Assembly: GCF_030503435.1 (NCBI RefSeq)
Contig: NZ_JAUKPO010000001.1
Coordinates: 124,001 to 188,000 of the forward strand
DNA length: 64,000 nucleotides
From: Rhodocytophaga aerolata
Lineage (GTDB): Bacteria > Bacteroidota > Bacteroidia > Cytophagales > 172606-1
Reading direction: 5' to 3'
This document shows positions 1 through 64,000 of this stretch, piece by piece. Within the stretch, counting starts at the first letter, position 1. Every line of letters starts with the position of its first letter. The position numbers were made by a program, and so were the translations under genes. The notes below the pieces were generated by a model. That model searched no databases and had not been told where the DNA came from. It worked only from the letters and a program-made list of their open reading frames with translations.

Positions 1-376
1 TACCCGACTGGGCACCTTCAAAAAATCCGGAGCGGCGGATGTCTTCAAACAAGCGGTGCACATTTAGGGGGCTTTTATCTTTAATGCGCTGGCCAAACAT
101 TTTTACCAGATGATAAGTACCCGGTGTAGCATCTACTGCCTCTCCACAGCCCCAGATATTCTGGTTGGTATATATTTTCACAAACAAGCTATGGCCATTG
201 CGTATGTATCCACATTTAATATCCGTGATTTTCAGGTTAGAAGGCGCAGAGGACATAGGAGTTCTTTCAATAGCATTCTCTAAGCCCTGGCCAAAGCTGC
301 TACTGATCGCAGAAGCAGCCATTGCGGTGGCTAAAGCACTTTTTGTTAAAAAGGAACGGCGGTTATAATTAGTCAT
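1..376 (-). CDS. Tat-exported enolase-superfamily (mandelate racemase type) protein, N-terminal part
   Basis: The gene runs off the left edge of the window, so only about 125 N-terminal residues are visible. The ATG is at 374-376 and the protein begins MTNYNRRSFLTKSALATAMA, a twin-arginine pattern (RRSFL) followed by an Ala/Ser-rich hydrophobic stretch. After it comes a segment with the order seen in enolase-superfamily capping domains: LKITDIKCGYIRN, then 'NIWGCGEAVDATPGTYHLVK' and 'NVHRLFEDIRRSGFFEG'. Metal ligands and catalytic bases would lie in the missing part, so the substrate cannot be judged. It is the last visible gene of the minus-strand SusCD locus, 70 bases behind the RraA-like gene, and a sugar-acid dehydratase or lactonizing role is inferred from family and context. 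Superfamily membership is fairly sure; specificity is unknown. Confidence 0.75.
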   Translation of the reverse strand, partial: MTNYNRRSFLTKSALATAMAASAISSSFGQGLENAIERTPMSSAPSNLKITDIKCGYIRNGHSLFVKIYTNQNIWGCGEAVDATPGTYHLVKMFGQRIKDKSPLNVHRLFEDIRRSGFFEGAQSG

Positions 377-446
377 TGGGTATAAATTAAGGTCAAGGTT
401 AAGAATAAGTGTATAAAATAATGAAGACGATTTTCTGCAAAGCTGA

Positions 447-1391
447 TTACCAGGTGCGGGTTTTCAGCAGTTCCTGAATTTGTTCTTTAGGTACTGGCAG
501 TTCGTTAATATGGGCATTAAGCCAGGCAGAAAAGTCTTTCTCTATTTCTGGCGACCACCTGGTATCTATCTGGCCGGGTGTGTATTTTTGCTCGCGGAGC
601 CGCTGGTGCCCAAACATATCGCGTAACCTGACTACTTCTGACGTTTTTACTACCTGCTCTACCAAGTGAGGAGGAACAAAGGTAACGGCACCATCACGGC
701 CCAAGACTACATCCCCTGGCAATACCATTACTTTGCCAATACGGGTAGGCCGGTTGATGCCTACCAGTGTAGTATTCAGGTTGCCTTCCTGGTTATGGTG
801 CGATGGATGATAGCTGCGGAAGAAGGAAGTAAACGAGCCTAATTCTTTTAATCCGGCAATATCCCGTACGGCCCCTTCATACACAATGCCATTTCCGGTT
901 TTAGCATAAATAGAATTGCCCAGGTTATCGCCAATCGTTGGGCCATCTTCGTGCATACCAAACTGGTCTACTACATATACATCGCCTTTCACCAGCATAT
1001 CAATTGGCCATGAATTTTGAGATTTGATGCGGCCATCTTTGGTATGTCCTTTTTCATCGGTTACCCGGTGCACATCTGGCCGTCCTGGCATAAACGTAGC
1101 CGTCAGTGCCCTGCCTACCAGTACACTATCCGGATTGATGCATTGCCATCCTTCGGCATATTGGTATTTGTAGCCCTTGCCTTTCATGACGGCCCAGGCT
1201 TCTTCATGGGTTACTAATTTCATTCGTTTGATTAAATCATCCGGTACTTTGGGCCGGCCATCCGCAAACCGTTCGCCTTTCCACTCAGGTGTTAGAAAAA
1301 GCAGTTCTTCTTTGGATATTTGCTGGGCCGAAACAATAAAAGCTTGTATCAGCAGGAAAAAAAGTAAGCGTAAATGGATACTATAGTTCAT
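447..1391 (-). CDS. Exported RraA-family protein (HMG/CHA aldolase-like)
   Basis: The 314-residue protein belongs to the RraA / 4-hydroxy-4-methyl-2-oxoglutarate aldolase fold. The core is at about residues 150-240: GDNLGNSIYAKTGNGIVYEG, then GAVRDI, whose Arg-Asp pair corresponds to the substrate- and metal-binding RD of RraA-type aldolases, then a 'PGDVVLGRDGAVTFVPP' segment like the conserved C-terminal strand of the family. Known members cleave or decarboxylate oxo-acids such as oxaloacetate or HMG, or inhibit RNase E. Unlike cytosolic RraA (about 160 residues), it begins with a hydrophobic signal peptide ending near VSAQ, and has about 100 extra N-terminal and 70 extra C-terminal residues. 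It lies between two enolase-superfamily genes in the SusCD locus, so an aldolase-like step on a dehydrated sugar acid is plausible inference. Family is confident; reaction is not. Confidence 0.8.
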   Translation of the reverse strand: MNYSIHLRLLFFLLIQAFIVSAQQISKEELLFLTPEWKGERFADGRPKVPDDLIKRMKLVTHEEAWAVMKGKGYKYQYAEGWQCINPDSVLVGRALTATFMPGRPDVHRVTDEKGHTKDGRIKSQNSWPIDMLVKGDVYVVDQFGMHEDGPTIGDNLGNSIYAKTGNGIVYEGAVRDIAGLKELGSFTSFFRSYHPSHHNQEGNLNTTLVGINRPTRIGKVMVLPGDVVLGRDGAVTFVPPHLVEQVVKTSEVVRLRDMFGHQRLREQKYTPGQIDTRWSPEIEKDFSAWLNAHINELPVPKEQIQELLKTRTW

Positions 1392-1468
1392 GATAAGAAA
1401 GATTATTACGTAGGTATAGGTTGCTGTTCAATATCCTATTATAGATGCGTAGCATCTGATAAAAAATT

Positions 1469-2833
1469 CTATGGCCGGATGGCGGTGCCATTCCGTTTTC
1501 GTACCTGGGTCCAGTTGTTGAGTTGCTTATCAGGCAGAGGAAATTTGGCTGCCAGCTTTTCATTGATATCTACTCCCAGGCCTGGGGCTTCATTCACATA
1601 CATATAGCCATTTTTTACATAAGGGCTACCAGGGAATATTTCTTTTAAGGTATCCGAAAAATTTACAGACTCCTGAATACCAAAATTCCAGACAGCAAAA
1701 TCTATATGTGCATTGGCCGCATGGCCTACCGGAGAAACATCTCCTGGCCCATGCCAGGCAGTGAGTACATTATACCATTCGGCCAGGCGGGCTACTTTCA
1801 TGGCAGGAGTAATACCGCCAATCTGGGAAATATGAATGCGGATAAAATCGTATAGCCGCTGTGAAATAGGCTCCAGCCATTCATGCGGACTATTAAAAAG
1901 TTCTCCCATGGCTATGGGCACCGCTGTTTGCTGACGCAACAATTTAAAGTACCCAATGTTCTCCGGAGAAAAAGGATCTTCAATAAAAAATGGGCGGTAC
2001 GGTTCTAATGCTTTAATAACATTGATGGCCTCCATGGGCTGGATACGTTCATGAATGTCGTGCAGGATTTCCACATCATCGCCGCATTTTTTTCGAACTT
2101 CTTCAAACAACTTGGGCAATATGCGCAGGTATGGACGAACATCCATAAAGTTGTCGTCTTTGTGTCCAAAGCCGGCCTCTTTAAAATCCGGTTTTTGCGC
2201 CATATGTAAGGCTCCGTAGCCACCAGGCTGAATGCGTACATGCCGGAAACCCTGGTCCATAAATTTTTGCACATTATCCGCCACCTCTTCCGGCGATTTA
2301 CCGTCTGCATGTGCATAACAATCTATGCCAAAGCGGCATTTACCACCTAAAAGCTGATAGACCGGCATGTTGGCCCGTTTTCCTTTAATGTCCCACAGGG
2401 CCTGGTCTAAGCCACTTAGTGCATTATTTAACACAGGACCATTGCGCCAGTAGGAACTAACGTAGGTGGTTTGCCACATGTCTTCAATATTATCTACATC
2501 TTTTCCCTGGCAAAAGTCATTGAGGTAATCGTTAATGGCAGAAACGACCGTATGTGCCCGTTGCCGGAAAGTAGCACAACCCAGGCCATACAAACCAGGC
2601 TCGGTGGTTTCTACTTTTACTACAATCAGTTCAATACCATGCGGACAGGTGGTAATGGCCTTTACACTTTTGATTTTAATAGGCGGCATCCCTTTCAGAT
2701 ACGAATGGTTTACTGTGCCATAGCCCGGACTTGCCGAACCCAACATGCCTGATAAACCAGCCACTGAACCCAAGCCTATTTTTTTTAATACGTCACGGCG
2801 GTTTTGTTGCTTTGTTGATTCCGGATCAATCAT
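1469..2833 (-). CDS. Tat-exported ManD/RspA-like enolase-superfamily dehydratase
   Basis: The 454-residue protein resembles D-mannonate dehydratase ManD/RspA. Visible hallmarks, in order, are CYAHADG, the barrel motif LHDIHER (metal-ligand Asp and the His next to it), FFIEDP (second acidic ligand), PIAMGELFNS (third ligand), and 'AWHGPGDVSPVGHAANAHID' followed by NFGIQE, close to the ManD pattern HGATDLSP...NFGIQE. The C-terminus has PGLGVDINE, common to the superfamily. The start is placed at the ATG at 2831-2833 (MIDPES): the signal then reads QNRRDVLKKIGLGS, a twin-arginine pattern. An upstream in-frame ATG at 2884 would add 17 unconvincing residues. Most ManD enzymes are cytosolic, so export is the odd point. 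It lies 99 bases behind susD. Substrate is inferred to be a sugar acid; several ManD homologues have weak or different activities. Confidence 0.85.
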   Translation of the reverse strand: MIDPESTKQQNRRDVLKKIGLGSVAGLSGMLGSASPGYGTVNHSYLKGMPPIKIKSVKAITTCPHGIELIVVKVETTEPGLYGLGCATFRQRAHTVVSAINDYLNDFCQGKDVDNIEDMWQTTYVSSYWRNGPVLNNALSGLDQALWDIKGKRANMPVYQLLGGKCRFGIDCYAHADGKSPEEVADNVQKFMDQGFRHVRIQPGGYGALHMAQKPDFKEAGFGHKDDNFMDVRPYLRILPKLFEEVRKKCGDDVEILHDIHERIQPMEAINVIKALEPYRPFFIEDPFSPENIGYFKLLRQQTAVPIAMGELFNSPHEWLEPISQRLYDFIRIHISQIGGITPAMKVARLAEWYNVLTAWHGPGDVSPVGHAANAHIDFAVWNFGIQESVNFSDTLKEIFPGSPYVKNGYMYVNEAPGLGVDINEKLAAKFPLPDKQLNNWTQVRKRNGTAIRP

Positions 2834-2932
2834 GAATGATGTAGAAAGGTGTAAAATTAATAGAGGATGGATGCAACCGGCCATTTCTTACTTGCTATGT
2901 TCCGGTCACATCCATTAGTTTGTTTACTGCTG

Positions 2933-4453
2933 TTATTTATCCCACCATACACGGGTGTCTAATCTATCCAACCCTTGACGGCTAACTGCTTCCTGATAAT
3001 TACCAGAGTTTACTGAAAGTTCAGCATCCGGATAGGTAAGCCTGCGGATAAAATCTTCTGAATCAATGTCGTTGCGTAAAGGGTTGGGAGGTAAATTTGG
3101 AAAACCACTGCGGCGGAAATTGGCAAAGGCTTCAGGCCCATTCAAGAAAGAGGCAACCCAGTATTGGGTATTGATCTGTTCTAAAGCTTTGGCCGGGTCG
3201 AACGGATTTGCCGCCAGATACGCGTCTATGGAAGTAGCAGGAACGGCTGCATCAGCGTAAGCACTCAATTGTTCCATATGTGCTTTAATTCCATTGGTGT
3301 ATAAAGCGGCGGCATCTCCTGTTACCCATCCACGTACTACCGCTTCTGCCAGCAGCAATTGTGTTTGTGCATAGGTCACCAGGAAATTAGGTGCGTCATT
3401 TCTACCCATTCTGTTTCTGTCTAACTGGGAGAAATCATAAAAACTAGCCAGACCTTTGGCCGTAACAACCGAAGCGATTGAGGCATTATCGTAGCCCATA
3501 GGCATCCCTATTTGTACCGTAGTATCTCTGTTAATTCTGGCGGCTACCTGTTCTGCACCATTTTTTGCCCCCACATACCTCACCGCAATAGAAGCCAGGC
3601 GGGGATCTTTGGCTGCTTTTAAATACTTTACAAAGGTTTCTGTCAGGTAATAGTTATTGGCTTCAGTAGAGTTTAACGTGTTCCCTACGGCATTCATGAA
3701 AGCTGCTGTATGACGGATGAACGCATTATCTGCATTAGATTGCATGACGCCAGCTGCAGCGGCTTTGGCTGCGTATGATTGGGCTTTAGCAGCATCTGCT
3801 TTAGTCAGGCGCATAGCTGCCCGCAGTAGCAGAGAATAGCCCAAACGCCTCCATTTAGTAATATCTCCGCCATATAATGCATCCTGTGTTTCCAGAGCCT
3901 TAGCAGCATCCAGTCCGGCAGAAGCCTGATCCAGTTCCGTTAAGATAGTTTCATAAATATCCTGCTGTGCATCATAGGAAGGGGTTACTACATTATTTAA
4001 AAAACCCTGGCCAGCTTCCGTAAACGGAATGTCGCCGTAGGTGTCTGTTAAGATCATGCCGGCATTTGCATGGATAATCCTGGCCATATTGTACAAATTA
4101 GAGCGTGCAGGATTATCACGTGTCTTGGCTATCACATCGGCTGTGTTTTTCAACACGTTCCTGTAATAGTTTTCCCACAGGCCACGTGTTACCGGACGGT
4201 TATCTTCATTAAAATTTCCTCCGGCAATAACGCCTGAGTTCGGCGACACAATTTGCTGTACTATGGCTAATTCGTAGGGAAGCGTAGTGCCCGGAGGGGC
4301 TGTATTCACGATGGCTGTGTTCAGCGAAAACAATGGATTAATAGCGGTAGCCAGGTTTTTATTGGTATTTAATTCGTCAAACCCATTGTCACATCCTGCC
4401 AGCATCCCTAAGGCAGTACACAAGCCTAAGATATATTTAGTTGTTTTTCTCAT
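2933..4453 (-). CDS. SusD/RagB-type nutrient-binding outer-membrane lipoprotein
   Basis: The 506-residue protein is a SusD-like surface lipoprotein of the RagB/SusD-like_2 kind. The signal MRKTTKYILGLCTALGMLAG is followed by the lipobox Cys (LAGC) and then DNGFDELNTNKN, a typical mature start. Helical TPR-like SusD segments follow, for example the 'GDIPFTEAGQG' stretch near residue 150 and 'QLLLAEAVVRGW' near residue 360, which matches the LLxAEA motif of the family. The start at 4451-4453 puts the signal peptide at the N-terminus; an upstream in-frame ATG (4483) would add ten charged or polar residues ahead of it. It lies 60 bases downstream of susC, the invariant pairing, where it should cap the SusC barrel and bind substrate. 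The binding residues do not reveal the ligand. Confidence 0.93.
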   Translation of the reverse strand: MRKTTKYILGLCTALGMLAGCDNGFDELNTNKNLATAINPLFSLNTAIVNTAPPGTTLPYELAIVQQIVSPNSGVIAGGNFNEDNRPVTRGLWENYYRNVLKNTADVIAKTRDNPARSNLYNMARIIHANAGMILTDTYGDIPFTEAGQGFLNNVVTPSYDAQQDIYETILTELDQASAGLDAAKALETQDALYGGDITKWRRLGYSLLLRAAMRLTKADAAKAQSYAAKAAAAGVMQSNADNAFIRHTAAFMNAVGNTLNSTEANNYYLTETFVKYLKAAKDPRLASIAVRYVGAKNGAEQVAARINRDTTVQIGMPMGYDNASIASVVTAKGLASFYDFSQLDRNRMGRNDAPNFLVTYAQTQLLLAEAVVRGWVTGDAAALYTNGIKAHMEQLSAYADAAVPATSIDAYLAANPFDPAKALEQINTQYWVASFLNGPEAFANFRRSGFPNLPPNPLRNDIDSEDFIRRLTYPDAELSVNSGNYQEAVSRQGLDRLDTRVWWDK

Positions 4454-4513
4454 GGTTAATTCATTTAAATTATTGCAGACCAACTCTTCAGGTATAAATT
4501 ATCTGGTAGCCTA

Positions 4514-7500
4514 TTAAAATTTCACGTTCAGGTTAAAGCCCACACTGCGAGTAGTTGGCAGGCCAGAATGCTCCAAGCCAATCAGGTTATCAGAAGAAAA
4601 GCCAAAGGACTCGGGATCAATATTAGGCACCCATTTTTTAAGAATTGCTACGTTGTTGGCTACGGCATTTAACCGGACGCCCTTCACAAAGAAATTTTGT
4701 GGAAGCAGTTTTGTAAAATCATAGCCCAGTGTAACCTGACGAAGCTTCCAAAATCCGGCATTGTAGACAAATTCTCCTAACAGGTTGCTGGACCGTACAG
4801 TTTCATAAAAGGTTTGAACCGGTGTCTGAACTGCGTTTGTTTCTCCATTTGGATTTACCCCATCGCCTATTACATAGCCCTGTTCACGTCCCACCAGCGT
4901 ACCTTTATGCAGGCCATGCCGCCATGCGTTAAAGTTGGTAGAAGAAATCATTTTATGGCCCAGTTTAAAATCAATCAGGAAGGATAGGCTAATTCCTTTA
5001 TAATTGAACGTATTGGTAAAGCCTCCTACCCATTTTGGAATAGCGCTGCCAAAGGCGACCTGATTATCTGTGCGTATAGGACGTCCGGTAGTTGCATCAA
5101 AAACACGTTCACCATTTAAGGTTTTGTAGCCATAGGCATATAGCTGCCCGATTGGTTTTCCTACTTCCTGCCGCAGTTCGCCCTCAAAAATTCCCCTGCC
5201 CACCGTGATAATCGTATCGCCAGGGTTAGGTCCTAGTTTTAAGATTTTAGTTGTATTATAAGATCCATTGAAGGAAAAATCCCATTGGAAAGAAGCTGTT
5301 TTTACAGGAGTTACACTTAATAACATTTCAAGGCCACTGTTTTTACTTTCTCCCACATTGATCAGCCTACGCAGATAGCCGGAAGCATCTGATACTTGTA
5401 CCTGTACAATCTGGTCGGTTGTAAGCTTATCATAATACGATACATCTAATCCAATGCGGTTTTCAAAAAACCGGAGGTCCAGACCAAACTCCTTTTCGGC
5501 TACCCGCATAGGCTTTAGGGCAGGATTGGGAACTGTTTCCGCAGGAATATTTCCAAGCGGCAACGATGCTAATCCAGCCGTATTAGGGAACAAATTAGCA
5601 TTTATGTCATAGAAAAGAGCGTTGGAATACGGGCTTACATCCAGGTCACTGCCTACTTCCGCGTACCCTGCCCTGATCTTTCCAAATGATAGCCAGTTTG
5701 GAAGTCCGGCAAAGGCCTGGGAAAACACAAAGCTACCAGTAATAGAAGGATACAAGATACTCCGGTTAGCTGGAGATAAGGTAGAAAACCAGTCGTTACG
5801 GGCAGTCAGGTTTACAAACAATACATCATTATAGGAAACTTCCGCTGCCCCATATAAAGAGTTTACCTTTTTTTCAGTCAGGTCATAGAACGGATTTTTC
5901 TGCTGACCATTTCTTGCCGTATAGAGTCCCCGTACCACAAAATTTGTAACCCCTACACTGTTCTGGTCGGAACGCTGATACATCTGGTTTCCTCCAAAAG
6001 TGGCATCAATTCCGATCCTGCCAAAGCTACGGCTGGCCCCCAACAAGAAGTCGGCGTTGATTTCCCGGAAGCGGCGGGACTGCTGGGCATACTGCCCGTT
6101 CACAAAGCCTGCCGGAGGAGCGCCCAAAGAGGCCATTCCAGTGGGTATATTATAATCCTGGTCACGTGCAAAAAAATCTTGCCCGATTCTGCCTTGCAGG
6201 TATAACCAGTCAGTGAAATTGTACCGTGCTGTTATGTTACCAAAAACACGGTCGCGGCGGATGTTCTCAAACCGGTCGTAAGCAGCAAAATACGGATTTG
6301 TCCGGTTCCGGAACCTGGAATACACATATTCATCGCCATTGGCATCTTTCCGGTACCTCTCTAGTAAGTCTAAAGGCATGGAGTTAGCCAGGGTATAAAT
6401 CGTAGTGGGAGTACTCAAATCCTGATCGGCAATGGAAGGAGGATTTTTGTTGTATTCATTCGAGTAATTGATGTTGCCTGAAATGGTGAGTTTAGTCAGC
6501 ACATTTTGTGTAAAGCCCAGATTAATCGTTTTCCGGTTGAAATTCGAATTAGGCATAATACTCTTGGTATCCAAGTTAGAAAGAGAAAGGCTAAATCCCC
6601 CTTTTTCCCCGCCTGCAGAAAGGGTGACGGTGTTCGTCCAGGTATTACCTACTCTATAAAACTTTTTAATCCGGTCTCTTACGGGTTCATAAGGCACTTC
6701 TACGCCATCAAATAATACTTGTGTCATGCCTGGCTGGAAGCGTTCTCCAAAACTCCATACACCTGAAGTTGGGTTGGCTGCCGTTGGGCGTACGCCTCCT
6801 TCTCCTTGACCGTATTCATATTGAAAATCGGTAAAATCCAGAGGTGTATCTGTCGTAAAATTGGTATTGTATTCTACCCCAATGCCTTGCTGGGAACCTC
6901 TGCTTTTCGTGGTAATCATGATTACCCCATCTTTTGCCCGGGCTCCATACAAGGCTGCCGCCGGCCCGCCTTTCAGTACCGTCATCGATTCAATATCATC
7001 AGGATTTATACTGGATAGGCCATCTCCCCCATCTGATCTGGACGTGATACCACCGGCGCTGTTGTTATTATCAGAGCTATTGGGATTATACCCTTGATTT
7101 GGATTACTAATGGGTACGCCATTCACTACTATTAGCGGGCTATTTTGTCCACCGAATGAGGATTGGCCCCGGATACGGATTTTACTGGTTCCGGCAGGCC
7201 CCGTACCCAGCGAGGTAATATTTACACCTGCCATCTTGCCTTGCAGGGCATTCATGAAGTTGGGGGTACGGTTTACATTTATTTGTTCCGGCGTTACACT
7301 AGCCACAGCATAGCCTAATTTTTTAGTATCTTTCTTTATACCCAGTGCTGTTACCACTACTTCGCTCAACGATTTAATATCGGCTACCAAGGTAATATCA
7401 ATCACTGTGCGGTTATTAATTGCCACTTCTTCACTGGTATAGCCTATATAGGAAAAGACCAGTGAGCCATTGCCATCCGGTGCCGTAATACTATACTGAC

Positions 7501-8089
7501 CTTCTGCATTGGTTACGGCGCCTATAGAAGTTCCCTTTACCAGCACGTTTACTCCCGGCAGAGATTCTCCATTTTCCTGAGCTGTTACTTTCCCGGTTAT
7601 GGTAATAGCTGCCGGAACCTGCTTTAAGGATACCAGCTGCATAATTGAACTGGTAGCGGCTGCACCACCGCTGGTTTGTGGCAATTGCCTAATTTCAGAC
7701 ACTTTGGCACCGCGGCTCGCAGGAAAAATGATGTAGATGCTTTTTTCTACTTTCTTGAATTTTAATCCTAAGGGTTGCAGCAGCGCATCGAGTGATTTAT
7801 CGAAGTTTCCCTTAAAGTTTGCTTTTGCTTTTTCACTTACAAACAAATTTTGTACAACATCAGCGTCGTAATTGAAGCTTACCGAATACTGTGAAGAGAT
7901 TTCGGATAACACATTTTTCAGGGATACAGTGTTTTCTGAATTGCCTGGCAAGAGCGTACCCTGCATAGCCTGGCTGAAGGCCAGCTCCTGGGCGGGTGCA
8001 ATTGAAGGTAAACAGAGAAAACAAGCCCCCCAAAGTAGCCAGGCTAATTTCCGGCAAATTCTACTACAAGTGGTTACAGGTACTGTCAT
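4514..8089 (-). CDS. SusC/RagA TonB-dependent outer-membrane transporter with STN domain
   Basis: The 1191-residue protein is a SusC-type active transporter. In order: a signal peptide ending near IAPAQ; an STN (secretin/TonB short N-terminal) domain at about residues 50-120; a carboxypeptidase-D-like regulatory domain at about 165-240 (GKVTAQENGESLPGVNVLVK); the TonB plug from about 245 (SEVVVTALGIKK, GVNITSLG, IRIRGQSS, PLIVVNGVPI); and a long beta-barrel ending in the aromatic-rich VGFNLNVKF. The STN domain marks a signal-transducing receptor that contacts a FecR-type anti-sigma factor, and a fecR gene lies 65 bases upstream. SusD follows 60 bases downstream. The pair should import an oligosaccharide or sugar-acid ligand too large for porins. 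The protein looks complete; specificity cannot be read from it. Confidence 0.96.
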   Translation of the reverse strand: MTVPVTTCSRICRKLAWLLWGACFLCLPSIAPAQELAFSQAMQGTLLPGNSENTVSLKNVLSEISSQYSVSFNYDADVVQNLFVSEKAKANFKGNFDKSLDALLQPLGLKFKKVEKSIYIIFPASRGAKVSEIRQLPQTSGGAAATSSIMQLVSLKQVPAAITITGKVTAQENGESLPGVNVLVKGTSIGAVTNAEGQYSITAPDGNGSLVFSYIGYTSEEVAINNRTVIDITLVADIKSLSEVVVTALGIKKDTKKLGYAVASVTPEQINVNRTPNFMNALQGKMAGVNITSLGTGPAGTSKIRIRGQSSFGGQNSPLIVVNGVPISNPNQGYNPNSSDNNNSAGGITSRSDGGDGLSSINPDDIESMTVLKGGPAAALYGARAKDGVIMITTKSRGSQQGIGVEYNTNFTTDTPLDFTDFQYEYGQGEGGVRPTAANPTSGVWSFGERFQPGMTQVLFDGVEVPYEPVRDRIKKFYRVGNTWTNTVTLSAGGEKGGFSLSLSNLDTKSIMPNSNFNRKTINLGFTQNVLTKLTISGNINYSNEYNKNPPSIADQDLSTPTTIYTLANSMPLDLLERYRKDANGDEYVYSRFRNRTNPYFAAYDRFENIRRDRVFGNITARYNFTDWLYLQGRIGQDFFARDQDYNIPTGMASLGAPPAGFVNGQYAQQSRRFREINADFLLGASRSFGRIGIDATFGGNQMYQRSDQNSVGVTNFVVRGLYTARNGQQKNPFYDLTEKKVNSLYGAAEVSYNDVLFVNLTARNDWFSTLSPANRSILYPSITGSFVFSQAFAGLPNWLSFGKIRAGYAEVGSDLDVSPYSNALFYDINANLFPNTAGLASLPLGNIPAETVPNPALKPMRVAEKEFGLDLRFFENRIGLDVSYYDKLTTDQIVQVQVSDASGYLRRLINVGESKNSGLEMLLSVTPVKTASFQWDFSFNGSYNTTKILKLGPNPGDTIITVGRGIFEGELRQEVGKPIGQLYAYGYKTLNGERVFDATTGRPIRTDNQVAFGSAIPKWVGGFTNTFNYKGISLSFLIDFKLGHKMISSTNFNAWRHGLHKGTLVGREQGYVIGDGVNPNGETNAVQTPVQTFYETVRSSNLLGEFVYNAGFWKLRQVTLGYDFTKLLPQNFFVKGVRLNAVANNVAILKKWVPNIDPESFGFSSDNLIGLEHSGLPTTRSVGFNLNVKF

Positions 8090-8154
8090 AGATTTAAGGT
8101 TAAGGGTTTAGAATAGGGTTTAACTGCTTTCCCTACAGGTTAGCAGGCAATGAG

Positions 8155-9186
8155 TCACTCGGATTTTATAAGTATAGTCTGGTTGTTTTTCTTCATCTGA
8201 ATGTTCATAGACTGGCTAAGGATATCAAGGAGCAGGTTCATATCGTGGTTAGGTATTGCTCCTGTGAACCGCCGGTATTTCAAGGCTGGGTCGCTGAAAA
8301 CAACTTCTACCCCGTAGGTATCTTCCAGCACCTGGGCAATTTCGCGCAGAGATTTTTCATTGAAAATCAGTTTATGGTTCCGCCATGCACTATGCTCTTC
8401 CGGATTTACCTGCTTCTTCACATATACTTTTTCGTCAGCCGTAAACTCTACCAGGTCTTTGGGTTGCATAGTTATGGTATCTTGTGCATTGTTTACCGGC
8501 TGTAACTGTACTTTGCCAGTATTGAGCACAACCTGCACTTTACCCCGGCGGTTGTTTACATTGAAGGTGGTTCCCAGCACTTCCACATGCAATTGATCGG
8601 TATGTACGGTAAACTTAGCATGGCCCCACTCTGGTTTTTTCCGTACCTGGAAGAAAGCCTCCCCGCTAAGCCATACTTCCCGGATATGGCTCTTTGCCCA
8701 GTTAGTTGTGTAACGCAGTGTAGAGTTGGCATTCAGGGTTACGACAGAGCCATCGGGCAAGGTAACGATGCGTGTTTGGCCATAGGCTGTATGGATGCTG
8801 GTTGCCTGGCGTGTTTGATAAAGTACCACCACCGCTACAAGCAGTATACCTACCAAAACGGCTGCTTTCCAATACATCTGCTGCCGGAATAAATGGGTAA
8901 TCCGGGTATAGGCAGGTTTAGTAGGTTCGGGTATATGCTTTTGCCTCCTGATCTCCCGCAAAATACTGGCTTTTACCTCTTGCTGCTCCTGTATGGCTGG
9001 TTGTACTACATCAAATGACAAAAAGAGCACTAACTCTCTGGCATCCTCCAACGTGCTAATCTTCTCAGGATGCTGCTGCATAAACGCCTGCCAGAACTCA
9101 TAGCAAGGTTGATCAGGATTTTCTACCCATTTCCGGAAGTAAGGGTCACTGACAAAATCTTCTACGGTATAGGCAGAATAATCCAT
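8155..9186 (-). CDS. FecR-family anti-sigma factor
   Basis: The 343-residue inner-membrane protein has a cytoplasmic N-terminal region (about 1-105, with 'FVSDPYFRKWVENPDQ'), one membrane helix at about 106-123 (AAVLVGILLVAVVVL), a periplasmic FecR domain at about 130-230 ('TLPDGSVVTLNANSTLRY', 'EVWLSGEAFFQV', 'VLGTTFNVNN') and a C-terminal DUF4974 domain (about 270-340) that resembles STN. Proteins of this type hold an ECF sigma factor inactive until a ligand-loaded TonB receptor signals through its STN domain. The receptor gene lies 65 bases downstream, and the likely cognate sigma factor is at 11058-11636, separated from it by a histidine kinase gene. The family is secure; the pairing with that sigma factor is inferred from context. 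Confidence 0.93.
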   Translation of the reverse strand: MDYSAYTVEDFVSDPYFRKWVENPDQPCYEFWQAFMQQHPEKISTLEDARELVLFLSFDVVQPAIQEQQEVKASILREIRRQKHIPEPTKPAYTRITHLFRQQMYWKAAVLVGILLVAVVVLYQTRQATSIHTAYGQTRIVTLPDGSVVTLNANSTLRYTTNWAKSHIREVWLSGEAFFQVRKKPEWGHAKFTVHTDQLHVEVLGTTFNVNNRRGKVQVVLNTGKVQLQPVNNAQDTITMQPKDLVEFTADEKVYVKKQVNPEEHSAWRNHKLIFNEKSLREIAQVLEDTYGVEVVFSDPALKYRRFTGAIPNHDMNLLLDILSQSMNIQMKKNNQTILIKSE

Positions 9187-9401
9187 GGATTGATGCTAAA
9201 GCTCTTTGTCTCTTTTGTATGCATAAGAGAAAGCTTTATAGCATTTACCCTCAAAAAATTATAAGTATTTTTATAGGCCGGATGGCTTACTGGCCATTGC
9301 TGAATGAATTGCAACTATCTGCAACAAAATGAACAGGAAAGATTTATGTTGGACTAGCCCTATTTTATGAAACCCTCTTGGTAGAAGGTATACAAGGCAG
9401 A

Positions 9402-10895
9402 TTATGCCAAGTTTGGAATACTTAATTGCAAGGATGTGCCTTCTCCGGCTACACTGCTGATAGTGATAGTGCCGTTTAGGCGTTCGATGGTTTGTTTAAC
9501 AATATACAGCCCTAAGCCGGAACCTTCCGACCGCTCTGTTCCTCTGACAAACATCTCAAACACATGGTCTAGATATTCTTGTTTTATGCCTATGCCGTTA
9601 TCCTGAAAAGTGATGTTTGCCTGCTGTCCGGTAACGATGATATCAATTCTCAAGTAAGGTTGGCTGGCATAGGGATTCATGTATTTGATGGCATTGGAAA
9701 GTATATTATTAAACACAATTTCCATTCGCAAACTGTCTTGTTTAAAAGGTGGCCCACTTATCTGGATAAATTTCTCTACTTTGTCATAGTCTTTAATGAA
9801 ATGTAGCCCCTGTAAGCACTGGCTGATCAGCTCCTGGAAATTAATGAATACAGGTTTGCTATCTATGCGGTTAATTTTTGAGAAGTTAAGCATTGATTTT
9901 ACAAAGTCATCCAGTTTGTTTACCCGGTTCTCTATAAAATCCAGATGGCTTCTTACCTGCTCAACGTCAGTTTCATTTTTTATCAGAGAAAGCAATCCCA
10001 GGATAGAAACCAAAGGCGAACGCAGGTCGTGTGAGGTTTTATACACAATCTGGTCCAGTTCAAAATTACGCTCTTTCAGCTCATGAATGCTTCTTTTTAA
10101 TTCTTCCTGATGATCGAGCAGCATGCCTTCCTGTATCTGGAGTTCGTTATTCTGGTTTTCAAGTTTGGTATTTAATAGTTTAAGTTTTTCTTCCTCTATT
10201 ACTCTGTCTGTAATGTCTGTAAAAAAGATGGCCACCCCATCCTGCAAAGGAAAAATCCGGTTTTCGAACCACTTGTTATAAGGAGCATAATATTCTTTAA
10301 GCGTAATATGCTTTTTTTCCTTTACCGCTTTATAGTACGCCTCATAAAATGGTTGCCCGATCCCTTCCGGAAACTCCGTCCATATATGTTTGCCAATGAG
10401 GTATTCCTGGGTGCGGTTGAAGATGGCAGCTGCCTTTTTATTAACATAGGTGTAACGCCAGCTGGAATCCAGGGCTACAAATGCATCGGCCATACTCTCT
10501 AGTACATCCTGAAATTGAATGTAGGTTTTACTGGACAGCTTATGCAGCTGGGCCTGCAGTTGGATTTCTTTAAACATCACTATTCCGCCATCGGCGTACA
10601 ACAGCGGAAAATAGGTGATCTCAAAAAACTCGTATGTCTGGTTATGCTGGAAATTGATGGTACTGATAGTAGAGCTGTTTCCCTGAAGGACATCATAGAA
10701 GAAAGTATTAAAATTCTCCTGAAAAAGGACTGGCATACAGCTATCGGTTACCTTACAGCCTACCACATCCTTAGCAGGTAACTGAAAAAACTGCTCCATC
10801 TTGTTATTCCAGGCAGTTACCTGAAAATCTGTATCAAACGCAAGTATGCCCTCGGGAGCACTGTTAATTAAAAGTTGATTTATTTCCAGATTCAT
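9402..10895 (-). CDS. Soluble PAS-domain sensor histidine kinase
   Basis: The 497-residue protein contains two PAS domains (about residues 5-115 and 125-240), a coiled coil (about 240-285), a HisKA dimerisation helix with the H-box TSHDLRSPL (phospho-acceptor His289), and a HATPase_c domain with an N-box (FNNILSNAIKYMN), G1 (DNGIGIK) and G2 (GSGLGLYI). No membrane segment is visible, so it should sense a cytoplasmic signal. No response regulator is adjacent; the output partner must be elsewhere. It sits on the same strand between the ECF sigma gene and the fecR gene, an uncommon place for a histidine kinase. Gaps of 162 and 215 bases on either side leave room for separate promoters. The kinase call is certain; its role in the locus is not known. 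Confidence 0.93.
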   Translation of the reverse strand: MNLEINQLLINSAPEGILAFDTDFQVTAWNNKMEQFFQLPAKDVVGCKVTDSCMPVLFQENFNTFFYDVLQGNSSTISTINFQHNQTYEFFEITYFPLLYADGGIVMFKEIQLQAQLHKLSSKTYIQFQDVLESMADAFVALDSSWRYTYVNKKAAAIFNRTQEYLIGKHIWTEFPEGIGQPFYEAYYKAVKEKKHITLKEYYAPYNKWFENRIFPLQDGVAIFFTDITDRVIEEEKLKLLNTKLENQNNELQIQEGMLLDHQEELKRSIHELKERNFELDQIVYKTSHDLRSPLVSILGLLSLIKNETDVEQVRSHLDFIENRVNKLDDFVKSMLNFSKINRIDSKPVFINFQELISQCLQGLHFIKDYDKVEKFIQISGPPFKQDSLRMEIVFNNILSNAIKYMNPYASQPYLRIDIIVTGQQANITFQDNGIGIKQEYLDHVFEMFVRGTERSEGSGLGLYIVKQTIERLNGTITISSVAGEGTSLQLSIPNLA

Positions 10896-11057
10896 ACCTT
10901 TCTAGGAATAGCTGGTTTACATACTAGTCTACACCTATACAAGGTAAAAAATTTAACCTGCTAACCTACAGTTACTGGCTGGTTACTTCATAAAGCGGGA
11001 ATACCTTATAGAAAAATACTTCTTAGATGAGGCGCTGTAGAGAACAGGCAGGCCTAA

Positions 11058-11636
11058 TTAGATGGTGGCCAGTTTGCGGATACTTCCCTTTAATACGTCC
11101 AGGGCGCGGTAAATAAGGGTACGGGCATACTTTACTTCCTTCATAGAAAGTAATTCGGCTATGTGTTCGTAATCCATGTTTTCATAAAAGCGTAAAAACA
11201 CCGCCTCTTTTTGCCTTTTGGTTAACGAGTCAAAAGCCTGCTGCAAACGTTCCTGGTTTTCTTTAGATATCTGGCTGGTAATCAGCAGGAATTCATGCGA
11301 AAAAGTTACTTCAAAATGGTACTCTTCATCGGGTTCCTGGCTATGGATATATTTTGTTTGCCGGCTTAGTTCTTTTATTAATCTTCTCCGCAAACAGGTA
11401 AACAAGTAGTATTTTACTGAAGTAACTGTACTTAGTCCGGATCTTTTATGCCATAGCTCTACAAACACATTCTGTATACAATCTTTCACCAAGGCTTTAT
11501 CCTGGCAGATACGCATGCCATAATTATACAGCTTTGGAAAATATTGGTCATAAAGGTGCTCAAAAGCAGCTTCGCTGCCATTTTTCAGGGCGAGCCATGT
11601 CAGGGCATCTTCTTTGGAGGAATGGTTTGTATGCAT
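11058..11636 (-). CDS. FecI-type ECF RNA polymerase sigma factor
   Basis: The 192-residue protein has the two ECF sigma regions. Region 2 is at about residues 20-90 (FEHLYDQYFPKLYNYGMRI, CIQNVFVELWHKR, YYLFTCLRRRLI) and region 4 at about 125-185 (LTKRQKEAVFLRFYENMDYE, then IAELLSMKEVKYARTLIYRA). It is the first gene of the minus-strand SusCD locus and the natural partner of the FecR protein at 8155-9186. When released it would direct RNA polymerase to the susC promoter. The ATG at 11634-11636 has no Shine-Dalgarno sequence, as is usual here. Family is certain; the regulon is inferred from position. Confidence 0.93.
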   Translation of the reverse strand: MHTNHSSKEDALTWLALKNGSEAAFEHLYDQYFPKLYNYGMRICQDKALVKDCIQNVFVELWHKRSGLSTVTSVKYYLFTCLRRRLIKELSRQTKYIHSQEPDEEYHFEVTFSHEFLLITSQISKENQERLQQAFDSLTKRQKEAVFLRFYENMDYEHIAELLSMKEVKYARTLIYRALDVLKGSIRKLATI

Positions 11637-12319
11637 ATCATTTTTCTCCTAAGAGTATACAGGTTGTAATACTACCGGCAAATTAGTAAGCCAGCAACGC
11701 GGCCTGATACCTACAGGCTGCTTCTCTTTTTTGTGATTGGACGAGGCCTGTTATCTCTCCAAAAAATCACTGTTTTCCGCTGGCTAAATAGGCATTATAA
11801 AACAAATTATTATTATTAGGAATATTATAAAATTTAAAAATATAATACAAGAGATCAGTAGATTTATTTATAAAATGTTTGTCAAATTGGTGCAGCATGC
11901 CAAATAAGCACTATGAAAATATCTATTCGTTTTGAACAAAACGGCACATCCCTTCCACAGAAAAAAGGAAGAAACCATTTGTTATCAGGCTTCCGGGCTT
12001 AGCTAGTGGAGCACATAATTAGCAGGACTATAGCAGAAACTGCGTGAGAGATAATTAAAACTTCACTCAGCCATAATATTCAATTTATATTAGCAGGCTA
12101 TTTTTAGGGTATAAATGGAGACATGATCTATAGCAATAATTCTTGTACCTAACCTTCCATAGCCATGAACATAGCTAGCAGCACCCGCCAGTTTTTTCAG
12201 GAAAGAGTATTTCTCCTCCGGCTTGCCATACGTTATGCACCACTTAAGCTGTATATCAGGCGTGTATTTCATTTATTTTAGTGCCTGTCAGTCAGCTATG
12301 CAAATTTTAAACAAGCCGT
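11637..12319. other. 683-base divergent intergenic region, sigma factor / glycosyltransferase
   Basis: This A+T-rich region lies between two divergently transcribed genes and should hold both promoters, but no clear TTTG/TAnnTTTG pair stands out. A 60-codon open frame on the minus strand (12090-12272) has no recognisable domain and no convincing codon pattern. I see no RNA gene or clear repeat. Confidence 0.5.
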
Positions 12320-13369
12320 ATGAAACTATTATATGCCCTGCAAGGCACCGGTAACGGACATTTGAGCCGGGCACGCGACATTATTCCTCTTCTGGATAAA
12401 AAAGCGGAACTGGATGTACTTATTAGTGGCACGCAGGCAGATATTTCTCTGGATTATCCGGTAAAATACCGATTAAACGGCTTAAGCTTTGTGTTTGGCA
12501 AAAAAGGCGGCGTAGACCTTAAACAAACCTTGCTGAGAGCCAACAGCCGCAAATTTATCAGTGAAATTACCAAACTACCTGTTAGCCAGTACGATCTGAT
12601 TATTAATGATTTTGAGCCGGTATCTGCCTGGGCAGCTAAATTAACAGGTAAACCTTGTATTGGGCTGAGCCATCAGCGTGCAGTCCTTTCTCCTTTTGCT
12701 CCCAAACCTAAAGAAGATGATCTGGCAGGCAGGCTTATTCTAAAAAATTATGCGCCCGTGCCGGCTGGCTACGGGTTTCATTTTGAAGCATACGACCCAA
12801 CTATCTATACGCCAGTTATCCGCCAGCAAATCCGCAAGGCACTCATTCAAGACAAAGGGCATTATACCGTTTATTTACCTGCCTATGACGATGGCCGTTT
12901 GTTTAATTTTTTAAGCCGTTTTAAGCAGGTCCGATGGGAAGTATTTTCAAAACATAATAAGTCGGCATTTACACTTGGCAATGTATCGGTGCGGCCTTTG
13001 AACAATACCGCCTTTATTGAAAGCATGGCAGCTAGCCGGGGTATTCTGTGTGGTGCCGGTTTTGAAACACCAGCTGAAGCCTTATATCTGCGGAAAAAAT
13101 TGTTGGTTATTCCCATGAAGAATCAATACGAGCAGCAATGCAATGCAGCCGCCCTGAAAAAAATGGGCGTACCGGTGATAAAAAAACTTCATGTCAAATA
13201 TACAGATGCTATCTATGAATGGCTGGAGAGTCAGACAATTATAGAGGTAAATTATCCGGATATTACTCAACAAGTTATTGATACTATTTTGCATACCCAC
13301 CTGCCACTTTCTACCCCTGCTCTACCAGAGTACCTCTGGGATAAACCGCTACGTATAAAGCCTGTATAG
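12320..13369 (+). CDS. MurG/GT28-like glycosyltransferase family protein
   Basis: The 349-residue soluble protein begins MKLLYALQGTGNGHLSRARD, the glycine-rich first loop of GT-B glycosyltransferases of the MurG/MGDG-synthase type ('GxGNGHxxRA'). Its C-terminal half carries GILCGAGFETPAEALYLRK followed by LLVIPMKNQYEQQCNA, the family's donor-sugar-binding pattern (Gly-Glu with a downstream QYEQ-xx-N). It likely transfers a sugar from a nucleotide donor to a lipid or glycan acceptor at the cytoplasmic side; the acceptor is not evident. Its stop lies 11 bases before the GH1 beta-glucosidase ATG, so the two are almost certainly cotranscribed. It is divergent from the SusCD locus. The fold is clear; substrate is unknown. 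Confidence 0.82.
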   Translation: MKLLYALQGTGNGHLSRARDIIPLLDKKAELDVLISGTQADISLDYPVKYRLNGLSFVFGKKGGVDLKQTLLRANSRKFISEITKLPVSQYDLIINDFEPVSAWAAKLTGKPCIGLSHQRAVLSPFAPKPKEDDLAGRLILKNYAPVPAGYGFHFEAYDPTIYTPVIRQQIRKALIQDKGHYTVYLPAYDDGRLFNFLSRFKQVRWEVFSKHNKSAFTLGNVSVRPLNNTAFIESMAASRGILCGAGFETPAEALYLRKKLLVIPMKNQYEQQCNAAALKKMGVPVIKKLHVKYTDAIYEWLESQTIIEVNYPDITQQVIDTILHTHLPLSTPALPEYLWDKPLRIKPV

Positions 13370-13380
13370 TTACCTCCAGC

Positions 13381-14757
13381 ATGATTGACCGAACGCAGGG
13401 TTCTGCAGAGCCTATACCAGAAAGCATACTACACAAAAAGCAATTTGGCACCGATTTTATATGGGGAGTTTCCACAGCGGCCTATCAGGTAGAAGGAGCC
13501 TACCAGACAGATGGTAAAGGACTCTCTATCTGGGATGTTTTCAGTAATAAAAAAGGCAATACCTATCTTAACCAGCATGGCAACACCGCCTGCAATTTTT
13601 ATCACTGCTACCAGGACGACCTGCAGCTTATGCGGGCCCTACATATTGCTAACTTCCGCTTCTCCATTGCCTGGTCAAGGATAATGCCTGGCGGTGTGCA
13701 TCCTGTTAACCCTAAAGGAATAGATTTCTATCAATACCTGATTGACCACTGTCTGGAGTTAGGCATTGAACCATGGGTAACGCTCTATCACTGGGATTTG
13801 CCGCAGGCTCTGGAGCTAAAAGGCGGATGGACAAACCGGGATGTAGTAAATTGGTTTAGCGAATATGTAGAGGTTTGCATCAAACATTTTGGTGACCGGG
13901 TAAAGCACTGGATGGTATTGAATGAACCTATGGTATTTACCGGGGCAGGGCATTTCCTGGGAATTCATGCACCAGGCAGACGATGGATGAAAAATTTTAT
14001 TCCGGCGGTGCATCATGCTACGCTTTGCCAGGCAGCAGGTGCCCGCATACTGAAAGAGTGGCAGCCCAAAGCACAGGTAGGTACTACCTTTTCTGCATCC
14101 TACATAGAACCTCACCGCAACACTGAAAAAGACCAGAATGCCGCCATCCGGATAGATGCCTTGCTGAACCGCCTGTTTCTGGAACCTGCGCTTGGCCTGG
14201 GATACCCTGTAAAAGAGCTACCCTTTCTGCAACGGATAGAAAAATACATGAAACCTGGCGATGAAAAGTTGCTCTCCTTTGATTTTGATTTTATTGGCCT
14301 GCAAGTATACACCCGTGAAATCGTATCGCATACCTGGCTTATGCCCTTCATCCAGGCCGATCTTGTGAAAGCTACTAAACGGAGTGTACCTACTACAGTA
14401 ATGAACTGGGAAGTGTATCCGGAATCTATCTACCAGATGCTGAAACAATATGCCAGATATGGTTTGAAAAAAATTATTGTAACTGAAAATGGCGCTGCTT
14501 TTACGGATGTAGTCCAGGGTGGCCAGGTACATGACAAACAAAGACTTAACTATTTACAAGATCACATTCGCCAGGTCCTCTGGGCTAAACAAGAAGGTGT
14601 GCCGGTTGACGGTTATTTTGTGTGGACCTTTACCGATAATTTTGAATGGGCTATGGGATATCATCCAAGATTCGGCCTGGTGTATGTAGATTTTCCTACA
14701 CAACAGCGTATTATTAAATCCTCAGGGTACTGGTATAGAGATTTTTTGAAAAGTTAA
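13381..14757 (+). CDS. Glycoside hydrolase family 1 beta-glucosidase
   Basis: The 458-residue protein is a full-length GH1 enzyme. It opens with FGTDFIWGVSTAAYQVEGAY, the N-terminal GH1 signature. The acid/base glutamate is in VLNEPMVF (Glu182) and the nucleophile in IVTENGAAF (Glu369). FRFSIAWSRIMPGG, TLYHWDLPQAL and the aglycone-side 'DNFEWAMGYHPRFGLVYVDF' complete the pattern. It should hydrolyse beta-linked glucosides or galactosides such as cellobiose with retention of configuration. No signal peptide is visible, so it acts in the cytoplasm on imported disaccharides. It follows the glycosyltransferase by 11 bases. No truncation or missing catalytic residue is seen. The exact sugar specificity is open. 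Confidence 0.96.
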   Translation: MIDRTQGSAEPIPESILHKKQFGTDFIWGVSTAAYQVEGAYQTDGKGLSIWDVFSNKKGNTYLNQHGNTACNFYHCYQDDLQLMRALHIANFRFSIAWSRIMPGGVHPVNPKGIDFYQYLIDHCLELGIEPWVTLYHWDLPQALELKGGWTNRDVVNWFSEYVEVCIKHFGDRVKHWMVLNEPMVFTGAGHFLGIHAPGRRWMKNFIPAVHHATLCQAAGARILKEWQPKAQVGTTFSASYIEPHRNTEKDQNAAIRIDALLNRLFLEPALGLGYPVKELPFLQRIEKYMKPGDEKLLSFDFDFIGLQVYTREIVSHTWLMPFIQADLVKATKRSVPTTVMNWEVYPESIYQMLKQYARYGLKKIIVTENGAAFTDVVQGGQVHDKQRLNYLQDHIRQVLWAKQEGVPVDGYFVWTFTDNFEWAMGYHPRFGLVYVDFPTQQRIIKSSGYWYRDFLKS

Positions 14758-14797
14758 TTTATAGCAGCAACTGTATGCTATATATTAGTTACCCGCA

Positions 14798-16168
14798 CTA
14801 TAACCCATATTCTGCCAATAAATAAACCAGTGCAGTCATAGCTCCGGCGCCAAGTTCCAGCTCCCGTTTATTTACCTTCTCAAAAGTATCTTCTGCTGTA
14901 TGGTGAACATCAAAATACCGCTGAGGATCTGGCACAAATTCCATTAGAGCGGTACCTAGTGGCTTCAGAGGACCAATATCTGCCCCTCCCTCGCCCGCAC
15001 CTATATCGGAAATACCATAGGGTTTCAATAAAGGTATCCAGGCTGCCATTTTTGCTAACTTTTCCGGCGTGGTATCTGCCGAAAATTCTCTGGGAGTAAA
15101 TCCCCCTCTATCTGACTCAATGGCCACTATATGTTTGTTTCCTTCTTTGGCAGCTAGTTCTGCATACTTGGTCCCCCCACGTAACCCATTTTCCTCATTC
15201 ATAAACATAACAGCCCGTATTGTCCGTTTAGGCTTTATGCCTAACGATTTCATCACCCGCAGCACCTCTATAGCCTGTACACAACCAGCACCATCGTCGT
15301 GAGCTCCTTCGCCTAAATCCCAGGAATCCAGATGACCACCTACAACAATTATCTCTTCCGGATGCTGGCTTCCTTTTATTTCGCCAACTACATTATATGA
15401 ACGTACATCTGGCAATATCTGGCAATGGGTCCGGAAATGAAACTGCAAATCTGTTTGCCCTTTAATCAAACTGCTCAGTAAGTCTGCATCGTTGGTACTA
15501 ATGGCTACAGCTGGTAATTTTGGTAAATCGGCTGCATACCGTAAAGCACCTGTATGTGGTACATCATCCAGGGAAGTAGTCATTGAGCGGACGACTACCC
15601 CTACAGCTCCATATTTTGCCGCTTCTGAAGCACCGGAACTACGCTGGTTTACTGCTCCAGAATAGGCTTCAAACGTATCAAAATGGGTACTACTCAATGC
15701 TCTGTTAAAAAATACAATTTTACCACTTATGGCCTTCTTTCCTAATTTAGCCAATTCCTCAAAGTTCTTAATTTCTACGATACCTGCCGTAAGCCCCGCC
15801 GGACCAGTGCCAACTGCGTTTCCCAAAGCACATACATTTACCTGTTTAGTCCCTATACTTTTAGCATTTATAATGGCTGCGTATTCTTTTTCACCACGTA
15901 CCCAATGAGGAACCATTACTTCTTGCAAATAGACCCTGTCTAAGGCAAGTGTATCCATTAGCTGACGGGTAAACTCTACGGCTGCAGCCGCTTCCGGAGA
16001 ACCAGAGAGCCTAGCACCAATATGTTTAGATAAATACCGAAGCCAGTCGTAGGTTTTGCTATGCGTAAGCGTTTCAGAATAAATCTTTTGAATTACCTCT
16101 TCGTCTTTCTGTTGTGCATTAGCAGAGATACTACAGAAAAATGCAATCAGGGCTACTATATATTTCAT
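14798..16168 (-). CDS. Exported M28-family zinc metallopeptidase (carboxypeptidase Q-like)
   Basis: The 456-residue protein has an N-terminal signal peptide ending SANAQQ, a PA-like inserted domain at about residues 130-250, and an M28 catalytic domain. Zinc-binding motifs visible are VVGGHLDSWD (His279, with catalytic Asp281), GAHDDGAGC (bridging Asp291), MNEENGLRGG (catalytic/metal Glu325-Glu326), and a C-terminal DVHHTAEDTF holding the last His ligand. The family removes amino acids or dipeptides from peptides; carboxypeptidase Q and bacterial aminopeptidases share this layout. Export implies action in the periplasm or outside. It converges with the GH1 gene 40 bases away and is transcribed alone. 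The peptidase call is secure; amino- versus carboxypeptidase activity is not decided by the sequence. Confidence 0.93.
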   Translation of the reverse strand: MKYIVALIAFFCSISANAQQKDEEVIQKIYSETLTHSKTYDWLRYLSKHIGARLSGSPEAAAAVEFTRQLMDTLALDRVYLQEVMVPHWVRGEKEYAAIINAKSIGTKQVNVCALGNAVGTGPAGLTAGIVEIKNFEELAKLGKKAISGKIVFFNRALSSTHFDTFEAYSGAVNQRSSGASEAAKYGAVGVVVRSMTTSLDDVPHTGALRYAADLPKLPAVAISTNDADLLSSLIKGQTDLQFHFRTHCQILPDVRSYNVVGEIKGSQHPEEIIVVGGHLDSWDLGEGAHDDGAGCVQAIEVLRVMKSLGIKPKRTIRAVMFMNEENGLRGGTKYAELAAKEGNKHIVAIESDRGGFTPREFSADTTPEKLAKMAAWIPLLKPYGISDIGAGEGGADIGPLKPLGTALMEFVPDPQRYFDVHHTAEDTFEKVNKRELELGAGAMTALVYLLAEYGL

Positions 16169-16717
16169 TAGTCGGGCAATAATTTTTTTGCTGAAAGTTA
16201 ATACAATATTTATTTCATATAAATAAAACTACCTGGTATTGCTGTATGCTCATCTTATTAGTGCTACAACAATGCATATGCTATATATAAACGCCATAAT
16301 AGCATACCAGTGTTAATGATATAATACCAGACTGTTAGTGAAAATACAACCAATGCCTCAGCTGCTCTTACAAAAACGCTAGGCTGATCCAAAAACTAGA
16401 CCTGCGAAGAAACAGGTCTGCTATCTGTTAGTAATAATAATTGTAATGAAATCTTACCTTCGGTATTCGCTGCTAAGTTGGAGTAAGTTTGGAGTAAGAA
16501 GTTAAAAAAGACGACAAAAAGGCCTGTTTTTGTTTATTTCCACTAGTTATAAGTAGTAATGGCTTAGTTATCCGCCTTTTTTTGCGTGTATCCTCAGGTG
16601 AGTAGACTATAGAATTTGAACAAAGTAGCCCTAAAAGTTACCTCTGTATGCTGCTATTGTATAAAGGGAAGCTGGCTCCCTTTACGAATCTTATGATACT
16701 ATTAACTACGAAAACAC
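16169..16717. other. 549-base divergent intergenic region with hairpin and tandem repeat
   Basis: The region separates the M28 peptidase (minus) from the LruC lipoprotein gene (plus) and must contain their promoters. It holds a small inverted repeat AGACCTG/CAGGTCT at 16398-16419, and a tandem direct repeat TTGGAGTAAG at 16478-16487 and 16489-16498, whose copies are 11 bases apart. No coding frame is convincing. Confidence 0.5.
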
Positions 16718-18706
16718 ATGTCCCCGACTTATAAAAGTAAGCTGTATCCACTTAGCCGGGCAGCTCTCCTGTTTGCATTGGCCTCTGGTATATATGCCTG
16801 TGATGTTAAAGAACCTGCACAGCCTACCGGCAAGACTCCGGATTTACAGGTAAGTGAAAGTTTTAATTATACTACCACTACTGACGTAAGTATTTCTATT
16901 GCGGCAAAAGATAGCCAGGGTAAAGCTGTAGCGATGTCCAATATCCAGATTTTCGACAAAGATCCACAGGAAGGAGGAAGTTTGCTCTTACAGGGAGGGA
17001 TTGATAAAGCCGGTAAGTTCTCAGGATTTACGGCTATACCTTCCTATATAAAAGAGGTTCTAGTAGTGAGTAACTATGCAGGAATGTTAGACAAAGTAGT
17101 AGTGCCGGTAAGCAACAACAGCATTCAATATACTTTCAGTCCGGTAAGTTCAACCAGCGGAAGCAGGCTTGCCTCCACAGCCAATGCCCGTACAGAAGCC
17201 GGTAAATTTACTTATTTAGGTAACTTTAACAGTCTGGGAGTGCCGAATTATCTTTCTCTTCCTAATGAAGTAGTAAGTGCAGGCTTGCTTACGGCTATTA
17301 ACAATAGTTTACCAGAAAAAAAGAAAGTAAACCCGGATTATCTGGACCCTAAACTTTCATTGGATATGCCGGTAGTAAAAGATGCTTTTATTACTATAAC
17401 ATTCATAAGTGAGGCAGCTTTCAATAAAAATGCACTGGGGTATTATACATATCCGCTAAATGCGCCTCCTACCTCTATTAGTCAGATTACTAAAAAGACC
17501 ATTGTTTTCCCAAATGCGTCTTTTACAGGTAGCGGGGGTGGGCTAGCTTCGGGAAATAAAGTTAAACTACCCGAGAAAATCCCGGCAGGTACTGGCATTG
17601 GATTCTTCATTGTAACCAAAGGATGGAATGGGACAGAAGTTTCTGAAAACCAGGAATTACTTTTTTCTAACCCTGCCCTGAATGCCGGCGCCGAAGGTAA
17701 AAAGCAATACAATGTACTTTTGAACTATAATAGCAAGTATATTCTGGCCTTTGAAGACATGCGCCGCGAGTACGGATCAGATGAAGATTTTAATGATGTA
17801 ATTTTCTGTGTAACAGCTGATGTACCCAATGCCGTAGATGATAACAACATACCACCGGTAACAGATGTAGTAGATGATAAAGATAAAGACGGTACGCCAG
17901 ATAAAGACGACCAGTACCCCGATGACCCTACTAAGTCATATAACAATTCTTCTGTAGGCACGTTAGCTTTTGAAGATTTATGGCCCAACAAAGGCGACTT
18001 TGATATGAATGACCTGGTGGTGAACTATAAACATGTAATAGTGACTAATAGCCAGAATAAGGTAGTAGAGATGAATTCAACCTTTGATCTGCTGGCTATT
18101 GGGGCTCGGTATAAAAATGGATTTGGCTTTGAAATGACTAAACTTACGCCTTCCCAGATAAAAAGTATAAGCAGTTCTCACAACAAGACTATTTTGGAAA
18201 GCGGACAGGAAAAAGCCACAATCCTAGTATTTGAAAATGCTTTTGACCTGATACCTCCCGGACAGGATGCCATGATCAATACGTATATGAAAATGCCTAA
18301 AGTAGCCTGTACAAGCATAACTCTTACCACTACTTTTCATGGAACACTTAGTATGGAAGATCTGGGAGCTGCTCCTTTCAATCCTTTCCTGATTGCTGAC
18401 CAAAACCGCGGATATGAGGTACACTTGCCAGGATATGCACCTACTTCCAAAGCAAATGCCTTACTTCTGGGCACAAAAGATGATGGTAGCAAACCAAGTA
18501 ATGGCGTTTATTATAAAACAAAAGAAGGGATGCCTTTTGCCTTGCATTTGCCAGTAGGACAGTTCCAGTATCCTATAGAAATGGCGGCTATTACTGATAC
18601 TTACTTGAAGTTTTCACCATGGGCAATCAGTAACGGAAGTTCATATGCCGACTGGTACCTAAGCCAGGAAGGCTACCGGGACGCCAATAAAGTTTATACA
18701 AAGTAA
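16718..18706 (+). CDS. LruC-domain-containing lipoprotein with DUF4114-like segment
   Basis: The 662-residue protein begins with a lipoprotein signal (LFALASGIYAC, lipobox Cys at about residue 28). A 'FEDMRREYGSDEDFNDVIFC' motif at about residue 345 fits DUF4114, an acidic 'DKDKDGTPDKDDQYPDDP' stretch at about 388-405 looks like a thrombospondin type 3 calcium-binding repeat, and the LruC domain starts at about 412 with LAFEDLWPNKGDFDMNDLVV. LruC proteins are surface or extracellular proteins of Bacteroidota and Leptospira of largely unknown function. The two 'FEDxxxxxxDxDxND' motifs in one protein look like a duplicated calcium-binding element. It is monocistronic: a divergent peptidase is upstream and a strong hairpin downstream. 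Domain assignment is confident; role is unknown, and a calcium-stabilised surface adhesin or matrix function is only a guess. Confidence 0.88.
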   Translation: MSPTYKSKLYPLSRAALLFALASGIYACDVKEPAQPTGKTPDLQVSESFNYTTTTDVSISIAAKDSQGKAVAMSNIQIFDKDPQEGGSLLLQGGIDKAGKFSGFTAIPSYIKEVLVVSNYAGMLDKVVVPVSNNSIQYTFSPVSSTSGSRLASTANARTEAGKFTYLGNFNSLGVPNYLSLPNEVVSAGLLTAINNSLPEKKKVNPDYLDPKLSLDMPVVKDAFITITFISEAAFNKNALGYYTYPLNAPPTSISQITKKTIVFPNASFTGSGGGLASGNKVKLPEKIPAGTGIGFFIVTKGWNGTEVSENQELLFSNPALNAGAEGKKQYNVLLNYNSKYILAFEDMRREYGSDEDFNDVIFCVTADVPNAVDDNNIPPVTDVVDDKDKDGTPDKDDQYPDDPTKSYNNSSVGTLAFEDLWPNKGDFDMNDLVVNYKHVIVTNSQNKVVEMNSTFDLLAIGARYKNGFGFEMTKLTPSQIKSISSSHNKTILESGQEKATILVFENAFDLIPPGQDAMINTYMKMPKVACTSITLTTTFHGTLSMEDLGAAPFNPFLIADQNRGYEVHLPGYAPTSKANALLLGTKDDGSKPSNGVYYKTKEGMPFALHLPVGQFQYPIEMAAITDTYLKFSPWAISNGSSYADWYLSQEGYRDANKVYTK

Positions 18707-18719
18707 CGTATCCTTCTTA

Positions 18720-18768
18720 AAATAAGCTTACAAGCCTGCTAATGTATAGCAGGCTTGTAAGCTTATTT
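18720..18768. terminator. 22-bp perfect hairpin between LruC gene and kup, overlapping the kup stop codon
   Basis: The arms 18720-18741 and 18747-18768 are exact reverse complements with a 5-base loop (ATGTA). The structure lies between two convergent genes and its right arm includes the kup stop codon (18763-18765). Neither side has a long T run outside the stem, but the outer stem is A/T-only. It can act in both directions. Confidence 0.8.
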
Positions 18769-20760
18769 ATCTACCCTTGTCAACGCCACATTTTCCACAG
18801 GTTTAATAATAAGTGGTACTTTTTCAATTTTAACCGAACTGGTATCCAGGCCAAACCAACGGTCTTCCGGAGTGGTAAATCCTTTGATAAAAAAATAGGC
18901 TTCCATAATTAACCGCTCGATAAAAGGCATTTCATTTTCATAGGATAAAAACTTCTCCAGTACCACAAAGCGGAAGTCGCCAGTTACATTCTGCTTGTTC
19001 AACGATTCATAACGGCTGGTAACATCTACCTCGCCATTTTTCACCATATCTTCTATTACTTTCCGGAAAAACAGATTTATGCGAAGAGCTACCCGGAAAC
19101 CTAGTTTAAAGTGAACACGGATTATATCATCAGTTGCTAGTGTCTGCACACTGTATTCCATCGTATATGGATCATCTACTGTATCTACATGCACAAACCA
19201 GTAGATATCTGCCCGCTTAGGCCGCTTCTGAAAAATAGAGTAAATAATTTTAGATTCAATCTCCTGCTGCCTGGAAGCATTAGTCATAAAAACTAAATGT
19301 GTGGCATATTTTGGCACACTCAAATCACTGCTCAATTCTTTTAACTGGGGAATATATGCTTGCAGAGGTACATACTCAGTTAATCGTTGTTTAATTTTAT
19401 TTGCCCGCAACCATATATACATCACCATAACCAATGACAGCCCTATAGCCAGCGATACCCAGCCCCCATGCGGAAACTTAATTAGGTTAGCGATCAGGAA
19501 AGACAACTCGATAGTTAAGTAAACAACTAGAAACAAACCTGCTGCCCAGAGAGGAAAGCGGCGTGTATACAAGTAATAGAACATGAGCAAGGTCGTCATC
19601 AGCATAGTTACCGTAATAGCCAGGCCATAAGCTGCCTCCATATTCTCTGATCTTCTGAAATACAATACGATGCCTATACACCCTGCCCAAAGTAACTTAT
19701 TTACACTGGGTACATATACCTGCCCCTTAGAAAGGGTCGGATAAAGAATCCGCACTTTAGGCCATAAGTTGAGACGGATTGCCTCTCCAATGAGCGTAAA
19801 CGAACCGGAAATCAATGCCTGGCTGGCAATAATAGCAGCTAGTGTGGCAATGATGATCCCCACTATGAGAAACCAAGAAGGCATAATAGCATAAAAAGGG
19901 TTTTGCTGCAAATTTTGGCCATTTTGTGTAATTAACCAGGCCCCCTGTCCAAAGTAATTCAGCAGCAGGCAGGTTTTTACAAAAACCCAGCTCACCCGGA
20001 TGTTGCCCCGGCCACAATGCCCAAGGTCGGAATACAAGGCTTCTGCCCCGGTAGTACATAGAAATACGGCACCCAATAGCCAGAAGCCTCCCGGGTATAC
20101 CGTTAGCAATTGGTAGGCATAGTATGGATTGGCAGCTTGCAAGATTTGCGGATGTGCCAGAAGTGAAATAATACCTAGCAGGCCTAGCATCAGAAACCAA
20201 ATCAGCATCATTGGCCCGAAAGCCTTCCCAACAAACTTAGTCCCAAAGCCTTGTAACAAAAATAGCAGCGTAAGAATACCAATAATAATAGGAATGGTCT
20301 GAATATCGGGATACAAGATTTGCAGCCCTTCAATGGCAGAAGACACAGATATAGGGGGAGTTATAATACCATCAGCTAGCAGGGCACTTCCTCCAATAAT
20401 TGCCGGAATCGTCAGCCATTTTGCATGGCGCCTAACCAGGGCATATAAAGAAAAGATACCCCCCTCCCCCCGGTTATCTGCCCGAAGCGTAAGAATTACA
20501 TATTTGAAAGTAGTTTGCAGAGTAAGAGTCCAGAATATACAAGAAATACCTCCATAGACCAGGTCTTGCTGGATACGCCCCCGTTCACCGATAATGGCTT
20601 TAAGTACATACAAAGGAGAAGTACCAATATCTCCGTAGATAATACCTAACGCAACCAGTAACCCGGCGGCACTTATTTTAGAGAGATTTTCTGCATGGGA
20701 ATGATGAATTTTGGTATGGTCTGGCTTATTTGACGTCTCCACAGATGTAATGACTGCCAT
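18763..20760 (-). CDS. kup: KUP/HAK-family potassium uptake permease
   Basis: The 665-residue protein imports K+ by proton symport through the inner membrane. The N-terminal signature ALGIIYGDIGTSPLYVLKAI is diagnostic for KUP. About twelve membrane helices follow to about residue 450, with 'GDNRGEGGIFSLYALVRR' like the conserved loop (here ADNRGEGG), and 'GAVFLCTTGAEALYSDLGHC' and 'ALISGSFTLIGEAIRL' matching family blocks. The C-terminal 200 residues form the usual cytoplasmic domain. Length fits the family (about 620-680). It is alone on its strand, convergent with the LruC gene and divergent from the ROK kinase. A second K+ system (TrkH) is encoded at 55901-57709. Confidence 0.95.
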   Translation of the reverse strand: MAVITSVETSNKPDHTKIHHSHAENLSKISAAGLLVALGIIYGDIGTSPLYVLKAIIGERGRIQQDLVYGGISCIFWTLTLQTTFKYVILTLRADNRGEGGIFSLYALVRRHAKWLTIPAIIGGSALLADGIITPPISVSSAIEGLQILYPDIQTIPIIIGILTLLFLLQGFGTKFVGKAFGPMMLIWFLMLGLLGIISLLAHPQILQAANPYYAYQLLTVYPGGFWLLGAVFLCTTGAEALYSDLGHCGRGNIRVSWVFVKTCLLLNYFGQGAWLITQNGQNLQQNPFYAIMPSWFLIVGIIIATLAAIIASQALISGSFTLIGEAIRLNLWPKVRILYPTLSKGQVYVPSVNKLLWAGCIGIVLYFRRSENMEAAYGLAITVTMLMTTLLMFYYLYTRRFPLWAAGLFLVVYLTIELSFLIANLIKFPHGGWVSLAIGLSLVMVMYIWLRANKIKQRLTEYVPLQAYIPQLKELSSDLSVPKYATHLVFMTNASRQQEIESKIIYSIFQKRPKRADIYWFVHVDTVDDPYTMEYSVQTLATDDIIRVHFKLGFRVALRINLFFRKVIEDMVKNGEVDVTSRYESLNKQNVTGDFRFVVLEKFLSYENEMPFIERLIMEAYFFIKGFTTPEDRWFGLDTSSVKIEKVPLIIKPVENVALTRVDK

Positions 20761-21076
20761 TGTTAAAATAATGATTAGTGGCTAAAGGAAATATAGATAC
20801 AGAACTTGATTCCCTCTACCGTATACTTATTTTATAAAATAAAGGTGTCTCGTTTTCCATAATTTATTGGCGCAATTGGATAAATATCAAAACCAATCTT
20901 CTTTGTATTTTAATTTCTTTATAACTTCACGCTTGAGTGAGTTTTATGGGTTCAACTTCTCCTGTTTACTGAAAGTTTTATACGTATTTAGTAAAAAACA
21001 GCACATAAAGCAAACCCTCTCAAAGGCTGATTAAGAAACACATTTATATATACACAGCAAACACTTTTTACTAGAT
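20761..21076. other. 316-base divergent intergenic region, kup / ROK kinase
   Basis: The region should carry the promoters of both divergent genes. It contains a perfect 16-bp A+T palindrome (TTATTTTATAAAATAA, 20827-20842). No promoter consensus pair, RNA gene or coding frame could be supported. Confidence 0.45.
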
Positions 21077-22072
21077 ATGAGCAAAACAGAGGTTGTTTTA
21101 GGGATTGACATTGGAGGTACCAATACAAAATTAGGCTTTGTTGACAGGGAGGGTAACTGTCTGGTAGCAGCCACTATGCCAACAGAAGCATTAACAGAAG
21201 TTGGTCCTTCCAAAGAAGTAGAGCTTTTTCTTCAGCGGTTATATTCGACAGCCGATGGAATGTTTGCCAAAATTTCAGATACCTGTGTAATGAAGGGAAT
21301 TGGCATGGGCGTACCCAATGGCAACTATTATAAAGGTACCGTAGAAATGCCACCAAACCTGAACTGGAATGAGATTGTTCCACTCGCATCTATTCTAGAA
21401 AAGCATTATGGGGTGCCCGCTGCTCTTACCAATGATGCCAATGCAGCTGCCTTGGGAGAGATGAAATTTGGCGTAGCCAAAGGGATGAGAAATTTTCTGG
21501 TAGTTACGTTGGGTACCGGATTGGGAAGTGGATTTGTGGTAAACGGAGATATTATGTATGGTGCTGATGGATTTGCAGGTGAACTAGGCCACGTAACCGT
21601 GAACCCTGAAGGACGTATGTGCGGATGCGGAAAAGTAGGCTGCCTGGAGACCTATGTCTCAGCTACCGGAATCCGCCGCACAGTGTATAAACTACTGGCC
21701 GACCATACCGAAGATAGTGAAATGCGCCGTATTAGTTTCGATGACCTTACCGGAGAAATGATTACAGAAGCCGCTTTACGGGGCGATAAAATAGCTATTG
21801 AAGCATTTGACTATACCAGTAAATTATTAGGGCTTAAACTCGCCGATACAGTGGCCATTACCAGCCCCGAAGCTATTATTTTGTTTGGTGGATTAACCAG
21901 AGCCGGAGCACATTTACTGAAACCTACCCATAAGTATATGGAGCAATACATGATGCCTATTTTTAAAGATAAAGTAAAACTACTGGTTTCTGGCTTAACC
22001 GGAGCAAACACTGCTGTGTTGGGAGCCAGTGCACTTATCTGGAATGAACTGGATAAAAGACCTCAGTTATAA
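21077..22072 (+). CDS. ROK-family sugar kinase (glucokinase-like)
   Basis: The 331-residue protein has the ROK ATP-binding motif DIGGTNTKLGFVD at about residues 10-22, a second phosphate motif LGTGLGSGFVVNG near 148, the sugar-binding 'GFAGELGHVTV' near 167, and the ROK zinc site CGCGKVGC (Cys182, Cys184, Cys189) followed by LETYVSATGI. 'LTNDANAAALGEM' holds the catalytic Asp. It lacks an N-terminal DNA-binding domain, so it is an enzyme rather than a NagC/XylR repressor. It most likely phosphorylates glucose or a related hexose with ATP in the cytoplasm, which would suit glucose released by the GH1 enzyme. Transcribed alone; the downstream hairpin at 22078-22111 ends it. Confidence 0.93.
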   Translation: MSKTEVVLGIDIGGTNTKLGFVDREGNCLVAATMPTEALTEVGPSKEVELFLQRLYSTADGMFAKISDTCVMKGIGMGVPNGNYYKGTVEMPPNLNWNEIVPLASILEKHYGVPAALTNDANAAALGEMKFGVAKGMRNFLVVTLGTGLGSGFVVNGDIMYGADGFAGELGHVTVNPEGRMCGCGKVGCLETYVSATGIRRTVYKLLADHTEDSEMRRISFDDLTGEMITEAALRGDKIAIEAFDYTSKLLGLKLADTVAITSPEAIILFGGLTRAGAHLLKPTHKYMEQYMMPIFKDKVKLLVSGLTGANTAVLGASALIWNELDKRPQL

Positions 22073-22077
22073 GTAAA

Positions 22078-22111
22078 CTTATAGGCATACGACAAAGCGT
22101 ATGCCTATAAG
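22078..22111. terminator. 14-bp perfect hairpin between ROK kinase and helicase genes
   Basis: Arms CTTATAGGCATACG (22078-22091) and CGTATGCCTATAAG (22098-22111) pair perfectly around a 6-base loop. The genes converge here, and the right arm contains the helicase stop codon (22105-22107). It probably terminates both. Confidence 0.8.
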
Positions 22112-24690
22112 CCCCTTTGTACCTGTAATTGCATTTTAGCTATTCTATCTTCCAGCTTCTCAGAACTTAGCCGCTGACGCAACCGGTCTATCATTATCGG
22201 AAAGGCAAAAGGGGTTGCCTTCTCTGTATATCGTATCTGTATCTGCTGACTGGCTATCCGCTCAAGCGTTTGTTGCAACCTATCTTGTTCCAGCTGGACA
22301 TGTAATACCTCCTCATAGGCCTGCTTTACAAGTAAATTATCTTGCTCGTGCTGTTGAAATACATCAAATAATAATTGCGAAGAAGCCTGCAGATGTTTAC
22401 TGCTGATAAGTTTACCGGGAAAACCCATAAATACCAACCCTGAAATAGCGGCTACTTCCCGGAAACGCCGCTTAGCCATTTCCGTTTCATTTACACTTTG
22501 CTCTATATCAACTTGTAAATTTTGTGTAGTAAAAACATTTTGCTGTAATGCTTCTTCAATGGGTATTTCTATATCTGACAGCAGTTCAAACCCGTAATCA
22601 TTCATGGCTATTGAAAAAGAAATAGGCTTTATTTTACTGATCCGGTAAGCTACCAGGGCAGATAACACCTCGTGTACCTGCCGGCCTTCAAACGGATAGA
22701 CAAATACATGATGGCCTTCCCGGCTTTGGAGTACTTCTATAAGTAACTCGTTTCTGGCAGGTAACAACGACCGTTTTTGCTGTACACGCAGCAGCGGTTG
22801 TAATACTTGCAGTTCCACCTGGCTTGCCTTTTGTTCGCTGGCTTCCTCCAGTTTCTGGCGAATTACCTGCGAAAGATCTGATGAAAGTGAAAGCCGGCTG
22901 CCACTCCATCTGGGAATAATCCCTTTACCGCTGGTGGCTTTGCGTACCCATACAGTCATTTCGCGTATGCGCACAAACTCCAGATTTTTACCGCCAAACC
23001 AGAATACATCTCCCGGCTCCAGCCTGGAAACAAAGGATTCTTCGATCGTACCCAGATCTGTACCTTTTAAGTATTTTAAGCGCAATACAGGATCACTTAC
23101 AATAGTGCCAATAGAAAGCCGGTGTCGCATAGCCGTTTTTCTGGATGCCACATGGAACAAACCATCTTCCCGGATATCTACTTTAGAGAATTCATCATAA
23201 GCACCTAAGCTTTTACCACCAGTTGTAATAAAATTTAGTGCCCATTGCCATTCAGTTTCAGTAAGGTTACGATAAGCATAGGTAGATCGGATTTCCTGCC
23301 AAAGCTTATCTTCATAAAAACCATCTCCTACCGCTATAGTTACCAGGTATTGCACCAGTACATCCATAGGTTTGGAAAGAGGCAAACGGTTTTCTGTATA
23401 CTTTTTTCGAATCGCCTCTTGTAAGGCTGCGCTTTCTATCAGTTCCAGAGAATAGGTAGGCACAAAATAAATTTTACTCAACGAACCCGGCTGGTGGCCA
23501 CTTCTTCCGGCACGCTGCAGGAACCTGGCCACTCCTTTAGGGCTACCTATCTGGATAATGGTTTCCACTGGCTGAAAGTCCACCCCCAAATCCAGGCTGG
23601 ACGTACAAACTACCAGCTTAAGTTTAGCGGTGGCTATAGCTTCTTCTACCCAATCGCGGGTAGCCCGGTCCAGTGAGCCATGGTGCATAGCTATGGCGCC
23701 TGCCAGTTCCGGCGCTTCCAGCAATATATGCTGGTACCATATTTCTGTTTGTGCCCGGGTATTGGTAAATAACAGCGTAGTTTGGCTTTGCTCAATAATA
23801 GGAATCAGTTTGGGAATCAGTTTCAACCCCAACTGGCCGACCCAGGGAAACTCCCGAACATCGTCTGGCAGAATAGATTCTATGTGTAGCGGCTTGTAAA
23901 TATCGGCCTTAATAATAACTGCCTTGTTAGGTTGTGGCATACTATAGTTTTCAGCCATCCTCCTGCTACGATGCCTATTTTCAGGAAAATTTACCAACGC
24001 ATTGGTTTGCGAATCCGGCTCTGCCGGTGTACCTTGCAACACCTGCAACGCTTCCTCCAGATTACCAATAGTAGCCGACACACCCCACGTTTTTAAAGGT
24101 ATTGCATCCGGATTGTGCATTTGCTGCATAGCTCTTAGCCTGCCAAGAGCCAGTTCTGTCTGCACACCTCGTTTGGTTCCCAACAATTCATGCCATTCGT
24201 CTATAATAATGCCTTTTAGCGATTGAAACAATTTATTACTCTCTTTCTGGCTCAATAGCAGATGCAAACTCTCCGGAGTCGTGATTAAACATTCAGGCAG
24301 GTTTTTCTTTTGTTTTTGCCGTTCATGGCTGGATGTATCAGCGGTACGCAAACCCACTTGCCAGGCAATAGTTAGTTCGTCGCATACGGCTTGCATATTT
24401 TTTTGCAAATCTTTAGCCAGCGCCCGTAACGGTGTGATCCAGAGAATTTGCAGGCCATTTTTACGGGGCATCCAGTAATCTGGCTGCCTTTGCATAAACT
24501 CTATCAGACAGGCAGCCCATAAAGCAAGGGTTTTACCACTACCTGTGGGAGCATTTAACAAACCACTTTTACCAGCTAGATAGGCCTGCCAGGTTTCTTC
24601 CTGAAAAGGAAAAGGTTTGCGGCCATTGGACTCGAACCACTTCAAAAGTAACTCATATGCAGGCGATAACGATTGCTGAGGTAACATCAT
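22105..24690 (-). CDS. Ligase-associated (Lhr-type) DEXH-box DNA helicase
   Basis: The 861-residue protein is a superfamily 2 helicase of the bacterial 'ligase-associated DNA damage response DEXH box helicase' type. Motif I is NAPTGSGKTLA at about residue 46, motif II IIDEWHELLG at about 165, motif III WGVSATIGN, and motif VI QRAGRSGHQPGS at about 390. A winged-helix and Lhr-type C-terminal region follows to the end. Relatives unwind DNA or RNA:DNA with 3'-5' polarity. In many bacteria the gene sits beside an ATP-dependent DNA ligase, a nuclease and a metallophosphoesterase; none of these is in the window on either side, so here it is an orphan or the partners are elsewhere. Translation could begin at either of two adjacent Met codons. 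Confidence 0.92.
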   Translation of the reverse strand: MMLPQQSLSPAYELLLKWFESNGRKPFPFQEETWQAYLAGKSGLLNAPTGSGKTLALWAACLIEFMQRQPDYWMPRKNGLQILWITPLRALAKDLQKNMQAVCDELTIAWQVGLRTADTSSHERQKQKKNLPECLITTPESLHLLLSQKESNKLFQSLKGIIIDEWHELLGTKRGVQTELALGRLRAMQQMHNPDAIPLKTWGVSATIGNLEEALQVLQGTPAEPDSQTNALVNFPENRHRSRRMAENYSMPQPNKAVIIKADIYKPLHIESILPDDVREFPWVGQLGLKLIPKLIPIIEQSQTTLLFTNTRAQTEIWYQHILLEAPELAGAIAMHHGSLDRATRDWVEEAIATAKLKLVVCTSSLDLGVDFQPVETIIQIGSPKGVARFLQRAGRSGHQPGSLSKIYFVPTYSLELIESAALQEAIRKKYTENRLPLSKPMDVLVQYLVTIAVGDGFYEDKLWQEIRSTYAYRNLTETEWQWALNFITTGGKSLGAYDEFSKVDIREDGLFHVASRKTAMRHRLSIGTIVSDPVLRLKYLKGTDLGTIEESFVSRLEPGDVFWFGGKNLEFVRIREMTVWVRKATSGKGIIPRWSGSRLSLSSDLSQVIRQKLEEASEQKASQVELQVLQPLLRVQQKRSLLPARNELLIEVLQSREGHHVFVYPFEGRQVHEVLSALVAYRISKIKPISFSIAMNDYGFELLSDIEIPIEEALQQNVFTTQNLQVDIEQSVNETEMAKRRFREVAAISGLVFMGFPGKLISSKHLQASSQLLFDVFQQHEQDNLLVKQAYEEVLHVQLEQDRLQQTLERIASQQIQIRYTEKATPFAFPIMIDRLRQRLSSEKLEDRIAKMQLQVQRGL

Positions 24691-25143
24691 TCGTTTATTG
24701 AAAATAAAAGCAAAACAAGCGCCTCAAGAGGACACAAAAGTGAAACGCAGGGTTCGAATAAATGTTCAAATGATACAATTCAGGCAACGAAAAGCGAATA
24801 TATACAGGGGAGTTGTTTGCAGGTATTTACAGGCAGCTAATATAAATGGCTCCCTGCTAGTAGCTGGCTAAAATGAATAGTTACCAGAATCATACATCGT
24901 TCATGAGTCTATTGTTCTGTTATCAATATACCTGCAATCAGCCGGACAATGTCTGCCATGTAAATGAAAGTACTCACCAGGCACCTATCCGCAAGAGTAG
25001 CTTTTCAAGAGACATGTACTGGCTGTTTTTCTATGCCACATTAATGATATCTTACATACATGTGTATGACTCTTTTCATAGCTTAACAGGTGGTATTCCC
25101 GCAGCTTTGTACTTTAGTATGTTTATAGCATCCTGTCAGATAT
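24691..25143. other. 453-base divergent intergenic region, helicase / L,D-transpeptidase
   Basis: The region carries promoters for two divergent genes. A plus-strand open frame starting at 24873 runs through it and overlaps the transpeptidase N-terminus out of frame; its translation is not like any family and is rich in Tyr, Ser and Cys, so I treat it as non-coding. No hairpin, RNA gene or promoter pair stands out. Confidence 0.5.
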
Positions 25144-26928
25144 ATGCGCAAGACTTTCGTACGTTATACATTCTCTTTAAGCTGGTTACTACTATGGCTG
25201 TTGTTGTTTGCTCAGTGTGCAGACAAGACAAAAGCAGTAAGTATAGTAAAAACGCCTCCCGCAGAAAGCAAACGAGACCGCAATGCTGCTGATGCCCATT
25301 TGTTCATACAGCAACAAGTGGAGAAACTACTAATGGGGGAAGGCATTGCTATTGCCAACGATAGTATCTTTTCTACGAATGTGCTACCCAAATTTTATGA
25401 GAACCGGACTTTTCAGCCTGTATGGCTGGATTCTATATATGTAGAAAGCATACTTGGTTTACTATCCGATGCTGATAAAGAGGGTCTACAAAAAGAAGAT
25501 TATCATTTTACCTTACTGCAGGAATTAAAAAAACAATTAGCTACGGAAGGTCAAAATTACAGTCTTTTGCTGGCACAATTCGACTTATTGCTCACAGATG
25601 CCTTGTTTCACTACAGCTATCATCTTTTGAATGGCAAGGTTCCACCCAAAGCATCTACTTCTACATGGAATTATCAGGCACATATGGAAGGCGATACGCT
25701 GGCTCAAACCATGCAGAAAGCGATTGATACCTATCAGGTGGCAGCAGAACTGGAGAAATTAAAACCACAGATACCTAATTACAACGCCTTAAAAAAGAAC
25801 CTTGCTATTTATAGAGAACTGGCAAAAAAGGGTGAATTCCCTAAAGTCCCGGCTGATTCGGTGCTGCAATTACGTACCACCCGTACAGCTATTGCCAAGG
25901 TCCGGAAAAGGCTGTTTATGGAAGGGTTATGTTCCGATACTCTAGGTATTACGCCAGCCGGTGCCGATTATTATGATGATAGTCTGCTGGTAGCTGTCAA
26001 ACGGTTTCAAGTGCTGCATGCTTTGCAAGCAGATGGCATATTAGGCAAAAGCACCCTACAGGAAATGAATGTATCGGTAGAAGACCGGATTGGGCAGATC
26101 CGGGCTAACCTGGAACGCTTACGATGGTCTACCGGAAGCCTTACGCCAGATTTTATTGTAGTAAATATTGCAGGGTTTGAGCTTTATCTCTACCATAACA
26201 ACACCCTCAGCTGGACAACCAATGTCATGACTGGCGCTGAGAAAACGGAAACGCCTGTATTTAAATCTACCATTCATTATCTGGTGTTTAACCCTACCTG
26301 GACTGTGCCCACCAGTATTGTCAAAGCTACTGTTATTCCCAGTATCCGGAAAGATTCAACCTACCTGAAAGCTAACCAGTATCTGGTACGTGACTTAAAA
26401 GGGCAGCTTGTAGACCCGGATAGCATCAACAGCAAAAAAGTATCCTCCCGGAATTTTCCGTATACGGTTATTCAAACGCCGGGAGACCATAATGCCCTTG
26501 GCCGCGTAAAGTTTATGTTTCCCAACGAGCATGCTATTTACCTGCACGATACACCCAGTAAGCACCTGTTCGAAAAAGCAGACCGGGCTTTCAGCCATGG
26601 CTGTATCCGGGTACAAAACCCGATGAAGCTGGCCGAAATCCTTCTGGCCGACTCCCTAAACTGGAATCAGCAAAAACTGATGGAAGTGGTAGCCACCAAT
26701 ACTACCAAAACCGTAATGCTTAAAAAGAGAATGGATATTTTATTAATGTACTGGACGGCTGGCATTGATCCGGCGACTGGGGCGGTAAAATTCTACCGGG
26801 ATATTTATAAGCGGGATAAACAAGTATTGGAAGCCTTAAACAAATTGGATAACACATCTCTTCCTTTCCTGCCCACCATTCTGCCTGTAATTATGGTAGT
26901 GGCCACAGCTGAACCTGCTGGTGTATAG
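25144..26928 (+). CDS. L,D-transpeptidase lipoprotein (YcbB/LdtD-like)
   Basis: The 594-residue protein makes or remodels peptidoglycan 3-3 crosslinks, or anchors proteins. It has a lipoprotein-like signal (LLLWLLLFAQCADK, Cys at about residue 26), an L,D-transpeptidase scaffold region (about 60-260), a peptidoglycan-binding helical repeat at about 280-310 ('VAVKRFQVLHALQADGILGK', 'TLQEMN'), and a YkuD catalytic domain (about 335-515). The catalytic motif is SHGCIRV with His485 and nucleophile Cys487; an upstream HDTPSKHLF supplies the family's conserved His. The layout equals E. coli YcbB (LdtD, about 615 residues). It is monocistronic and divergent from the helicase. No damage to the active site is visible. 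Confidence 0.94.
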   Translation: MRKTFVRYTFSLSWLLLWLLLFAQCADKTKAVSIVKTPPAESKRDRNAADAHLFIQQQVEKLLMGEGIAIANDSIFSTNVLPKFYENRTFQPVWLDSIYVESILGLLSDADKEGLQKEDYHFTLLQELKKQLATEGQNYSLLLAQFDLLLTDALFHYSYHLLNGKVPPKASTSTWNYQAHMEGDTLAQTMQKAIDTYQVAAELEKLKPQIPNYNALKKNLAIYRELAKKGEFPKVPADSVLQLRTTRTAIAKVRKRLFMEGLCSDTLGITPAGADYYDDSLLVAVKRFQVLHALQADGILGKSTLQEMNVSVEDRIGQIRANLERLRWSTGSLTPDFIVVNIAGFELYLYHNNTLSWTTNVMTGAEKTETPVFKSTIHYLVFNPTWTVPTSIVKATVIPSIRKDSTYLKANQYLVRDLKGQLVDPDSINSKKVSSRNFPYTVIQTPGDHNALGRVKFMFPNEHAIYLHDTPSKHLFEKADRAFSHGCIRVQNPMKLAEILLADSLNWNQQKLMEVVATNTTKTVMLKKRMDILLMYWTAGIDPATGAVKFYRDIYKRDKQVLEALNKLDNTSLPFLPTILPVIMVVATAEPAGV

Positions 26929-27076
26929 TTTGTTCTTTTGACTATAAGTATAGCTTATATTACCCATTTAGTAGGATTAATAGACAGCTCATAAATGCAT
27001 AAGTTAAATCATACCTGAGAAATTTAGAAGTTTCAACAAGAGAAGCAGCTATTTTACAACAGAAGAATTGTGCTTT

Positions 27077-27841
27077 CTACTCCTTATATTCTTGCCTAGT
27101 ACTAATTGCTGATGTATTTTTTACTGGGCGCGCGATAAATAGCAGTATTAATAGCAAAGCCCAAATACCGGCAAGTATCCAATTGCTAGTATTGGTTGTT
27201 CCAGATGTTATAGTACTAACTGCTGTGTTGGTGCATTCGAAAGCAATATTTGCTCCCCAGTGAATACCAAAAGCCAGCCATAGAGATTTAGTTATCCATA
27301 CTGCATAAGCCAGTACCATTCCCAGCAAAAACAAATAGCATAATACAGCTAGGCCATCATCCAACCGCCATATATGATTTAGGACATAGATCACAGAAGA
27401 GAGTAGTATCCATACAAATGTTTTCAGAAATTTACTTGTATGCGCATATAAATAACCCCGAGTGAGAATATCTTCGGCTATGGAGGGGATAGCAGTCATC
27501 AACAGAATAAAAGGTAGCTGACCAATTAGAACAGAAATTGAATTGACAGACGCAATTTTTTCATAACCCAGAATTATTGACAAGCCAAAAGCTACTGTAA
27601 AAAATATTGTTCCAAACAGCAGACCGGCTAATAAATTTGTTATCCATTTACCTTTGAATGAAAGGCCATATCCGTTAAGCTCTTGCCATCCTTGAGCTTT
27701 AGCCAATAAATAAGCTATTACCAGGAAACCTATTTTACATATGGCCATTAGCCAGAAAGCAGAAAAGAACTCTGGAAGATGATAGATAGAAAAAAGTATC
27801 AGAAATCCTATAAAAAAAGATGCAGCTTTGTTTTGCACCAT
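27077..27841 (-). CDS. CPBP (CAAX-like/bacteriocin-processing) intramembrane metalloprotease family protein
   Basis: The 254-residue protein has about seven membrane helices and the Abi/CPBP core at about residues 115-215. Motif 1 is SIAEDILTRGYLYA, motif 2 YVLNHIWRL, motif 3 HWGANIAFE. In most members motif 1 is EExxxR; here the second acid is Asp (EDxxxR), a conservative change that may still permit metal or water binding. Members include CAAX prenyl endopeptidases and proteins linked to bacteriocin self-immunity, but most bacterial ones have no known substrate. It stands alone on its strand, with a promoter-like pair about 45-80 bases upstream. Family is fairly sure; whether it is an active protease is open. 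Confidence 0.83.
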   Translation of the reverse strand: MVQNKAASFFIGFLILFSIYHLPEFFSAFWLMAICKIGFLVIAYLLAKAQGWQELNGYGLSFKGKWITNLLAGLLFGTIFFTVAFGLSIILGYEKIASVNSISVLIGQLPFILLMTAIPSIAEDILTRGYLYAHTSKFLKTFVWILLSSVIYVLNHIWRLDDGLAVLCYLFLLGMVLAYAVWITKSLWLAFGIHWGANIAFECTNTAVSTITSGTTNTSNWILAGIWALLLILLFIARPVKNTSAISTRQEYKE

Positions 27842-28232
27842 ATTAGACTTTTTGGCAATTTAAATAGAACTAGCTATAGCACCACCTCAAATTTACGGCA
27901 ACATCAATTTATATTGCAAAGTGTGCTATATGGTAATAATTAAAAGGCAGATTCCTTTTTGCAAATTAAACTTCATTTTAATGCTTAGCTGGAAGTTATT
28001 TTGGGATTCGTCAGGGTGATTATACCCATACTTGGCAACTTAAAACCATCTAGCAGTATTTTTGTCAGTAAATACTTCAAAAGACAGGGAGACATAGGAG
28101 ATAAACGTAGAACTCTGGCTAATATCATACAAAAAATGGTCATAAACCCTTTAGCCGCTTCTGCTGTGTGCGCAAGGTTAAGATGTTTCTTATATAAGTA
28201 AAGCAATAATGTAGAGGTAAGGATGAGCCCTA
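27842..28232. other. 391-base gap between CPBP and AGE-epimerase genes
   Basis: Besides the putative CPBP promoter, this stretch holds overlapping open frames of 66 (plus, 28001-28201) and 73 (minus, 27985-28206) codons. Neither translation matches a family I know. They could be the remnant of a decayed gene or mobile element, but nothing positive supports that. No inverted terminal repeats were seen. Confidence 0.4.
27888..27920 (-). promoter_or_regulatory. Putative Bacteroidota-type promoter of the CPBP gene
   Basis: Read on the minus strand, TTTG (27917-27920) is followed after 21 bases by TAAATTTG (27888-27895), which fits the Bacteroidota -33/-7 pattern TTTG...TAnnTTTG. The gene ATG is about 45 bases further. 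The spacing is slightly longer than the usual 19, so this is tentative. Confidence 0.4.
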
Positions 28233-29816
28233 TTACAATAGTATTGCCTTTGAGCTTGCTTCATTGCCTGCCAAGTCTTTGGCTTTTACTATGAACTTAC
28301 TTCCTGATTTTGTAGTAGCGGCAACTGGTAGTATAAACTGGGTAAGCGAGGTAAAGCCAATCCGTTTACCATTCTGGTAAATATCATAACCTAACAATTT
28401 TCCATTATCTGTAGATTTTTGCCATTGCAGCAACTGGCCATTAGCTACCTTTTTAACTTGCACATTGGCTGGTGCAGCGGGAGGCGTTTTATCTGGCCGT
28501 AAGCGTTGCAGGCAATTCATCAGCGAGCGGCTTTCGTGGTAGCAGGCTTTCCAGGCATGTCCTTTGGCCGCAGTCTTCCGGTCGGGCTCTTTGTCTATAC
28601 CACCATCGTACCATCCGCCATGGGTTTTATCAAGCATATATTGCTGCACATAATCCCATTGCTTCTTAAACTTCTCCATATACTGGTGTTTGTCGTTCGG
28701 GTAGGTATCGGCCATTAAAAGTAATGTATTCAATGCTTCTGCCTGTGTCCACCAGTTTTTGGCATCGTGCACAATGGTAATTTTGTCTTGCCCTTTCAGG
28801 TAATATCCCCGGTCGTAGAAGCCTCCCGCTTTTTCATCCCATCCGTTTTCCAGTGCATGATCTACCATTTTTTTAGTGATCCGGACAGTTTTTTCATCGT
28901 GCTTTAACCCTAAAATATGGGAAGCTTCCAGCATCAGGTATGCTGTTTCTACATCGTGGCCGAACGAAACATGGTCTAACCCATAGTTGGCTTTACGGGC
29001 AGTTTCAGAAGAGTCGCGGTAAGAAACTGGCTTCCAGTCAGGCGTTAGAAACAGGGTCAGATACCCTTTGTCTGTTACAATAGTGTCGCGGATCAGGGTA
29101 AGCATTTCCTGAAGGCGTTCCCGTACCAGTTCATCCGGCCATACACTATATAATTCTGCAAACGCTTCCAGCAAGTGAATAGAACTATTCTGGTCTTTAT
29201 AGCCCACTTCTTTATTGTTGGCAGAAGGTGTAAGCACAGGCTTTCCTTCCATACTTAAATGTTGAAAATATCCTTTTTTTACAGGGTCGTGGCTGTGTTT
29301 CTCCAGCCAGGCGAAAGCTTGTTTGGCCAGGTTCAGGGCGGTGGTGTCACCGGTGGTCTGATAGTAGGCAGCCAGGGCATAAATGCCAAACGCATTGCCA
29401 TAAGCTGTTTTCAGTTCATCCATGCGGGGCTTGCCATCCCGGCTTACCCAGGTATAAAAACCTCCGTTTTTTTTATCCCACATGGTATTTTTCAGGAATT
29501 CGTATCCATGCCTGGCAGCTTTAAGGTAAACCGGATTTTGGGGATATAGCTGCGCAGCTTTGGATGGTGTCCAGGTGTGGCGTGCCTGGGTTACAATCAT
29601 TTTATCCTGCGGGCCCGTAAGTTTCCAGTCGTAAGTGAAGCTACTTAAAAATCCACCCTGCTCCTCGTCTATTGTGCGGGGAAAAAACTTCGTTAATAAA
29701 TCCTCTTGCAGGGATTTCTCCATTTGCCTGGCAATTTCCTGCTTTTCGTCAGGAGTGGATGGCAGAAATGCTGTTGAAAAAAATGCCAGTAAGATGAGCG
29801 GAAAACGAATGAGCAT
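28233..29816 (-). CDS. Exported AGE-family epimerase/isomerase with C-terminal Fn3-like domain
   Basis: The 527-residue protein carries an N-terminal signal peptide (IRFPLILLAFFSTAFLPS), an (alpha/alpha)6-barrel of the N-acylglucosamine 2-epimerase / cellobiose 2-epimerase family at about residues 25-430, and a C-terminal beta-sandwich resembling fibronectin type III at about 440-525 ('PPAAPANVQVKKVANGQLLQ', then GYDIYQNGKRIGFT). Barrel landmarks include QARHTWTPSKAA, GGFYTWVSRDGK, GLDHVSFGHDVETAYLMLEA and NWWTQAEALNTLLLM, matching the family's conserved Arg/His residues (RHTW, SFGHD, WWxQAE). Typical AGE enzymes are about 400 residues and cytosolic; export and the extra domain are unusual. 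It may isomerise a sugar outside the cytoplasm. It lies 139 bases downstream of a Tat-exported enolase-superfamily gene, with a terminator hairpin between. Family is sure; substrate is open. Confidence 0.88.
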   Translation of the reverse strand: MLIRFPLILLAFFSTAFLPSTPDEKQEIARQMEKSLQEDLLTKFFPRTIDEEQGGFLSSFTYDWKLTGPQDKMIVTQARHTWTPSKAAQLYPQNPVYLKAARHGYEFLKNTMWDKKNGGFYTWVSRDGKPRMDELKTAYGNAFGIYALAAYYQTTGDTTALNLAKQAFAWLEKHSHDPVKKGYFQHLSMEGKPVLTPSANNKEVGYKDQNSSIHLLEAFAELYSVWPDELVRERLQEMLTLIRDTIVTDKGYLTLFLTPDWKPVSYRDSSETARKANYGLDHVSFGHDVETAYLMLEASHILGLKHDEKTVRITKKMVDHALENGWDEKAGGFYDRGYYLKGQDKITIVHDAKNWWTQAEALNTLLLMADTYPNDKHQYMEKFKKQWDYVQQYMLDKTHGGWYDGGIDKEPDRKTAAKGHAWKACYHESRSLMNCLQRLRPDKTPPAAPANVQVKKVANGQLLQWQKSTDNGKLLGYDIYQNGKRIGFTSLTQFILPVAATTKSGSKFIVKAKDLAGNEASSKAILL

Positions 29817-29887
29817 AATTTGTAGTTAATTTATACCATACAACCGTATGATGATTTTCTTCTGAAAAAGTGACTTAAACATACAAA

Positions 29888-29928
29888 AAATAAACTGCTA
29901 CAAGCAAGTTTGCCAGAGCAGTTTATTT
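29888..29928 (-). terminator. Rho-independent terminator after the third enolase-superfamily gene
   Basis: Arms AAATAAACTGCT (29888-29899) and AGCAGTTTATTT (29917-29928) form a perfect 12-bp stem with a 17-base loop. On the minus strand the stem runs into a T tract (TTTTTTG), as expected for a terminator of the gene ending at 29955. It implies the AGE gene has its own promoter or depends on read-through. Confidence 0.7.
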
Positions 29929-29954
29929 GATAAAAAACCCGAAACCAAAATAAA

Positions 29955-31427
29955 TTAACTCCAAATACGGTCCCAGGAACGGAGTTCGTCCCACTCTTTG
30001 GTGGGTTCGAAATATCCCTCCCCTTTTCTTAAATGTTTTTTTACTACCTCTTCATTCAGTTCTACACCGATCCCTGGTTTTTCAGGCACTTTTACAAATC
30101 CGTTCTGTACAATGGGTTTTTCAATGCCGGTTACCAGGTCGTCCCACCAGGGAGTATCAATGGAGTGATGTTCCAGGGCCAGGAAATTCTGTGTAGCAGC
30201 TGCACTATGTACTGTAGCTAAAAACGAGATGGGAGAAGCTGCATGATGAATGGCCATACCCATTCCATGCTCCTGGGCATAATCGCCAATTTTCTTTGTC
30301 TCCCATATGCCACCTGCACTTCCCGGATCGGGATGCACAATGTCTACGGCCCGTTGCTCAATTAAATTTTTAAAGCCTTCTTTCAGGTAAATATCTTCAC
30401 CGGTAAGGGTAGGCACATCTATTGCCTGGGAAATTTCTTTCCACATATCGGTATATTCCCAGGGCACCATATCTTCCAGCCAGGCCAGGTTGTATTTAGT
30501 AAAGGCTTTACCCAGCATGATATTACTGTTGATCCCCATATGGCCTAAGTGATCGATAGCCAAAGGTAGGTCGTAGCCTACTTTTTCACGTACAGCCGCT
30601 ACAAATTTTTCCATTTCTTCTACACCCTTCTGGGTAATTTGCACACCAGTAAAGGGGTGCATGGTGCGGCCGTAGCTATCATAATTGGCATCCCAGTCTT
30701 TTAATTCGCCATGTGGCAATGCATTGGTAATGGTACCCGGAATGTGTTTAACCATTCCAATATTGACATCCATTTTTAAAAACGTAAAGCCCTGATCGGC
30801 TCTGCCCTTCATACGTTTAGCAAACTCACCTGGGTCATTTACTCTGGGTGTATCGGCATACAGCCGAACTTTGTCGCGGTACTTGCCCCCCAGCAACTGA
30901 TATACCGGAACATTATAGGCTTTTCCGGCCAAATCCCATAAGGCCATTTCTACGCCGGAAACCCCACCACCTTGCCGTCCGTGAAAGCCAAATTGCTTGA
31001 GTTTGCGGAATAATCTTTCTACACTACAGGGATTTTCGCCCAGAATACGGCTTTTCAAAAACAAGGCATACCGTTTGTCGGCACCGTCGCGTACATCGCC
31101 CAGGCCGTATATTCCCTGGTTGGTATCTATGCGCAGCAAGGGAACGTTACCGACCTGTGCAATGCGCATATCAGTAATCTTAAGTTCGGTAGGGTTAGAA
31201 TACCGGTTTACTTTGTGGGTCGTATGGGCAAGTTGGTCTTCCAGGGGCAAGGTTAATAAACCGCCCAGACTCAAGCCACCCAGACCTGCTTTTTGAAGAA
31301 AAGAACGCCTGCCCACTTTATCTTGCTCAACAGTTAATTGATCCTCTGAAACCTCGTTTGTGTGAATAACAGGAGATTCTTCAGGCTCTCTTAATTTACT
31401 CAGCAGATTCAGTACTTTCTTATTCAT
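29955..31427 (-). CDS. Tat-type enolase-superfamily (mandelate racemase/muconate lactonizing) protein
   Basis: The 490-residue protein has a two-domain enolase-superfamily layout. The capping domain (about 80-190) contains TNQGIYGLGDVRDG and ALWDLAGKAYNVPVYQLLGG. The barrel shows FLKMDVN (a KxD-type catalytic motif), LAIDHLGH (first metal Asp), LEDMVPW (second ligand), TGEDIY (third), and MAIHHAASP (catalytic His region), and it ends with PGIGVELNEE. This fits acid-sugar dehydratases such as those acting on galactonate. A Tat-like signal GRRSFLQKAGLGGLSLGGLL begins only at about residue 39, after a long charged N-region; a GTG codon just before the RR is an alternative start. The AGE gene lies 139 bases downstream. 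Superfamily is certain; the substrate is inferred to be a sugar acid. Confidence 0.87.
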   Translation of the reverse strand: MNKKVLNLLSKLREPEESPVIHTNEVSEDQLTVEQDKVGRRSFLQKAGLGGLSLGGLLTLPLEDQLAHTTHKVNRYSNPTELKITDMRIAQVGNVPLLRIDTNQGIYGLGDVRDGADKRYALFLKSRILGENPCSVERLFRKLKQFGFHGRQGGGVSGVEMALWDLAGKAYNVPVYQLLGGKYRDKVRLYADTPRVNDPGEFAKRMKGRADQGFTFLKMDVNIGMVKHIPGTITNALPHGELKDWDANYDSYGRTMHPFTGVQITQKGVEEMEKFVAAVREKVGYDLPLAIDHLGHMGINSNIMLGKAFTKYNLAWLEDMVPWEYTDMWKEISQAIDVPTLTGEDIYLKEGFKNLIEQRAVDIVHPDPGSAGGIWETKKIGDYAQEHGMGMAIHHAASPISFLATVHSAAATQNFLALEHHSIDTPWWDDLVTGIEKPIVQNGFVKVPEKPGIGVELNEEVVKKHLRKGEGYFEPTKEWDELRSWDRIWS

Positions 31428-31733
31428 GGCAGAAGGATAGTTGGGTAAAGGATACTTAGCCGTTTGCTGGTAACGCTAAAAAATGGTGCGTCTACCAATA
31501 AGAGTACATACCTATTAAAATACCCTCAAAAGATTTTACTTTTTTACCCGTAGCAGCAGATTTTGTAGAGAAATCTTTAAATATGTATTAAATCCGTTAG
31601 TATCAAATACTCTCAGGTAATATGCTATAAAAACAGCCTTTCCCTGAAAAAAGAAAGGCTACCTTGAAGGTAGCCTTTTTGCAAAAGTGTATATGTGTAA
31701 AAGTGTATATTTAAATGAACTATTCTAGATCTG
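31428..31733. other. 306-base gap between ABC exporter and enolase-superfamily gene
   Basis: It holds the double hairpin described separately at 31635-31678. Next to it a short direct repeat AAAAGTGTATAT occurs twice, near 31683-31711. The remainder is A+T-rich upstream DNA of the enolase-superfamily gene without a clear promoter consensus or coding frame. Confidence 0.5.
31635..31678 (-). terminator. Terminator with two overlapping, mutually exclusive hairpins
   Basis: Hairpin A pairs AGCCTTTC (31635-31642) with GAAAGGCT (31653-31660). Hairpin B pairs AAAGGCTACC (31654-31663) with GGTAGCCTTT (31669-31678). They share 31654-31660, so only one can form at a time. Hairpin B on the minus strand is followed by CTTTTTTC, giving a good terminator for the ABC exporter gene ending at 31734; on the plus strand it is followed by TT only. 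Confidence 0.75.
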
Positions 31734-33542
31734 TTAACTGACTGGCAGTAAATCCTGGCGGTCAGATTTTTGTTCTTCCTGGTGCTGCCACATATCGATA
31801 AACACCGGGCTGTTGTAGCGCAGCTTTTCGAAAGTACCTTCTTCAATCACATGGCCGTTCTTCAATATATAGATATAATCGAATTGGGTAAGCAAATGCA
31901 GGCGGTGTAGCGAAGAGATAACAGCTTTATCACTGAAGTTTTTAAACAACTTTTTATATAATAGCATCTCTGTCCGGGGATCTACACTGCTGGTAGGCTC
32001 GTCCATAAGTATGATCGAACTGCTGCGGGCTGCAAGAATACCTCTGGCTAATGCCAGACGCTGCTTCTGCCCACCCGACAGATTAACCCCTTTTTCCTGG
32101 ATATTGGTATATAAGCCATTAGGCAATTGCTTCACAATATCTGTAAACTGGGCTATTTCACATACTTCGAGCACTTCCTCTTCAGTAAACGGCAAGCCTA
32201 AGGTAATATTGTAGAAAATAGTATTTTCAAATATTTCTGGCTCTTGTGGAAACAAGGTTACCGTATCGGCAATACCTTCAAAGTGCGGATGTAGTTTGCC
32301 ATCTACTTCCAGCTGAACGCCATTTTCGGGAGCATATAATCCTCGTAACAAAGCAAGTAAGGTACTTTTTCCGCTACCACTTTCGCCAATTAAAGCAATC
32401 CGTTGGCCACGTCTGATCCGCATATTCAACCCGTTCAGCCCACCAGATCCTTTTTTTACGCCGAAAGAATCGGTTCTGGTAAAATTCAGCTGGTTTATCT
32501 GGATGTTTTGCCAATGTTCCGGAAGCGTACTGGTTTCCGGGCGGTGATGCTTCTCATACGCATCTTTGATATTAGCTACGGATTGTACATCTGTATTGTA
32601 CTGAGTTACCTGCGTATAATAATGTGCTACATCATTGAACACACTGGAAAATTGGTTTACATAGCCAATCAGAGTTACTAATCCGCCAATCAGAAAAACC
32701 TCTCCGGGAACCCAGTTTTGAAAGACATAGCCAAATACAATAACCGCATAAATAACGCCTACCAGCATCTGCGCCACAAACCACTTGGTTTCATTGATGA
32801 CAATATTACGCTTGAAAGGCACAAAAACAGCCATTATCTTGCCCATTAAGCCAGCTTCCATACTTTTTTCCAGCCGCAGGGTAATAACGGTTACAATATT
32901 GGAAAGGCTATCGAACAAATTGGAGGTAACTTCATGATCCCGCTCATTAATTTCCTTCAAAGATCTAATGAAAGGCTTATCAAATTTAAAAATTACCCAT
33001 ATAGTAAATATTCCTATTGCCACCCCGATAATGCCGAATAAAGGCGAAAAATAGATCATGGCCGAGAAGGAGAAAATGAACTTGAAAAATGCATGCAGGT
33101 AGACAAATCCGCTCTGAAAAAAGTTTTTCAGCGACTCATACGCCTTGCGGGTACGGTTGATGGTAGCCCCACTATGATGATCCTGATGCCACTTTACCGG
33201 CAAGTGTAATACCTGATGATAAGTTTCACTGAGAAAGTTACGGCTTACATTAAAAGCCAGTTGCCGTTCCATGACTCTGGCCGGCCCATGAAAAGCCCAT
33301 TCTGCCAAACGCAACCCCAGAAAAGCCCCTATATACATCCAGGCATCGGATAACACATCCGCACCTTTCGTTTGTATAGAATTGATAAACCAGCCATACA
33401 AAATAGGATGAGAGGCAGCTATGATGTTTGCTGCGATAAACATGCCATACACCAGCAAAAAACGTTTCCGTTCATGCCGGGCATATTGCCATGCTGTACG
33501 CAGCATAGATATATAGGGATTAGTACTTTTTAAAAAACGCAT
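31734..33542 (-). CDS. ABC transporter, fused permease and ATP-binding domains (exporter type)
   Basis: The 602-residue half-transporter has six membrane helices (about residues 25-320) and a nucleotide-binding domain (about 355-590). NBD motifs are Walker A ALIGESGSGKSTLLALLRG, Q-loop region TLFPQEPEIFENTI, signature NLSGGQKQRLALARG, Walker B SSIILMDEPTSSVDP, and the switch His in ISSLHRLHLL. It should work as a homodimer exporting lipid, peptide or drug-like substrates across the inner membrane. 'PVKWHQDHHSGATINRTRKA' in the membrane domain is the usual coupling-helix region of this class. It is monocistronic, with the hairpins at 31635-31678 downstream. Type is secure; substrate cannot be predicted. 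Confidence 0.94.
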   Translation of the reverse strand: MRFLKSTNPYISMLRTAWQYARHERKRFLLVYGMFIAANIIAASHPILYGWFINSIQTKGADVLSDAWMYIGAFLGLRLAEWAFHGPARVMERQLAFNVSRNFLSETYHQVLHLPVKWHQDHHSGATINRTRKAYESLKNFFQSGFVYLHAFFKFIFSFSAMIYFSPLFGIIGVAIGIFTIWVIFKFDKPFIRSLKEINERDHEVTSNLFDSLSNIVTVITLRLEKSMEAGLMGKIMAVFVPFKRNIVINETKWFVAQMLVGVIYAVIVFGYVFQNWVPGEVFLIGGLVTLIGYVNQFSSVFNDVAHYYTQVTQYNTDVQSVANIKDAYEKHHRPETSTLPEHWQNIQINQLNFTRTDSFGVKKGSGGLNGLNMRIRRGQRIALIGESGSGKSTLLALLRGLYAPENGVQLEVDGKLHPHFEGIADTVTLFPQEPEIFENTIFYNITLGLPFTEEEVLEVCEIAQFTDIVKQLPNGLYTNIQEKGVNLSGGQKQRLALARGILAARSSSIILMDEPTSSVDPRTEMLLYKKLFKNFSDKAVISSLHRLHLLTQFDYIYILKNGHVIEEGTFEKLRYNSPVFIDMWQHQEEQKSDRQDLLPVS

Positions 33543-34013
33543 CGGAAAGTTTTTGATTTTATTTGTTTGTTGGCTGCTTTTACCGTTGGTAACCTATCTG
33601 ACTTAAAAATATGAATGCTAAAATTAATCAGAGGTAAGCTATTCTGTAAAGCAAAAATAAGAAAAGCAATAGCTAAGCAGCTGCCAAAACTGTTTTTAAA
33701 CTTACATACCAGGGCATTGCCGGATATTTCTATAACTTAAAGGGAATACTATGTAAAAAAGCAAAACATACCTGGTATAATCCAAATTACATCTGTGTAA
33801 TAAGTGGTAGGTATTGCTAAAACAAAGGCAGGGTGTAGATCTGGAGAATAAAAGGTAACCGCAGCTAAACCCATTTGTACAACGTGTACATGTAATGCCG
33901 GGAATAACTTAGCCAGTTAATGCGTATACAGCCCCTTTTTTATTACTTTTACTACGTATCCTTATACTGTTTGAGTATATTTTTTCCTGCTCAACTTCCT
34001 ACATACACATGAT
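33543..34013. other. 471-base divergent intergenic region with TGTACA palindrome
   Basis: It lies between the ABC exporter (minus) and the GNAT gene (plus). The one clear element is a 15-base symmetric site TGTACA-ACG-TGTACA at 33876-33890, about 125 bases upstream of the GNAT ATG, which could be a dimeric repressor operator. No coding frame or RNA gene is supported. Confidence 0.45.
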
Positions 34014-34496
34014 ATGCTCACCTATGTTCCACATCTTCTAACGAGCCGGTTAGTGCTGCGGCACTTATCCCTGGAGGATAAAGAACAGCTCTTGCCCATT
34101 TCATTTTACAATGGAAAACCGCTGCATACGCTGGATGAAATAGTAGAAAAGCTTCGGAAAATAGATGCAGACATTGATGCCGGAAATACGATTCATTGGG
34201 GAATTGCCTTAAAACCTGAAGGAACAATAATCGGGACTATTGGCTTTTACAGAGGGTTCCGGGACAATACTGGAGAGATTGGCTATGTGCTCAATGAAAA
34301 ATTCAGAGGACACGGATTTATGCAAGAGGCGATAAAAGCAGTGCTACAAGTTGGTTTCAACCAGCTGCTACTGGATCAGGTTATTGCTTATACCGGCCTG
34401 GATAACACAGCCTCTAGTAAAGTGCTACAAACAGCAGGTTTTACCGAAACTGCCTCAGACCAGGATCAGTACAGAAAATGGATTATATATAAGTGA
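34014..34496 (+). CDS. GNAT-family N-acetyltransferase (RimJ/RimL type)
   Basis: The 160-residue protein is a complete GNAT domain: LLTSRLVLRHLSLEDKEQLL at the N-terminus (the R-L-xLR pattern of RimJ/RimL proteins), GTIGFYRGF, IGYVLNEKFRGHGFMQEAIK with the acetyl-CoA-binding R/Q-GxGxx(A/M) loop (here RGHGFM), and 'AYTGLDNTASSKVLQTAGFT' at the C-terminus. It transfers an acetyl group from acetyl-CoA to a protein N-terminus or small amine; the target is unknown. It converges with the DUF1571 gene only 4 bases away, so the two 3' ends may overlap in transcripts. Confidence 0.9.
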   Translation: MLTYVPHLLTSRLVLRHLSLEDKEQLLPISFYNGKPLHTLDEIVEKLRKIDADIDAGNTIHWGIALKPEGTIIGTIGFYRGFRDNTGEIGYVLNEKFRGHGFMQEAIKAVLQVGFNQLLLDQVIAYTGLDNTASSKVLQTAGFTETASDQDQYRKWIIYK

Positions 34497-34500
34497 TTTG

Positions 34501-35346
34501 TTAAAAATTATACTCTCCGTACTCCCTGCTGAATTCTTCTGCTTTAATAGCCGGATTCAATTCCAGGTTATGAAATTCATAGTGAGCAAACAGGCCCTTC
34601 TCATCATACATCTTCTGCACTATTGGCAGAAAGCTTTTTTTATCAATGTAGAGTAACGTTTTACGGGCATAAGCATTAGGAACTTTTATCTGCTGCCCTG
34701 GCTTTACGTCATCATAATCGTCTATGTCAGGGTTTATTTCTTTAATCATGTAGTCGCTGACAAATAGCTTCTTGGCAATAATAGGCAGATCCTCGCCAGC
34801 TTGTACCGTGTAGGAGATGTATTGGTAAGGAGTATAGTCTATAAGAATTTTATAGCACTCACGGTCCTGGAATTTTGTATCTCCCTGATATAAGAAGTAT
34901 TGATTAAATTGATTACCAGACTTGCCGGCTATGTTTCCCACGACACCTGCTATATAATCAAAACCTATTTCGTGTACGGTGTGATGATTGTTTTTGCGGA
35001 TAACCGATCCAAAAGGAGACAAATTAACAGCTATATACGGAAATGAGGTAGGTTTTACCAGAACTTTGCCGCTATTTTCATTTTCAATCCAGAGCACCTC
35101 TGTGCCTTTGCTGGGAGAATGCAGATAAGCATAGGTTTTCCGGGGAGTATGCAGGTATTTAACATCCTGCTCACCGGTTAGCATTTTGCCTCCTACCCGT
35201 TCCACTTTTTTAAATTTAAATTTCAGGGTTTCTACCTCCTTTGCTGCTGTCAGCATATTATCAACAATTTTTTTGGGAGATAAATCCTGGCCGTGAAGCA
35301 AATTAACCAGACAGAGGGACAGAGATAGAAGAAAAACTTTGAACAT
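34501..35346 (-). CDS. Exported DUF1571-type protein with an embedded LysM domain
   Basis: The 281-residue protein has a signal peptide (FLLSLSLCLVNLLHGQD) and a DUF1571-like lipoprotein-carrier fold: 'ETLKFKFKKVERVGGKM', then 'YLHTPRKTYAYLHSPSKGTE', and at the C-terminus LLYIDKKSFLPIVQKMYDEK followed by FAHYEFHNLELN. Between the two halves (about residues 183-232) is a clear LysM repeat: YTVQAGEDLPIIAKKLFVSD, then IKEINPDIDDYDDVKPGQQI. LysM binds peptidoglycan or chitin. The start at 35344-35346 places the signal at the N-terminus; an earlier in-frame ATG at 35370 adds eight residues. LolA/LolB-like handling of lipids combined with wall binding is a possible role but unproved. It converges with the GNAT gene. 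Confidence 0.8.
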   Translation of the reverse strand: MFKVFLLSLSLCLVNLLHGQDLSPKKIVDNMLTAAKEVETLKFKFKKVERVGGKMLTGEQDVKYLHTPRKTYAYLHSPSKGTEVLWIENENSGKVLVKPTSFPYIAVNLSPFGSVIRKNNHHTVHEIGFDYIAGVVGNIAGKSGNQFNQYFLYQGDTKFQDRECYKILIDYTPYQYISYTVQAGEDLPIIAKKLFVSDYMIKEINPDIDDYDDVKPGQQIKVPNAYARKTLLYIDKKSFLPIVQKMYDEKGLFAHYEFHNLELNPAIKAEEFSREYGEYNF

Positions 35347-35569
35347 AAGCAGATCAGATAACGAAGGCAATAATGAAAAATAGCAAACCCGGTAACAAGT
35401 AATAACGGTTAATACGGAAAATCATTGCATAAATACATTTTATTTCCAGATTAGTGTATTAGCATCTGTACCACAAAAAACAAGCCTTAATCCTAACAGG
35501 CCATAGCCTATTATGCTTTAACAGATAATGAATAAAAGGCCTGCTAATAGCCTGCTATATTCTTTATGC

Positions 35570-35606
35570 AAAAACCTGACATTTTGGTAAACTATGGCAG
35601 GTTTTT
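35570..35606 (-). terminator. Putative terminator of the alcohol dehydrogenase gene
   Basis: AAAAACCTG (35570-35578) pairs with CAGGTTTTT (35598-35606) around a 19-base loop that can itself fold partly (CAT/ATG). On the minus strand the stem ends in TTTTTG, 35 bases past the stop of the gene ending at 35641. Confidence 0.6.
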
Positions 35607-35640
35607 AAAATTAAATATATTTTACCTACTAGCTGTTTTT

Positions 35641-36684
35641 TTACAACGTAGCCATGTCAATGACAAAACGGTAGTGTACATCGCCTTTCAGCATGCGTTC
35701 ATAGGCTGTATTAATATCTTTCATAGCAATTACCTCTACATCAGATGTAATATTGTGTTCGGCACAGTAATCCAACATTTCCTGAGTTTCGGCAATGCCT
35801 CCAATTAATGAGCCAGCTACTCTTCTGCGCTTAAATATCAGGTTGAATGGCATGAGTTGAGGTGCTTCGGGTGGTACGCCTAGCAAAATCATGGTTCCGT
35901 CTAAACGAAGCATGCTGATGTAGAGATTGATGTCGTGTTGTGCGGATACGGTGTCAATAATAAAATCGAAATAGTTTTGTACGCCTTGTAAGGCTTTTTC
36001 ATCTTTAGTAACTACAAATTTGTGAGCACCTAACTCTTTAGCATCTGCCTCCTTAGATGGTGAGGTACTTAACACGGTAACTTCTGCACCCATAGAAGCA
36101 GCTAACTTCACAGCCATATGGCCCAAACCGCCCAAACCTAATACGGCTACCCGGTGTCCTTTGCTTACTTTCCACTGCCTTAATGGGGAATATGTAGTAA
36201 TGCCGGCACACAGCAGTGGAGCTACGCCTTCCAAAGGTAGTTTATCGGAAATACGCAGCGTAAATTTTTCATCTACTACAATATTGTTAGAGTAACCGCC
36301 GTAGGTAGGCGTTTTTCCATCCATTTCCACACTATTATAGGTACCCACCCAGTGCACTTCGCAGTATTGCTCCTGCCCTTCTTTGCAACTGGAACACGTC
36401 CGGCATGAATCTACCAAACAACCAACCCCCGCCAGGTCGCCAACTTTAAAGTTTTTCACCTGGGTTCCTACATTAGTTACTCTTCCAACAATTTCGTGGC
36501 CGGGCACCATCGGAAAAATGGCTCCGCCCCATTCGTCTCGTGCCTGGTGCAGGTCTGAGTGGCAAACGCCGCAGTAGAGAATTTCTATCATAACATCGTG
36601 CGGTCCTACATCGCGTCGTTGGAAATTGAAAGGACCTAGAGGAGTTTTTGCATTCTGGGCCGCATATCCTTTGGATTGTATCAT
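35641..36684 (-). CDS. Zinc-dependent NAD(P) alcohol dehydrogenase (cinnamyl-alcohol/YahK type)
   Basis: The 347-residue medium-chain dehydrogenase reduces aldehydes or oxidises primary alcohols. Catalytic zinc ligands are Cys41 (CGVCHSDLH) and His63-Glu64 (GHEIVG), plus a later Cys in PLLCAGITTYSPL. The structural zinc is bound by Cys94, Cys97, Cys100 and Cys108. The cofactor loop is VAVLGLGGLGHMAVKLA; the residues at the second strand end (LSTSPSKE) resemble NADPH-preferring YahK/YjgB enzymes, which suggests NADP, though this is inference. Length and motifs are complete. It lies 211 bases downstream of the acs gene with a hairpin (36833-36863) between, so the two are probably separate units. 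Confidence 0.93.
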   Translation of the reverse strand: MIQSKGYAAQNAKTPLGPFNFQRRDVGPHDVMIEILYCGVCHSDLHQARDEWGGAIFPMVPGHEIVGRVTNVGTQVKNFKVGDLAGVGCLVDSCRTCSSCKEGQEQYCEVHWVGTYNSVEMDGKTPTYGGYSNNIVVDEKFTLRISDKLPLEGVAPLLCAGITTYSPLRQWKVSKGHRVAVLGLGGLGHMAVKLAASMGAEVTVLSTSPSKEADAKELGAHKFVVTKDEKALQGVQNYFDFIIDTVSAQHDINLYISMLRLDGTMILLGVPPEAPQLMPFNLIFKRRRVAGSLIGGIAETQEMLDYCAEHNITSDVEVIAMKDINTAYERMLKGDVHYRFVIDMATL

Positions 36685-36832
36685 GTTTTTTGTTGATGTG
36701 GTTTGTAAATTTAACAGGCTTCAAGTTAACAAAATCCGTTCATATTTGACAGATGGCTATTTTGTGGAAGGCATTTATTCATGCAATTGTTTTAAAGCCA
36801 ATTTGTAACAATCAGCATATTTTTTTCACAAT

Positions 36833-36863
36833 AAAAGGACTGGGATTTCTGCCAGTCCTTTTT
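36833..36863 (-). terminator. Hairpin downstream of acs
   Basis: AAAAGGACTGG (36833-36843) pairs perfectly with CCAGTCCTTTT (36852-36862) around an 8-base loop. It follows the acs stop (36896) by about 35 bases and ends in a run of T in both directions. Confidence 0.75.
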
Positions 36864-36895
36864 AGTATGATGTTTATAGGGATTGTAGAAGCTAT

Positions 36896-38821
36896 TTATG
36901 CTTCCTTCACGGACAATAAGGCACCTGATTTTATTTCTTCTACGACCTGCGGATCAAGCAATGTGGAGGTGTCGCCTAAATTAGATACATCTCCTTCAGC
37001 AATTTTACGCAGGATACGCCGCATAATTTTACCCGAACGGGTTTTTGGCAATCCGCTGACAAACTGTATTTTATCTGGTTTGGCAATTGGCCCAATAATG
37101 CGGCTTACGGTCATTAAAATATCTTTCCGGGTAAGCTCTTCATCGTTTAAGTGGGGAGTGCAGATAACAAATGCATAGATTCCCTGTCCTTTTACCGCAT
37201 GCGGATACCCTACCACAGCCGATTCAATTACATCGGAATACATATTAATGGCATTTTCCACTTCTGCTGTGCCAATACGGTGACCAGAAACATTGAGTAC
37301 ATCGTCAACACGTCCGGTGATGCGGTAGTAGCCATCTTCATCTCTGAGGCAACCATCGCCAGTGAAGTACAAGTTTTCGTAGGTAGAAAAGTAATTCAGG
37401 CGGCAGCGTTCATGGTCGCCGTAGGTGGTACGCAACATGCCGGGCCATGGAAATTTAATGCACAGGTTTCCGCTTACGCCATTGCCTTGTACTTCTTTTC
37501 CGTTTTCGTCAACCAGTATGGGTTGTATACCAGGCAATGGTAATGTGGCATAACCTGGTTTGGTAGGCGTAATACCGGCAATCGGAGCAATCATAATGCC
37601 GCCGGTCTCTGTTTGCCACCATGTGTCTGTAATCGGGCATTGTTTTTTTCCAATATGTTCGTCGTACCAATGCCAGGCTTCTTCGTTAATAGGTTCTCCT
37701 ACAGAGCCTAGTTTAGTTAGTGAACTTAACTCTTTGCCTTTTAGGGGGTCAAGCCCAAAGCTCATTAGAGAACGGATAGCCGTAGGAGCTGTATAAAGAA
37801 TGTTTACTTTGTATTTATCCACAATGTCCCAGAATCTTCCGGCATCGGGCCAGGTAGGAATTCCCTCAAACATCAACGAAGTGGCTCCAGAAAGCAACGG
37901 GCCATACACAATATATGAATGGCCGGTAATCCAGCCGATATCTGCCGTACAAAAATGTACTTCACCAGGATTGTACTGAAACACATTCTGGAAGGTATAG
38001 GCCGAATACACCATATAGCCGCCACAGGTATGGACAACCCCTTTGGGTTTCCCCGTAGAACCGGAAGTATACAGGATAAACAGCATATCTTCGGCATCCA
38101 TTTCTTCTGCAGCACATTCAGTCATGCCCAGGGTTTCTACTTTTTTTATTTCATCTTCCCACCAAACATCACGGCCTTTGATCATTGAAACCGGCGTACG
38201 GCTTCGGGTGAGTACAATCACCCGTTTTACCGATGGACACTGTACCAATGCATCATCAATCACTGATTTAAGCTGAATTTCCTTGGTACCCCTGTATCCA
38301 CCATCACTCGTAATTACCATCGAGCATTGAGCATCCTGAATACGGTCGGCAATGGACTGGGCTGAAAAACCTCCGAACACTACCGAGTGGATGGCTCCGA
38401 TACGGGCGCAGGCAAGCACAGCAATAGCCAATTCGGGTACCATAGGCATGTAAATACAAATGCGGTCGCCTTTTTTGGCACCGTTGTTTTTCAGCACATT
38501 GGCAAACTGGCAAACTTTAGTATACAGCTCCCGGTAGGTAAACTTGCGGAAATGCTCTTCGGGGTCATTGGCTTCCCAGATCAGGGCTGTTTCATCGCCC
38601 CGCTCATTCAGGTGCCGGTCCAGGCAGTTTTCGGTAATATTCAACTTGCCGCCTTGAAACCATTTAATACTGGGCTCACGGAAATTCCACTCCAATACGT
38701 TATCCCATTTTTTGCGCCAGGTGAAGCTTTCTGCCTGGTCAGCCCAGAAGGCTTCCGGTTGCGCTACACTTTTCTGGTAGGCAGCCTGATACTCTTCCAA
38801 TGAATTAATCTTCTGTATCAT
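36896..38821 (-). CDS. acs: Acetate--CoA ligase (acetyl-CoA synthetase)
   Basis: The 641-residue enzyme joins acetate and CoA through acetyl-AMP. The P-loop-like AMP motif is FILYTSGSTGKPKGVVHTCG, with ITDTWWQTETGG at the adenine/acetate site, YFTGDGCLRDEDGYYRITGR at the hinge, and RSGKIMRRILR near the C-terminus containing the catalytic lysine usually controlled by acetylation. N-terminal 'WFQGGKLNITENCLDRHL' and 'VVFGGFSAQSIADRI' are typical of Acs. Length is normal (about 640-650). It would feed acetate into central metabolism. It is transcribed alone. Confidence 0.97.
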   Translation of the reverse strand: MIQKINSLEEYQAAYQKSVAQPEAFWADQAESFTWRKKWDNVLEWNFREPSIKWFQGGKLNITENCLDRHLNERGDETALIWEANDPEEHFRKFTYRELYTKVCQFANVLKNNGAKKGDRICIYMPMVPELAIAVLACARIGAIHSVVFGGFSAQSIADRIQDAQCSMVITSDGGYRGTKEIQLKSVIDDALVQCPSVKRVIVLTRSRTPVSMIKGRDVWWEDEIKKVETLGMTECAAEEMDAEDMLFILYTSGSTGKPKGVVHTCGGYMVYSAYTFQNVFQYNPGEVHFCTADIGWITGHSYIVYGPLLSGATSLMFEGIPTWPDAGRFWDIVDKYKVNILYTAPTAIRSLMSFGLDPLKGKELSSLTKLGSVGEPINEEAWHWYDEHIGKKQCPITDTWWQTETGGIMIAPIAGITPTKPGYATLPLPGIQPILVDENGKEVQGNGVSGNLCIKFPWPGMLRTTYGDHERCRLNYFSTYENLYFTGDGCLRDEDGYYRITGRVDDVLNVSGHRIGTAEVENAINMYSDVIESAVVGYPHAVKGQGIYAFVICTPHLNDEELTRKDILMTVSRIIGPIAKPDKIQFVSGLPKTRSGKIMRRILRKIAEGDVSNLGDTSTLLDPQVVEEIKSGALLSVKEA

Positions 38822-39149
38822 GATTAGTCAATAATAAGTTCAATAGGGGTATATGCAGATTTAATTGTAAAAAATGTATAGTAATTGCGTGCACAAGTTA
38901 AAAAATAAATGGCTAATAGGCTAAATTTTGATGCTTCGTCTTTGATCTCTACGAATGTACTTATAACAAGACTATTTCCGTTCAAAGGCCAATTTTATGT
39001 CTATTATCCACTTTTCTACTTAATTCAATTTCCTCTGTATAAAATGTAGCTACTTTAATGCATTAATACACTTGAAACATGGCTCTTAACTAAGGCCATG
39101 TTTCAAGTAACGATTGTGAAGGTTGGTTGTGGATGTTGGCCGACCTTCT
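38822..39149. other. 328-base gap with two hairpins downstream of the TPR gene
   Basis: The left part is the A+T-rich upstream region of acs, without a clear promoter. The right part holds two stems. One is perfect: CTTGAAACATGGC (39071-39083) with GCCATGTTTCAAG (39095-39107), loop 11. The other pairs GAAGGTTGG (39118-39126) with CCGACCTTC (39140-39148) with one G-U pair; it abuts the TPR gene stop and probably helps end that transcript. Confidence 0.6.
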
Positions 39150-39968
39150 TTAATTATTGATCTTCAATTCTTTTTCAATATCAGCTAAATAAATTTTGTC
39201 CATAATATGCGTATATAAATCTAAGCACTTGTACCCCTTCAAATAATAGCTCTTAGCCTTTTCCATATTTTCTTTATATTCTTTACTCTTCTTTTGCTTT
39301 TTATAGATTAATCCCAAATAATAGTAGGGTTCAGCCAAATAATCATTAATTTCTATGGATTTTTTCAAACAATCTATTCCGCCATTCAGATCGCCAATCT
39401 CCATTTTTAAGACACCTAAATGCAAATAATCATAAGGCATCGGAGAATAATCTTTTTGAGTTAGCTGATTTTGAATTATTTCGTTGGCTCTATGTTTATC
39501 ACCGATCGCCTTGTAGCATAAGGCTTTTGCAACATTTAAATGGTAATCGCCATTGGCTGAGTATCCTATATCATAGCTTATAATTGAATCTAATCTTTCA
39601 AAATCAAGTATTGCGCCTCTATAATCCCTTAAGAATTGGTATCTACACCAACCTCTATATCCTAAATGCCCCTTTGGATTTAATTCTACAGCTTTGTCAA
39701 TTAGTTTCTTCCAAGTAATAAAATCACCTCGCTTTAAATAGGGAACTGCTTTTTCAAAATAGGCATAATCCAAACTTGGACAAAGTTCAATCGCTTTATC
39801 AAATTGTAGTTGTGACCTCTTTGTTCCTTGACTAGCCTCAGCTTCTGTAGCCAGTATGCAAGCTTTATAACAGGACTCATCGTTATTCATCTTATACACA
39901 TTGCAATTAGGCTGGCAATAGGCATGAGCAGGAACAAATAAAATAAGGAAGTAAAAAAACTTTTTCAT
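39150..39968 (-). CDS. Exported TPR-repeat protein of unknown function
   Basis: The 272-residue protein begins with a short signal peptide (KKFFYFLILFVPAHAYC) and then tetratricopeptide-type helical repeats over about residues 50-260: 'AIELCPSLDYAYFEKAVPYL', 'AVELNPKGHLGYRGWCRY', 'NGGIDCLKKSIEIND' and 'AEPYYYLGLIYKKQKKSKEY' fit the TPR pattern (W/Y-G-Y-A-P positions partly kept). TPRs mediate protein contacts; no enzyme motif is present. Its ATG overlaps the stop of the upstream lipoprotein gene in an ATGA, so the two are translationally coupled. Base composition is noticeably richer in A+T than the flanking genes (16 G/C in the 60 bases at 39301-39360), which suggests later acquisition. Function unknown. 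Confidence 0.78.
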   Translation of the reverse strand: MKKFFYFLILFVPAHAYCQPNCNVYKMNNDESCYKACILATEAEASQGTKRSQLQFDKAIELCPSLDYAYFEKAVPYLKRGDFITWKKLIDKAVELNPKGHLGYRGWCRYQFLRDYRGAILDFERLDSIISYDIGYSANGDYHLNVAKALCYKAIGDKHRANEIIQNQLTQKDYSPMPYDYLHLGVLKMEIGDLNGGIDCLKKSIEINDYLAEPYYYLGLIYKKQKKSKEYKENMEKAKSYYLKGYKCLDLYTHIMDKIYLADIEKELKINN

Positions 39969-40474
39969 GGCATAATCTCCACTAGCTTTCCTTTTTCAAT
40001 TTTAAAAGTCAGATATTGATAATAATCGTATGTCTTTCCTTGGTATTGGCCAACAATCCAACCGTCCAATTGTTTGGTAAGCTTTACGAGTTGACTTGTT
40101 AAGTACTCATTAAATACTTTTGCCTGGTAATCTTTGTCCATTCCTTGAAGCCTATACCTTCCTGTTTGACCTTTGCAATTGACAATAAACCTAATTGTCA
40201 GAAATCCAGATTCTACTTCATGCTCTTTTACTTTTAGTTTATTTATAAAATGTTCAACTATTCTTGCCTTTTCTCCATTATATTGAAGCCCTTTAGCAAA
40301 GTTGTAATATTGCCATACATTATTCTGGTCACACAGCGTAAAATTCGGGTCATCAATTTTTGGATCAAAATGAATGTCGCCAACTTGTAATGGATAATCG
40401 GTTTTATTGGCAACTTCCTGTCCGCAAGAATATAGGGCTACCAAGAAGAAGGAAATTAACATTATGTATCTCAT
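39965..40474 (-). CDS. Small exported lipoprotein with TonB-C-like segment, unknown function
   Basis: The 169-residue protein starts with a lipoprotein signal (LISFFLVALYSC, lipobox Cys at about residue 17). The C-terminal half (about 90-169) reads 'GFLTIRFIVNCKGQTGRYRL' then 'YLTSQLVKLTKQLDGWIVGQ', resembling the two-strand and helix pattern of TonB C-terminal-like domains often attached to Bacteroidota lipoproteins ('xVxFxVxxxGxI'). No close family can be named. It shares an ATGA overlap with the TPR gene. A+T content is high, like its partner. The two may form an envelope complex, but this rests on coupling alone. Confidence 0.68.
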   Translation of the reverse strand: MRYIMLISFFLVALYSCGQEVANKTDYPLQVGDIHFDPKIDDPNFTLCDQNNVWQYYNFAKGLQYNGEKARIVEHFINKLKVKEHEVESGFLTIRFIVNCKGQTGRYRLQGMDKDYQAKVFNEYLTSQLVKLTKQLDGWIVGQYQGKTYDYYQYLTFKIEKGKLVEIMP

Positions 40475-40532
40475 GGGTCTACTTTATCTGAAAAAAGTTG
40501 ACAACAATCGGAAACACAGCTCAACTTGATTA

Positions 40533-41957
40533 TCACTCTGTAATATTTACCCCACGTGTATCTTTAATGTACAAAGACCCAATAATGAAAGTGATTAGTG
40601 CTACACCAATTGGGTAAGCCAGGCCTGCATAAATATTTCCTGTTTCGGCTACTACATAGGTAGCAATAAAAGGAACCAACCCACCGAAAACACCATTTCC
40701 TACATGGTAGGGCAACGACATAGACGTATAGCGGATACGCGTTGGAAATAACTCTACCAGGTACGCAGCAATAGGTCCATACACCATGGTCACAAAAATC
40801 ACTTGAATAAACACTAGCAAGGTTAGCATAAATACATTCGGATTAACAGCTTGCATGACGGCGGGTATTACACTGCCATTAGCCCCAATAGTAGCCGACG
40901 AAACTTCTTTAATGGGACCGGCAAAATGGTGCATAGCCTGGTAGATAGGAATGTAGGAAATAGCGGCTATGAGGCAGCCAGCCATCATAATTTTTTTACG
41001 TCCGATGCGGTCAGAAAGGCTGCCAAATACAACAAAAAATGGCGTTGAAAATATCAAGGCTACACCTATAATCATGTAGCAGGTCATATAGTCAATCATT
41101 AGTACCTTCTCCATAAAGCTGAGTGCATAAAACTGCCCAGTGTACCACACAACCCCTTGGCCGGCTGTGGCCCCAAAAAGCGCAAGCAGTACCATTTTTA
41201 GATTTTCTTTGTTGGCAAAGCTTTCTTTCAATGGATTTTTGGAGGTTTTGCCTTCTGCTTTCATCTTCATGAACAATGGCGATTCGTGCAAACGTGCCCG
41301 GATAATGTAGGAGCCTACCACTAGTACTAAAGAGAGCAGGAATGGCAAGCGCCAGCCCCATTCTTTAAACGCCTCATCTCCTAGGCCAAGTCTGGTAATT
41401 AAAATAACCCCAATCGAAATGAATAAGCCCAACGTAGCAGTCGTTTGAATAAAACTGGTATAATACCCCCGTTTTGCATCCGGAGAATATTCCGCCACAT
41501 AAGTAGCAGCTCCACCATATTCACCACCCAGAGCCAGACCTTGTAGCAGGCGCAACAGCACCAATATAATAGGAGCCAGCACACCAATGGTTTCATACCC
41601 GGGTAATATACCGATGGTAAACGTTGCTCCCCCCATCAGAAACATAGTTATTAGGAAAGTATGTTTCCGGCCAATCAGATCGCCGAGCCTACCGAAAACC
41701 AGGGCACCAAAAGGCCTGACAATAAAGCCTGTAGCAAAGGTAGCCAACGTAGAAAGATAGGCTACCAGATCGTTGCCCTGGGGATAGAATTTAGCAGCAA
41801 TAAAGGAAGCCAGACTTCCAAAAATATAAAAGTCGTACCACTCAATAACTGTTCCGGCAGACGATGCCAGAATTACCTGCCATATACTATTACTGTCTGC
41901 TTTTTTAGAAATGCCATGGGGCGGTATGGTTGCGGTTCCTGTGGATTGTTTAGCCAT
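40533..41957 (-). CDS. MFS transporter, metabolite:H+ symporter (MHS) family
   Basis: The 474-residue protein has about twelve membrane helices and the MHS signature at the N-terminus, ASSAGTVIEWYDFYIFGSLA, then FIVRPFGALVFGRLGDLIGR (MFS loop 2-3 motif GxLxDxxGRK). 'LRLLQGLALGGEYGGAATYV' and a second 'GSLSDRIGRKKIMMAGCLIA' mark the two halves. Relatives (ShiA, KgtP, ProP) import shikimate, 2-oxoglutarate, citrate or proline/betaine with protons. 'EYGGAA' is common to several subtypes, so the substrate is open; an organic acid is likely. It is monocistronic and lies 58 bases upstream of the A+T-rich gene pair, on the same strand. Confidence 0.92.
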   Translation of the reverse strand: MAKQSTGTATIPPHGISKKADSNSIWQVILASSAGTVIEWYDFYIFGSLASFIAAKFYPQGNDLVAYLSTLATFATGFIVRPFGALVFGRLGDLIGRKHTFLITMFLMGGATFTIGILPGYETIGVLAPIILVLLRLLQGLALGGEYGGAATYVAEYSPDAKRGYYTSFIQTTATLGLFISIGVILITRLGLGDEAFKEWGWRLPFLLSLVLVVGSYIIRARLHESPLFMKMKAEGKTSKNPLKESFANKENLKMVLLALFGATAGQGVVWYTGQFYALSFMEKVLMIDYMTCYMIIGVALIFSTPFFVVFGSLSDRIGRKKIMMAGCLIAAISYIPIYQAMHHFAGPIKEVSSATIGANGSVIPAVMQAVNPNVFMLTLLVFIQVIFVTMVYGPIAAYLVELFPTRIRYTSMSLPYHVGNGVFGGLVPFIATYVVAETGNIYAGLAYPIGVALITFIIGSLYIKDTRGVNITE

Positions 41958-42146
41958 TCTGGGGGTTGGGTTAAAAAGTGAATAAATTATCTGAAAATTT
42001 TAATTAATGCCAAACTTTATTGGATTTTTTTATGAAAGAAGGCATCAATAGACAGAGGAAAAAAGATTTCCGGTACTTCAGACTCTTAGTAAAACTAGTA
42101 AGTATCTCAGAGAGATATAGGTTAGCTTCTTACAGATGAGGGGTGG

Positions 42147-42674
42147 TTAAAATACTTGGGCAAACAGGAATGTATCAATGGTTTTTATGGCTTTTGCTAA
42201 CCTTTCTTTATAGTTTCCGGAAATAATTTCAAAAGGCACGTTCCAGTTAACTAATTCGTTGTGAAAAAAAGTATGCATTTCGGCCCGGTTGTCTGGCCGG
42301 TCGCGGATACCATCGGGTTCCCAGGGCAGGTCTATATCGGTTAGTAAATACAAATCAGCCAGGTGGTGAGGAATCTGTTCAAGCAGCCATGGGGGGCAAG
42401 TGCCGTTGTATGCCTGGCTATATACTTTGGTTTCCAGTAAGTCCGTATCGCAAATGAGGAGCCTGTTGGCTTTTTCTAGTGTTTTTTGTTCCAGTTTCAA
42501 TTGACCCAGGGCTATAGGAATTACATCCTCCAGCGTAAGGTCTCTTTTTTTTTCCTCCTGATAGATACGGGAATACTCCGGGACCCATACAGTATGATAA
42601 TGGTCAGCCAGTTGCTGCGCCAGGGTAGTTTTACCAGTAGATTCCGAACCAAACAATACCACTTTCCTGATCAT
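42147..42674 (-). CDS. NadR-like nucleoside kinase (AAA/P-loop), nicotinamide riboside kinase candidate
   Basis: The 175-residue protein is a stand-alone kinase domain like the C-terminal half of NadR. It has Walker A in VLFGSESTGKTTLAQQLADH (about residues 6-25), 'VWVPEYSRIYQEEKKRDLTL' as in NadR, the Walker-B/DTD motif LLICDTDLLETKVYSQ near 92-107, and 'DIDLPWEPDGIRDRPDNR' near 131-148, which matches NadR's substrate loop. It should phosphorylate nicotinamide riboside to NMN in the cytoplasm. It follows the pnuC gene by 78 bases on the same strand, giving import and trapping in one unit. The NadR adenylyltransferase half is absent. Thiamine kinase activity is a less likely alternative, since some PnuC homologues carry thiamine. 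Confidence 0.85.
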   Translation of the reverse strand: MIRKVVLFGSESTGKTTLAQQLADHYHTVWVPEYSRIYQEEKKRDLTLEDVIPIALGQLKLEQKTLEKANRLLICDTDLLETKVYSQAYNGTCPPWLLEQIPHHLADLYLLTDIDLPWEPDGIRDRPDNRAEMHTFFHNELVNWNVPFEIISGNYKERLAKAIKTIDTFLFAQVF

Positions 42675-42752
42675 AGATTATCGGTTACGAGTACTCATGC
42701 AGCTTTTTTTGTAAGGAAAACAGGGGACTTGGGCTTGCACACCTCCATTGAT

Positions 42753-43358
42753 TTATATTTTTACGCCTTCTCTACTTTGCAGCATACTCCGCCTCCACAA
42801 AATATATCCCATGGTAGCCAAAACCAGATACGCGATATAGAGTAAGGAAGTGAGGTGAAGACCGCGGAAGAAAAATAAAGGTATATAAATAATATCCACC
42901 ATAATCCAGAGAATCCAGCTTTCAAGCTTCTTTTTGGCTTGTAAGTATACAGCTACCAGGCTGAAGGCGGTATTAAACGAATCCCAGAAAGGTTGTGCCG
43001 CATCGGTAAAGGTAGAGAAATAATAATAAGCGGCTCCCGTAGCCAATACTCCTACTGGAAGCAAAACACCTAGTTGCTGCCGGCTGGCATTTGTTACTTT
43101 CAGTTCTGTCTGGTTTTCTCCGCCATACAACCATTGGTACCATCCATAAGCATTCAGAAATACATATACCACCTGCAACCACATATCTGCATAAAACCGG
43201 GCGTTATACATAATAAATATGTACAAAAAGCAGCTAATAATTCCCAGTGGCCATCCCCAGATATTTTCTTTGGCATTTAAGTATACACAGATGAATCCGG
43301 TAATGACACCGGCTATCTCCAGCCAGTTCTGTCCGATATAGTGAATAATTTCTTCCAA
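42753..43358 (-). CDS. pnuC: PnuC-family nicotinamide riboside transporter
   Basis: The 201-residue protein has about seven membrane helices. PnuC motifs are NWLEIAGVITGFICVYLNAK at the N-terminus, NIWGWPLGIISCFLYIFIMY, FYADMWLQVVYVFLNAYGWY, and ESWILWIMVDIIYIPLFFFR near the C-terminus (the conserved W...W-xxxD...Y positions). PnuC lets nicotinamide riboside diffuse in, with trapping by a kinase; the NadR-like kinase gene follows. No TPP riboswitch core (CTGAGA ... ACCTGATC) is visible in the 150 bases upstream, which argues against the thiamine-carrying subtype. Divergent from the Crp/Fnr regulator. Confidence 0.92.
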   Translation of the reverse strand: MEEIIHYIGQNWLEIAGVITGFICVYLNAKENIWGWPLGIISCFLYIFIMYNARFYADMWLQVVYVFLNAYGWYQWLYGGENQTELKVTNASRQQLGVLLPVGVLATGAAYYYFSTFTDAAQPFWDSFNTAFSLVAVYLQAKKKLESWILWIMVDIIYIPLFFFRGLHLTSLLYIAYLVLATMGYILWRRSMLQSREGVKI

Positions 43359-43555
43359 TTGATTGTAGAAAAGGCTTTGAAAAATTAACTTATATGTGAG
43401 TAGTAGTTAGTATCCGTAAAGACTGTAAATTCCTAAGTTCTCCCAACTCTCTGCCTGCCGATCAAGGTTAGTAACCAGTTTTATTAATTTGGCTACAGAA
43501 CACTACTTAACAGATGCTAACCCTGCAAGTTAAGGGCTTATTCTCATATACAGAC

Positions 43556-44140
43556 ATGCTTATACAGCTTAAACAATTTATTTGTGGGTTAGTACAGCCA
43601 ACGGAGGAAGAATGGGAGGCTTTAGCATGCAAACTACGGCCAGTTACGCTGAAGAAGAAAGAACACTTTCTTCGGGAAGGAGAAGTATGTACCAAATATG
43701 GATTCATTATGAAAGGCTGTGTCCGGCTGTATTTTCTGGTAGATGGAGAAGAGATATGTAAGGACCTGTTGTTTGAGAAAACCTTCACCGGTTCCCTTGC
43801 CAGTTTTACTTTACAGAAACCTGCCCAATTCAATGTAGCCGCCATAGAAGAAACCTCCCTGCTAGTGATTTACCGCAGTGATTTGCTGGAATTATTTGAG
43901 AAGTATACCTGCTGGCAAAAATTTGGCAGGCTGATGGCTGAAGGCTTGGCCATCCGGAAGGAGATGCGGGAAATATCTTTTCTAAAAGATTCGCCGGAAG
44001 AACGGTACCGCAAACTACTGGCTGAGCAACCGATGGTACTTCAGCGGGTACCCCTGCATTATGTAGCCTCCTATCTGGGTATGAAACCCGAAACCCTTAG
44101 CCGGATACGCAACAGAATTTCCCGCCCCGCTATTTCTTGA
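43556..44140 (+). CDS. Crp/Fnr-family transcriptional regulator
   Basis: The 194-residue protein (start at ATG 43556; an in-frame ATG at 43514 would add 14 residues) has a cyclic-nucleotide-binding-like beta-barrel (about 25-130: LKKKEHFLREGEVCTKYGFI, 'VRLYFLVDGEEICKDLLFE') and a C-terminal Crp-type helix-turn-helix (about 150-190: RVPLHYVASYLGMKPETLSR, IRNRI). It lacks the Arg/Ser cAMP-binding set of true Crp, so the effector is unknown. Such proteins often control the next gene; the cupin gene starts 53 bases downstream on the same strand. Cysteines are few and not in an Fnr cluster pattern. Confidence 0.9.
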   Translation: MLIQLKQFICGLVQPTEEEWEALACKLRPVTLKKKEHFLREGEVCTKYGFIMKGCVRLYFLVDGEEICKDLLFEKTFTGSLASFTLQKPAQFNVAAIEETSLLVIYRSDLLELFEKYTCWQKFGRLMAEGLAIRKEMREISFLKDSPEERYRKLLAEQPMVLQRVPLHYVASYLGMKPETLSRIRNRISRPAIS

Positions 44141-44193
44141 TTTTGGTCAAGGGTTAGAAGTATACATAGCTTTTACTTTGTATAAAAAAAGTC

Positions 44194-44706
44194 ATGCAAG
44201 CAACTCTGACACAAGAAGTACTACATAATCCACATACTGGCGATAAATTGATCTTTCTACAAGATGCCGCCAGCACTGGTGGAACATTTCTGGAGGTGGA
44301 AGCTATTTATCAGCCGTCCAAGGAATTTGCGCCAGAACATTTTCATCCTTTCCAACAAGAGGAGTTTACCGTATTGTCAGGGAAATTGATGACCAACATT
44401 AATGGCACTATCCGGGAATATACAGCCGGCGAAAGTTTTACCATTCCTGCCGGAACACCACACGGTATGTACAATGCCGGCACGGAAGAAGCACGGTTCC
44501 GGTGGAAAATATCCCCTGCCTTTGGCACCGAATTATTCTTTAAAAAAGTGTATCAGGCAGCCAATCAGCCGAAACAGCCAGGGTTAGCCGATATGTTATG
44601 GATAATAAAAGATTTTCAAAAAGAAATAGTTTTTACTAAAATTCCTCCCCGTCTGCAACCGTTTATTTTCAGGTTTATTTTACCTTTATTGAGGAAAAGA
44701 AGGTAA
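44194..44706 (+). CDS. Cupin-domain protein
   Basis: The 170-residue protein has the two cupin motifs. Motif 1 is FAPEHFHPFQQEEFTVLSGK (G-x5-H-x-H-x3-4-E pattern, metal-binding His-His-Glu) at about residues 45-65. Motif 2 is AGESFTIPAGTPHGMYNAGT (the fourth His in PHGMYN) at about 80-100. A C-terminal basic helix follows. It is likely a small metal-dependent oxygenase, isomerase or sugar-binding protein; the sequence does not say which. It is preceded by a Crp/Fnr gene with 53 bases between and followed by a NUDIX gene 26 bases on. An upstream 'TTTTACTTTGTATA' stretch is promoter-like but lacks the full consensus. Confidence 0.88.
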   Translation: MQATLTQEVLHNPHTGDKLIFLQDAASTGGTFLEVEAIYQPSKEFAPEHFHPFQQEEFTVLSGKLMTNINGTIREYTAGESFTIPAGTPHGMYNAGTEEARFRWKISPAFGTELFFKKVYQAANQPKQPGLADMLWIIKDFQKEIVFTKIPPRLQPFIFRFILPLLRKRR

Positions 44707-44732
44707 GCATATCCTTTTTTCAAATACATTTT

Positions 44733-45293
44733 ATGCCTGAATACCTGGAAGTTTTTGATGAATATAACCAATCGTTGCAGCGTACCAAACTACGCCGCCT
44801 GGTACATGAAGAAGGCAACTGGCACCGCACAGCCCAGGTGTATGTATTGAATGATCAAAATAAATTGCTTTGCAACTTGCGTAGTCCGCTGAAAGATGTA
44901 TTTCCACTCCTATGGGATGTAAGCATTGGGGGACATCTGGAACCTGGAGAAACGTATGCGGCCTGTGCACACAGGGAACTGGCTGAAGAACTAGGTATTT
45001 TAGTAGAGCCATCTGCTATACATTTCGTAACTCAGATAAAAATCGATGGCAAAGATGAAATAGCTCAACTCATAGACCGGGAACATGCAGGTATATTTGT
45101 GTATAAAACCACACTTCCTGCCCAGGCCTTCCACTATCAACAAGAAGAAATTGTAGAGCTAAGGTATTTTCCGCTGCCAGTAGTCAAGCAAAACCTGCTA
45201 TCTGCTATTCCAGAAATCTCATTTATTCCTTTGCAAAAGCAATTTCTGGAGACTATTCGGATGGTTGAAAAATATCTGGGAATAGAAGAATAA
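44733..45293 (+). CDS. NUDIX hydrolase (IPP-isomerase/YfcD-like)
   Basis: The 186-residue protein has an intact NUDIX box, GHLEPGETYAACAHRELAEE followed by LGI, at about residues 70-92. Its N-terminal 'EYLEVFDEYNQSLQRTKLRR' and 'VHEEGNWHRTAQVYVLND' match YfcD-type NUDIX proteins related to isopentenyl diphosphate isomerase. It should cleave a nucleoside diphosphate derivative or act on a small diphosphate in the cytoplasm. It lies 26 bases after the cupin gene and may be cotranscribed. Substrate unknown. Confidence 0.92.
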   Translation: MPEYLEVFDEYNQSLQRTKLRRLVHEEGNWHRTAQVYVLNDQNKLLCNLRSPLKDVFPLLWDVSIGGHLEPGETYAACAHRELAEELGILVEPSAIHFVTQIKIDGKDEIAQLIDREHAGIFVYKTTLPAQAFHYQQEEIVELRYFPLPVVKQNLLSAIPEISFIPLQKQFLETIRMVEKYLGIEE

Positions 45294-45371
45294 ATCTATC
45301 TTCTGATACAAAAGAAAACCAACAAATCGACTACGCAAAAGTATTATTCCATAGCCTACTTGTTCACTCAT

Positions 45372-45803
45372 TTATTCTTCCTCATTATATGCCACATCCC
45401 AGGTATGATCTGCCAGAAGAGTTACTTTGGCTATAAAACGGCTGAAGCTAACCGACCGTCCCCATTCATGCGGAGCCACCATAGAAAGCAGGTCCGAGCC
45501 ATCTTTGCGTTCGTATAAATAATACGTGTGCCCAATCAAGGGTTCAAAACCCATATCCGCTGAGTAGATTCTTTCCGATACTTCTACCCTTCTTTTTAGT
45601 TCATTTGCCTGCTCTGCTAATACTTGCATTTGCTTGTAGAGCTGGCTCATTTGCCTTTCGGTTTGCTGGCGCATGGCTACCACAGCCCGGCCTTTAATCT
45701 TGCCTTTATCTTCCGGCTTAATTACAGCACTTCCCACCGTATGGGCATACGGAAGCAAACCTGGATTTTCGGCTACTTTATCTTTATCTATTGGATTCTC
45801 CAT
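45372..45803 (-). CDS. DUF2452 protein
   Basis: The 143-residue protein (start at 45801-45803, MENPIDKDKV) is a DUF2452 member: NPIDKDKVAENPGLLPYAHT, 'GSAVIKPEDKGKIKGRAVVA', 'MQVLAEQANELKRRVEVSER' (coiled coil), and 'DMGFEPLIGHTYYLYERKDG' with SMVAPHEWGR are the conserved blocks. In-frame ATGs at 45824 and 45854 could extend it; the family usually begins close to NPID. Function of the family is unknown; it has no membrane or export signal. It converges with the NUDIX gene across 78 bases. Confidence 0.9.
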   Translation of the reverse strand: MENPIDKDKVAENPGLLPYAHTVGSAVIKPEDKGKIKGRAVVAMRQQTERQMSQLYKQMQVLAEQANELKRRVEVSERIYSADMGFEPLIGHTYYLYERKDGSDLLSMVAPHEWGRSVSFSRFIAKVTLLADHTWDVAYNEEE

Positions 45804-46040
45804 ACAATTCATTTTGTCATTCATTTTAACAGCAATCCTATAAGAATGTTCCAACCAACGAAAACTTTATATAACGTATAGGGTTTATACAAACTCAACC
45901 AATATAGCCCATCATCGTATGGCTTACTAACAGGGCTTTGTGGTCTCTACGGTGTAATAAGTATTTTAGACCGAATGTTTAGTTGAAAACTACAAGCCAT
46001 AAATTATTTATTATATTTCCTTTTTTTAACCCGTATTGTG

Positions 46041-46940
46041 ATGAAGATAGCACTCGACTGGACACCCAATGTAATGCATACCGGCTTATTTGTTGCTAAA
46101 TCTAAAGGATGGCTGGACCTGCAGTTTATATCCCCGGCTGTAGATGAGTACACCGTAATGCCTTCCGATAAAGTAATAAGTAATTTGGTAGATTTCAGCA
46201 TAGGTCCCCCTGAAAGCCTTATCAGCCACCATCTGGAAAGCGAACATCCGCAGCTTTTGGCAATAGCTCCTATTTTATCCCGGAATACATCAGCTATAGC
46301 TGCTTTGCGTGAAAAAAAGATAGATACAGTAGCTAAATGGGCCGGAAAAACATATGCTTCCCTGGGTATTCCTTTTGAGCAGCAGATGATTCTGGAAATA
46401 GCCCGGCAGTATTCGGATGATATGCACGTACATGTTACCAGCCCCATGAAACTCAATACCTGGACTATGCTGCTGAATGGAGAAACCGACCTCACCTGGA
46501 TATTTTTGCCGGTAGAAGGGGCAGAAGCTGCCTACAAAGGAGTAGAACTAAACCTATTTAAGCTGGAAGATGCTGGCATCCCCTACCCAGCTTGTCCGCT
46601 AATTAAAACAAGCCGCAACCTGGCCGAAGCCGATCCGCAAGCCATTGAAAGTTTCCTGAAAGAAGCCAAGCGAGGCTATGAGTATGCGGTAGATTATCCG
46701 GAAGAAGCAGTCAATATTTTACGCAGAAACTCGGAAAATAACTTTACAGAAGACCCACGTTTGCTGCTTCACTGCCAGAAGGAGATAAACAGTCATTTCT
46801 TAGATAGCCATAAACAATGGGGTAAACTTTCAGAACAAGCTATTCAAAACTATAGTAACTGGCTTTACGACAAAAATATAATCAACCGGCCATTATCAGC
46901 TGAACATATGTGTTATCAACGGGCTGCCTTAAAAGTTTAA
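46041..46940 (+). CDS. THI5/ThiY-like (NMT1) pyrimidine-precursor-binding family protein, no signal peptide
   Basis: The 299-residue protein has the NMT1/THI5/ThiY fold: LDWTPNVMHTGLFVAKSKGW at the N-terminus (compare ThiY LDWTPNTNHTG), 'DFSIGPPESLISHHLESEHP', 'WAGKTYASLGIPFEQQMILE' and 'NGETDLTWIFLPVEGAEAAY'. In ABC systems this fold binds formylaminopyrimidine; in fungi it makes the thiamine pyrimidine. This copy begins directly with the first beta-strand, so it has no export signal, and no permease or ATPase gene is near. The CCCFC motif of the fungal Thi5 enzyme is absent. A GTG at 46038 is an alternative start one codon earlier. It may be a cytosolic binding protein or enzyme. Fold is confident; function is not. 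Confidence 0.82.
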   Translation: MKIALDWTPNVMHTGLFVAKSKGWLDLQFISPAVDEYTVMPSDKVISNLVDFSIGPPESLISHHLESEHPQLLAIAPILSRNTSAIAALREKKIDTVAKWAGKTYASLGIPFEQQMILEIARQYSDDMHVHVTSPMKLNTWTMLLNGETDLTWIFLPVEGAEAAYKGVELNLFKLEDAGIPYPACPLIKTSRNLAEADPQAIESFLKEAKRGYEYAVDYPEEAVNILRRNSENNFTEDPRLLLHCQKEINSHFLDSHKQWGKLSEQAIQNYSNWLYDKNIINRPLSAEHMCYQRAALKV

Positions 46941-47070
46941 TCTACAAATCGTATCGATTATACAATCTGTGGGGATGTAGAAAGTACAGTAGCCCTTTAC
47001 AAGCAATAAGGCTGTGAAATAACTAGAAAATTTTGCAATTTTGAGCTGCATCCATCCATAGCCAGGTTCT

Positions 47071-47787
47071 GTGTTCTTTTCGCCAGCATATGCTCGTTTT
47101 TTACTTCTCATCGGATTGTTCTGGGGTGGGTTGAGCATACCTTGTTCCGCTCAGGAAGTATGGACAGGCGTTACATTACGGGTAAAACCTATTAAACGGG
47201 TTAATGTTGAAGCGGAGCAGCAATTCCGTTTTCAGAATAACTTTTCAACCCTTTATAGCCGCTTTGTGGAATTGGGTGTAGGATACGACATTACCAGCCG
47301 CCTGAATGTGCATGCTGCTTACCGACATACCAACCGGACTACGGTAGAACGGGTAGACGACGACCGCCGGCGCATCTCAGCAGAAGCTTCTTATACCATT
47401 GGCAGCGACAACACAGCATTTGCCCTGGCTTACCGCATCCGTTACCAGGCTGCACAGGAAACATCCGGCGAAGAAAACCGGGATAAATATATCCGTAACC
47501 GGCTAGCCCTCAACTATAACCTGACTAAACGGGTAACGCCATATGCCTCCACAGAGCTTTTTTATAAATTAGCTCCGGCCAACGAAATACGGGGATTCTG
47601 GTTTACCATGGGCCTCAAAAGCAAAATTGGCAAAGCAATAGGACTCAATACATTTTACCGGATAGAAAAAGAATTAAATGTGAAACGTCCGCAAACCAAC
47701 TTGATTGTAGGCGTCATGCTAGCCTACCGGCTGAAACTTTACAAAAAAGCTTCTTCCGACGATGATATGCCTATTGGAGGATATTAG
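47071..47787 (+). CDS. DUF2490 outer-membrane-type beta-barrel protein
   Basis: The 238-residue protein has a signal peptide (ARFLLLIGLFWGGLSIPCSA, cleavage near SAQE) and a DUF2490 body: EVWTGVTLRVKPIKRVNVEA, 'EQQFRFQNNFSTLYSRFVEL', alternating amphipathic strands and a C-terminal LIVGVMLAYRLKLYKK. The pattern fits a small outer-membrane barrel of unknown role. It is monocistronic; the sigma gene starts about 210 bases downstream. Confidence 0.85.
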   Translation: MFFSPAYARFLLLIGLFWGGLSIPCSAQEVWTGVTLRVKPIKRVNVEAEQQFRFQNNFSTLYSRFVELGVGYDITSRLNVHAAYRHTNRTTVERVDDDRRRISAEASYTIGSDNTAFALAYRIRYQAAQETSGEENRDKYIRNRLALNYNLTKRVTPYASTELFYKLAPANEIRGFWFTMGLKSKIGKAIGLNTFYRIEKELNVKRPQTNLIVGVMLAYRLKLYKKASSDDDMPIGGY

Positions 47788-47994
47788 CAAGCATATATAA
47801 ATTGTCGGAATTTATTTCCGTCTCCGGTATTTTCCAGTCAATAAATACACTTACTCCATCCGACAAAACACTCAAATCTATTGATAATCAGCCATTAAAC
47901 AAATATATTGATTTTACTGTAAACAAGTAAGGCGAGTTGAAATAAATTTCTCATAAGCTGTAACCTCACAAGCACACTTATACTCTAATGTTCT

Positions 47995-48564
47995 GTGCAT
48001 GACAATGAAAAAGATCTGGCTTTGATTGATCGCATCCTGGCAGGAGATCAATTTGCTTACCGGGCTCTCATTAACCGGCATAAGGAGTATGCTTTTACGG
48101 TTGCTTACCGCATACTCGGCAGCCGGGAAGATGCCGAAGAAGTAGCCCAGGATGCATTCATGAGTGCATTTCGTGCCTTAGGCAGTTTTAACCGGGAAGC
48201 CAAATTTACCACCTGGTTTTACCGCATTGTATTTAATGCCGCTGCCGGGCACAAACGCAAGAGAAAGCTAGTAGCCGAAGGCCTAGAAGATTTCCAGCTG
48301 GCCCGCCTGGGTTTCACCGACGCTGGCGACGAAGTGAGATTACAGGAACAACGGATGTACCTGCAAAAAGCCATGAATCAGCTACCCCCCGATGATGTTA
48401 CCATGCTGACCTTATTCTATTTGAAAGAGTTTTCTCTGGAAGAGATTGAAGGAATAACCGGCATTTCGGTAAACACGGCCAAAGTAAAAATTCACCGGGC
48501 TCGTAAAAGGCTGGCTGACGAATTGAACCGATTATTGAAACACGAAGTAAACACCCTGTTATGA
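47995..48564 (+). CDS. ECF RNA polymerase sigma factor (GTG start)
   Basis: The 189-residue sigma factor has region 2 (about 20-90: FAYRALINRHKEYAFTVAYR, 'DAEEVAQDAFMSAFRALGSF', WFYRIVFNAA) and region 4 (about 125-180: MLTLFYLKEFSLEEIEGITG, 'SVNTAKVKIHRARKRLADEL'). It begins with GTG at 47995; an ATG at 47988 is followed by a stop in its frame, so GTG is the best start. The next gene, an anti-sigma factor, overlaps its stop (ATGA), the usual pair layout in the RpoE/SigW groups. Confidence 0.93.
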   Translation: MHDNEKDLALIDRILAGDQFAYRALINRHKEYAFTVAYRILGSREDAEEVAQDAFMSAFRALGSFNREAKFTTWFYRIVFNAAAGHKRKRKLVAEGLEDFQLARLGFTDAGDEVRLQEQRMYLQKAMNQLPPDDVTMLTLFYLKEFSLEEIEGITGISVNTAKVKIHRARKRLADELNRLLKHEVNTLL

Positions 48565-49082
48565 AACACTTAACAGACGAAGAACTTTTTCGCCTTTTAG
48601 ATGGCGAATGTTCCGCAGAAGAAAAACATACCTTTGAAGCGCATCTGCATACGTGTGCGGCTTGCATGGCCTCATACAAAGATCTAAGAGCCATAGATTT
48701 GCAGTTGCAGCAATTACCCATCGAAAGCCCATCCCTTGACTTTACAGAGAAGCTGATGGATAAGCTACAGGTAGCTCCGGTGCTGCAACGGAAATCACAG
48801 TGGAAAACCTATCTGCTGATGCTGGCACCTTTTGGGGTAGTTTTTGTATTCTCTATGCTACTGTTTGCCGGGTATGCTGCCGGTTGGCTGACTTTTGGCT
48901 CTGGTACGGAGACTATACCTTTTCAATTTCAGCTACCTTCTGTTAACTTGCAGCCTTTGCTGGAAAATTCCTGGCTGGTTAATCTGTTCTTACTGGTGAA
49001 TACCGCACTAGCCCTGCTGCTGCTGGATAAAGCCGTGTTGCAGCCTTTTTTCAGAAAAAGATTTAACCGGGTTGTGAAATAA
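48561..49082 (+). CDS. Zinc-finger (zf-HC2) membrane anti-sigma factor
   Basis: The 173-residue protein has an N-terminal ZAS domain with the zinc motif H-x3-C-x2-C (HLHTCAAC, about residues 28-35) and two membrane helices (about 84-105, 'LMLAPFGVVFVFSMLLFAGY', and about 135-155, 'LVNLFLLVNTALALLLLDKA'). It should hold the preceding ECF sigma factor inactive. Its ATG overlaps the sigma stop by four bases, giving coupled translation. The periplasmic part is only about 30 residues, too short for a large sensor. Confidence 0.9.
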   Translation: MKHLTDEELFRLLDGECSAEEKHTFEAHLHTCAACMASYKDLRAIDLQLQQLPIESPSLDFTEKLMDKLQVAPVLQRKSQWKTYLLMLAPFGVVFVFSMLLFAGYAAGWLTFGSGTETIPFQFQLPSVNLQPLLENSWLVNLFLLVNTALALLLLDKAVLQPFFRKRFNRVVK

Positions 49083-49106
49083 GCTTATTAACCCATTTTA
49101 AAACAC

Positions 49107-49439
49107 ATGCCACTGGATAAAAACTTTTTTACTGATGTATACGAGGTGGTACGGCTGGTACCCAAGGGCCGGGTTACCACCTATGGAGCCATTGCTGAAT
49201 ATTTAGGCACAAAAAGTTCTGCCCGCATGGTAGGCTGGGCCATGAATAGTGCCCATAGTACTTCGGATGTACCAGCCCACCGGGTGGTAAACCGGCAAGG
49301 CTTGCTTACCGGCAAACACCACTTTGCCACTCCCCAGGCCATGCAGCAATTATTGGAAGCAGAAGGCATTGTTGTAGAAAACGACCAGATTCAGAATTTC
49401 GATAAACTTGCCTGGTATCCGGCCAAAGAGTTGCTTTGA
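49107..49439 (+). CDS. Alkyltransferase-like (ATL) MGMT-family protein
   Basis: The 110-residue protein is the DNA-binding domain of O6-alkylguanine transferases: 'VVRLVPKGRVTTYGAIAEYL', SARMVGWAM (Arg40, the arginine finger), and VPAHRVVNRQGLLTG. The catalytic PCHR motif reads PAHR, with Ala57 replacing Cys, so it cannot accept alkyl groups. ATL proteins bind O6-alkylguanine and flip it out for nucleotide excision repair. Tyr26 fits the base-flipping Tyr. It starts 24 bases after the anti-sigma gene and may be in its operon. Call is secure because the substituted residue is directly visible. Confidence 0.92.
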   Translation: MPLDKNFFTDVYEVVRLVPKGRVTTYGAIAEYLGTKSSARMVGWAMNSAHSTSDVPAHRVVNRQGLLTGKHHFATPQAMQQLLEAEGIVVENDQIQNFDKLAWYPAKELL

Positions 49440-49537
49440 AGTTGTTTTACACAGAAATATTTCGCTTGTTTGTTCTTCTGTAACCCATATGTATTCAAGA
49501 CAATAAATATTGATTGCTAAGTGGTTACATCACTTGG

Positions 49538-49581
49538 TATAACTACATAAAAAAAGCTTTCAGCCTTTATATGTAGTTATA
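49538..49581 (+). promoter_or_regulatory. Long hairpin just before the DUF2279 start codon
   Basis: TATAACTACATA (49538-49549) pairs perfectly with TATGTAGTTATA (49570-49581) around a 20-base loop. The stem ends 7 bases before the ATG at 49589. In a transcript it would sit at the ribosome-binding region and could reduce translation, or it may be the terminator of the upstream gene. Confidence 0.45.
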
Positions 49582-49588
49582 CAGTTCA

Positions 49589-50503
49589 ATGAGAATTCTA
49601 TACATCCTCTTTTTTCTATTCGTGTTCAGTAGTAGTCCTTTGCAGGCACAAACAAAGCCTGTTGGCAGAGATTCAAGCTCAGTAAATAAAGGCAAACTGC
49701 TACCCATTATTGCTACAGAAAGTGCACTGTATCTGGGCAGTATGTCTTATCTGCAATTTATCTGGTACAAAGATAGTGAACGGGTTCCCTTCCAATTCTA
49801 TAACGATAATGCAGGCTATCTGCAAATAGATAAGTTCGGCCATATGTTCGGCTCGTATCTGGAAAGTTATACAGGCTACCACTTGTTGCGGGGTGCCGGA
49901 GTAAAGAAAAAACATGCCTTACTTTATGGAGCCACGCTGGGTATTGTATTGCAAACACCTATCGAAGTATTTGATGGCATGTACGAAGGCTGGGGATTTT
50001 CCTGGGGAGATATGATTGCTAATACAGCCGGATCTGCCTTAGTCATTGGGCAAGAACTGCTGTTTGATGAGCAGATAGCTAAAATGAAGTTCAGTTTCTG
50101 GCAGTCTCCGTATGCGAAGCAGGCCAATGGCTACTTAGGGAATACGTTCTTACAAAGTTTATTTTACGATTACAATGGACATACTTACTGGCTGAGTGTA
50201 CCCATGAATAAGTTTATGCTGAAAAATAAATTACCTGACTGGGCCAGTATTTCCCTGGGGTATAGTGCGAATGGGATGTTTGGCGAGTTTGAAAATAAAA
50301 CCTATTACCGGGGAGTAGACATTCCGCAAACAGCCCGCGAAAGGCAATTTATCCTCTCGCTGGATGTAGACTGGACAAAGATCAAAACCAATAGCCGGGT
50401 ATTGAATAAAGTATTGAAAGGCATGTTTTTTATCAAGCTACCTTTTCCTGCATTAGAAATCACCTCCGGAGGAAAATTAAAAGGACATTTGCTGTATTTT
50501 TAA
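49589..50503 (+). CDS. Exported DUF2279 protein
   Basis: The 304-residue protein has a signal peptide (ILFFLFVFSSSPLQAQ) and a DUF2279 body: FQFYNDNAGYLQIDKFGHMF, 'SYTGYHLLRGAGVKKKHALL', 'EGWGFSWGDMIANTAGSALV' and 'KLPDWASISLGYSANGMFGE' are conserved blocks. It looks like an envelope protein; some members resemble YfiM lipoproteins. Function unknown. It converges with the symporter gene, whose stop is 16 bases away. Confidence 0.88.
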   Translation: MRILYILFFLFVFSSSPLQAQTKPVGRDSSSVNKGKLLPIIATESALYLGSMSYLQFIWYKDSERVPFQFYNDNAGYLQIDKFGHMFGSYLESYTGYHLLRGAGVKKKHALLYGATLGIVLQTPIEVFDGMYEGWGFSWGDMIANTAGSALVIGQELLFDEQIAKMKFSFWQSPYAKQANGYLGNTFLQSLFYDYNGHTYWLSVPMNKFMLKNKLPDWASISLGYSANGMFGEFENKTYYRGVDIPQTARERQFILSLDVDWTKIKTNSRVLNKVLKGMFFIKLPFPALEITSGGKLKGHLLYF

Positions 50504-50518
50504 CAAGAATTCGGCTAC

Positions 50519-52003
50519 TTACTCGCCGGGTATTACTTCCGGTTCGGCTACCCGTTTCTTGGATAATAGCAGCAAACCCAGGAAAGTTAAAAATCCATTG
50601 AGAATCAGGATTTCGAAGCCAAAGCGGTATCCGTTTAGCCAGGCTTCAGAGTTTTTGTTGATGATGTAGCAAAGAATCGGTGAAATAACACATATCAAGG
50701 GAACAAAGCGGTCTCTCACCGGCAACCTGGTAAGCATACCAAACGCAAACAAGCCAAGCAGCGGCCCGTAAGTATAACCAGCAGCAGTAAACACAGCCGT
50801 TACTACACTTTCATCATTTAACGCCTCAAAAATCAGGATAATCAGGTAAAGTAAGACCGAAAAACCCACATGCACCCGGAATTTTATTTTCTTACGATCC
50901 TCTTCTGTACGCTTGTCAAAGTTCAGGAAATCTATACAAAAAGCCGTGGTGAGAGCAGCCAGGGCCGAGTCGGCGCTGGCATAGGATGAAGCCGTAATAC
51001 CCAGCAAAAAAAACACAGCCGCCAGCAAACCAAATGATTTTAAGGCCAGCGTAGGATACAGGTAGTCGGTGCGCCCGGGTATGGCTATTCCGCGGCTTTC
51101 GGCAAATAAGTAAAGTAAGGCACCTAACGTAAGAAACAACAGGTTTACCACCACAAACACCGTACAGAAGGACAGCATATTTTTCTGGGCATCCTGCAGG
51201 TTTTTACACGTAAGGTTCTTCTGCATCAGATCCTGGTCCAGGCCAGTCATGGCTATGGCAATAAAGGCTCCGGCTATAAATTGCTTCCAGAAATATTTGC
51301 TGCTCTTGGGGTCCCAATGAAATATTTGCCCGTATTCACTTTCTCTCACCGTAGCCACCATTTGCCCCAGAGACAGGCCCAGTTCTTTAGAAATCAGGTA
51401 CACACTAATAGCGACTGCCGAAACTAAAAAGAAGGTCTGAAAGGTATCCGTCCATACAATAGTTTTAATTCCCCCCTGAAAGGTATAGATCCAGATGAGG
51501 AAAATGGTAATCAGCACATTCACCGAAAAAGGAATTCCCCACTGTTGAAATACACCTATCTGCAACACCGCTGCCACCAGAAATAAGCGGAAAGCGGCCC
51601 CGATGGTGCGGGAAAGCAAAAAGAAAAAAGAACCTGTTTTGTATGACCAGAAACCAAAGCGCTGCTCCAGATAGGTATAAATGGAAACCAGATTCAAGCG
51701 GTAGTACAAAGGCATTAAAACAGTAGCGATCACCAGGTAGCCCACCAGGTTGCCTAATACAAACTGAAAGTAAGCAAACTGGGTATTGCCTACATTGCCA
51801 GGCACCGAAATAAACGTAACGCCAGACAGCGACGTGCCAATCATCCCGAAGGCAACCAGATACCAGGGCGATTTTTTATTTGCTGTAAAAAAAGTCTGCG
51901 TATCCGCATTGCGGCTGGTGAAGTAAGCAATAACCATCAACACGCCAAAATAGGCTACTAATATACTTACTATAACATAAGGATTGATTACCGTTGGATT
52001 CAT
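50519..52003 (-). CDS. Sodium:solute symporter (SSS family)
   Basis: The 494-residue protein has about thirteen membrane helices and the SSS pattern: VIVSILVAYFGVLMVIAYFT, 'NKKSPWYLVAFGMIGTSLSG' (the G-T-S-L-S-G sodium-site helix), 'WTDTFQTFFLVSAVAISVYL', and 'GITASSYASADSALAALTTA' (conserved Ser-rich helix). It uses the Na+ gradient to import a sugar, amino acid or vitamin; the substrate is unknown. The start at 52001-52003 gives a normal N-terminus, and a longer in-frame start at 52114 adds 37 residues unlike the family. It is divergent from clpS. Confidence 0.92.
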   Translation of the reverse strand: MNPTVINPYVIVSILVAYFGVLMVIAYFTSRNADTQTFFTANKKSPWYLVAFGMIGTSLSGVTFISVPGNVGNTQFAYFQFVLGNLVGYLVIATVLMPLYYRLNLVSIYTYLEQRFGFWSYKTGSFFFLLSRTIGAAFRLFLVAAVLQIGVFQQWGIPFSVNVLITIFLIWIYTFQGGIKTIVWTDTFQTFFLVSAVAISVYLISKELGLSLGQMVATVRESEYGQIFHWDPKSSKYFWKQFIAGAFIAIAMTGLDQDLMQKNLTCKNLQDAQKNMLSFCTVFVVVNLLFLTLGALLYLFAESRGIAIPGRTDYLYPTLALKSFGLLAAVFFLLGITASSYASADSALAALTTAFCIDFLNFDKRTEEDRKKIKFRVHVGFSVLLYLIILIFEALNDESVVTAVFTAAGYTYGPLLGLFAFGMLTRLPVRDRFVPLICVISPILCYIINKNSEAWLNGYRFGFEILILNGFLTFLGLLLLSKKRVAEPEVIPGE

Positions 52004-52223
52004 AAACAAAAGTAACAAAATATTGCTTTCATACAGTAAGTATGCAAAAACTGCCGGTCTTGGTTGGGTTATCTGTAATGCAGAAACTAATTGTGGCTTT
52101 TCAATTACTAACAAACCACTCTTTTCTTACATTTATCTGGAAGCAATCAGGTTTTCGTGTAACATTACCGGCAAAGATTCAGTAAATTTTAGTAATTTTA
52201 CAGGCTTCAAACCCAAAACGTTT

Positions 52224-52499
52224 ATGCAAACAATTCAGGAAGAGGATGTAGAAATTCTGGAAGATGTTGTCACTACTGACCTGCATGACCTTGTTGTGTT
52301 TAATGATGAGGTCAACACCTTTGACCACGTAATTAATACCTTAATCAAAATCTGCAAACACACCCCAGAGCAAGCAGAACAATGTACATTTATTATCCAC
52401 TTTAAAGGCAAATGTACAGTAAAAATAGGCTCCTTTGAGGAACTAGCCCCTATGCGCAATGCTATTTGCCAGAGAGGTATTTCAGCGGAAGTAATTTAA
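52224..52499 (+). CDS. clpS: ATP-dependent Clp protease adaptor ClpS
   Basis: The 91-residue protein matches ClpS: LVVFNDEVNTFDHVINTLIK, with the Asn-Asp pair that binds N-degron residues, then CKHTPEQAEQCTFIIHFKGK, and SFEELAPMRNAICQRGISAE. It delivers N-end-rule substrates to ClpAP or ClpCP. The ATG at 52224 gives the normal length; the open frame continues upstream to 51984, but that part overlaps the symporter gene and is not ClpS-like. The clpA/clpC partner is not in the window. Confidence 0.92.
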   Translation: MQTIQEEDVEILEDVVTTDLHDLVVFNDEVNTFDHVINTLIKICKHTPEQAEQCTFIIHFKGKCTVKIGSFEELAPMRNAICQRGISAEVI

Positions 52500-52801
52500 T
52501 CCACGGCCTATCCTGTGTTGGCCGGTGAGGGCAACTTAGTTTAGCTGAACCTGATGCGTAAGGCAGCTCTTTTTGCTTATCAGGCATTGGCAAATTATTC
52601 AGCGTTTCATACAGGAGAAACTTGCTTTGTATGGATTTATATGCTGTTTATTTTTGTTGTATATTTCAGAACAGAATGCAGATTTTTGCCTTCTGAAGCC
52701 TGATAAATTAATTTAACAAAGTCCATAAACCCGGAGTAAGTTGACCATTAGCCTTACTCTTGTACCCAATGGACCGTGGACTATCGACTATATACACCTA
52801 T
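52500..52801 (+). other. 302-base leader region of recR
   Basis: Between clpS and recR there is no coding frame I can support. It contains the promoter-like pair at 52626-52656. The in-frame upstream ATG at 52760 would add 14 residues to RecR unlike the family. Confidence 0.5.
52626..52656 (+). promoter_or_regulatory. Putative Bacteroidota-type promoter of recR
   Basis: TTTG (52626-52629) is followed after exactly 19 bases by TATTTTTG (52649-52656, fitting TAnnTTTG). Both elements and the spacing match the phylum's housekeeping promoter. The leader to the recR ATG would be about 140 bases. Confidence 0.5.
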
Positions 52802-53407
52802 ATGAATTTTCCTTCTAAGCTGATAGAAAATGCAGTGAGCGAAATGGCCAAACTGCCCGGTATTGGTAAAAAAACGGCCTTGCGGCTAGTGTTGCACTTA
52901 CTCAAAAAAGACGAAGAACATACCGTATCTCTGGCAGAAGCCATTACCAACATGCGGTTGCATGTTCAGTATTGCCGGCATTGCCACAATATTGCTGATA
53001 CGGATACCTGTGCCATCTGCGCCAGTAGCTCCAGAGACAAATCTATTATCTGTGTGGTAGAAGATACCCGCGATGTACTGGCCATAGAAAATACCGCACA
53101 ATACAAAGGCCTGTATCATGTGCTGGGTGGCATTATTTCTCCTATCGAAGGAGTGGGCCCGTCTGATCTGAATATAGAGTCACTAGTAAAACGTATTCCG
53201 GAGTCGGAAGTAAAAGAGATTATCCTGGCGCTGAGCCCTACCATGGAAGGCGATACCACGGCTTTTTACCTGACTAAAAAATTCAAACCTTATAACATCC
53301 GCATCAGCACTATTGCCCGCGGCATACCCGTTGGGGGCGAACTGGAATATGCCGACGAAATCACCCTTGGCCGCAGCATTGTCCGCCGTACAGCGTATGA
53401 GTTGTAG
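52802..53407 (+). CDS. recR: Recombination mediator RecR
   Basis: The 201-residue protein has a helix-hairpin-helix region (AKLPGIGKKTALRLVLHLL), a four-cysteine zinc finger (YCRHCHNIADTDTCAIC, about residues 56-72), a Toprim domain (VVEDTRDVLAIENTAQYKG, then YHVLGGIISPIEGVGP), and the C-terminal 'RISTIARGIPVGGELEYADE'. It works with RecO/RecF to load RecA at gaps. The start at 52802 (MNFPSKLIE) equals the family's N-terminus. A terminator follows at 53439-53484. Confidence 0.96.
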   Translation: MNFPSKLIENAVSEMAKLPGIGKKTALRLVLHLLKKDEEHTVSLAEAITNMRLHVQYCRHCHNIADTDTCAICASSSRDKSIICVVEDTRDVLAIENTAQYKGLYHVLGGIISPIEGVGPSDLNIESLVKRIPESEVKEIILALSPTMEGDTTAFYLTKKFKPYNIRISTIARGIPVGGELEYADEITLGRSIVRRTAYEL

Positions 53408-53438
53408 GTAGCTTCACATATTTCATCCTTGCAGATAC

Positions 53439-53484
53439 AAGAAACGGCTTCTTAGAGGAATCTCTAGTGAGGCCGTTTCTTTTT
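53439..53484 (+). terminator. Terminator of recR
   Basis: AAGAAACGGC (53439-53448) pairs with GCCGTTTCTT (53472-53481); inside, TAGAG (53453-53457) pairs with CTCTA (53462-53466). The stem runs into five T residues, as in a Rho-independent terminator, 31 bases after the stop codon. Confidence 0.8.
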
Positions 53485-53552
53485 ACTTTCTTTCTGCCTG
53501 AAAGCTCGTAGAACTAATTATTCCCACTGTTCAACTATTTTATCAAAATAAC

Positions 53553-53584
53553 TTGGCATGTTCCTGGGCAAATCCGTACTTTTG
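53553..53584 (+). promoter_or_regulatory. Putative Bacteroidota-type promoter of the aminotransferase gene
   Basis: TTG (53553-53555) is followed after 21 bases by TACTTTTG (53577-53584, fitting TAnnTTTG). The ATG is 20 bases further, so the leader would be very short. The -7 element is a full match; the -33 element is weaker. Confidence 0.42.
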
Positions 53585-53604
53585 GAAGTTTAACTACCAA
53601 ATCC

Positions 53605-54816
53605 ATGTCCCTAACAAAAGACCTAACATTGTTGTCTGACAGAATTAACGCTTTGTCAGAGTCACAAACCCTGGCCATGTCCAAAAAAAGCCGTGAGCTA
53701 GCCGCCCAAGGACACCAGGTGATCAACCTCAGCATCGGCGAGCCTGACTTCCAAACTCCTCAGCATATAAAAGACGCCGCTAAGAAAGCCATTGACGAAG
53801 GATTTTCTTTTTATACACCAGTTTCTGGTATTGCTGAACTTCGCCAGGCTATTGCTGAGAAGCTGCGTAAGGAAAACAACATAGATTGGAAAGCAGAAAA
53901 CATTGTAGTGTCTACCGGAGCCAAGCAATCCCTGGCCAATGCATTAATGTGCCTGGTAAACCCTGGGGATGAAGTAATTATATTTTCTCCGTACTGGGTG
54001 AGCTATAGCGAAATGGTAAAGCTGGCAGAAGGCGAAACAGTATTGCTGGAAGGTCCATTCGAGAATGATTTCAAAGTAACGGCCGATCAGCTGGAAAAAG
54101 CTATTACGCCGCGTACAAAGGTAATTATGTACTCTTCGCCCAGCAACCCAACCGGCTCTGTATTTACAGAACAAGAACTACGGGAAATAGCAGAAGTAGT
54201 AGCCAAGCACGATAATATCTTTGTAATAGCAGACGAGATTTACGAATACATCAATTATGAGCCAGATTATTTCAGCATAGGTTCTATTCCGGCTATTAAA
54301 GACCGGGTTATTACCATCAATGGCGTGTCTAAAGGATTTGCCATGACTGGCTGGCGTATTGGGTATATGGCGGCTGCCAAATGGATTGCCGACGCCTGCG
54401 ACAAATTGCAAGGCCAGATAACTTCTGGTACCTGCTCTATTGCGCAGAAAGCCGCTGTAGCTGCTATCAAAGGTGATATGGCGCCTACCCGCGAAATGGC
54501 TCAGGCCTATTTGCGCCGCAGAGATCTGGTTTTGAGTCTGCTGAAAGAAATTCCGGGTATAAAAACCTTCACTCCGAAAGGCGCCTTTTATGTGTTTCCA
54601 GACGTGAGCGACTATTTTGGCAAAACCGATGGAAAAACCACCATCCAGACTGCCGATGATCTGTGTATGTATATTCTAAACAAAGTATATGTATCCTTAG
54701 TAACTGGCGATGCCTTTGGAGCCCCTAACTGTATCCGTATTTCGTATGCCGCGTCAGACGAAAGCCTGACAGAAGCTCTGCGCCGGGTAAAAGAGGCATT
54801 AGCCCAACTTAACTAA
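53605..54816 (+). CDS. Pyridoxal-phosphate aspartate-type aminotransferase (class I/Ib)
   Basis: The 403-residue enzyme has the fold-type I layout. Motifs are SIGEPDFQTPQHIKDAAKKA (about 43-62), VVSTGAKQSLANALMCLVNP (cofactor phosphate site), 'MYSSPSNPTGSVFTEQELRE', 'FVIADEIYEYINYE' (Asp and Tyr contacts) and INGVSKGFAMTGWRIGYMAA with Lys243 forming the Schiff base; a C-terminal FGAPNCIRISYAASDE holds the substrate-carboxylate Arg. It most likely transfers the amino group between aspartate and 2-oxoglutarate (class Ib); related enzymes use other amino acids. It has its own promoter-like site and a long hairpin after its stop. Confidence 0.94.
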   Translation: MSLTKDLTLLSDRINALSESQTLAMSKKSRELAAQGHQVINLSIGEPDFQTPQHIKDAAKKAIDEGFSFYTPVSGIAELRQAIAEKLRKENNIDWKAENIVVSTGAKQSLANALMCLVNPGDEVIIFSPYWVSYSEMVKLAEGETVLLEGPFENDFKVTADQLEKAITPRTKVIMYSSPSNPTGSVFTEQELREIAEVVAKHDNIFVIADEIYEYINYEPDYFSIGSIPAIKDRVITINGVSKGFAMTGWRIGYMAAAKWIADACDKLQGQITSGTCSIAQKAAVAAIKGDMAPTREMAQAYLRRRDLVLSLLKEIPGIKTFTPKGAFYVFPDVSDYFGKTDGKTTIQTADDLCMYILNKVYVSLVTGDAFGAPNCIRISYAASDESLTEALRRVKEALAQLN

Positions 54817-54823
54817 TGTGCTG

Positions 54824-54880
54824 ATAGGCTACCGGGTTAATGAGTAGGGTTGTTGCTGACTCATGGGCCCGGTAGCCTAT
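54824..54880 (+). terminator. Long two-tier hairpin between aminotransferase and heptose-kinase genes
   Basis: ATAGGCTACCGGG (54824-54836) pairs perfectly with CCCGGTAGCCTAT (54868-54880), and an inner stem ATGAGT (54840-54845) pairs with ACTCAT (54859-54864). The stem is not followed by a T run (TATAATCA instead), so it may be an imperfect terminator or an attenuator ahead of the next gene, whose ATG is 24 bases away. Confidence 0.6.
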
Positions 54881-54903
54881 TATATAATCAGCCAATTATA
54901 TTC

Positions 54904-55920
54904 ATGCAATTCCACTCTCTAGAAGACATATTTGAGGCCTTTAACCAGCTGAAAGTATTGATTATCGGCGATGTAATGGTAGACTCTTACCTTTGGGGAA
55001 AAGTAGACCGTATTTCTCCGGAAGCACCAGTTCCCATCGTACACGTTCAGCAACGTGAAAAAAGACTGGGTGGTGCATCCAACGTAGCGGTAAACGTGCA
55101 GGCAATGGGTGCCACTCCCCTGCTGTGCTCGGTTATTGGTACAGATGCTGATGGACAAGATCTATTGAATTTGCTTCAAAAAAACAATCTTTCTGCTGAG
55201 GGAATCATTCAAAGTAAAAGCCGCACCACCACCACCAAACACCGGATTATTTCCGGTTCGCAACACCTGCTCAGAATAGATTCTGAAGTAGATTATCCTA
55301 TTCACGCAGACGAGCGGAAGGAACTAATCAATAGAATTAAACTCTTGGCGTTAGAATGCCAGGTTATTATTTTTGAAGATTATGACAAAGGGGTAATTAG
55401 CAAAGAACTGATAGAAGAAATAGTAACCTTTGCCAACAAGCACCACATCCCCACAGTAGTAGATCCTAAAAAACGTAATTTTCTCAATTACGCTGGTGTT
55501 ACACTATTTAAACCTAACTTAAAAGAGTTACGAGAAGGGCTGAAAATAGATTTTGACAGTGCACATCCGGAAGAATTGCAACAAGCCGTACGCGTACTGA
55601 AAGAAAAACTACAATTAACGTCTGTCCTGGTTACCCTTTCAGAAAAAGGCGTGTATATCGATTTTGCTGAACAAAAACACTTGATTCCGGCGCACATTCG
55701 TCAAATTGCCGATGTGTCCGGAGCAGGCGATACCGTGGTGAGTATAGCCGCTATTTGTCTGGCGCTGCAACTTTCTCCTCTATTTATAGCCGGGCTTGCT
55801 AACCTAGGCGGAGGCTTGGTTTGTGAATACTTAGGAGCTGTACCTATTAACAAGCAAAGCCTGCTGGAAGAGGCGCTGGGCAATAATTTATTTGCAAAGT
55901 ATGCAGCAACTAACTACTGA
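54904..55920 (+). CDS. PfkB-family heptose 7-phosphate kinase (HldE/RfaE kinase domain)
   Basis: The 338-residue protein matches the kinase half of HldE: LKVLIIGDVMVDSYLWGKVD, 'ISPEAPVPIVHVQQREKRLG' with GGASNVAVNVQAMG, and the anion-hole/catalytic motif IADVSGAGDTVVSIAAI with Asp276. The EAPVP and GGA-NVA blocks are specific to RfaE domain I, so it should phosphorylate D-glycero-D-manno-heptose 7-phosphate for ADP-heptose and LPS core synthesis. The adenylyltransferase domain is not fused and not adjacent. The ATG at 54904 is the family-like start. Its 3' end overlaps the trkH start by 20 bases. Confidence 0.9.
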   Translation: MQFHSLEDIFEAFNQLKVLIIGDVMVDSYLWGKVDRISPEAPVPIVHVQQREKRLGGASNVAVNVQAMGATPLLCSVIGTDADGQDLLNLLQKNNLSAEGIIQSKSRTTTTKHRIISGSQHLLRIDSEVDYPIHADERKELINRIKLLALECQVIIFEDYDKGVISKELIEEIVTFANKHHIPTVVDPKKRNFLNYAGVTLFKPNLKELREGLKIDFDSAHPEELQQAVRVLKEKLQLTSVLVTLSEKGVYIDFAEQKHLIPAHIRQIADVSGAGDTVVSIAAICLALQLSPLFIAGLANLGGGLVCEYLGAVPINKQSLLEEALGNNLFAKYAATNY

Positions 55921-57709
55921 AAGGCTCAACCGGCTACTGTACAGTAGCAAAGACCGGGTCTATTTCCTGCTCAAGATAGTAACGTATATTAACTCTACGT
56001 TAGCTGCCTGCTTGCTGGTGTATGGCTACGGCTTCAACCTATCAACGGAGGAAACTTCCCGCATTTTTAAACTAATAGACCTAGTTTACCTGGTTTTTGT
56101 AATTATTTATGCCATAAGGCTGCTGTATTCGTTCCAACGGCGGGCATTCATTCAACGAACAAGCACAGAGGCCGTTATTATGTTTCTGCTGGTAATCAAT
56201 GGCATTATTACAAATGTATTTGCTTTCAGTATTTTATATCAAACTTCTTTGTGGCTGGGCATAAAAAACTACAATGCTTTCCATGAAATTGTTTCCACCA
56301 TTTTTCTCCTGACCCTTATTGGTCTGGAAGTGAGCAAAGCCAGTATCCGCTTACCCCTGAACCGGCTTAAACCCTCTACCTTGTTTATTGGTAGTTTTAT
56401 TTTATTAATAGTAACCGGGGCAGGGTTGCTGATGCTGCCTGCCATGACCAATACTCCCAGTGGTATGCCTTTACTGGATGCGTTATTTACCGCTACAAGT
56501 GCAGCCTGCGTTACCGGATTAATTGTAGTAGATACGGCTACCTACTTTACAAACAAAGGACAGCTGATTATTCTTACCCTAATCCAGATTGGCGGGCTGG
56601 GTATGCTCACCTTCACTACTTTTTTTGCAACCATACTCAAACAAGGAGTAGGCATTAAACACCAGTCGGCGATACAGGATTTTTTGAGCAGCGAATCTTT
56701 GTTTTCTTCCAGAGGTCTGCTTCAGCAAATTATCTTGCTTACGTTGTTTATAGAAGGTATGGGCGCTTTAGCGGTTTTTGTCACCTGGGGGCCGGAAGTT
56801 CCATTCGAAAACCTGGGCGACAAGATTTTTTACTCAATATTTCATTCCATCTCTGCTTTTTGTAATGCCGGCTTTAGTTTATATACCAATGGCTTATACG
56901 AAGCTCCCGTCCGCCAGTCGTATATATTACATATTGTCATTGCAGGTGTTATCATTTTTGGCGGCTTAGGTTTTTCACCCATCATGGATGTTTTTTCTAT
57001 CCGGGCCTTGCGTGAAAGGCTGGCTATGCCCTGGAAAGACTGGCGGTTAAACACCAAACTGGCCATTTATACGGCTATTGTGCTGAATATATTTGGCATG
57101 GTGCTCTATTTTTTCCTTGAGAAGGATAATACCCTGGCAGGCATGAACATCCTGGAATCCCTGATCACTTCTTTTTTCCAGTCAGTAACTACCCGTACAG
57201 CCGGATTTAACACCGTAGACTTCACCAAGCTGGAAAACCCTACCATGATCATGATGATGTTTCTGATGTTTATTGGTGCATCGCCTGGGTCTACCGGAGG
57301 TGGTATAAAAACAATTACCTTCTTGCTGATTGCAGTATCTGTACTATCCACCATTAAAGGGAAAAAAGTAATATCCATTGATAAGCGCACCATTCCCATG
57401 GAGACTTTATTTAAGGCCTATTCAGTAATTACGTTTGCTGCAGCCTACATTTTTCTGGGTGTGTTTATTCTCTCTATTACAGAGCCAGAGCAAGAAAGTA
57501 TTGATCTGTTGTTTGAGCAAGTTTCTGCCTTTGCTACCGTGGGCTTAAGTACCGGAGTTACCCCACAGCTCTCTACTGTTGGCCGCATTGTTATTATTGC
57601 TACCATGTTTATTGGCCGGGTAGGTACAATTACCTTAGCTCTGGCATTGAGCCGCCCGGTTATCAGCAATGCTTACCGCTATCCGGACGCTCACCTGATG
57701 GTAGGATAA
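55901..57709 (+). CDS. TrkH/KtrB-family potassium channel subunit
   Basis: The 602-residue protein has a roughly 130-residue membrane extension and then the four-fold M1-P-M2 repeat. The selectivity loops are visible: TSAACVTGLIVVDT, SISAFCNAGFSLYT, SVTTRTAGFNTVDF and VSAFATVGLSTGVT, each with the critical Gly. ASPGSTGGGIKTITFLLIAV is the gating-loop region of the family. It imports K+ (or Na+) and normally needs a TrkA/KtrA ring; none is in the window. The ATG at 55901 lies inside the end of the heptose-kinase gene in another frame. A TTG three codons earlier is less likely. Subtype (TrkH or KtrB) is not settled. Confidence 0.92.
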   Translation: MQQLTTERLNRLLYSSKDRVYFLLKIVTYINSTLAACLLVYGYGFNLSTEETSRIFKLIDLVYLVFVIIYAIRLLYSFQRRAFIQRTSTEAVIMFLLVINGIITNVFAFSILYQTSLWLGIKNYNAFHEIVSTIFLLTLIGLEVSKASIRLPLNRLKPSTLFIGSFILLIVTGAGLLMLPAMTNTPSGMPLLDALFTATSAACVTGLIVVDTATYFTNKGQLIILTLIQIGGLGMLTFTTFFATILKQGVGIKHQSAIQDFLSSESLFSSRGLLQQIILLTLFIEGMGALAVFVTWGPEVPFENLGDKIFYSIFHSISAFCNAGFSLYTNGLYEAPVRQSYILHIVIAGVIIFGGLGFSPIMDVFSIRALRERLAMPWKDWRLNTKLAIYTAIVLNIFGMVLYFFLEKDNTLAGMNILESLITSFFQSVTTRTAGFNTVDFTKLENPTMIMMMFLMFIGASPGSTGGGIKTITFLLIAVSVLSTIKGKKVISIDKRTIPMETLFKAYSVITFAAAYIFLGVFILSITEPEQESIDLLFEQVSAFATVGLSTGVTPQLSTVGRIVIIATMFIGRVGTITLALALSRPVISNAYRYPDAHLMVG

Positions 57710-57723
57710 TTCAGTTGCTGAGC

Positions 57724-58905
57724 TTATTCTACATGCAGCACCAGTCCCTTTAAGTATTCGCCTTCCGGATGAAAGATGTTTACCGGATGATCTACTGGCT
57801 GAGTCAGCTGATGCAGAATCCGTACGTTACGCCCGGCATCTGCCGCCGCTGAGAATACAATTTTTCTGAACAAGTCTTTGTCTATATTCTGAGAACAGGA
57901 AAAAGTAAAGAGTATTCCACCAGGCCGTATCTTTTTGAATGCCGTCATATTCAGGTCTTTGTAGCCACGGGCAGCATTGGGCACCGCTTTCGCATTTTTT
58001 GCAAAGGCCGGCGGATCTAACACCATTACATCATAGGCTTCGGTAGTATGGCGCAAATAATCAAAACAATCGGCTGTTATGGACTGGTGTGCAGCTGCAG
58101 GGCCGAAATTTAATGCTACGTTTGCATCGCAAATGCTGGTGGCATCTTTGGAAATATCTACCGAATGCACCAGAGTAGCTCTCCCGGCCAGGGCATATAC
58201 ACTAAACCCACCTGTGTAGCTGAAAGCATTTAATACCCTTTTTCCGGCAGTATACTTTCTCAGCAGGTCGCGGTTATCGCGTTGGTCTATAAAAAAACCT
58301 GTTTTCTGGCCCTTTTCAATGTCAATCGAAAATTGTAAGCCATTTTCCTGTATCACTACATGCAAGCCGGCCTCTTCACCTGTCAGAAATCCATTAGGGG
58401 TAACTACTTCTTCCCGGAAACCCGGACTGTGCTTATTTTTCAGGTAAATATGTTTAATTCCTAACGCTTGCAAGCCACTCATCAAATGGAGTAAAACTTT
58501 TTCTGTACCTTTTATTAATAACTGAACCACAGCTATATCCGTATATATATCAGCAATGATACCTGGCAGAAAATCACCTTCGGCATGTAAAAGACGGTAA
58601 GCATTGGTATGCGGGCCGGTAACCAGTGACTTTCTCAACTGATAAGCTTTTTCAATCTTTTGATGCCAGTACGGAGCGGCGCTAAAATCCATTTCCTGAC
58701 TGGTAAACTCAAACATCCGGCAGGTGATCTGGCTTTGAGGCGAAAAGTAGCCGTAGCCTAGCAAGGTTTGCTGATTATCCCGTACGGCAACAATATCGCC
58801 ATTTTCCGCGGAAGGCATTGTTTTGATAGCTCCCGAAAATACCCAGGGGTGGCGATTAAGAATAGAGCGGTCGCGGCCAGATTTTAGGATCAGGTTTTTG
58901 TACAT
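57724..58905 (-). CDS. Class I SAM-dependent rRNA cytosine methyltransferase (RlmI-like)
   Basis: The 393-residue protein has an N-terminal PUA domain (LILKSGRDRSILNRHPWVFS, about residues 4-80), an EEHEE-like central domain (about 85-190), and a Rossmann methyltransferase domain: RVLNAFSYTGGFSVYALAGR (SAM motif I), VDISKDATSICDANVALN, and VLDPPAFAKN (catalytic motif IV). This architecture is that of RlmI/RlmO, which methylate C5 of a 23S rRNA cytosine. The ATG at 58905 is used; a TTG three codons earlier is possible. It converges with trkH across 14 bases. Confidence 0.92.
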   Translation of the reverse strand: MYKNLILKSGRDRSILNRHPWVFSGAIKTMPSAENGDIVAVRDNQQTLLGYGYFSPQSQITCRMFEFTSQEMDFSAAPYWHQKIEKAYQLRKSLVTGPHTNAYRLLHAEGDFLPGIIADIYTDIAVVQLLIKGTEKVLLHLMSGLQALGIKHIYLKNKHSPGFREEVVTPNGFLTGEEAGLHVVIQENGLQFSIDIEKGQKTGFFIDQRDNRDLLRKYTAGKRVLNAFSYTGGFSVYALAGRATLVHSVDISKDATSICDANVALNFGPAAAHQSITADCFDYLRHTTEAYDVMVLDPPAFAKNAKAVPNAARGYKDLNMTAFKKIRPGGILFTFSCSQNIDKDLFRKIVFSAAADAGRNVRILHQLTQPVDHPVNIFHPEGEYLKGLVLHVE

Positions 58906-59119
58906 AGCTTGCAAAGGTATCTAAAAAACTGAAACCCCGGAAAGCTTCCTACGTCTAGGAAAGATTACCAGGCAATCTAAGCTTAAAGTACGCCAGGATG
59001 AAAAATATAACCGGCCTCAGGCGAGAAAGGTAGCCCTTACGCTACTTCGGACAATATTAAATTTGCTTTATTCATGTTTACTCTTTACACTGTCACCAGT
59101 AATTATTAAATTTGATGGT

Positions 59120-60013
59120 ATGCGCCAGACTCACTATCCAGATATATGGCTACGGATTATAGCAATACCTCTTACAGCCTTGTTTGTAAGGGATTTTGCT
59201 CTCTATAAACCTATTTCCGAATTGGTTGCCAGTAGCAATTTTTACCTGGAACTTAGCTGGAGTGTATTGATGGTACTGGTTTTATGGGAAACTAACCGGG
59301 CTATTATTCAACTGTTGGACCGTCGCTACTCCTGGGTTAAACAAGCAGGTTTGCGGCTGGTAATGCAACTGAGCCTGGTTACTGGTGTTTCAGTTATTTT
59401 GCTGCTGGCTATTACCTATGTGCATCACATACTTTCGTATGGGTACTCAGAAAATTTTCACCTCACGTCTTTACACACCCTCAATGTTCCCATTCTGGCA
59501 GGTTTTGTAGTGCTGCTAAATCTGGTGTATACAGGTATGTATCTGGCAAAATACCACCGGGCCTTGGTACACAGCTTAAAAATGCAACTGGAAGAGACCA
59601 TCCGCGTAGCTGAAAAATTAAAACTGGATAAGTTATATAACGAGCACAGTGAGCTTTCTGCCACCTATTACCAGAAACACCTGATCGTCAATTTTGAAAA
59701 TACCTCTGTGCCAGTTTTAGCAGAAGATGTGGCCTATATCTTTTTTCTGGAAGGTCAAAGCCATGTCATTCTCTTTGACGGAACCGCTTTTCATTCCCGA
59801 TCATCTTTGGAAAATCTGGAATTATTTCTAGACCCAGCCTTATTTTTCCGCATCAACCAGCAAATACTGGCAAATATTCAGGCAATTAAACAATGCCGCC
59901 AGGATTTAAACGGAAAGCTCCGGGTTGAACTTTCCCCTGCCTTCCAGCACGATGTATTTGTAAACAAGCGGAAAGCGCACGAATTTAAAGAATGGCTAGG
60001 AAAAAAAATCTAA
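59120..60013 (+). CDS. Membrane-bound LytTR-family DNA-binding regulator
   Basis: The 297-residue protein has about four N-terminal membrane helices (about residues 8-25, 40-60, 78-100 and 122-143) and a cytoplasmic LytTR domain at about 185-290: 'LIVNFENTSVPVLAEDVAYI', FFLEGQSHVILFDGTAFHSR, 'LFFRINQQILANIQAIKQCR'. LytTR binds direct repeats in promoters. It has no receiver domain, so it would sense at the membrane directly or act with a partner. The start is placed at ATG 59120; an in-frame TTG at 59063 would add 19 residues. TAAATTTG sites at 59058-59065 and 59107-59114 resemble -7 elements, but no matching -33 element is seen. The following gene is a large histidine kinase. Confidence 0.87.
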   Translation: MRQTHYPDIWLRIIAIPLTALFVRDFALYKPISELVASSNFYLELSWSVLMVLVLWETNRAIIQLLDRRYSWVKQAGLRLVMQLSLVTGVSVILLLAITYVHHILSYGYSENFHLTSLHTLNVPILAGFVVLLNLVYTGMYLAKYHRALVHSLKMQLEETIRVAEKLKLDKLYNEHSELSATYYQKHLIVNFENTSVPVLAEDVAYIFFLEGQSHVILFDGTAFHSRSSLENLELFLDPALFFRINQQILANIQAIKQCRQDLNGKLRVELSPAFQHDVFVNKRKAHEFKEWLGKKI

Positions 60014-60238
60014 TACCTGAATCTTTCAGCGCCCGGTGGAGGCGTTTATACCTGCTTTTTGATTAGCTATATCCATAAAAATTACCTCTCGTGCAGCTGG
60101 TATGTTTTCTCATGCCCTTCCAGTTGTACAACGTATAGCCGTGTAACCACTAAATTTATTTTTCCCGTTAACAGCATTACCTAAAGCTTAGTTATATTTA
60201 AGGTTTTTAGAAAAAATTCTATCCATTTAGAATATACT

Positions 60239-63200
60239 ATGTATGTATTTCCTGATAGTTATCCCTTGCCACAAGTAAAGGCATATGCCCAGTTTCTGCT
60301 GGACCATTACTTGCCCCAGCTGGCAGATGAAAATCTGAGATTGGCAAAAAGAGATAAACTACCTTTATTAAATCTGTTCGGGCATCTGCCTGAAGCAGAA
60401 CTATACAACCTTACGCTGGCAGGCCTGCAACAATTTCTGAAGGGAATAACAGAAGAACAGGCCTTGCAGCAAGCCTTTGAAGCTATACAACAGTGGCAGA
60501 AAAATGAATTGCCCGATGTGAGTAGAGAGCAGGTAAAAGGCGCTGACCTGGTTATTTCCTATAGTATTCAGAAAAAACTCCTCTATAGTTTCTTACCCCG
60601 CTACACCCGGGATGCCGATCAGATAATACTCATTACACTGGAACTGGAAGAATTTTACAGCCTGGTGCAGCAGGCAGCTTTCACTACCTTTATAGATATT
60701 CAGCAGAATGAACTGCTGGTGGCCAACGAAGAATTAAAAGCCCATCAGGAAGAATTGCAGACCTTGAACGAAGATCTGAAAGAAAGCCAGGAAGAATACG
60801 AAGCCGTTAATGAAGAACTGATTGAACAAATTTACCTGCGCAGAGATATAGAAGATGCCCTCAGGCAAAGTGAAGCAAAATTCCGGTTGATGGCCGAAAA
60901 TGCCTCCGATGTTATCTCTACCCATTCGCCGGATGGTTGTTATGTGTACATTTCCCCTTCCTGCGAATCCGTGATGGGTTACCCCCCCAGAGAGATAATA
61001 GGTAAACATCCGTCTGATTTTATACATCCGGAAGACGTTGCTATAGTTGAGCAGAGTTTTGCAGCCTTACTGCAGCAATCAGGCGAACCCTACCTGACCA
61101 TCGTATACCGGACGGGTACGAAACAAAAAACCTATAAGTGGATAGAATCTGTTTGCCATGCCGTGCGCGATGTAGCCGGCAAGCACATTACAGAGTTTCA
61201 GGTGGCCTCACGAGACATCAGCAAACGGAAAGAGATAGAAGCAAGCCTGGAAAGAGAACGGGAGTATTTTCAGGCCGTGCTTGAGAATATTTCGGATGGC
61301 ATAGTTGCTTGTGACGAAAAAGGCATTCTTTCTTTTTTTAACAAAGCCACCAGATTATTTCATGGATTACCTGAGCAACCTATTCCCCCAGACCAGTGGG
61401 CCACGTATTACAGTTTGTATTATCCCGACGGCCTCACGCCTCTCAAACAAGAAGATATTCCCTTGTATAGAGCCTTGCAAGGAGAATCTGTTTCTAACCT
61501 GGAGATGAAAATAGTGCCTGCCGAAGGCAAACCAAAAATGGTGCTGTGCGATGGCACCAGAATTATTACTAGCAGCGGAAAAATACTGGGAGCCGTAGCC
61601 GTTATGCATGATATTACTGACCGCAAGGAAGCGCAGGCAAAGCTTATCAGAAGTGAAGCCATGTTGGTAGAATCGCAGGCCATTGCCCATGTAGGCAGCT
61701 GGGAGTGGGATATTGAAGCAGACCGGATAATATGGTCGACTGAACTGAAACGGATTTATGGCTATCCACTGGATATAGAAGGATTAACCTACGATGAATT
61801 TCTGGCTCATGTACATCCCGAAGACAGAGATTTTACCCATCAAACCATTAGCCGGACTTTTGAAACACACCAGCCATTTATTTTTCAACACCGGATAATT
61901 AGCAAAACCGGAAAAACACACTGGCTTCAGGCCAGAGGGAAAGCCATTGTTTCCCCGCAGGGAAAGCTGATAAAAATGACTGGTACGGGGCAGGACATTA
62001 CGGAATTAAAAAAAACAGAAGAAGCTCTGCACGACAAAAACCTGAAACTCAGCCAGGCCCTGGAAGAACTGAAAGTAGCCGAGGAAACGCTGGTTAAAAT
62101 AAATAGCCAGCTGGAAGCAAAGGTAAAAGAACGCACCTTGGAATTGCAGGTAAGCGAAGAAGAACTTCGCCATGCGCTGGAACAATCCATAGAACTTAAC
62201 AAAAAACTGGCAGAAAGCGAGATTTTCTTATCTAGTATAATAGACCAGAGCCCTATTTCCACCTGGATATCCGATGCACAGGGAACGCAGATACGTGTAA
62301 ATGAAGCATGTATGAAGCTTTTTGGTATTACAGATGCTACTTTGGGCATTGGTAAATACAATATTCTGAAAGATGATGTGCTCCAGAGCCAGCCTTTTTT
62401 CGAAGATATAGCGGCTGTTTTCACAGAAGGAAAAATGGCCAGGTTCAGTGGCAAATACAATATAAGCCAGGTTTCACATGTCAATATTCCTAACGGCAGG
62501 TCTATCCATCTGGTAGTGACTATCTTCCCAATCAAAAACTCCAAAGGAGAAGTAACCCATGCCGTTATACAACACGAAGATGTTACCCAGCAAATAGCCG
62601 CCCAGGAAGCCCTGCAGGTAAGCGAAGAACGCTACCGGTTTATGGCCGATTCCATTCCGCATATTGTATGGACAGCCACACCCGATGGATCGGTAGATTA
62701 CTTCAACAAACAATGGACAGACTTTACCGGACTCCATTTTGACGCAGGCAAACCCAACGAATGGGCAACAGTTATACATCCGGAAGATCTGCCGCTGGTA
62801 GCCAACTCATGGGCCAAAACTGTGCGCATGGGTACTGAGTTTTTACTCAAATTCCGCATGCTGCGCAATACCGATGAGTACCGCTGGGTATTTATGAATG
62901 CTATTCCTTACAAAAATGAGCAAAATGAAATAATAAAATGGTTTGGTACCACCACAGATATTCATGAGCAACAACTTACCCTGGAAGCCTTAACCGAAGC
63001 CCGCCGGCAATTCCAGTTCCTGGCAGAGTTTATTCCACAGATTGTCTGGCGAACAGAAGCCAATGGTAACCACGATTATTTTAACCAGCGCTGGTACGAC
63101 TATACTGGCTTAAGCTATGAGGAAAGCAAAAACAAAGGATGGTCATTGGTGCTGCACCCCGACGATTACGGCCGCACCCAGGAAGTCTGGAATCATTCTT

Positions 63201-64000
63201 TAGCTTCTGGCAACAGTTATGAGATGGAATACCGTTTCAGAAAACACGATGGTACCTACCGCTGGTTTCTGGCCAGAGCTTTGCCCATCCGCGATATAGA
63301 GGGTAATATTATTAAATGGTTTGGTACCTGCACAGATATACACGACCAGATTGAAGCTGTAGCCAGGCTGGAAAGTTCGCAGCAGGAATTGTCGCTGAAA
63401 AATCAGGAGCTCAACCGCATTAATAACGACCTGGACAACTTCATTTACACGGCCTCTCATGACCTGAAAGCGCCTATTTCCAACCTGGAAGGCCTGATTA
63501 ACTTACTGGAGATGAAAATGGATACTAAGCTACAGGCTCCGGTAAAAAGAATTATTGAATTAATAGGTGTTTCAGTAGGCAAGCTCAAACGGACTATTGT
63601 CGATTTAACCGAGATTACCAAAGTACAAAAAGAACTGCATGCAGAAGCAGAGCCAGTAGACCTGGAGGTAGCCCTGCGGGATGTAAAAACAGATGTAGCC
63701 CAGCTCATTGCCGAATCGGATGCTTCTATTCAGGCCCATTTTGAAGTACCCACTATCCGGTTTGCGCGTAAAAACATCCGCAGTATCTTATACAATCTTT
63801 TAACCAATGCCCTAAAATACCGTTCACCAGACAGGCGGGTGCAAATTAATATCCGGACTATACAACAAGATTCTTATATTCTGCTTTCTTTTGCAGATAA
63901 TGGACTCGGTATTCAGGCCGACCAGATAGAGAAGATATTCCTGATGTTTAAGCGGGTACATACCCATGTAGAAGGCTCCGGCATAGGTTTGTATATTGTA
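60239..64000 (+). CDS. Multi-PAS sensor histidine kinase, 3' end outside the window
   Basis: 1254 codons are visible and the frame is open to the window edge. The ATG at 60239 starts an N-terminal region of about 200 residues without a named domain (possible all-helical sensor), then a coiled coil (about 160-205, Glu/Gln-rich), then about six PAS domains at roughly 210-335, 340-460, 470-580, 660-780, 790-915 and 920-1040 (repeated signatures RWVF/RWFL and 'HPEDxxxV', 'WFGTxTDIHEQ'). A coiled coil lies between the third and fourth. The HisKA H-box is TASHDLKAPISN with His1074; the HATPase N-box is YNLLTNALKYRS, G1 DNGLGIQ and G2 EGSGIGLYIV at the edge. No membrane helix is visible. No response regulator gene is in view. 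Confidence 0.93.
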   Translation, partial: MYVFPDSYPLPQVKAYAQFLLDHYLPQLADENLRLAKRDKLPLLNLFGHLPEAELYNLTLAGLQQFLKGITEEQALQQAFEAIQQWQKNELPDVSREQVKGADLVISYSIQKKLLYSFLPRYTRDADQIILITLELEEFYSLVQQAAFTTFIDIQQNELLVANEELKAHQEELQTLNEDLKESQEEYEAVNEELIEQIYLRRDIEDALRQSEAKFRLMAENASDVISTHSPDGCYVYISPSCESVMGYPPREIIGKHPSDFIHPEDVAIVEQSFAALLQQSGEPYLTIVYRTGTKQKTYKWIESVCHAVRDVAGKHITEFQVASRDISKRKEIEASLEREREYFQAVLENISDGIVACDEKGILSFFNKATRLFHGLPEQPIPPDQWATYYSLYYPDGLTPLKQEDIPLYRALQGESVSNLEMKIVPAEGKPKMVLCDGTRIITSSGKILGAVAVMHDITDRKEAQAKLIRSEAMLVESQAIAHVGSWEWDIEADRIIWSTELKRIYGYPLDIEGLTYDEFLAHVHPEDRDFTHQTISRTFETHQPFIFQHRIISKTGKTHWLQARGKAIVSPQGKLIKMTGTGQDITELKKTEEALHDKNLKLSQALEELKVAEETLVKINSQLEAKVKERTLELQVSEEELRHALEQSIELNKKLAESEIFLSSIIDQSPISTWISDAQGTQIRVNEACMKLFGITDATLGIGKYNILKDDVLQSQPFFEDIAAVFTEGKMARFSGKYNISQVSHVNIPNGRSIHLVVTIFPIKNSKGEVTHAVIQHEDVTQQIAAQEALQVSEERYRFMADSIPHIVWTATPDGSVDYFNKQWTDFTGLHFDAGKPNEWATVIHPEDLPLVANSWAKTVRMGTEFLLKFRMLRNTDEYRWVFMNAIPYKNEQNEIIKWFGTTTDIHEQQLTLEALTEARRQFQFLAEFIPQIVWRTEANGNHDYFNQRWYDYTGLSYEESKNKGWSLVLHPDDYGRTQEVWNHSLASGNSYEMEYRFRKHDGTYRWFLARALPIRDIEGNIIKWFGTCTDIHDQIEAVARLESSQQELSLKNQELNRINNDLDNFIYTASHDLKAPISNLEGLINLLEMKMDTKLQAPVKRIIELIGVSVGKLKRTIVDLTEITKVQKELHAEAEPVDLEVALRDVKTDVAQLIAESDASIQAHFEVPTIRFARKNIRSILYNLLTNALKYRSPDRRVQINIRTIQQDSYILLSFADNGLGIQADQIEKIFLMFKRVHTHVEGSGIGLYIV

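Follow-up and report, generated by a model that had tools for sequence, protein, structure and literature searches.

A SusCD locus of Rhodocytophaga aerolata with candidates for exported sugar-acid dehydratases and RraA-like aldolases

The left end of the window, the 64,000-nucleotide stretch of Rhodocytophaga aerolata DNA analysed here, carries on one strand the genes for an ECF-type sigma factor, a PAS histidine kinase, a FecR anti-sigma factor, SusC, SusD, a ManD-like dehydratase, the RraA-like protein RraA1 and the enolase-superfamily protein ENS2 (Table 1). The first-pass annotation had named these eight genes from the sequence, and all of them are present on the minus strand and confirmed by profiles. 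Its STN-SusC assignment stands for SusC itself, while the N-terminal extension matches STN at E = 0.014 only, under the Pfam cut-off. SusC and SusD are 60 bp apart, the adjacency that defines a SusCD utilisation locus. The run extends leftwards past position 1 with the remainder of ENS2, a BASS/PanS-like transporter, RraA3 and RraA2, and the second Tat-type enolase-superfamily gene, cut by the left edge, is complete in the genome. In a genome of the same genus (G004, locus L104) the sigma and FecR genes adjoin, the PAS histidine kinase being absent at the matching place; the ManD-like gene is also absent from the matching locus. A third Tat-type enolase-superfamily gene, ENS3, lies more than 25 kb from SusD.

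Table 1. Genes of the locus and its surroundings (window positions, unless prefixed C111)
Feature	Position	Strand	Profile evidence
ECF-type sigma factor	11058..11636	-	Pfam Sigma70_r2 42.4 bits, Sigma70_r4_2 34.6 bits
PAS histidine kinase, flanked by the sigma and FecR genes	9402..10895	-	Pfam PAS_4, HisKA, HATPase_c
FecR anti-sigma factor	8155..9186	-	Pfam FecR, FecR_C
SusC/RagA TonB-dependent transporter	4514..8089	-	TIGR04056 633 bits (cut-off 368); CarbopepD_reg_2, Plug
SusD lipoprotein, SusD-like_2 family	2933..4453	-	PF12771 276.5 bits
Tat-type ManD-subgroup dehydratase (ManD-like), 471 aa	1469..2884	-	NCBIfam NF043051 399.6 bits (cut-off 550)
RraA1, Sec-type RraA/HMG-CHA-aldolase-like	447..1391	-	PF03737 60.3 bits; D-X20-R-D
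ENS2, Tat-type galactonate-dehydratase-like, N-terminal part in window	2..376	-	
ENS2, entire gene, 427 aa (cut by window edge)	C111:123093-124376	-	
BASS/PanS-like transporter, left of window	C111:121843-122982	-	
RraA3, left of window	C111:120803-121729	-	
RraA2, left of window	C111:119682-120629	-	
ENS3, third Tat-type enolase-superfamily protein	29955..31427	-	Pfam MR_MLE_C
GlcNAc 2-epimerase (AGE) family protein, adjoins ENS3	28233..29816	-	PF07221 134.8 bits
GH1 gene, right of run, divergent	13381-14757	opposite to run	Pfam

The CAZyme (GH, PL or CE) that a PUL carries in the same run is found neither in the run nor in the next 15 kb to the left. Pfam and NCBIfam profiles detected no GH or PL within the run, and Pfam detected none among the scanned ORFs (all but one antisense 115-aa ORF) of the 15 kb left of RraA2. 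The first-pass annotation had seen no GH or lyase and had pointed to the left edge as the place where such a gene would make this an ordinary PUL; the transporter and two more presumably exported RraA proteins are encoded there instead. A PUL truncated by the window edge is ruled out, since the genome continues with ENS2, the transporter and the two RraA genes and then with genes for RDD, M16 peptidase, acyltransferase, GatC, TPR and ABC ATPase proteins, an inositol phosphatase, a patatin, an aromatic amino acid hydroxylase and similar. The divergent GH1 gene was considered as a member of the locus and rejected: a comparison with 1504 ORFs in 121 related stretches (41 from genomes and the 80 loci of the collection, own-genome stretches L132-L138 left out) gave it no homologue at E ≤ 1e-10, the best E being 0.026, whereas RraA1, as a control, had 132 matches there.

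The core set recurs in many relatives. At least 568 related loci were confirmed, and the best 80 were compared; these were chosen by RraA similarity, so that RraA is present by construction. ENS2 lies directly downstream of RraA1 in 74 of 79 cases among these best 80, a strong conservation in the synteny comparison that the first-pass annotation had called for. In the same 80 loci SusC (alignment of at least 400 aa, or a contig-edge match) occurs in 35, SusD (at least 300 aa) in 31 and both in 29, the other 51 being without this branch's pair inside the compared stretch; the ENS3 family occurs in 27. ORFs came from a simple longest-ORF caller, which chose antisense frames in GC-rich contigs and in L037 and L123 (one place) lost ENS2 and BASS genes that separate searches recovered; neighbour counts are therefore lower bounds. 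The genes also co-occur across the order: of the 17 genomes with the SusD subfamily, in a sample of 118, 16 have RraA relatives too (2.9 expected); the hypergeometric p-values, which ignore relatedness, stay below 1e-9 without the own family. No match to RraA1 was found at E ≤ 1e-20 by tblastn against 72,556 plasmid records.

Both dehydratases keep the residues of their families. The ManD-like enzyme belongs to the MR_MLE family, and its best PDB chains are 4ihc, 3t6c and 3tw9 (best E = 4.4e-143). The R/Y pair, D-x-H, E, E and H, which we take to be the ManD active-site positions with their roles, make seven positions conserved in nine of nine sequences, own copy included; the protein is called only ManD-like because its score falls below the equivalog cut-off. 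In ENS2 the galactonate-dehydratase-type D, H, E, E, D and H (presumably D-x-H as acid, three carboxylates as metal ligands and D-H as base dyad) are conserved in 76/76 homologues from the best 80 loci. ENS3 is without the D-x-H acid and keeps D-H (31/31, same loci). Fragments of ENS proteins below 380 aa and of RraA proteins below 250 aa were removed ahead of these counts. The NCBIfam equivalog cut-offs are reached by neither dehydratase, RraA nor transporter of the locus.

RraA1 carries D-X20-R-D, which we take as the motif of RraA-type class II pyruvate aldolases, in 80/80 of the best loci, own copy included. The PF03737 profile spans residues 73-231 of its 314, with additional conserved N- and C-terminal parts, and its AlphaFold model (pLDDT 88.7) matches RraAS2 (5x15) and the HMG/CHA aldolase 3noj. 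In HMG/CHA aldolase (PMC5065237), R123 serves to stabilise the enolate and D124 is a metal ligand. RraA1 is a putative aldolase or decarboxylase.

Dehydrating and cleaving enzymes of these kinds are usually intracellular. Here the signals, called from motif and hydropathy and not with a trained predictor, suggest export to the periplasm. A hydrophobic N-terminal segment is found in 78/79 RraA1 proteins, and the Tat motif in 74/75 ENS2 and 30/30 ENS3 homologues of at least 380 aa, all from the best 80 loci, as well as in 9/9 ManD-like proteins; the own ENS2, ENS3 and ManD-like proteins all bear it, and TatC is encoded in the genome. As a control from the same genome, four of eight enolase-superfamily proteins are signal-free, as is the sole RraA outside the locus (L114). 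The RraA family name derives from an RNase regulator; regulation of RNase E by RraA1-3 is thought unlikely because the copies in the locus bear Sec-type signals.

The genes surrounding the module are largely linked to sugar acids. Labels are those of the best blastp match (E ≤ 1e-8) to Pfam- or NCBIfam-scanned proteins. Within the best 80 loci, gluconokinase-like FGGY and AraC genes occur in 14, IlvD-type L-arabinonate-dehydratase-like genes in eight, KGSA-dehydrogenase-like in seven, GntP in six, FAH-family in five, GarL in three, and GarR and glucarate dehydratase in two. The 29 loci of this set with SusC and SusD contain 23 interior non-core ORFs, 20 of them sugar-acid genes or an AraC regulator, the other three being DUF4440, a weak DUF34 match and one without match. 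The SusD subfamily is also found beside gluconokinase and 6-phosphogluconate dehydrogenase (the latter above cut-off), beside glucarate operons, of which that in L142 has GarR above cut-off, and beside gluconate-2-dehydrogenase subunit 3; six of 23 informative places are without a sugar-acid neighbour. The SusCD branch also stands beside ManD and PQQ dehydrogenase, and a PQQ dehydrogenase lies within the 15-16 kb stretch of the ManD-like gene in six of seven copies outside the own genome (order sample). In L115 BASS, RraA, lactonase and glucose/sorbosone dehydrogenase genes adjoin.

Synteny, conserved export signals and these neighbours lend support to the pathway for oxidised sugars outside the cytoplasm proposed in the first-pass annotation. 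Its gene content, signal motifs, catalytic residues, fold, synteny and neighbours are observed, while the substrate, the compartment, the reactions with their order, and the aldolase and transport steps are inferred. We consider it reasonably probable that the locus serves sugar-acid utilisation and that aldonates would undergo dehydration, and probably cleavage as well, in the periplasm. Aldonate-type sugar acids would pass the outer membrane through SusC/SusD, uptake being most likely coupled to transcription by ECF sigma/FecR. The Tat-exported ManD-like enzyme and ENS2 would turn the aldonate into a 2-keto-3-deoxy acid, which the RraA-like proteins, exported by Sec and acting as metal-dependent pyruvate aldolases, may cleave to pyruvate and an aldehyde; the BASS/PanS-like sodium symporter may take the keto acid across the inner membrane. 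Some relatives could first oxidise the sugar to the aldonate with a PQQ or GMC dehydrogenase.

In a bolder extension, offered tentatively, the whole of a non-phosphorylative Entner-Doudoroff-like pathway would run outside the cytoplasm across much of Bacteroidota. Its steps would be sugar oxidation by PQQ or GMC dehydrogenases, opening by lactonase, dehydration by Tat-exported enolase-superfamily enzymes, cleavage by exported RraA and import, by the BASS symporter, of only a pyruvate-type keto acid, so that carbon would enter without sugar transport or ATP-dependent activation.

A more doubtful alternative would leave only the dehydration in the periplasm: the 2-keto-3-deoxy acid would be imported by BASS and degraded in the cytoplasm, either through Weimberg-type enzymes or through a kinase followed by KDPG aldolase, RraA having another role, e.g. 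tautomerase, decarboxylase or scaffold. Two KDPG-aldolase homologues elsewhere in the own genome make a cytoplasmic route possible, several relatives have IlvD-type, KGSA-dehydrogenase-like, FAH-family, GntP and FGGY genes close to the module that would suit it, and PanS, the closest named transporter, carries pantoate-type acids. The motif aspartate is moreover replaced by S in the own RraA3 and in 4/8 RraA3 and by A or S in 5/25 RraA2 from the best 80 loci, so that not all paralogues can be the same enzyme. Against it, RraA1 keeps the motif throughout and nearly always adjoins ENS2, and the assigned interior genes of the 29 SusCD loci, 20 in all, include neither a KDG kinase nor a KDPG aldolase.

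It is unlikely that the locus is accessory to ordinary polysaccharide use, acting on oxidised or uronic ends freed by GHs encoded elsewhere, e.g. from glucuronoxylan or LPMO-cut cellulose. Several Spirosoma-type loci have a GH67 alpha-glucuronidase, UxuA and an MFS transporter close to RraA1-ENS2, and, of the part of the GH families scanned, GH67 occurs in the flanks of seven and GH3 of three of the best 80 loci, with GH43 in L094, GH32 at the edge of L142 and the GH1 of the window; however, none of the 23 interior ORFs is a GH or PL, this GH1 is divergent and without homologue in the related stretches, and the same SusCD branch accompanies gluconate- and glucarate-type operons. Action on other hydroxy or keto acids, e.g. 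compounds derived from lignin or, as in the classical role of HMG/CHA aldolase, products of aromatic meta-cleavage, is very improbable: 3noj, from an aromatic pathway, is the nearest characterised aldolase among the RraA1 fold matches and the enolase-superfamily fold is common to mandelate racemase and muconate enzymes, but ENS2 and the ManD-like protein bear galactonate- and mannonate-dehydratase residue sets, the neighbours are sugar-acid genes and none of the 20 interior genes that could be assigned belongs to an aromatic pathway.

SusCD loci are commonly read as polysaccharide loci. This branch has largely sugar-acid partners, and some CAZyme-free SusCD pairs could therefore be assigned to gluconate- or glucarate-type compounds. 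If the proposed periplasmic activity is true, carbon substrates are dehydrated and undergo aldol cleavage beyond the cytoplasmic membrane, and a directly testable metabolic role falls to exported RraA proteins.

As in SusCD PULs under ECF sigma/FecR control, SusC, SusD, sigma and FecR form one single-strand run, here with dehydratase, aldolase-like and BASS transporter genes in place of GHs or lyases. The ManD-like protein resembles the ManD-subgroup D-mannonate/D-gluconate dehydratases (NF043051) in sequence and active-site positions and differs in its Tat motif, its score and the PQQ dehydrogenase nearby in relatives. ENS2 has the D-x-H, E, E, D, H set in common with galactonate dehydratase (PRK14017) and PDB 2qq6, but bears a Tat motif and reaches 254.7 bits against the equivalog cut-off of 311. 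RraA1 has the fold and motif of the RraA/HMG-CHA aldolase/oxaloacetate decarboxylase family, from which the RraA proteins of the locus differ by Sec-type signals, extra terminal parts and their occurrence as three paralogues together. Among the titles and abstract openings listed in literature searches, none describes an exported RraA or enolase-superfamily dehydratase in a SusCD locus. Non-phosphorylative sugar-acid catabolism in SAR202 (PMC10444878) likewise involves an enolase-superfamily expansion for sugar and sugar-acid catabolism, but its scheme, unlike the present locus, couples these enzymes to COG3836 aldolases and NAD(P) dehydrogenases; RraA is not mentioned, nor, in the sections consulted, are exported enzymes. 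Maribacter PUL 8 (PMC11036162, as excerpted) is likewise a Bacteroidota SusCD locus with sugar-acid enzymes (mannonate dehydratase) nearby, but contains GHs, and its authors place the sugar-acid enzymes in the cytoplasm.

The window spans C111:124001-188000 in a draft genome of 9.07 Mb in 202 contigs. The locus lies at its left end, and the eight genes which the first-pass annotation had placed there are all present, all of them on the minus strand. The sequence beyond the left window edge continues, after ENS2 (a galactonate-dehydratase-like enolase-superfamily protein), with genes for a BASS-family transporter, in profile searches closest to PanS (248.5 bits against a cut-off of 400), and for RraA3 and RraA2, paralogues of the RraA/HMG-CHA-aldolase-like RraA1. 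The intergenic gaps from FecR to RraA2 are 48 to 173 bp. Beyond the RraA genes are found an RDD membrane protein, an M16 peptidase and others without visible tie to carbohydrate breakdown. The same annotation had described the locus as lacking glycoside hydrolases (GH) and polysaccharide lyases (PL), which holds past the edge, none being found in the run or in 15 kb leftward. To the right of the sigma factor gene are a divergent glycosyltransferase-like gene and, behind it, a GH1 gene (13381-14757), likewise divergent from the sigma gene, of which no homologue was found in the related stretches.

Genes of the SusCD locus within the window
Feature	Position	Strand	Remark
ECF sigma	11058-11636	minus	
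PAS histidine kinase	9402-10895	minus	between sigma factor and FecR
FecR	8155-9186	minus	
SusC	4514-8089	minus	
SusD	2933-4453	minus	
ManD-like enzyme	1469-2884	minus	
RraA1	447-1391	minus	
ENS2, start only	2-376	minus	whole protein 427 aa, remainder left of window

With the three RraA proteins as queries, at least 568 confirmed relatives were found in the genome collection, with record titles including Spirosoma, Runella, Pontibacter, Chryseolinea, Algoriphagus, Chitinophaga, Niastella, Mucilaginibacter, Lewinella, Flavobacteriaceae and others, and the best 80 of these were compared. The synteny among relatives proposed as a check on the locus proved to be conserved in these best 80 of at least 568 loci: in 74 of 79 cases the gene immediately after RraA1, in the same orientation, is ENS2, the five exceptions being three contig ends, one convergent ENS2 and one locus without ENS2. 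The 80 loci contain ENS2 in 75, SusC in 35 (at 40% identity or more), SusD in 31 (36% or more), BASS in 32, the Tat-type enolase-superfamily protein ENS3 in 27 and two or more RraA genes in 27; among the 52 loci that have 10 kb on either side the counts are 52, 32, 26, 25, 21 and 22, respectively. SusC and SusD occur together in 29 of the best 80, and the runs of these 29 hold 23 other ORFs: four AraC, four FGGY kinases, two gluconolactonase-like, two each of GarL, GntP, UxuA-like, GarR and glucarate dehydratase, and one each with a DUF4440, a weak DUF34 and no match. None of these 23 interior ORFs is a GH or PL. The flanks of the best 80 carry GH67 in seven, GH3 in three and GH43 in one, in a scan covering part of the GH families. 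Six Spirosoma loci (L015, L019, L020, L021, L025 and L036) have RraA1-ENS2 beside glutaminase-A-like genes and UxuA, with GH67 in five of the six and no same-branch SusCD pair; they point to a putative glucuronate-linked variant.

In 118 genomes of the order (E-value limits in brackets) the ManD-like gene is present in 6 (1e-130), RraA relatives in 20 (1e-60), the SusD subfamily in 17 (1e-90), ENS2 in 13 (1e-90) and BASS in 23 (1e-80). RraA was found in all 13 ENS2 genomes (2.2 expected), in 16 of the 17 SusD genomes (2.9 expected) and in 17 of the 23 BASS genomes. The sole SusD genome without RraA, G069, is 75% complete and has a ManD-like gene beside SusD.

The neighbours of this SusCD branch were checked at all 25 SusD places in these 17 genomes, own locus included, one genome (G082) by match positions and two places being on contigs under 6 kb. 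None of the following types is present at six of the other 23 places. Sugar-acid-type neighbours are present at 17: RraA, ENS or BASS at seven (own locus included), a ManD-like gene at five (at four of these the stretch also has a PQQ dehydrogenase), a glucarate operon (GarL and glucarate dehydratase) at three, two of which also have GntP and GarR, an FGGY gluconokinase-like gene with 6-phosphogluconate dehydrogenase (above cut-off) at one, and a GMC oxidoreductase with gluconate 2-dehydrogenase subunit 3 at one. Two CAZyme-type genes were noticed, again with part of the GH families scanned: a sialate-esterase-type gene about 1 kb past SusC at L145, one of the six places without such neighbours, and a GH32 gene at the stretch edge of L142, a glucarate place. 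At all three glucarate places (L140, L142 and L144) the same-branch SusCD stands ahead of GarL and glucarate dehydratase, with GntP, GarR and a UxuA-like gene as well in L142 and L144, which suggests that SusCD may there take up aldarates across the outer membrane.

The matching locus of G004, of the same genus, comprises SusC, SusD, RraA1, ENS2, BASS, RraA3 and RraA2, with neither ManD nor PAS kinase, and its ManD-like gene belongs to a separate SusCD run at another place, which also contains a PQQ dehydrogenase (L104, L105). Seven ManD-like copies in five sample genomes besides the host have a PQQ dehydrogenase within the stretch in six cases (in pieces in G069); none was seen in the seventh (L121). 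The locus of the window thus resembles two modules merged into one. L066, one of the best 80 of at least 568 loci, has a similar ManD-like combination and no PQQ match. Four PQQ-dehydrogenase relatives are encoded elsewhere in the host genome, and in L115 (G024) the genes after BASS and RraA2 encode a lactonase and a glucose/sorbosone-dehydrogenase-cytochrome protein. A protein of 306-339 aa accompanies the ManD-like gene at L105:6078-7064, L109:12917-13936 and L121:82-1002, in the first two together with a PQQ dehydrogenase; the L105 and L109 copies are 56% identical, have no Pfam match and possibly represent a new family of the pathway.

Export is predicted for the enzymes of the locus. The Tat-type and signal-peptide labels of the first-pass annotation agree with the motifs found in the ManD-like enzyme, ENS2 and RraA1: twin-arginine motifs precede a hydrophobic stretch in ENS2 (N-terminus starting NRRSFLTK) and in the ManD-like enzyme (QNRRDVLKK), and RraA1-3 have Sec-type N-termini. 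The host encodes TatC and eight enolase-superfamily genes, with a Tat motif in four (ManD-like, ENS2, the ENS3 of the window and that of contig C132) and none in the other four; of its four RraA genes the single copy outside the locus is without signal, as judged by eye. Among homologues from the best 80 of at least 568 loci the Tat motif is present in 74/75 ENS2 and 30/30 ENS3, and a hydrophobic N-terminal segment in 78/79 RraA1 and 30/31 RraA2 and RraA3, both misses being proteins whose anchor motif was not located. All nine ManD-like proteins, own copy included, carry the Tat motif.

ENS2 aligns to galactonate-dehydratase-like structures (top match 2qq6), and its catalytic residues D244, H246, E270, E296, D319 and H346 are conserved in all 76 sequences compared, the host's copy among them (best 80 of at least 568 loci). 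Residues 54-471 of the ManD-like enzyme align to the ManD-family structures 4ihc and 3t6c, with seven active-site positions kept in 9/9 sequences. RraA1 has the D-X20-R-D motif, as D155-X20-R176-D177, in 80/80 (same best 80). In the Pseudomonas HMG/CHA aldolase the pyruvate enolate is stabilised by R123, and D124 and E199 are metal ligands (PMC5065237). The predicted RraA1 structure (pLDDT 88.7) matches RraAS2 5x15 (TM 0.90 by target) and 3noj (0.68).

The simplest reading of these sequences would be import, periplasmic dehydration, aldol cleavage and keto-acid uptake. SusCD would import aldonate-type acids, ENS2 and the ManD-like enzyme would, from their conserved residues, dehydrate aldonates in the periplasm, RraA would, from motif and fold, perform aldol cleavage, and BASS, from family resemblance, may take up the keto acid. 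In the main rival the keto-deoxy acid itself enters the cytoplasm, in favour of which are two KDPG-aldolase homologues in the host genome; it leaves the role of RraA open. Two features are at odds with so simple a picture: the motif D is replaced by S in RraA3 of this locus and in 4/8 RraA3 overall and by A or S in 5/25 RraA2, and ENS3 has D-H at the place of the acid D-x-H in 31/31 (all in the best 80 of at least 568 loci). The base position of ENS3 is likewise always H (31/31, same set), and its chemistry may differ from that of known dehydratases. RraA proteins lacking the motif aspartate (S or A) adjoin other RraA paralogues of the same locus in L009:16803-17729 (RraA3), L016, L088 and L111, suggesting that they could be part of mixed oligomers or helper subunits. 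At 28233-31427 of the window ENS3 adjoins an AGE/GlcNAc-2-epimerase family protein, and genes of the AGE family likewise lie next to the module in L039 and L082, two of the relatives.

Every protein family of the locus is already known, and so is sugar-acid catabolism by enolase-superfamily enzymes (PMC10444878). A literature search by titles and abstract starts found no CAZyme-free SusCD locus with exported dehydratases and exported RraA. The locus is placed with the SusCD utilisation loci as a variant form, differing in that it is without CAZymes and has dehydratases and RraA proteins bearing predicted export signals.
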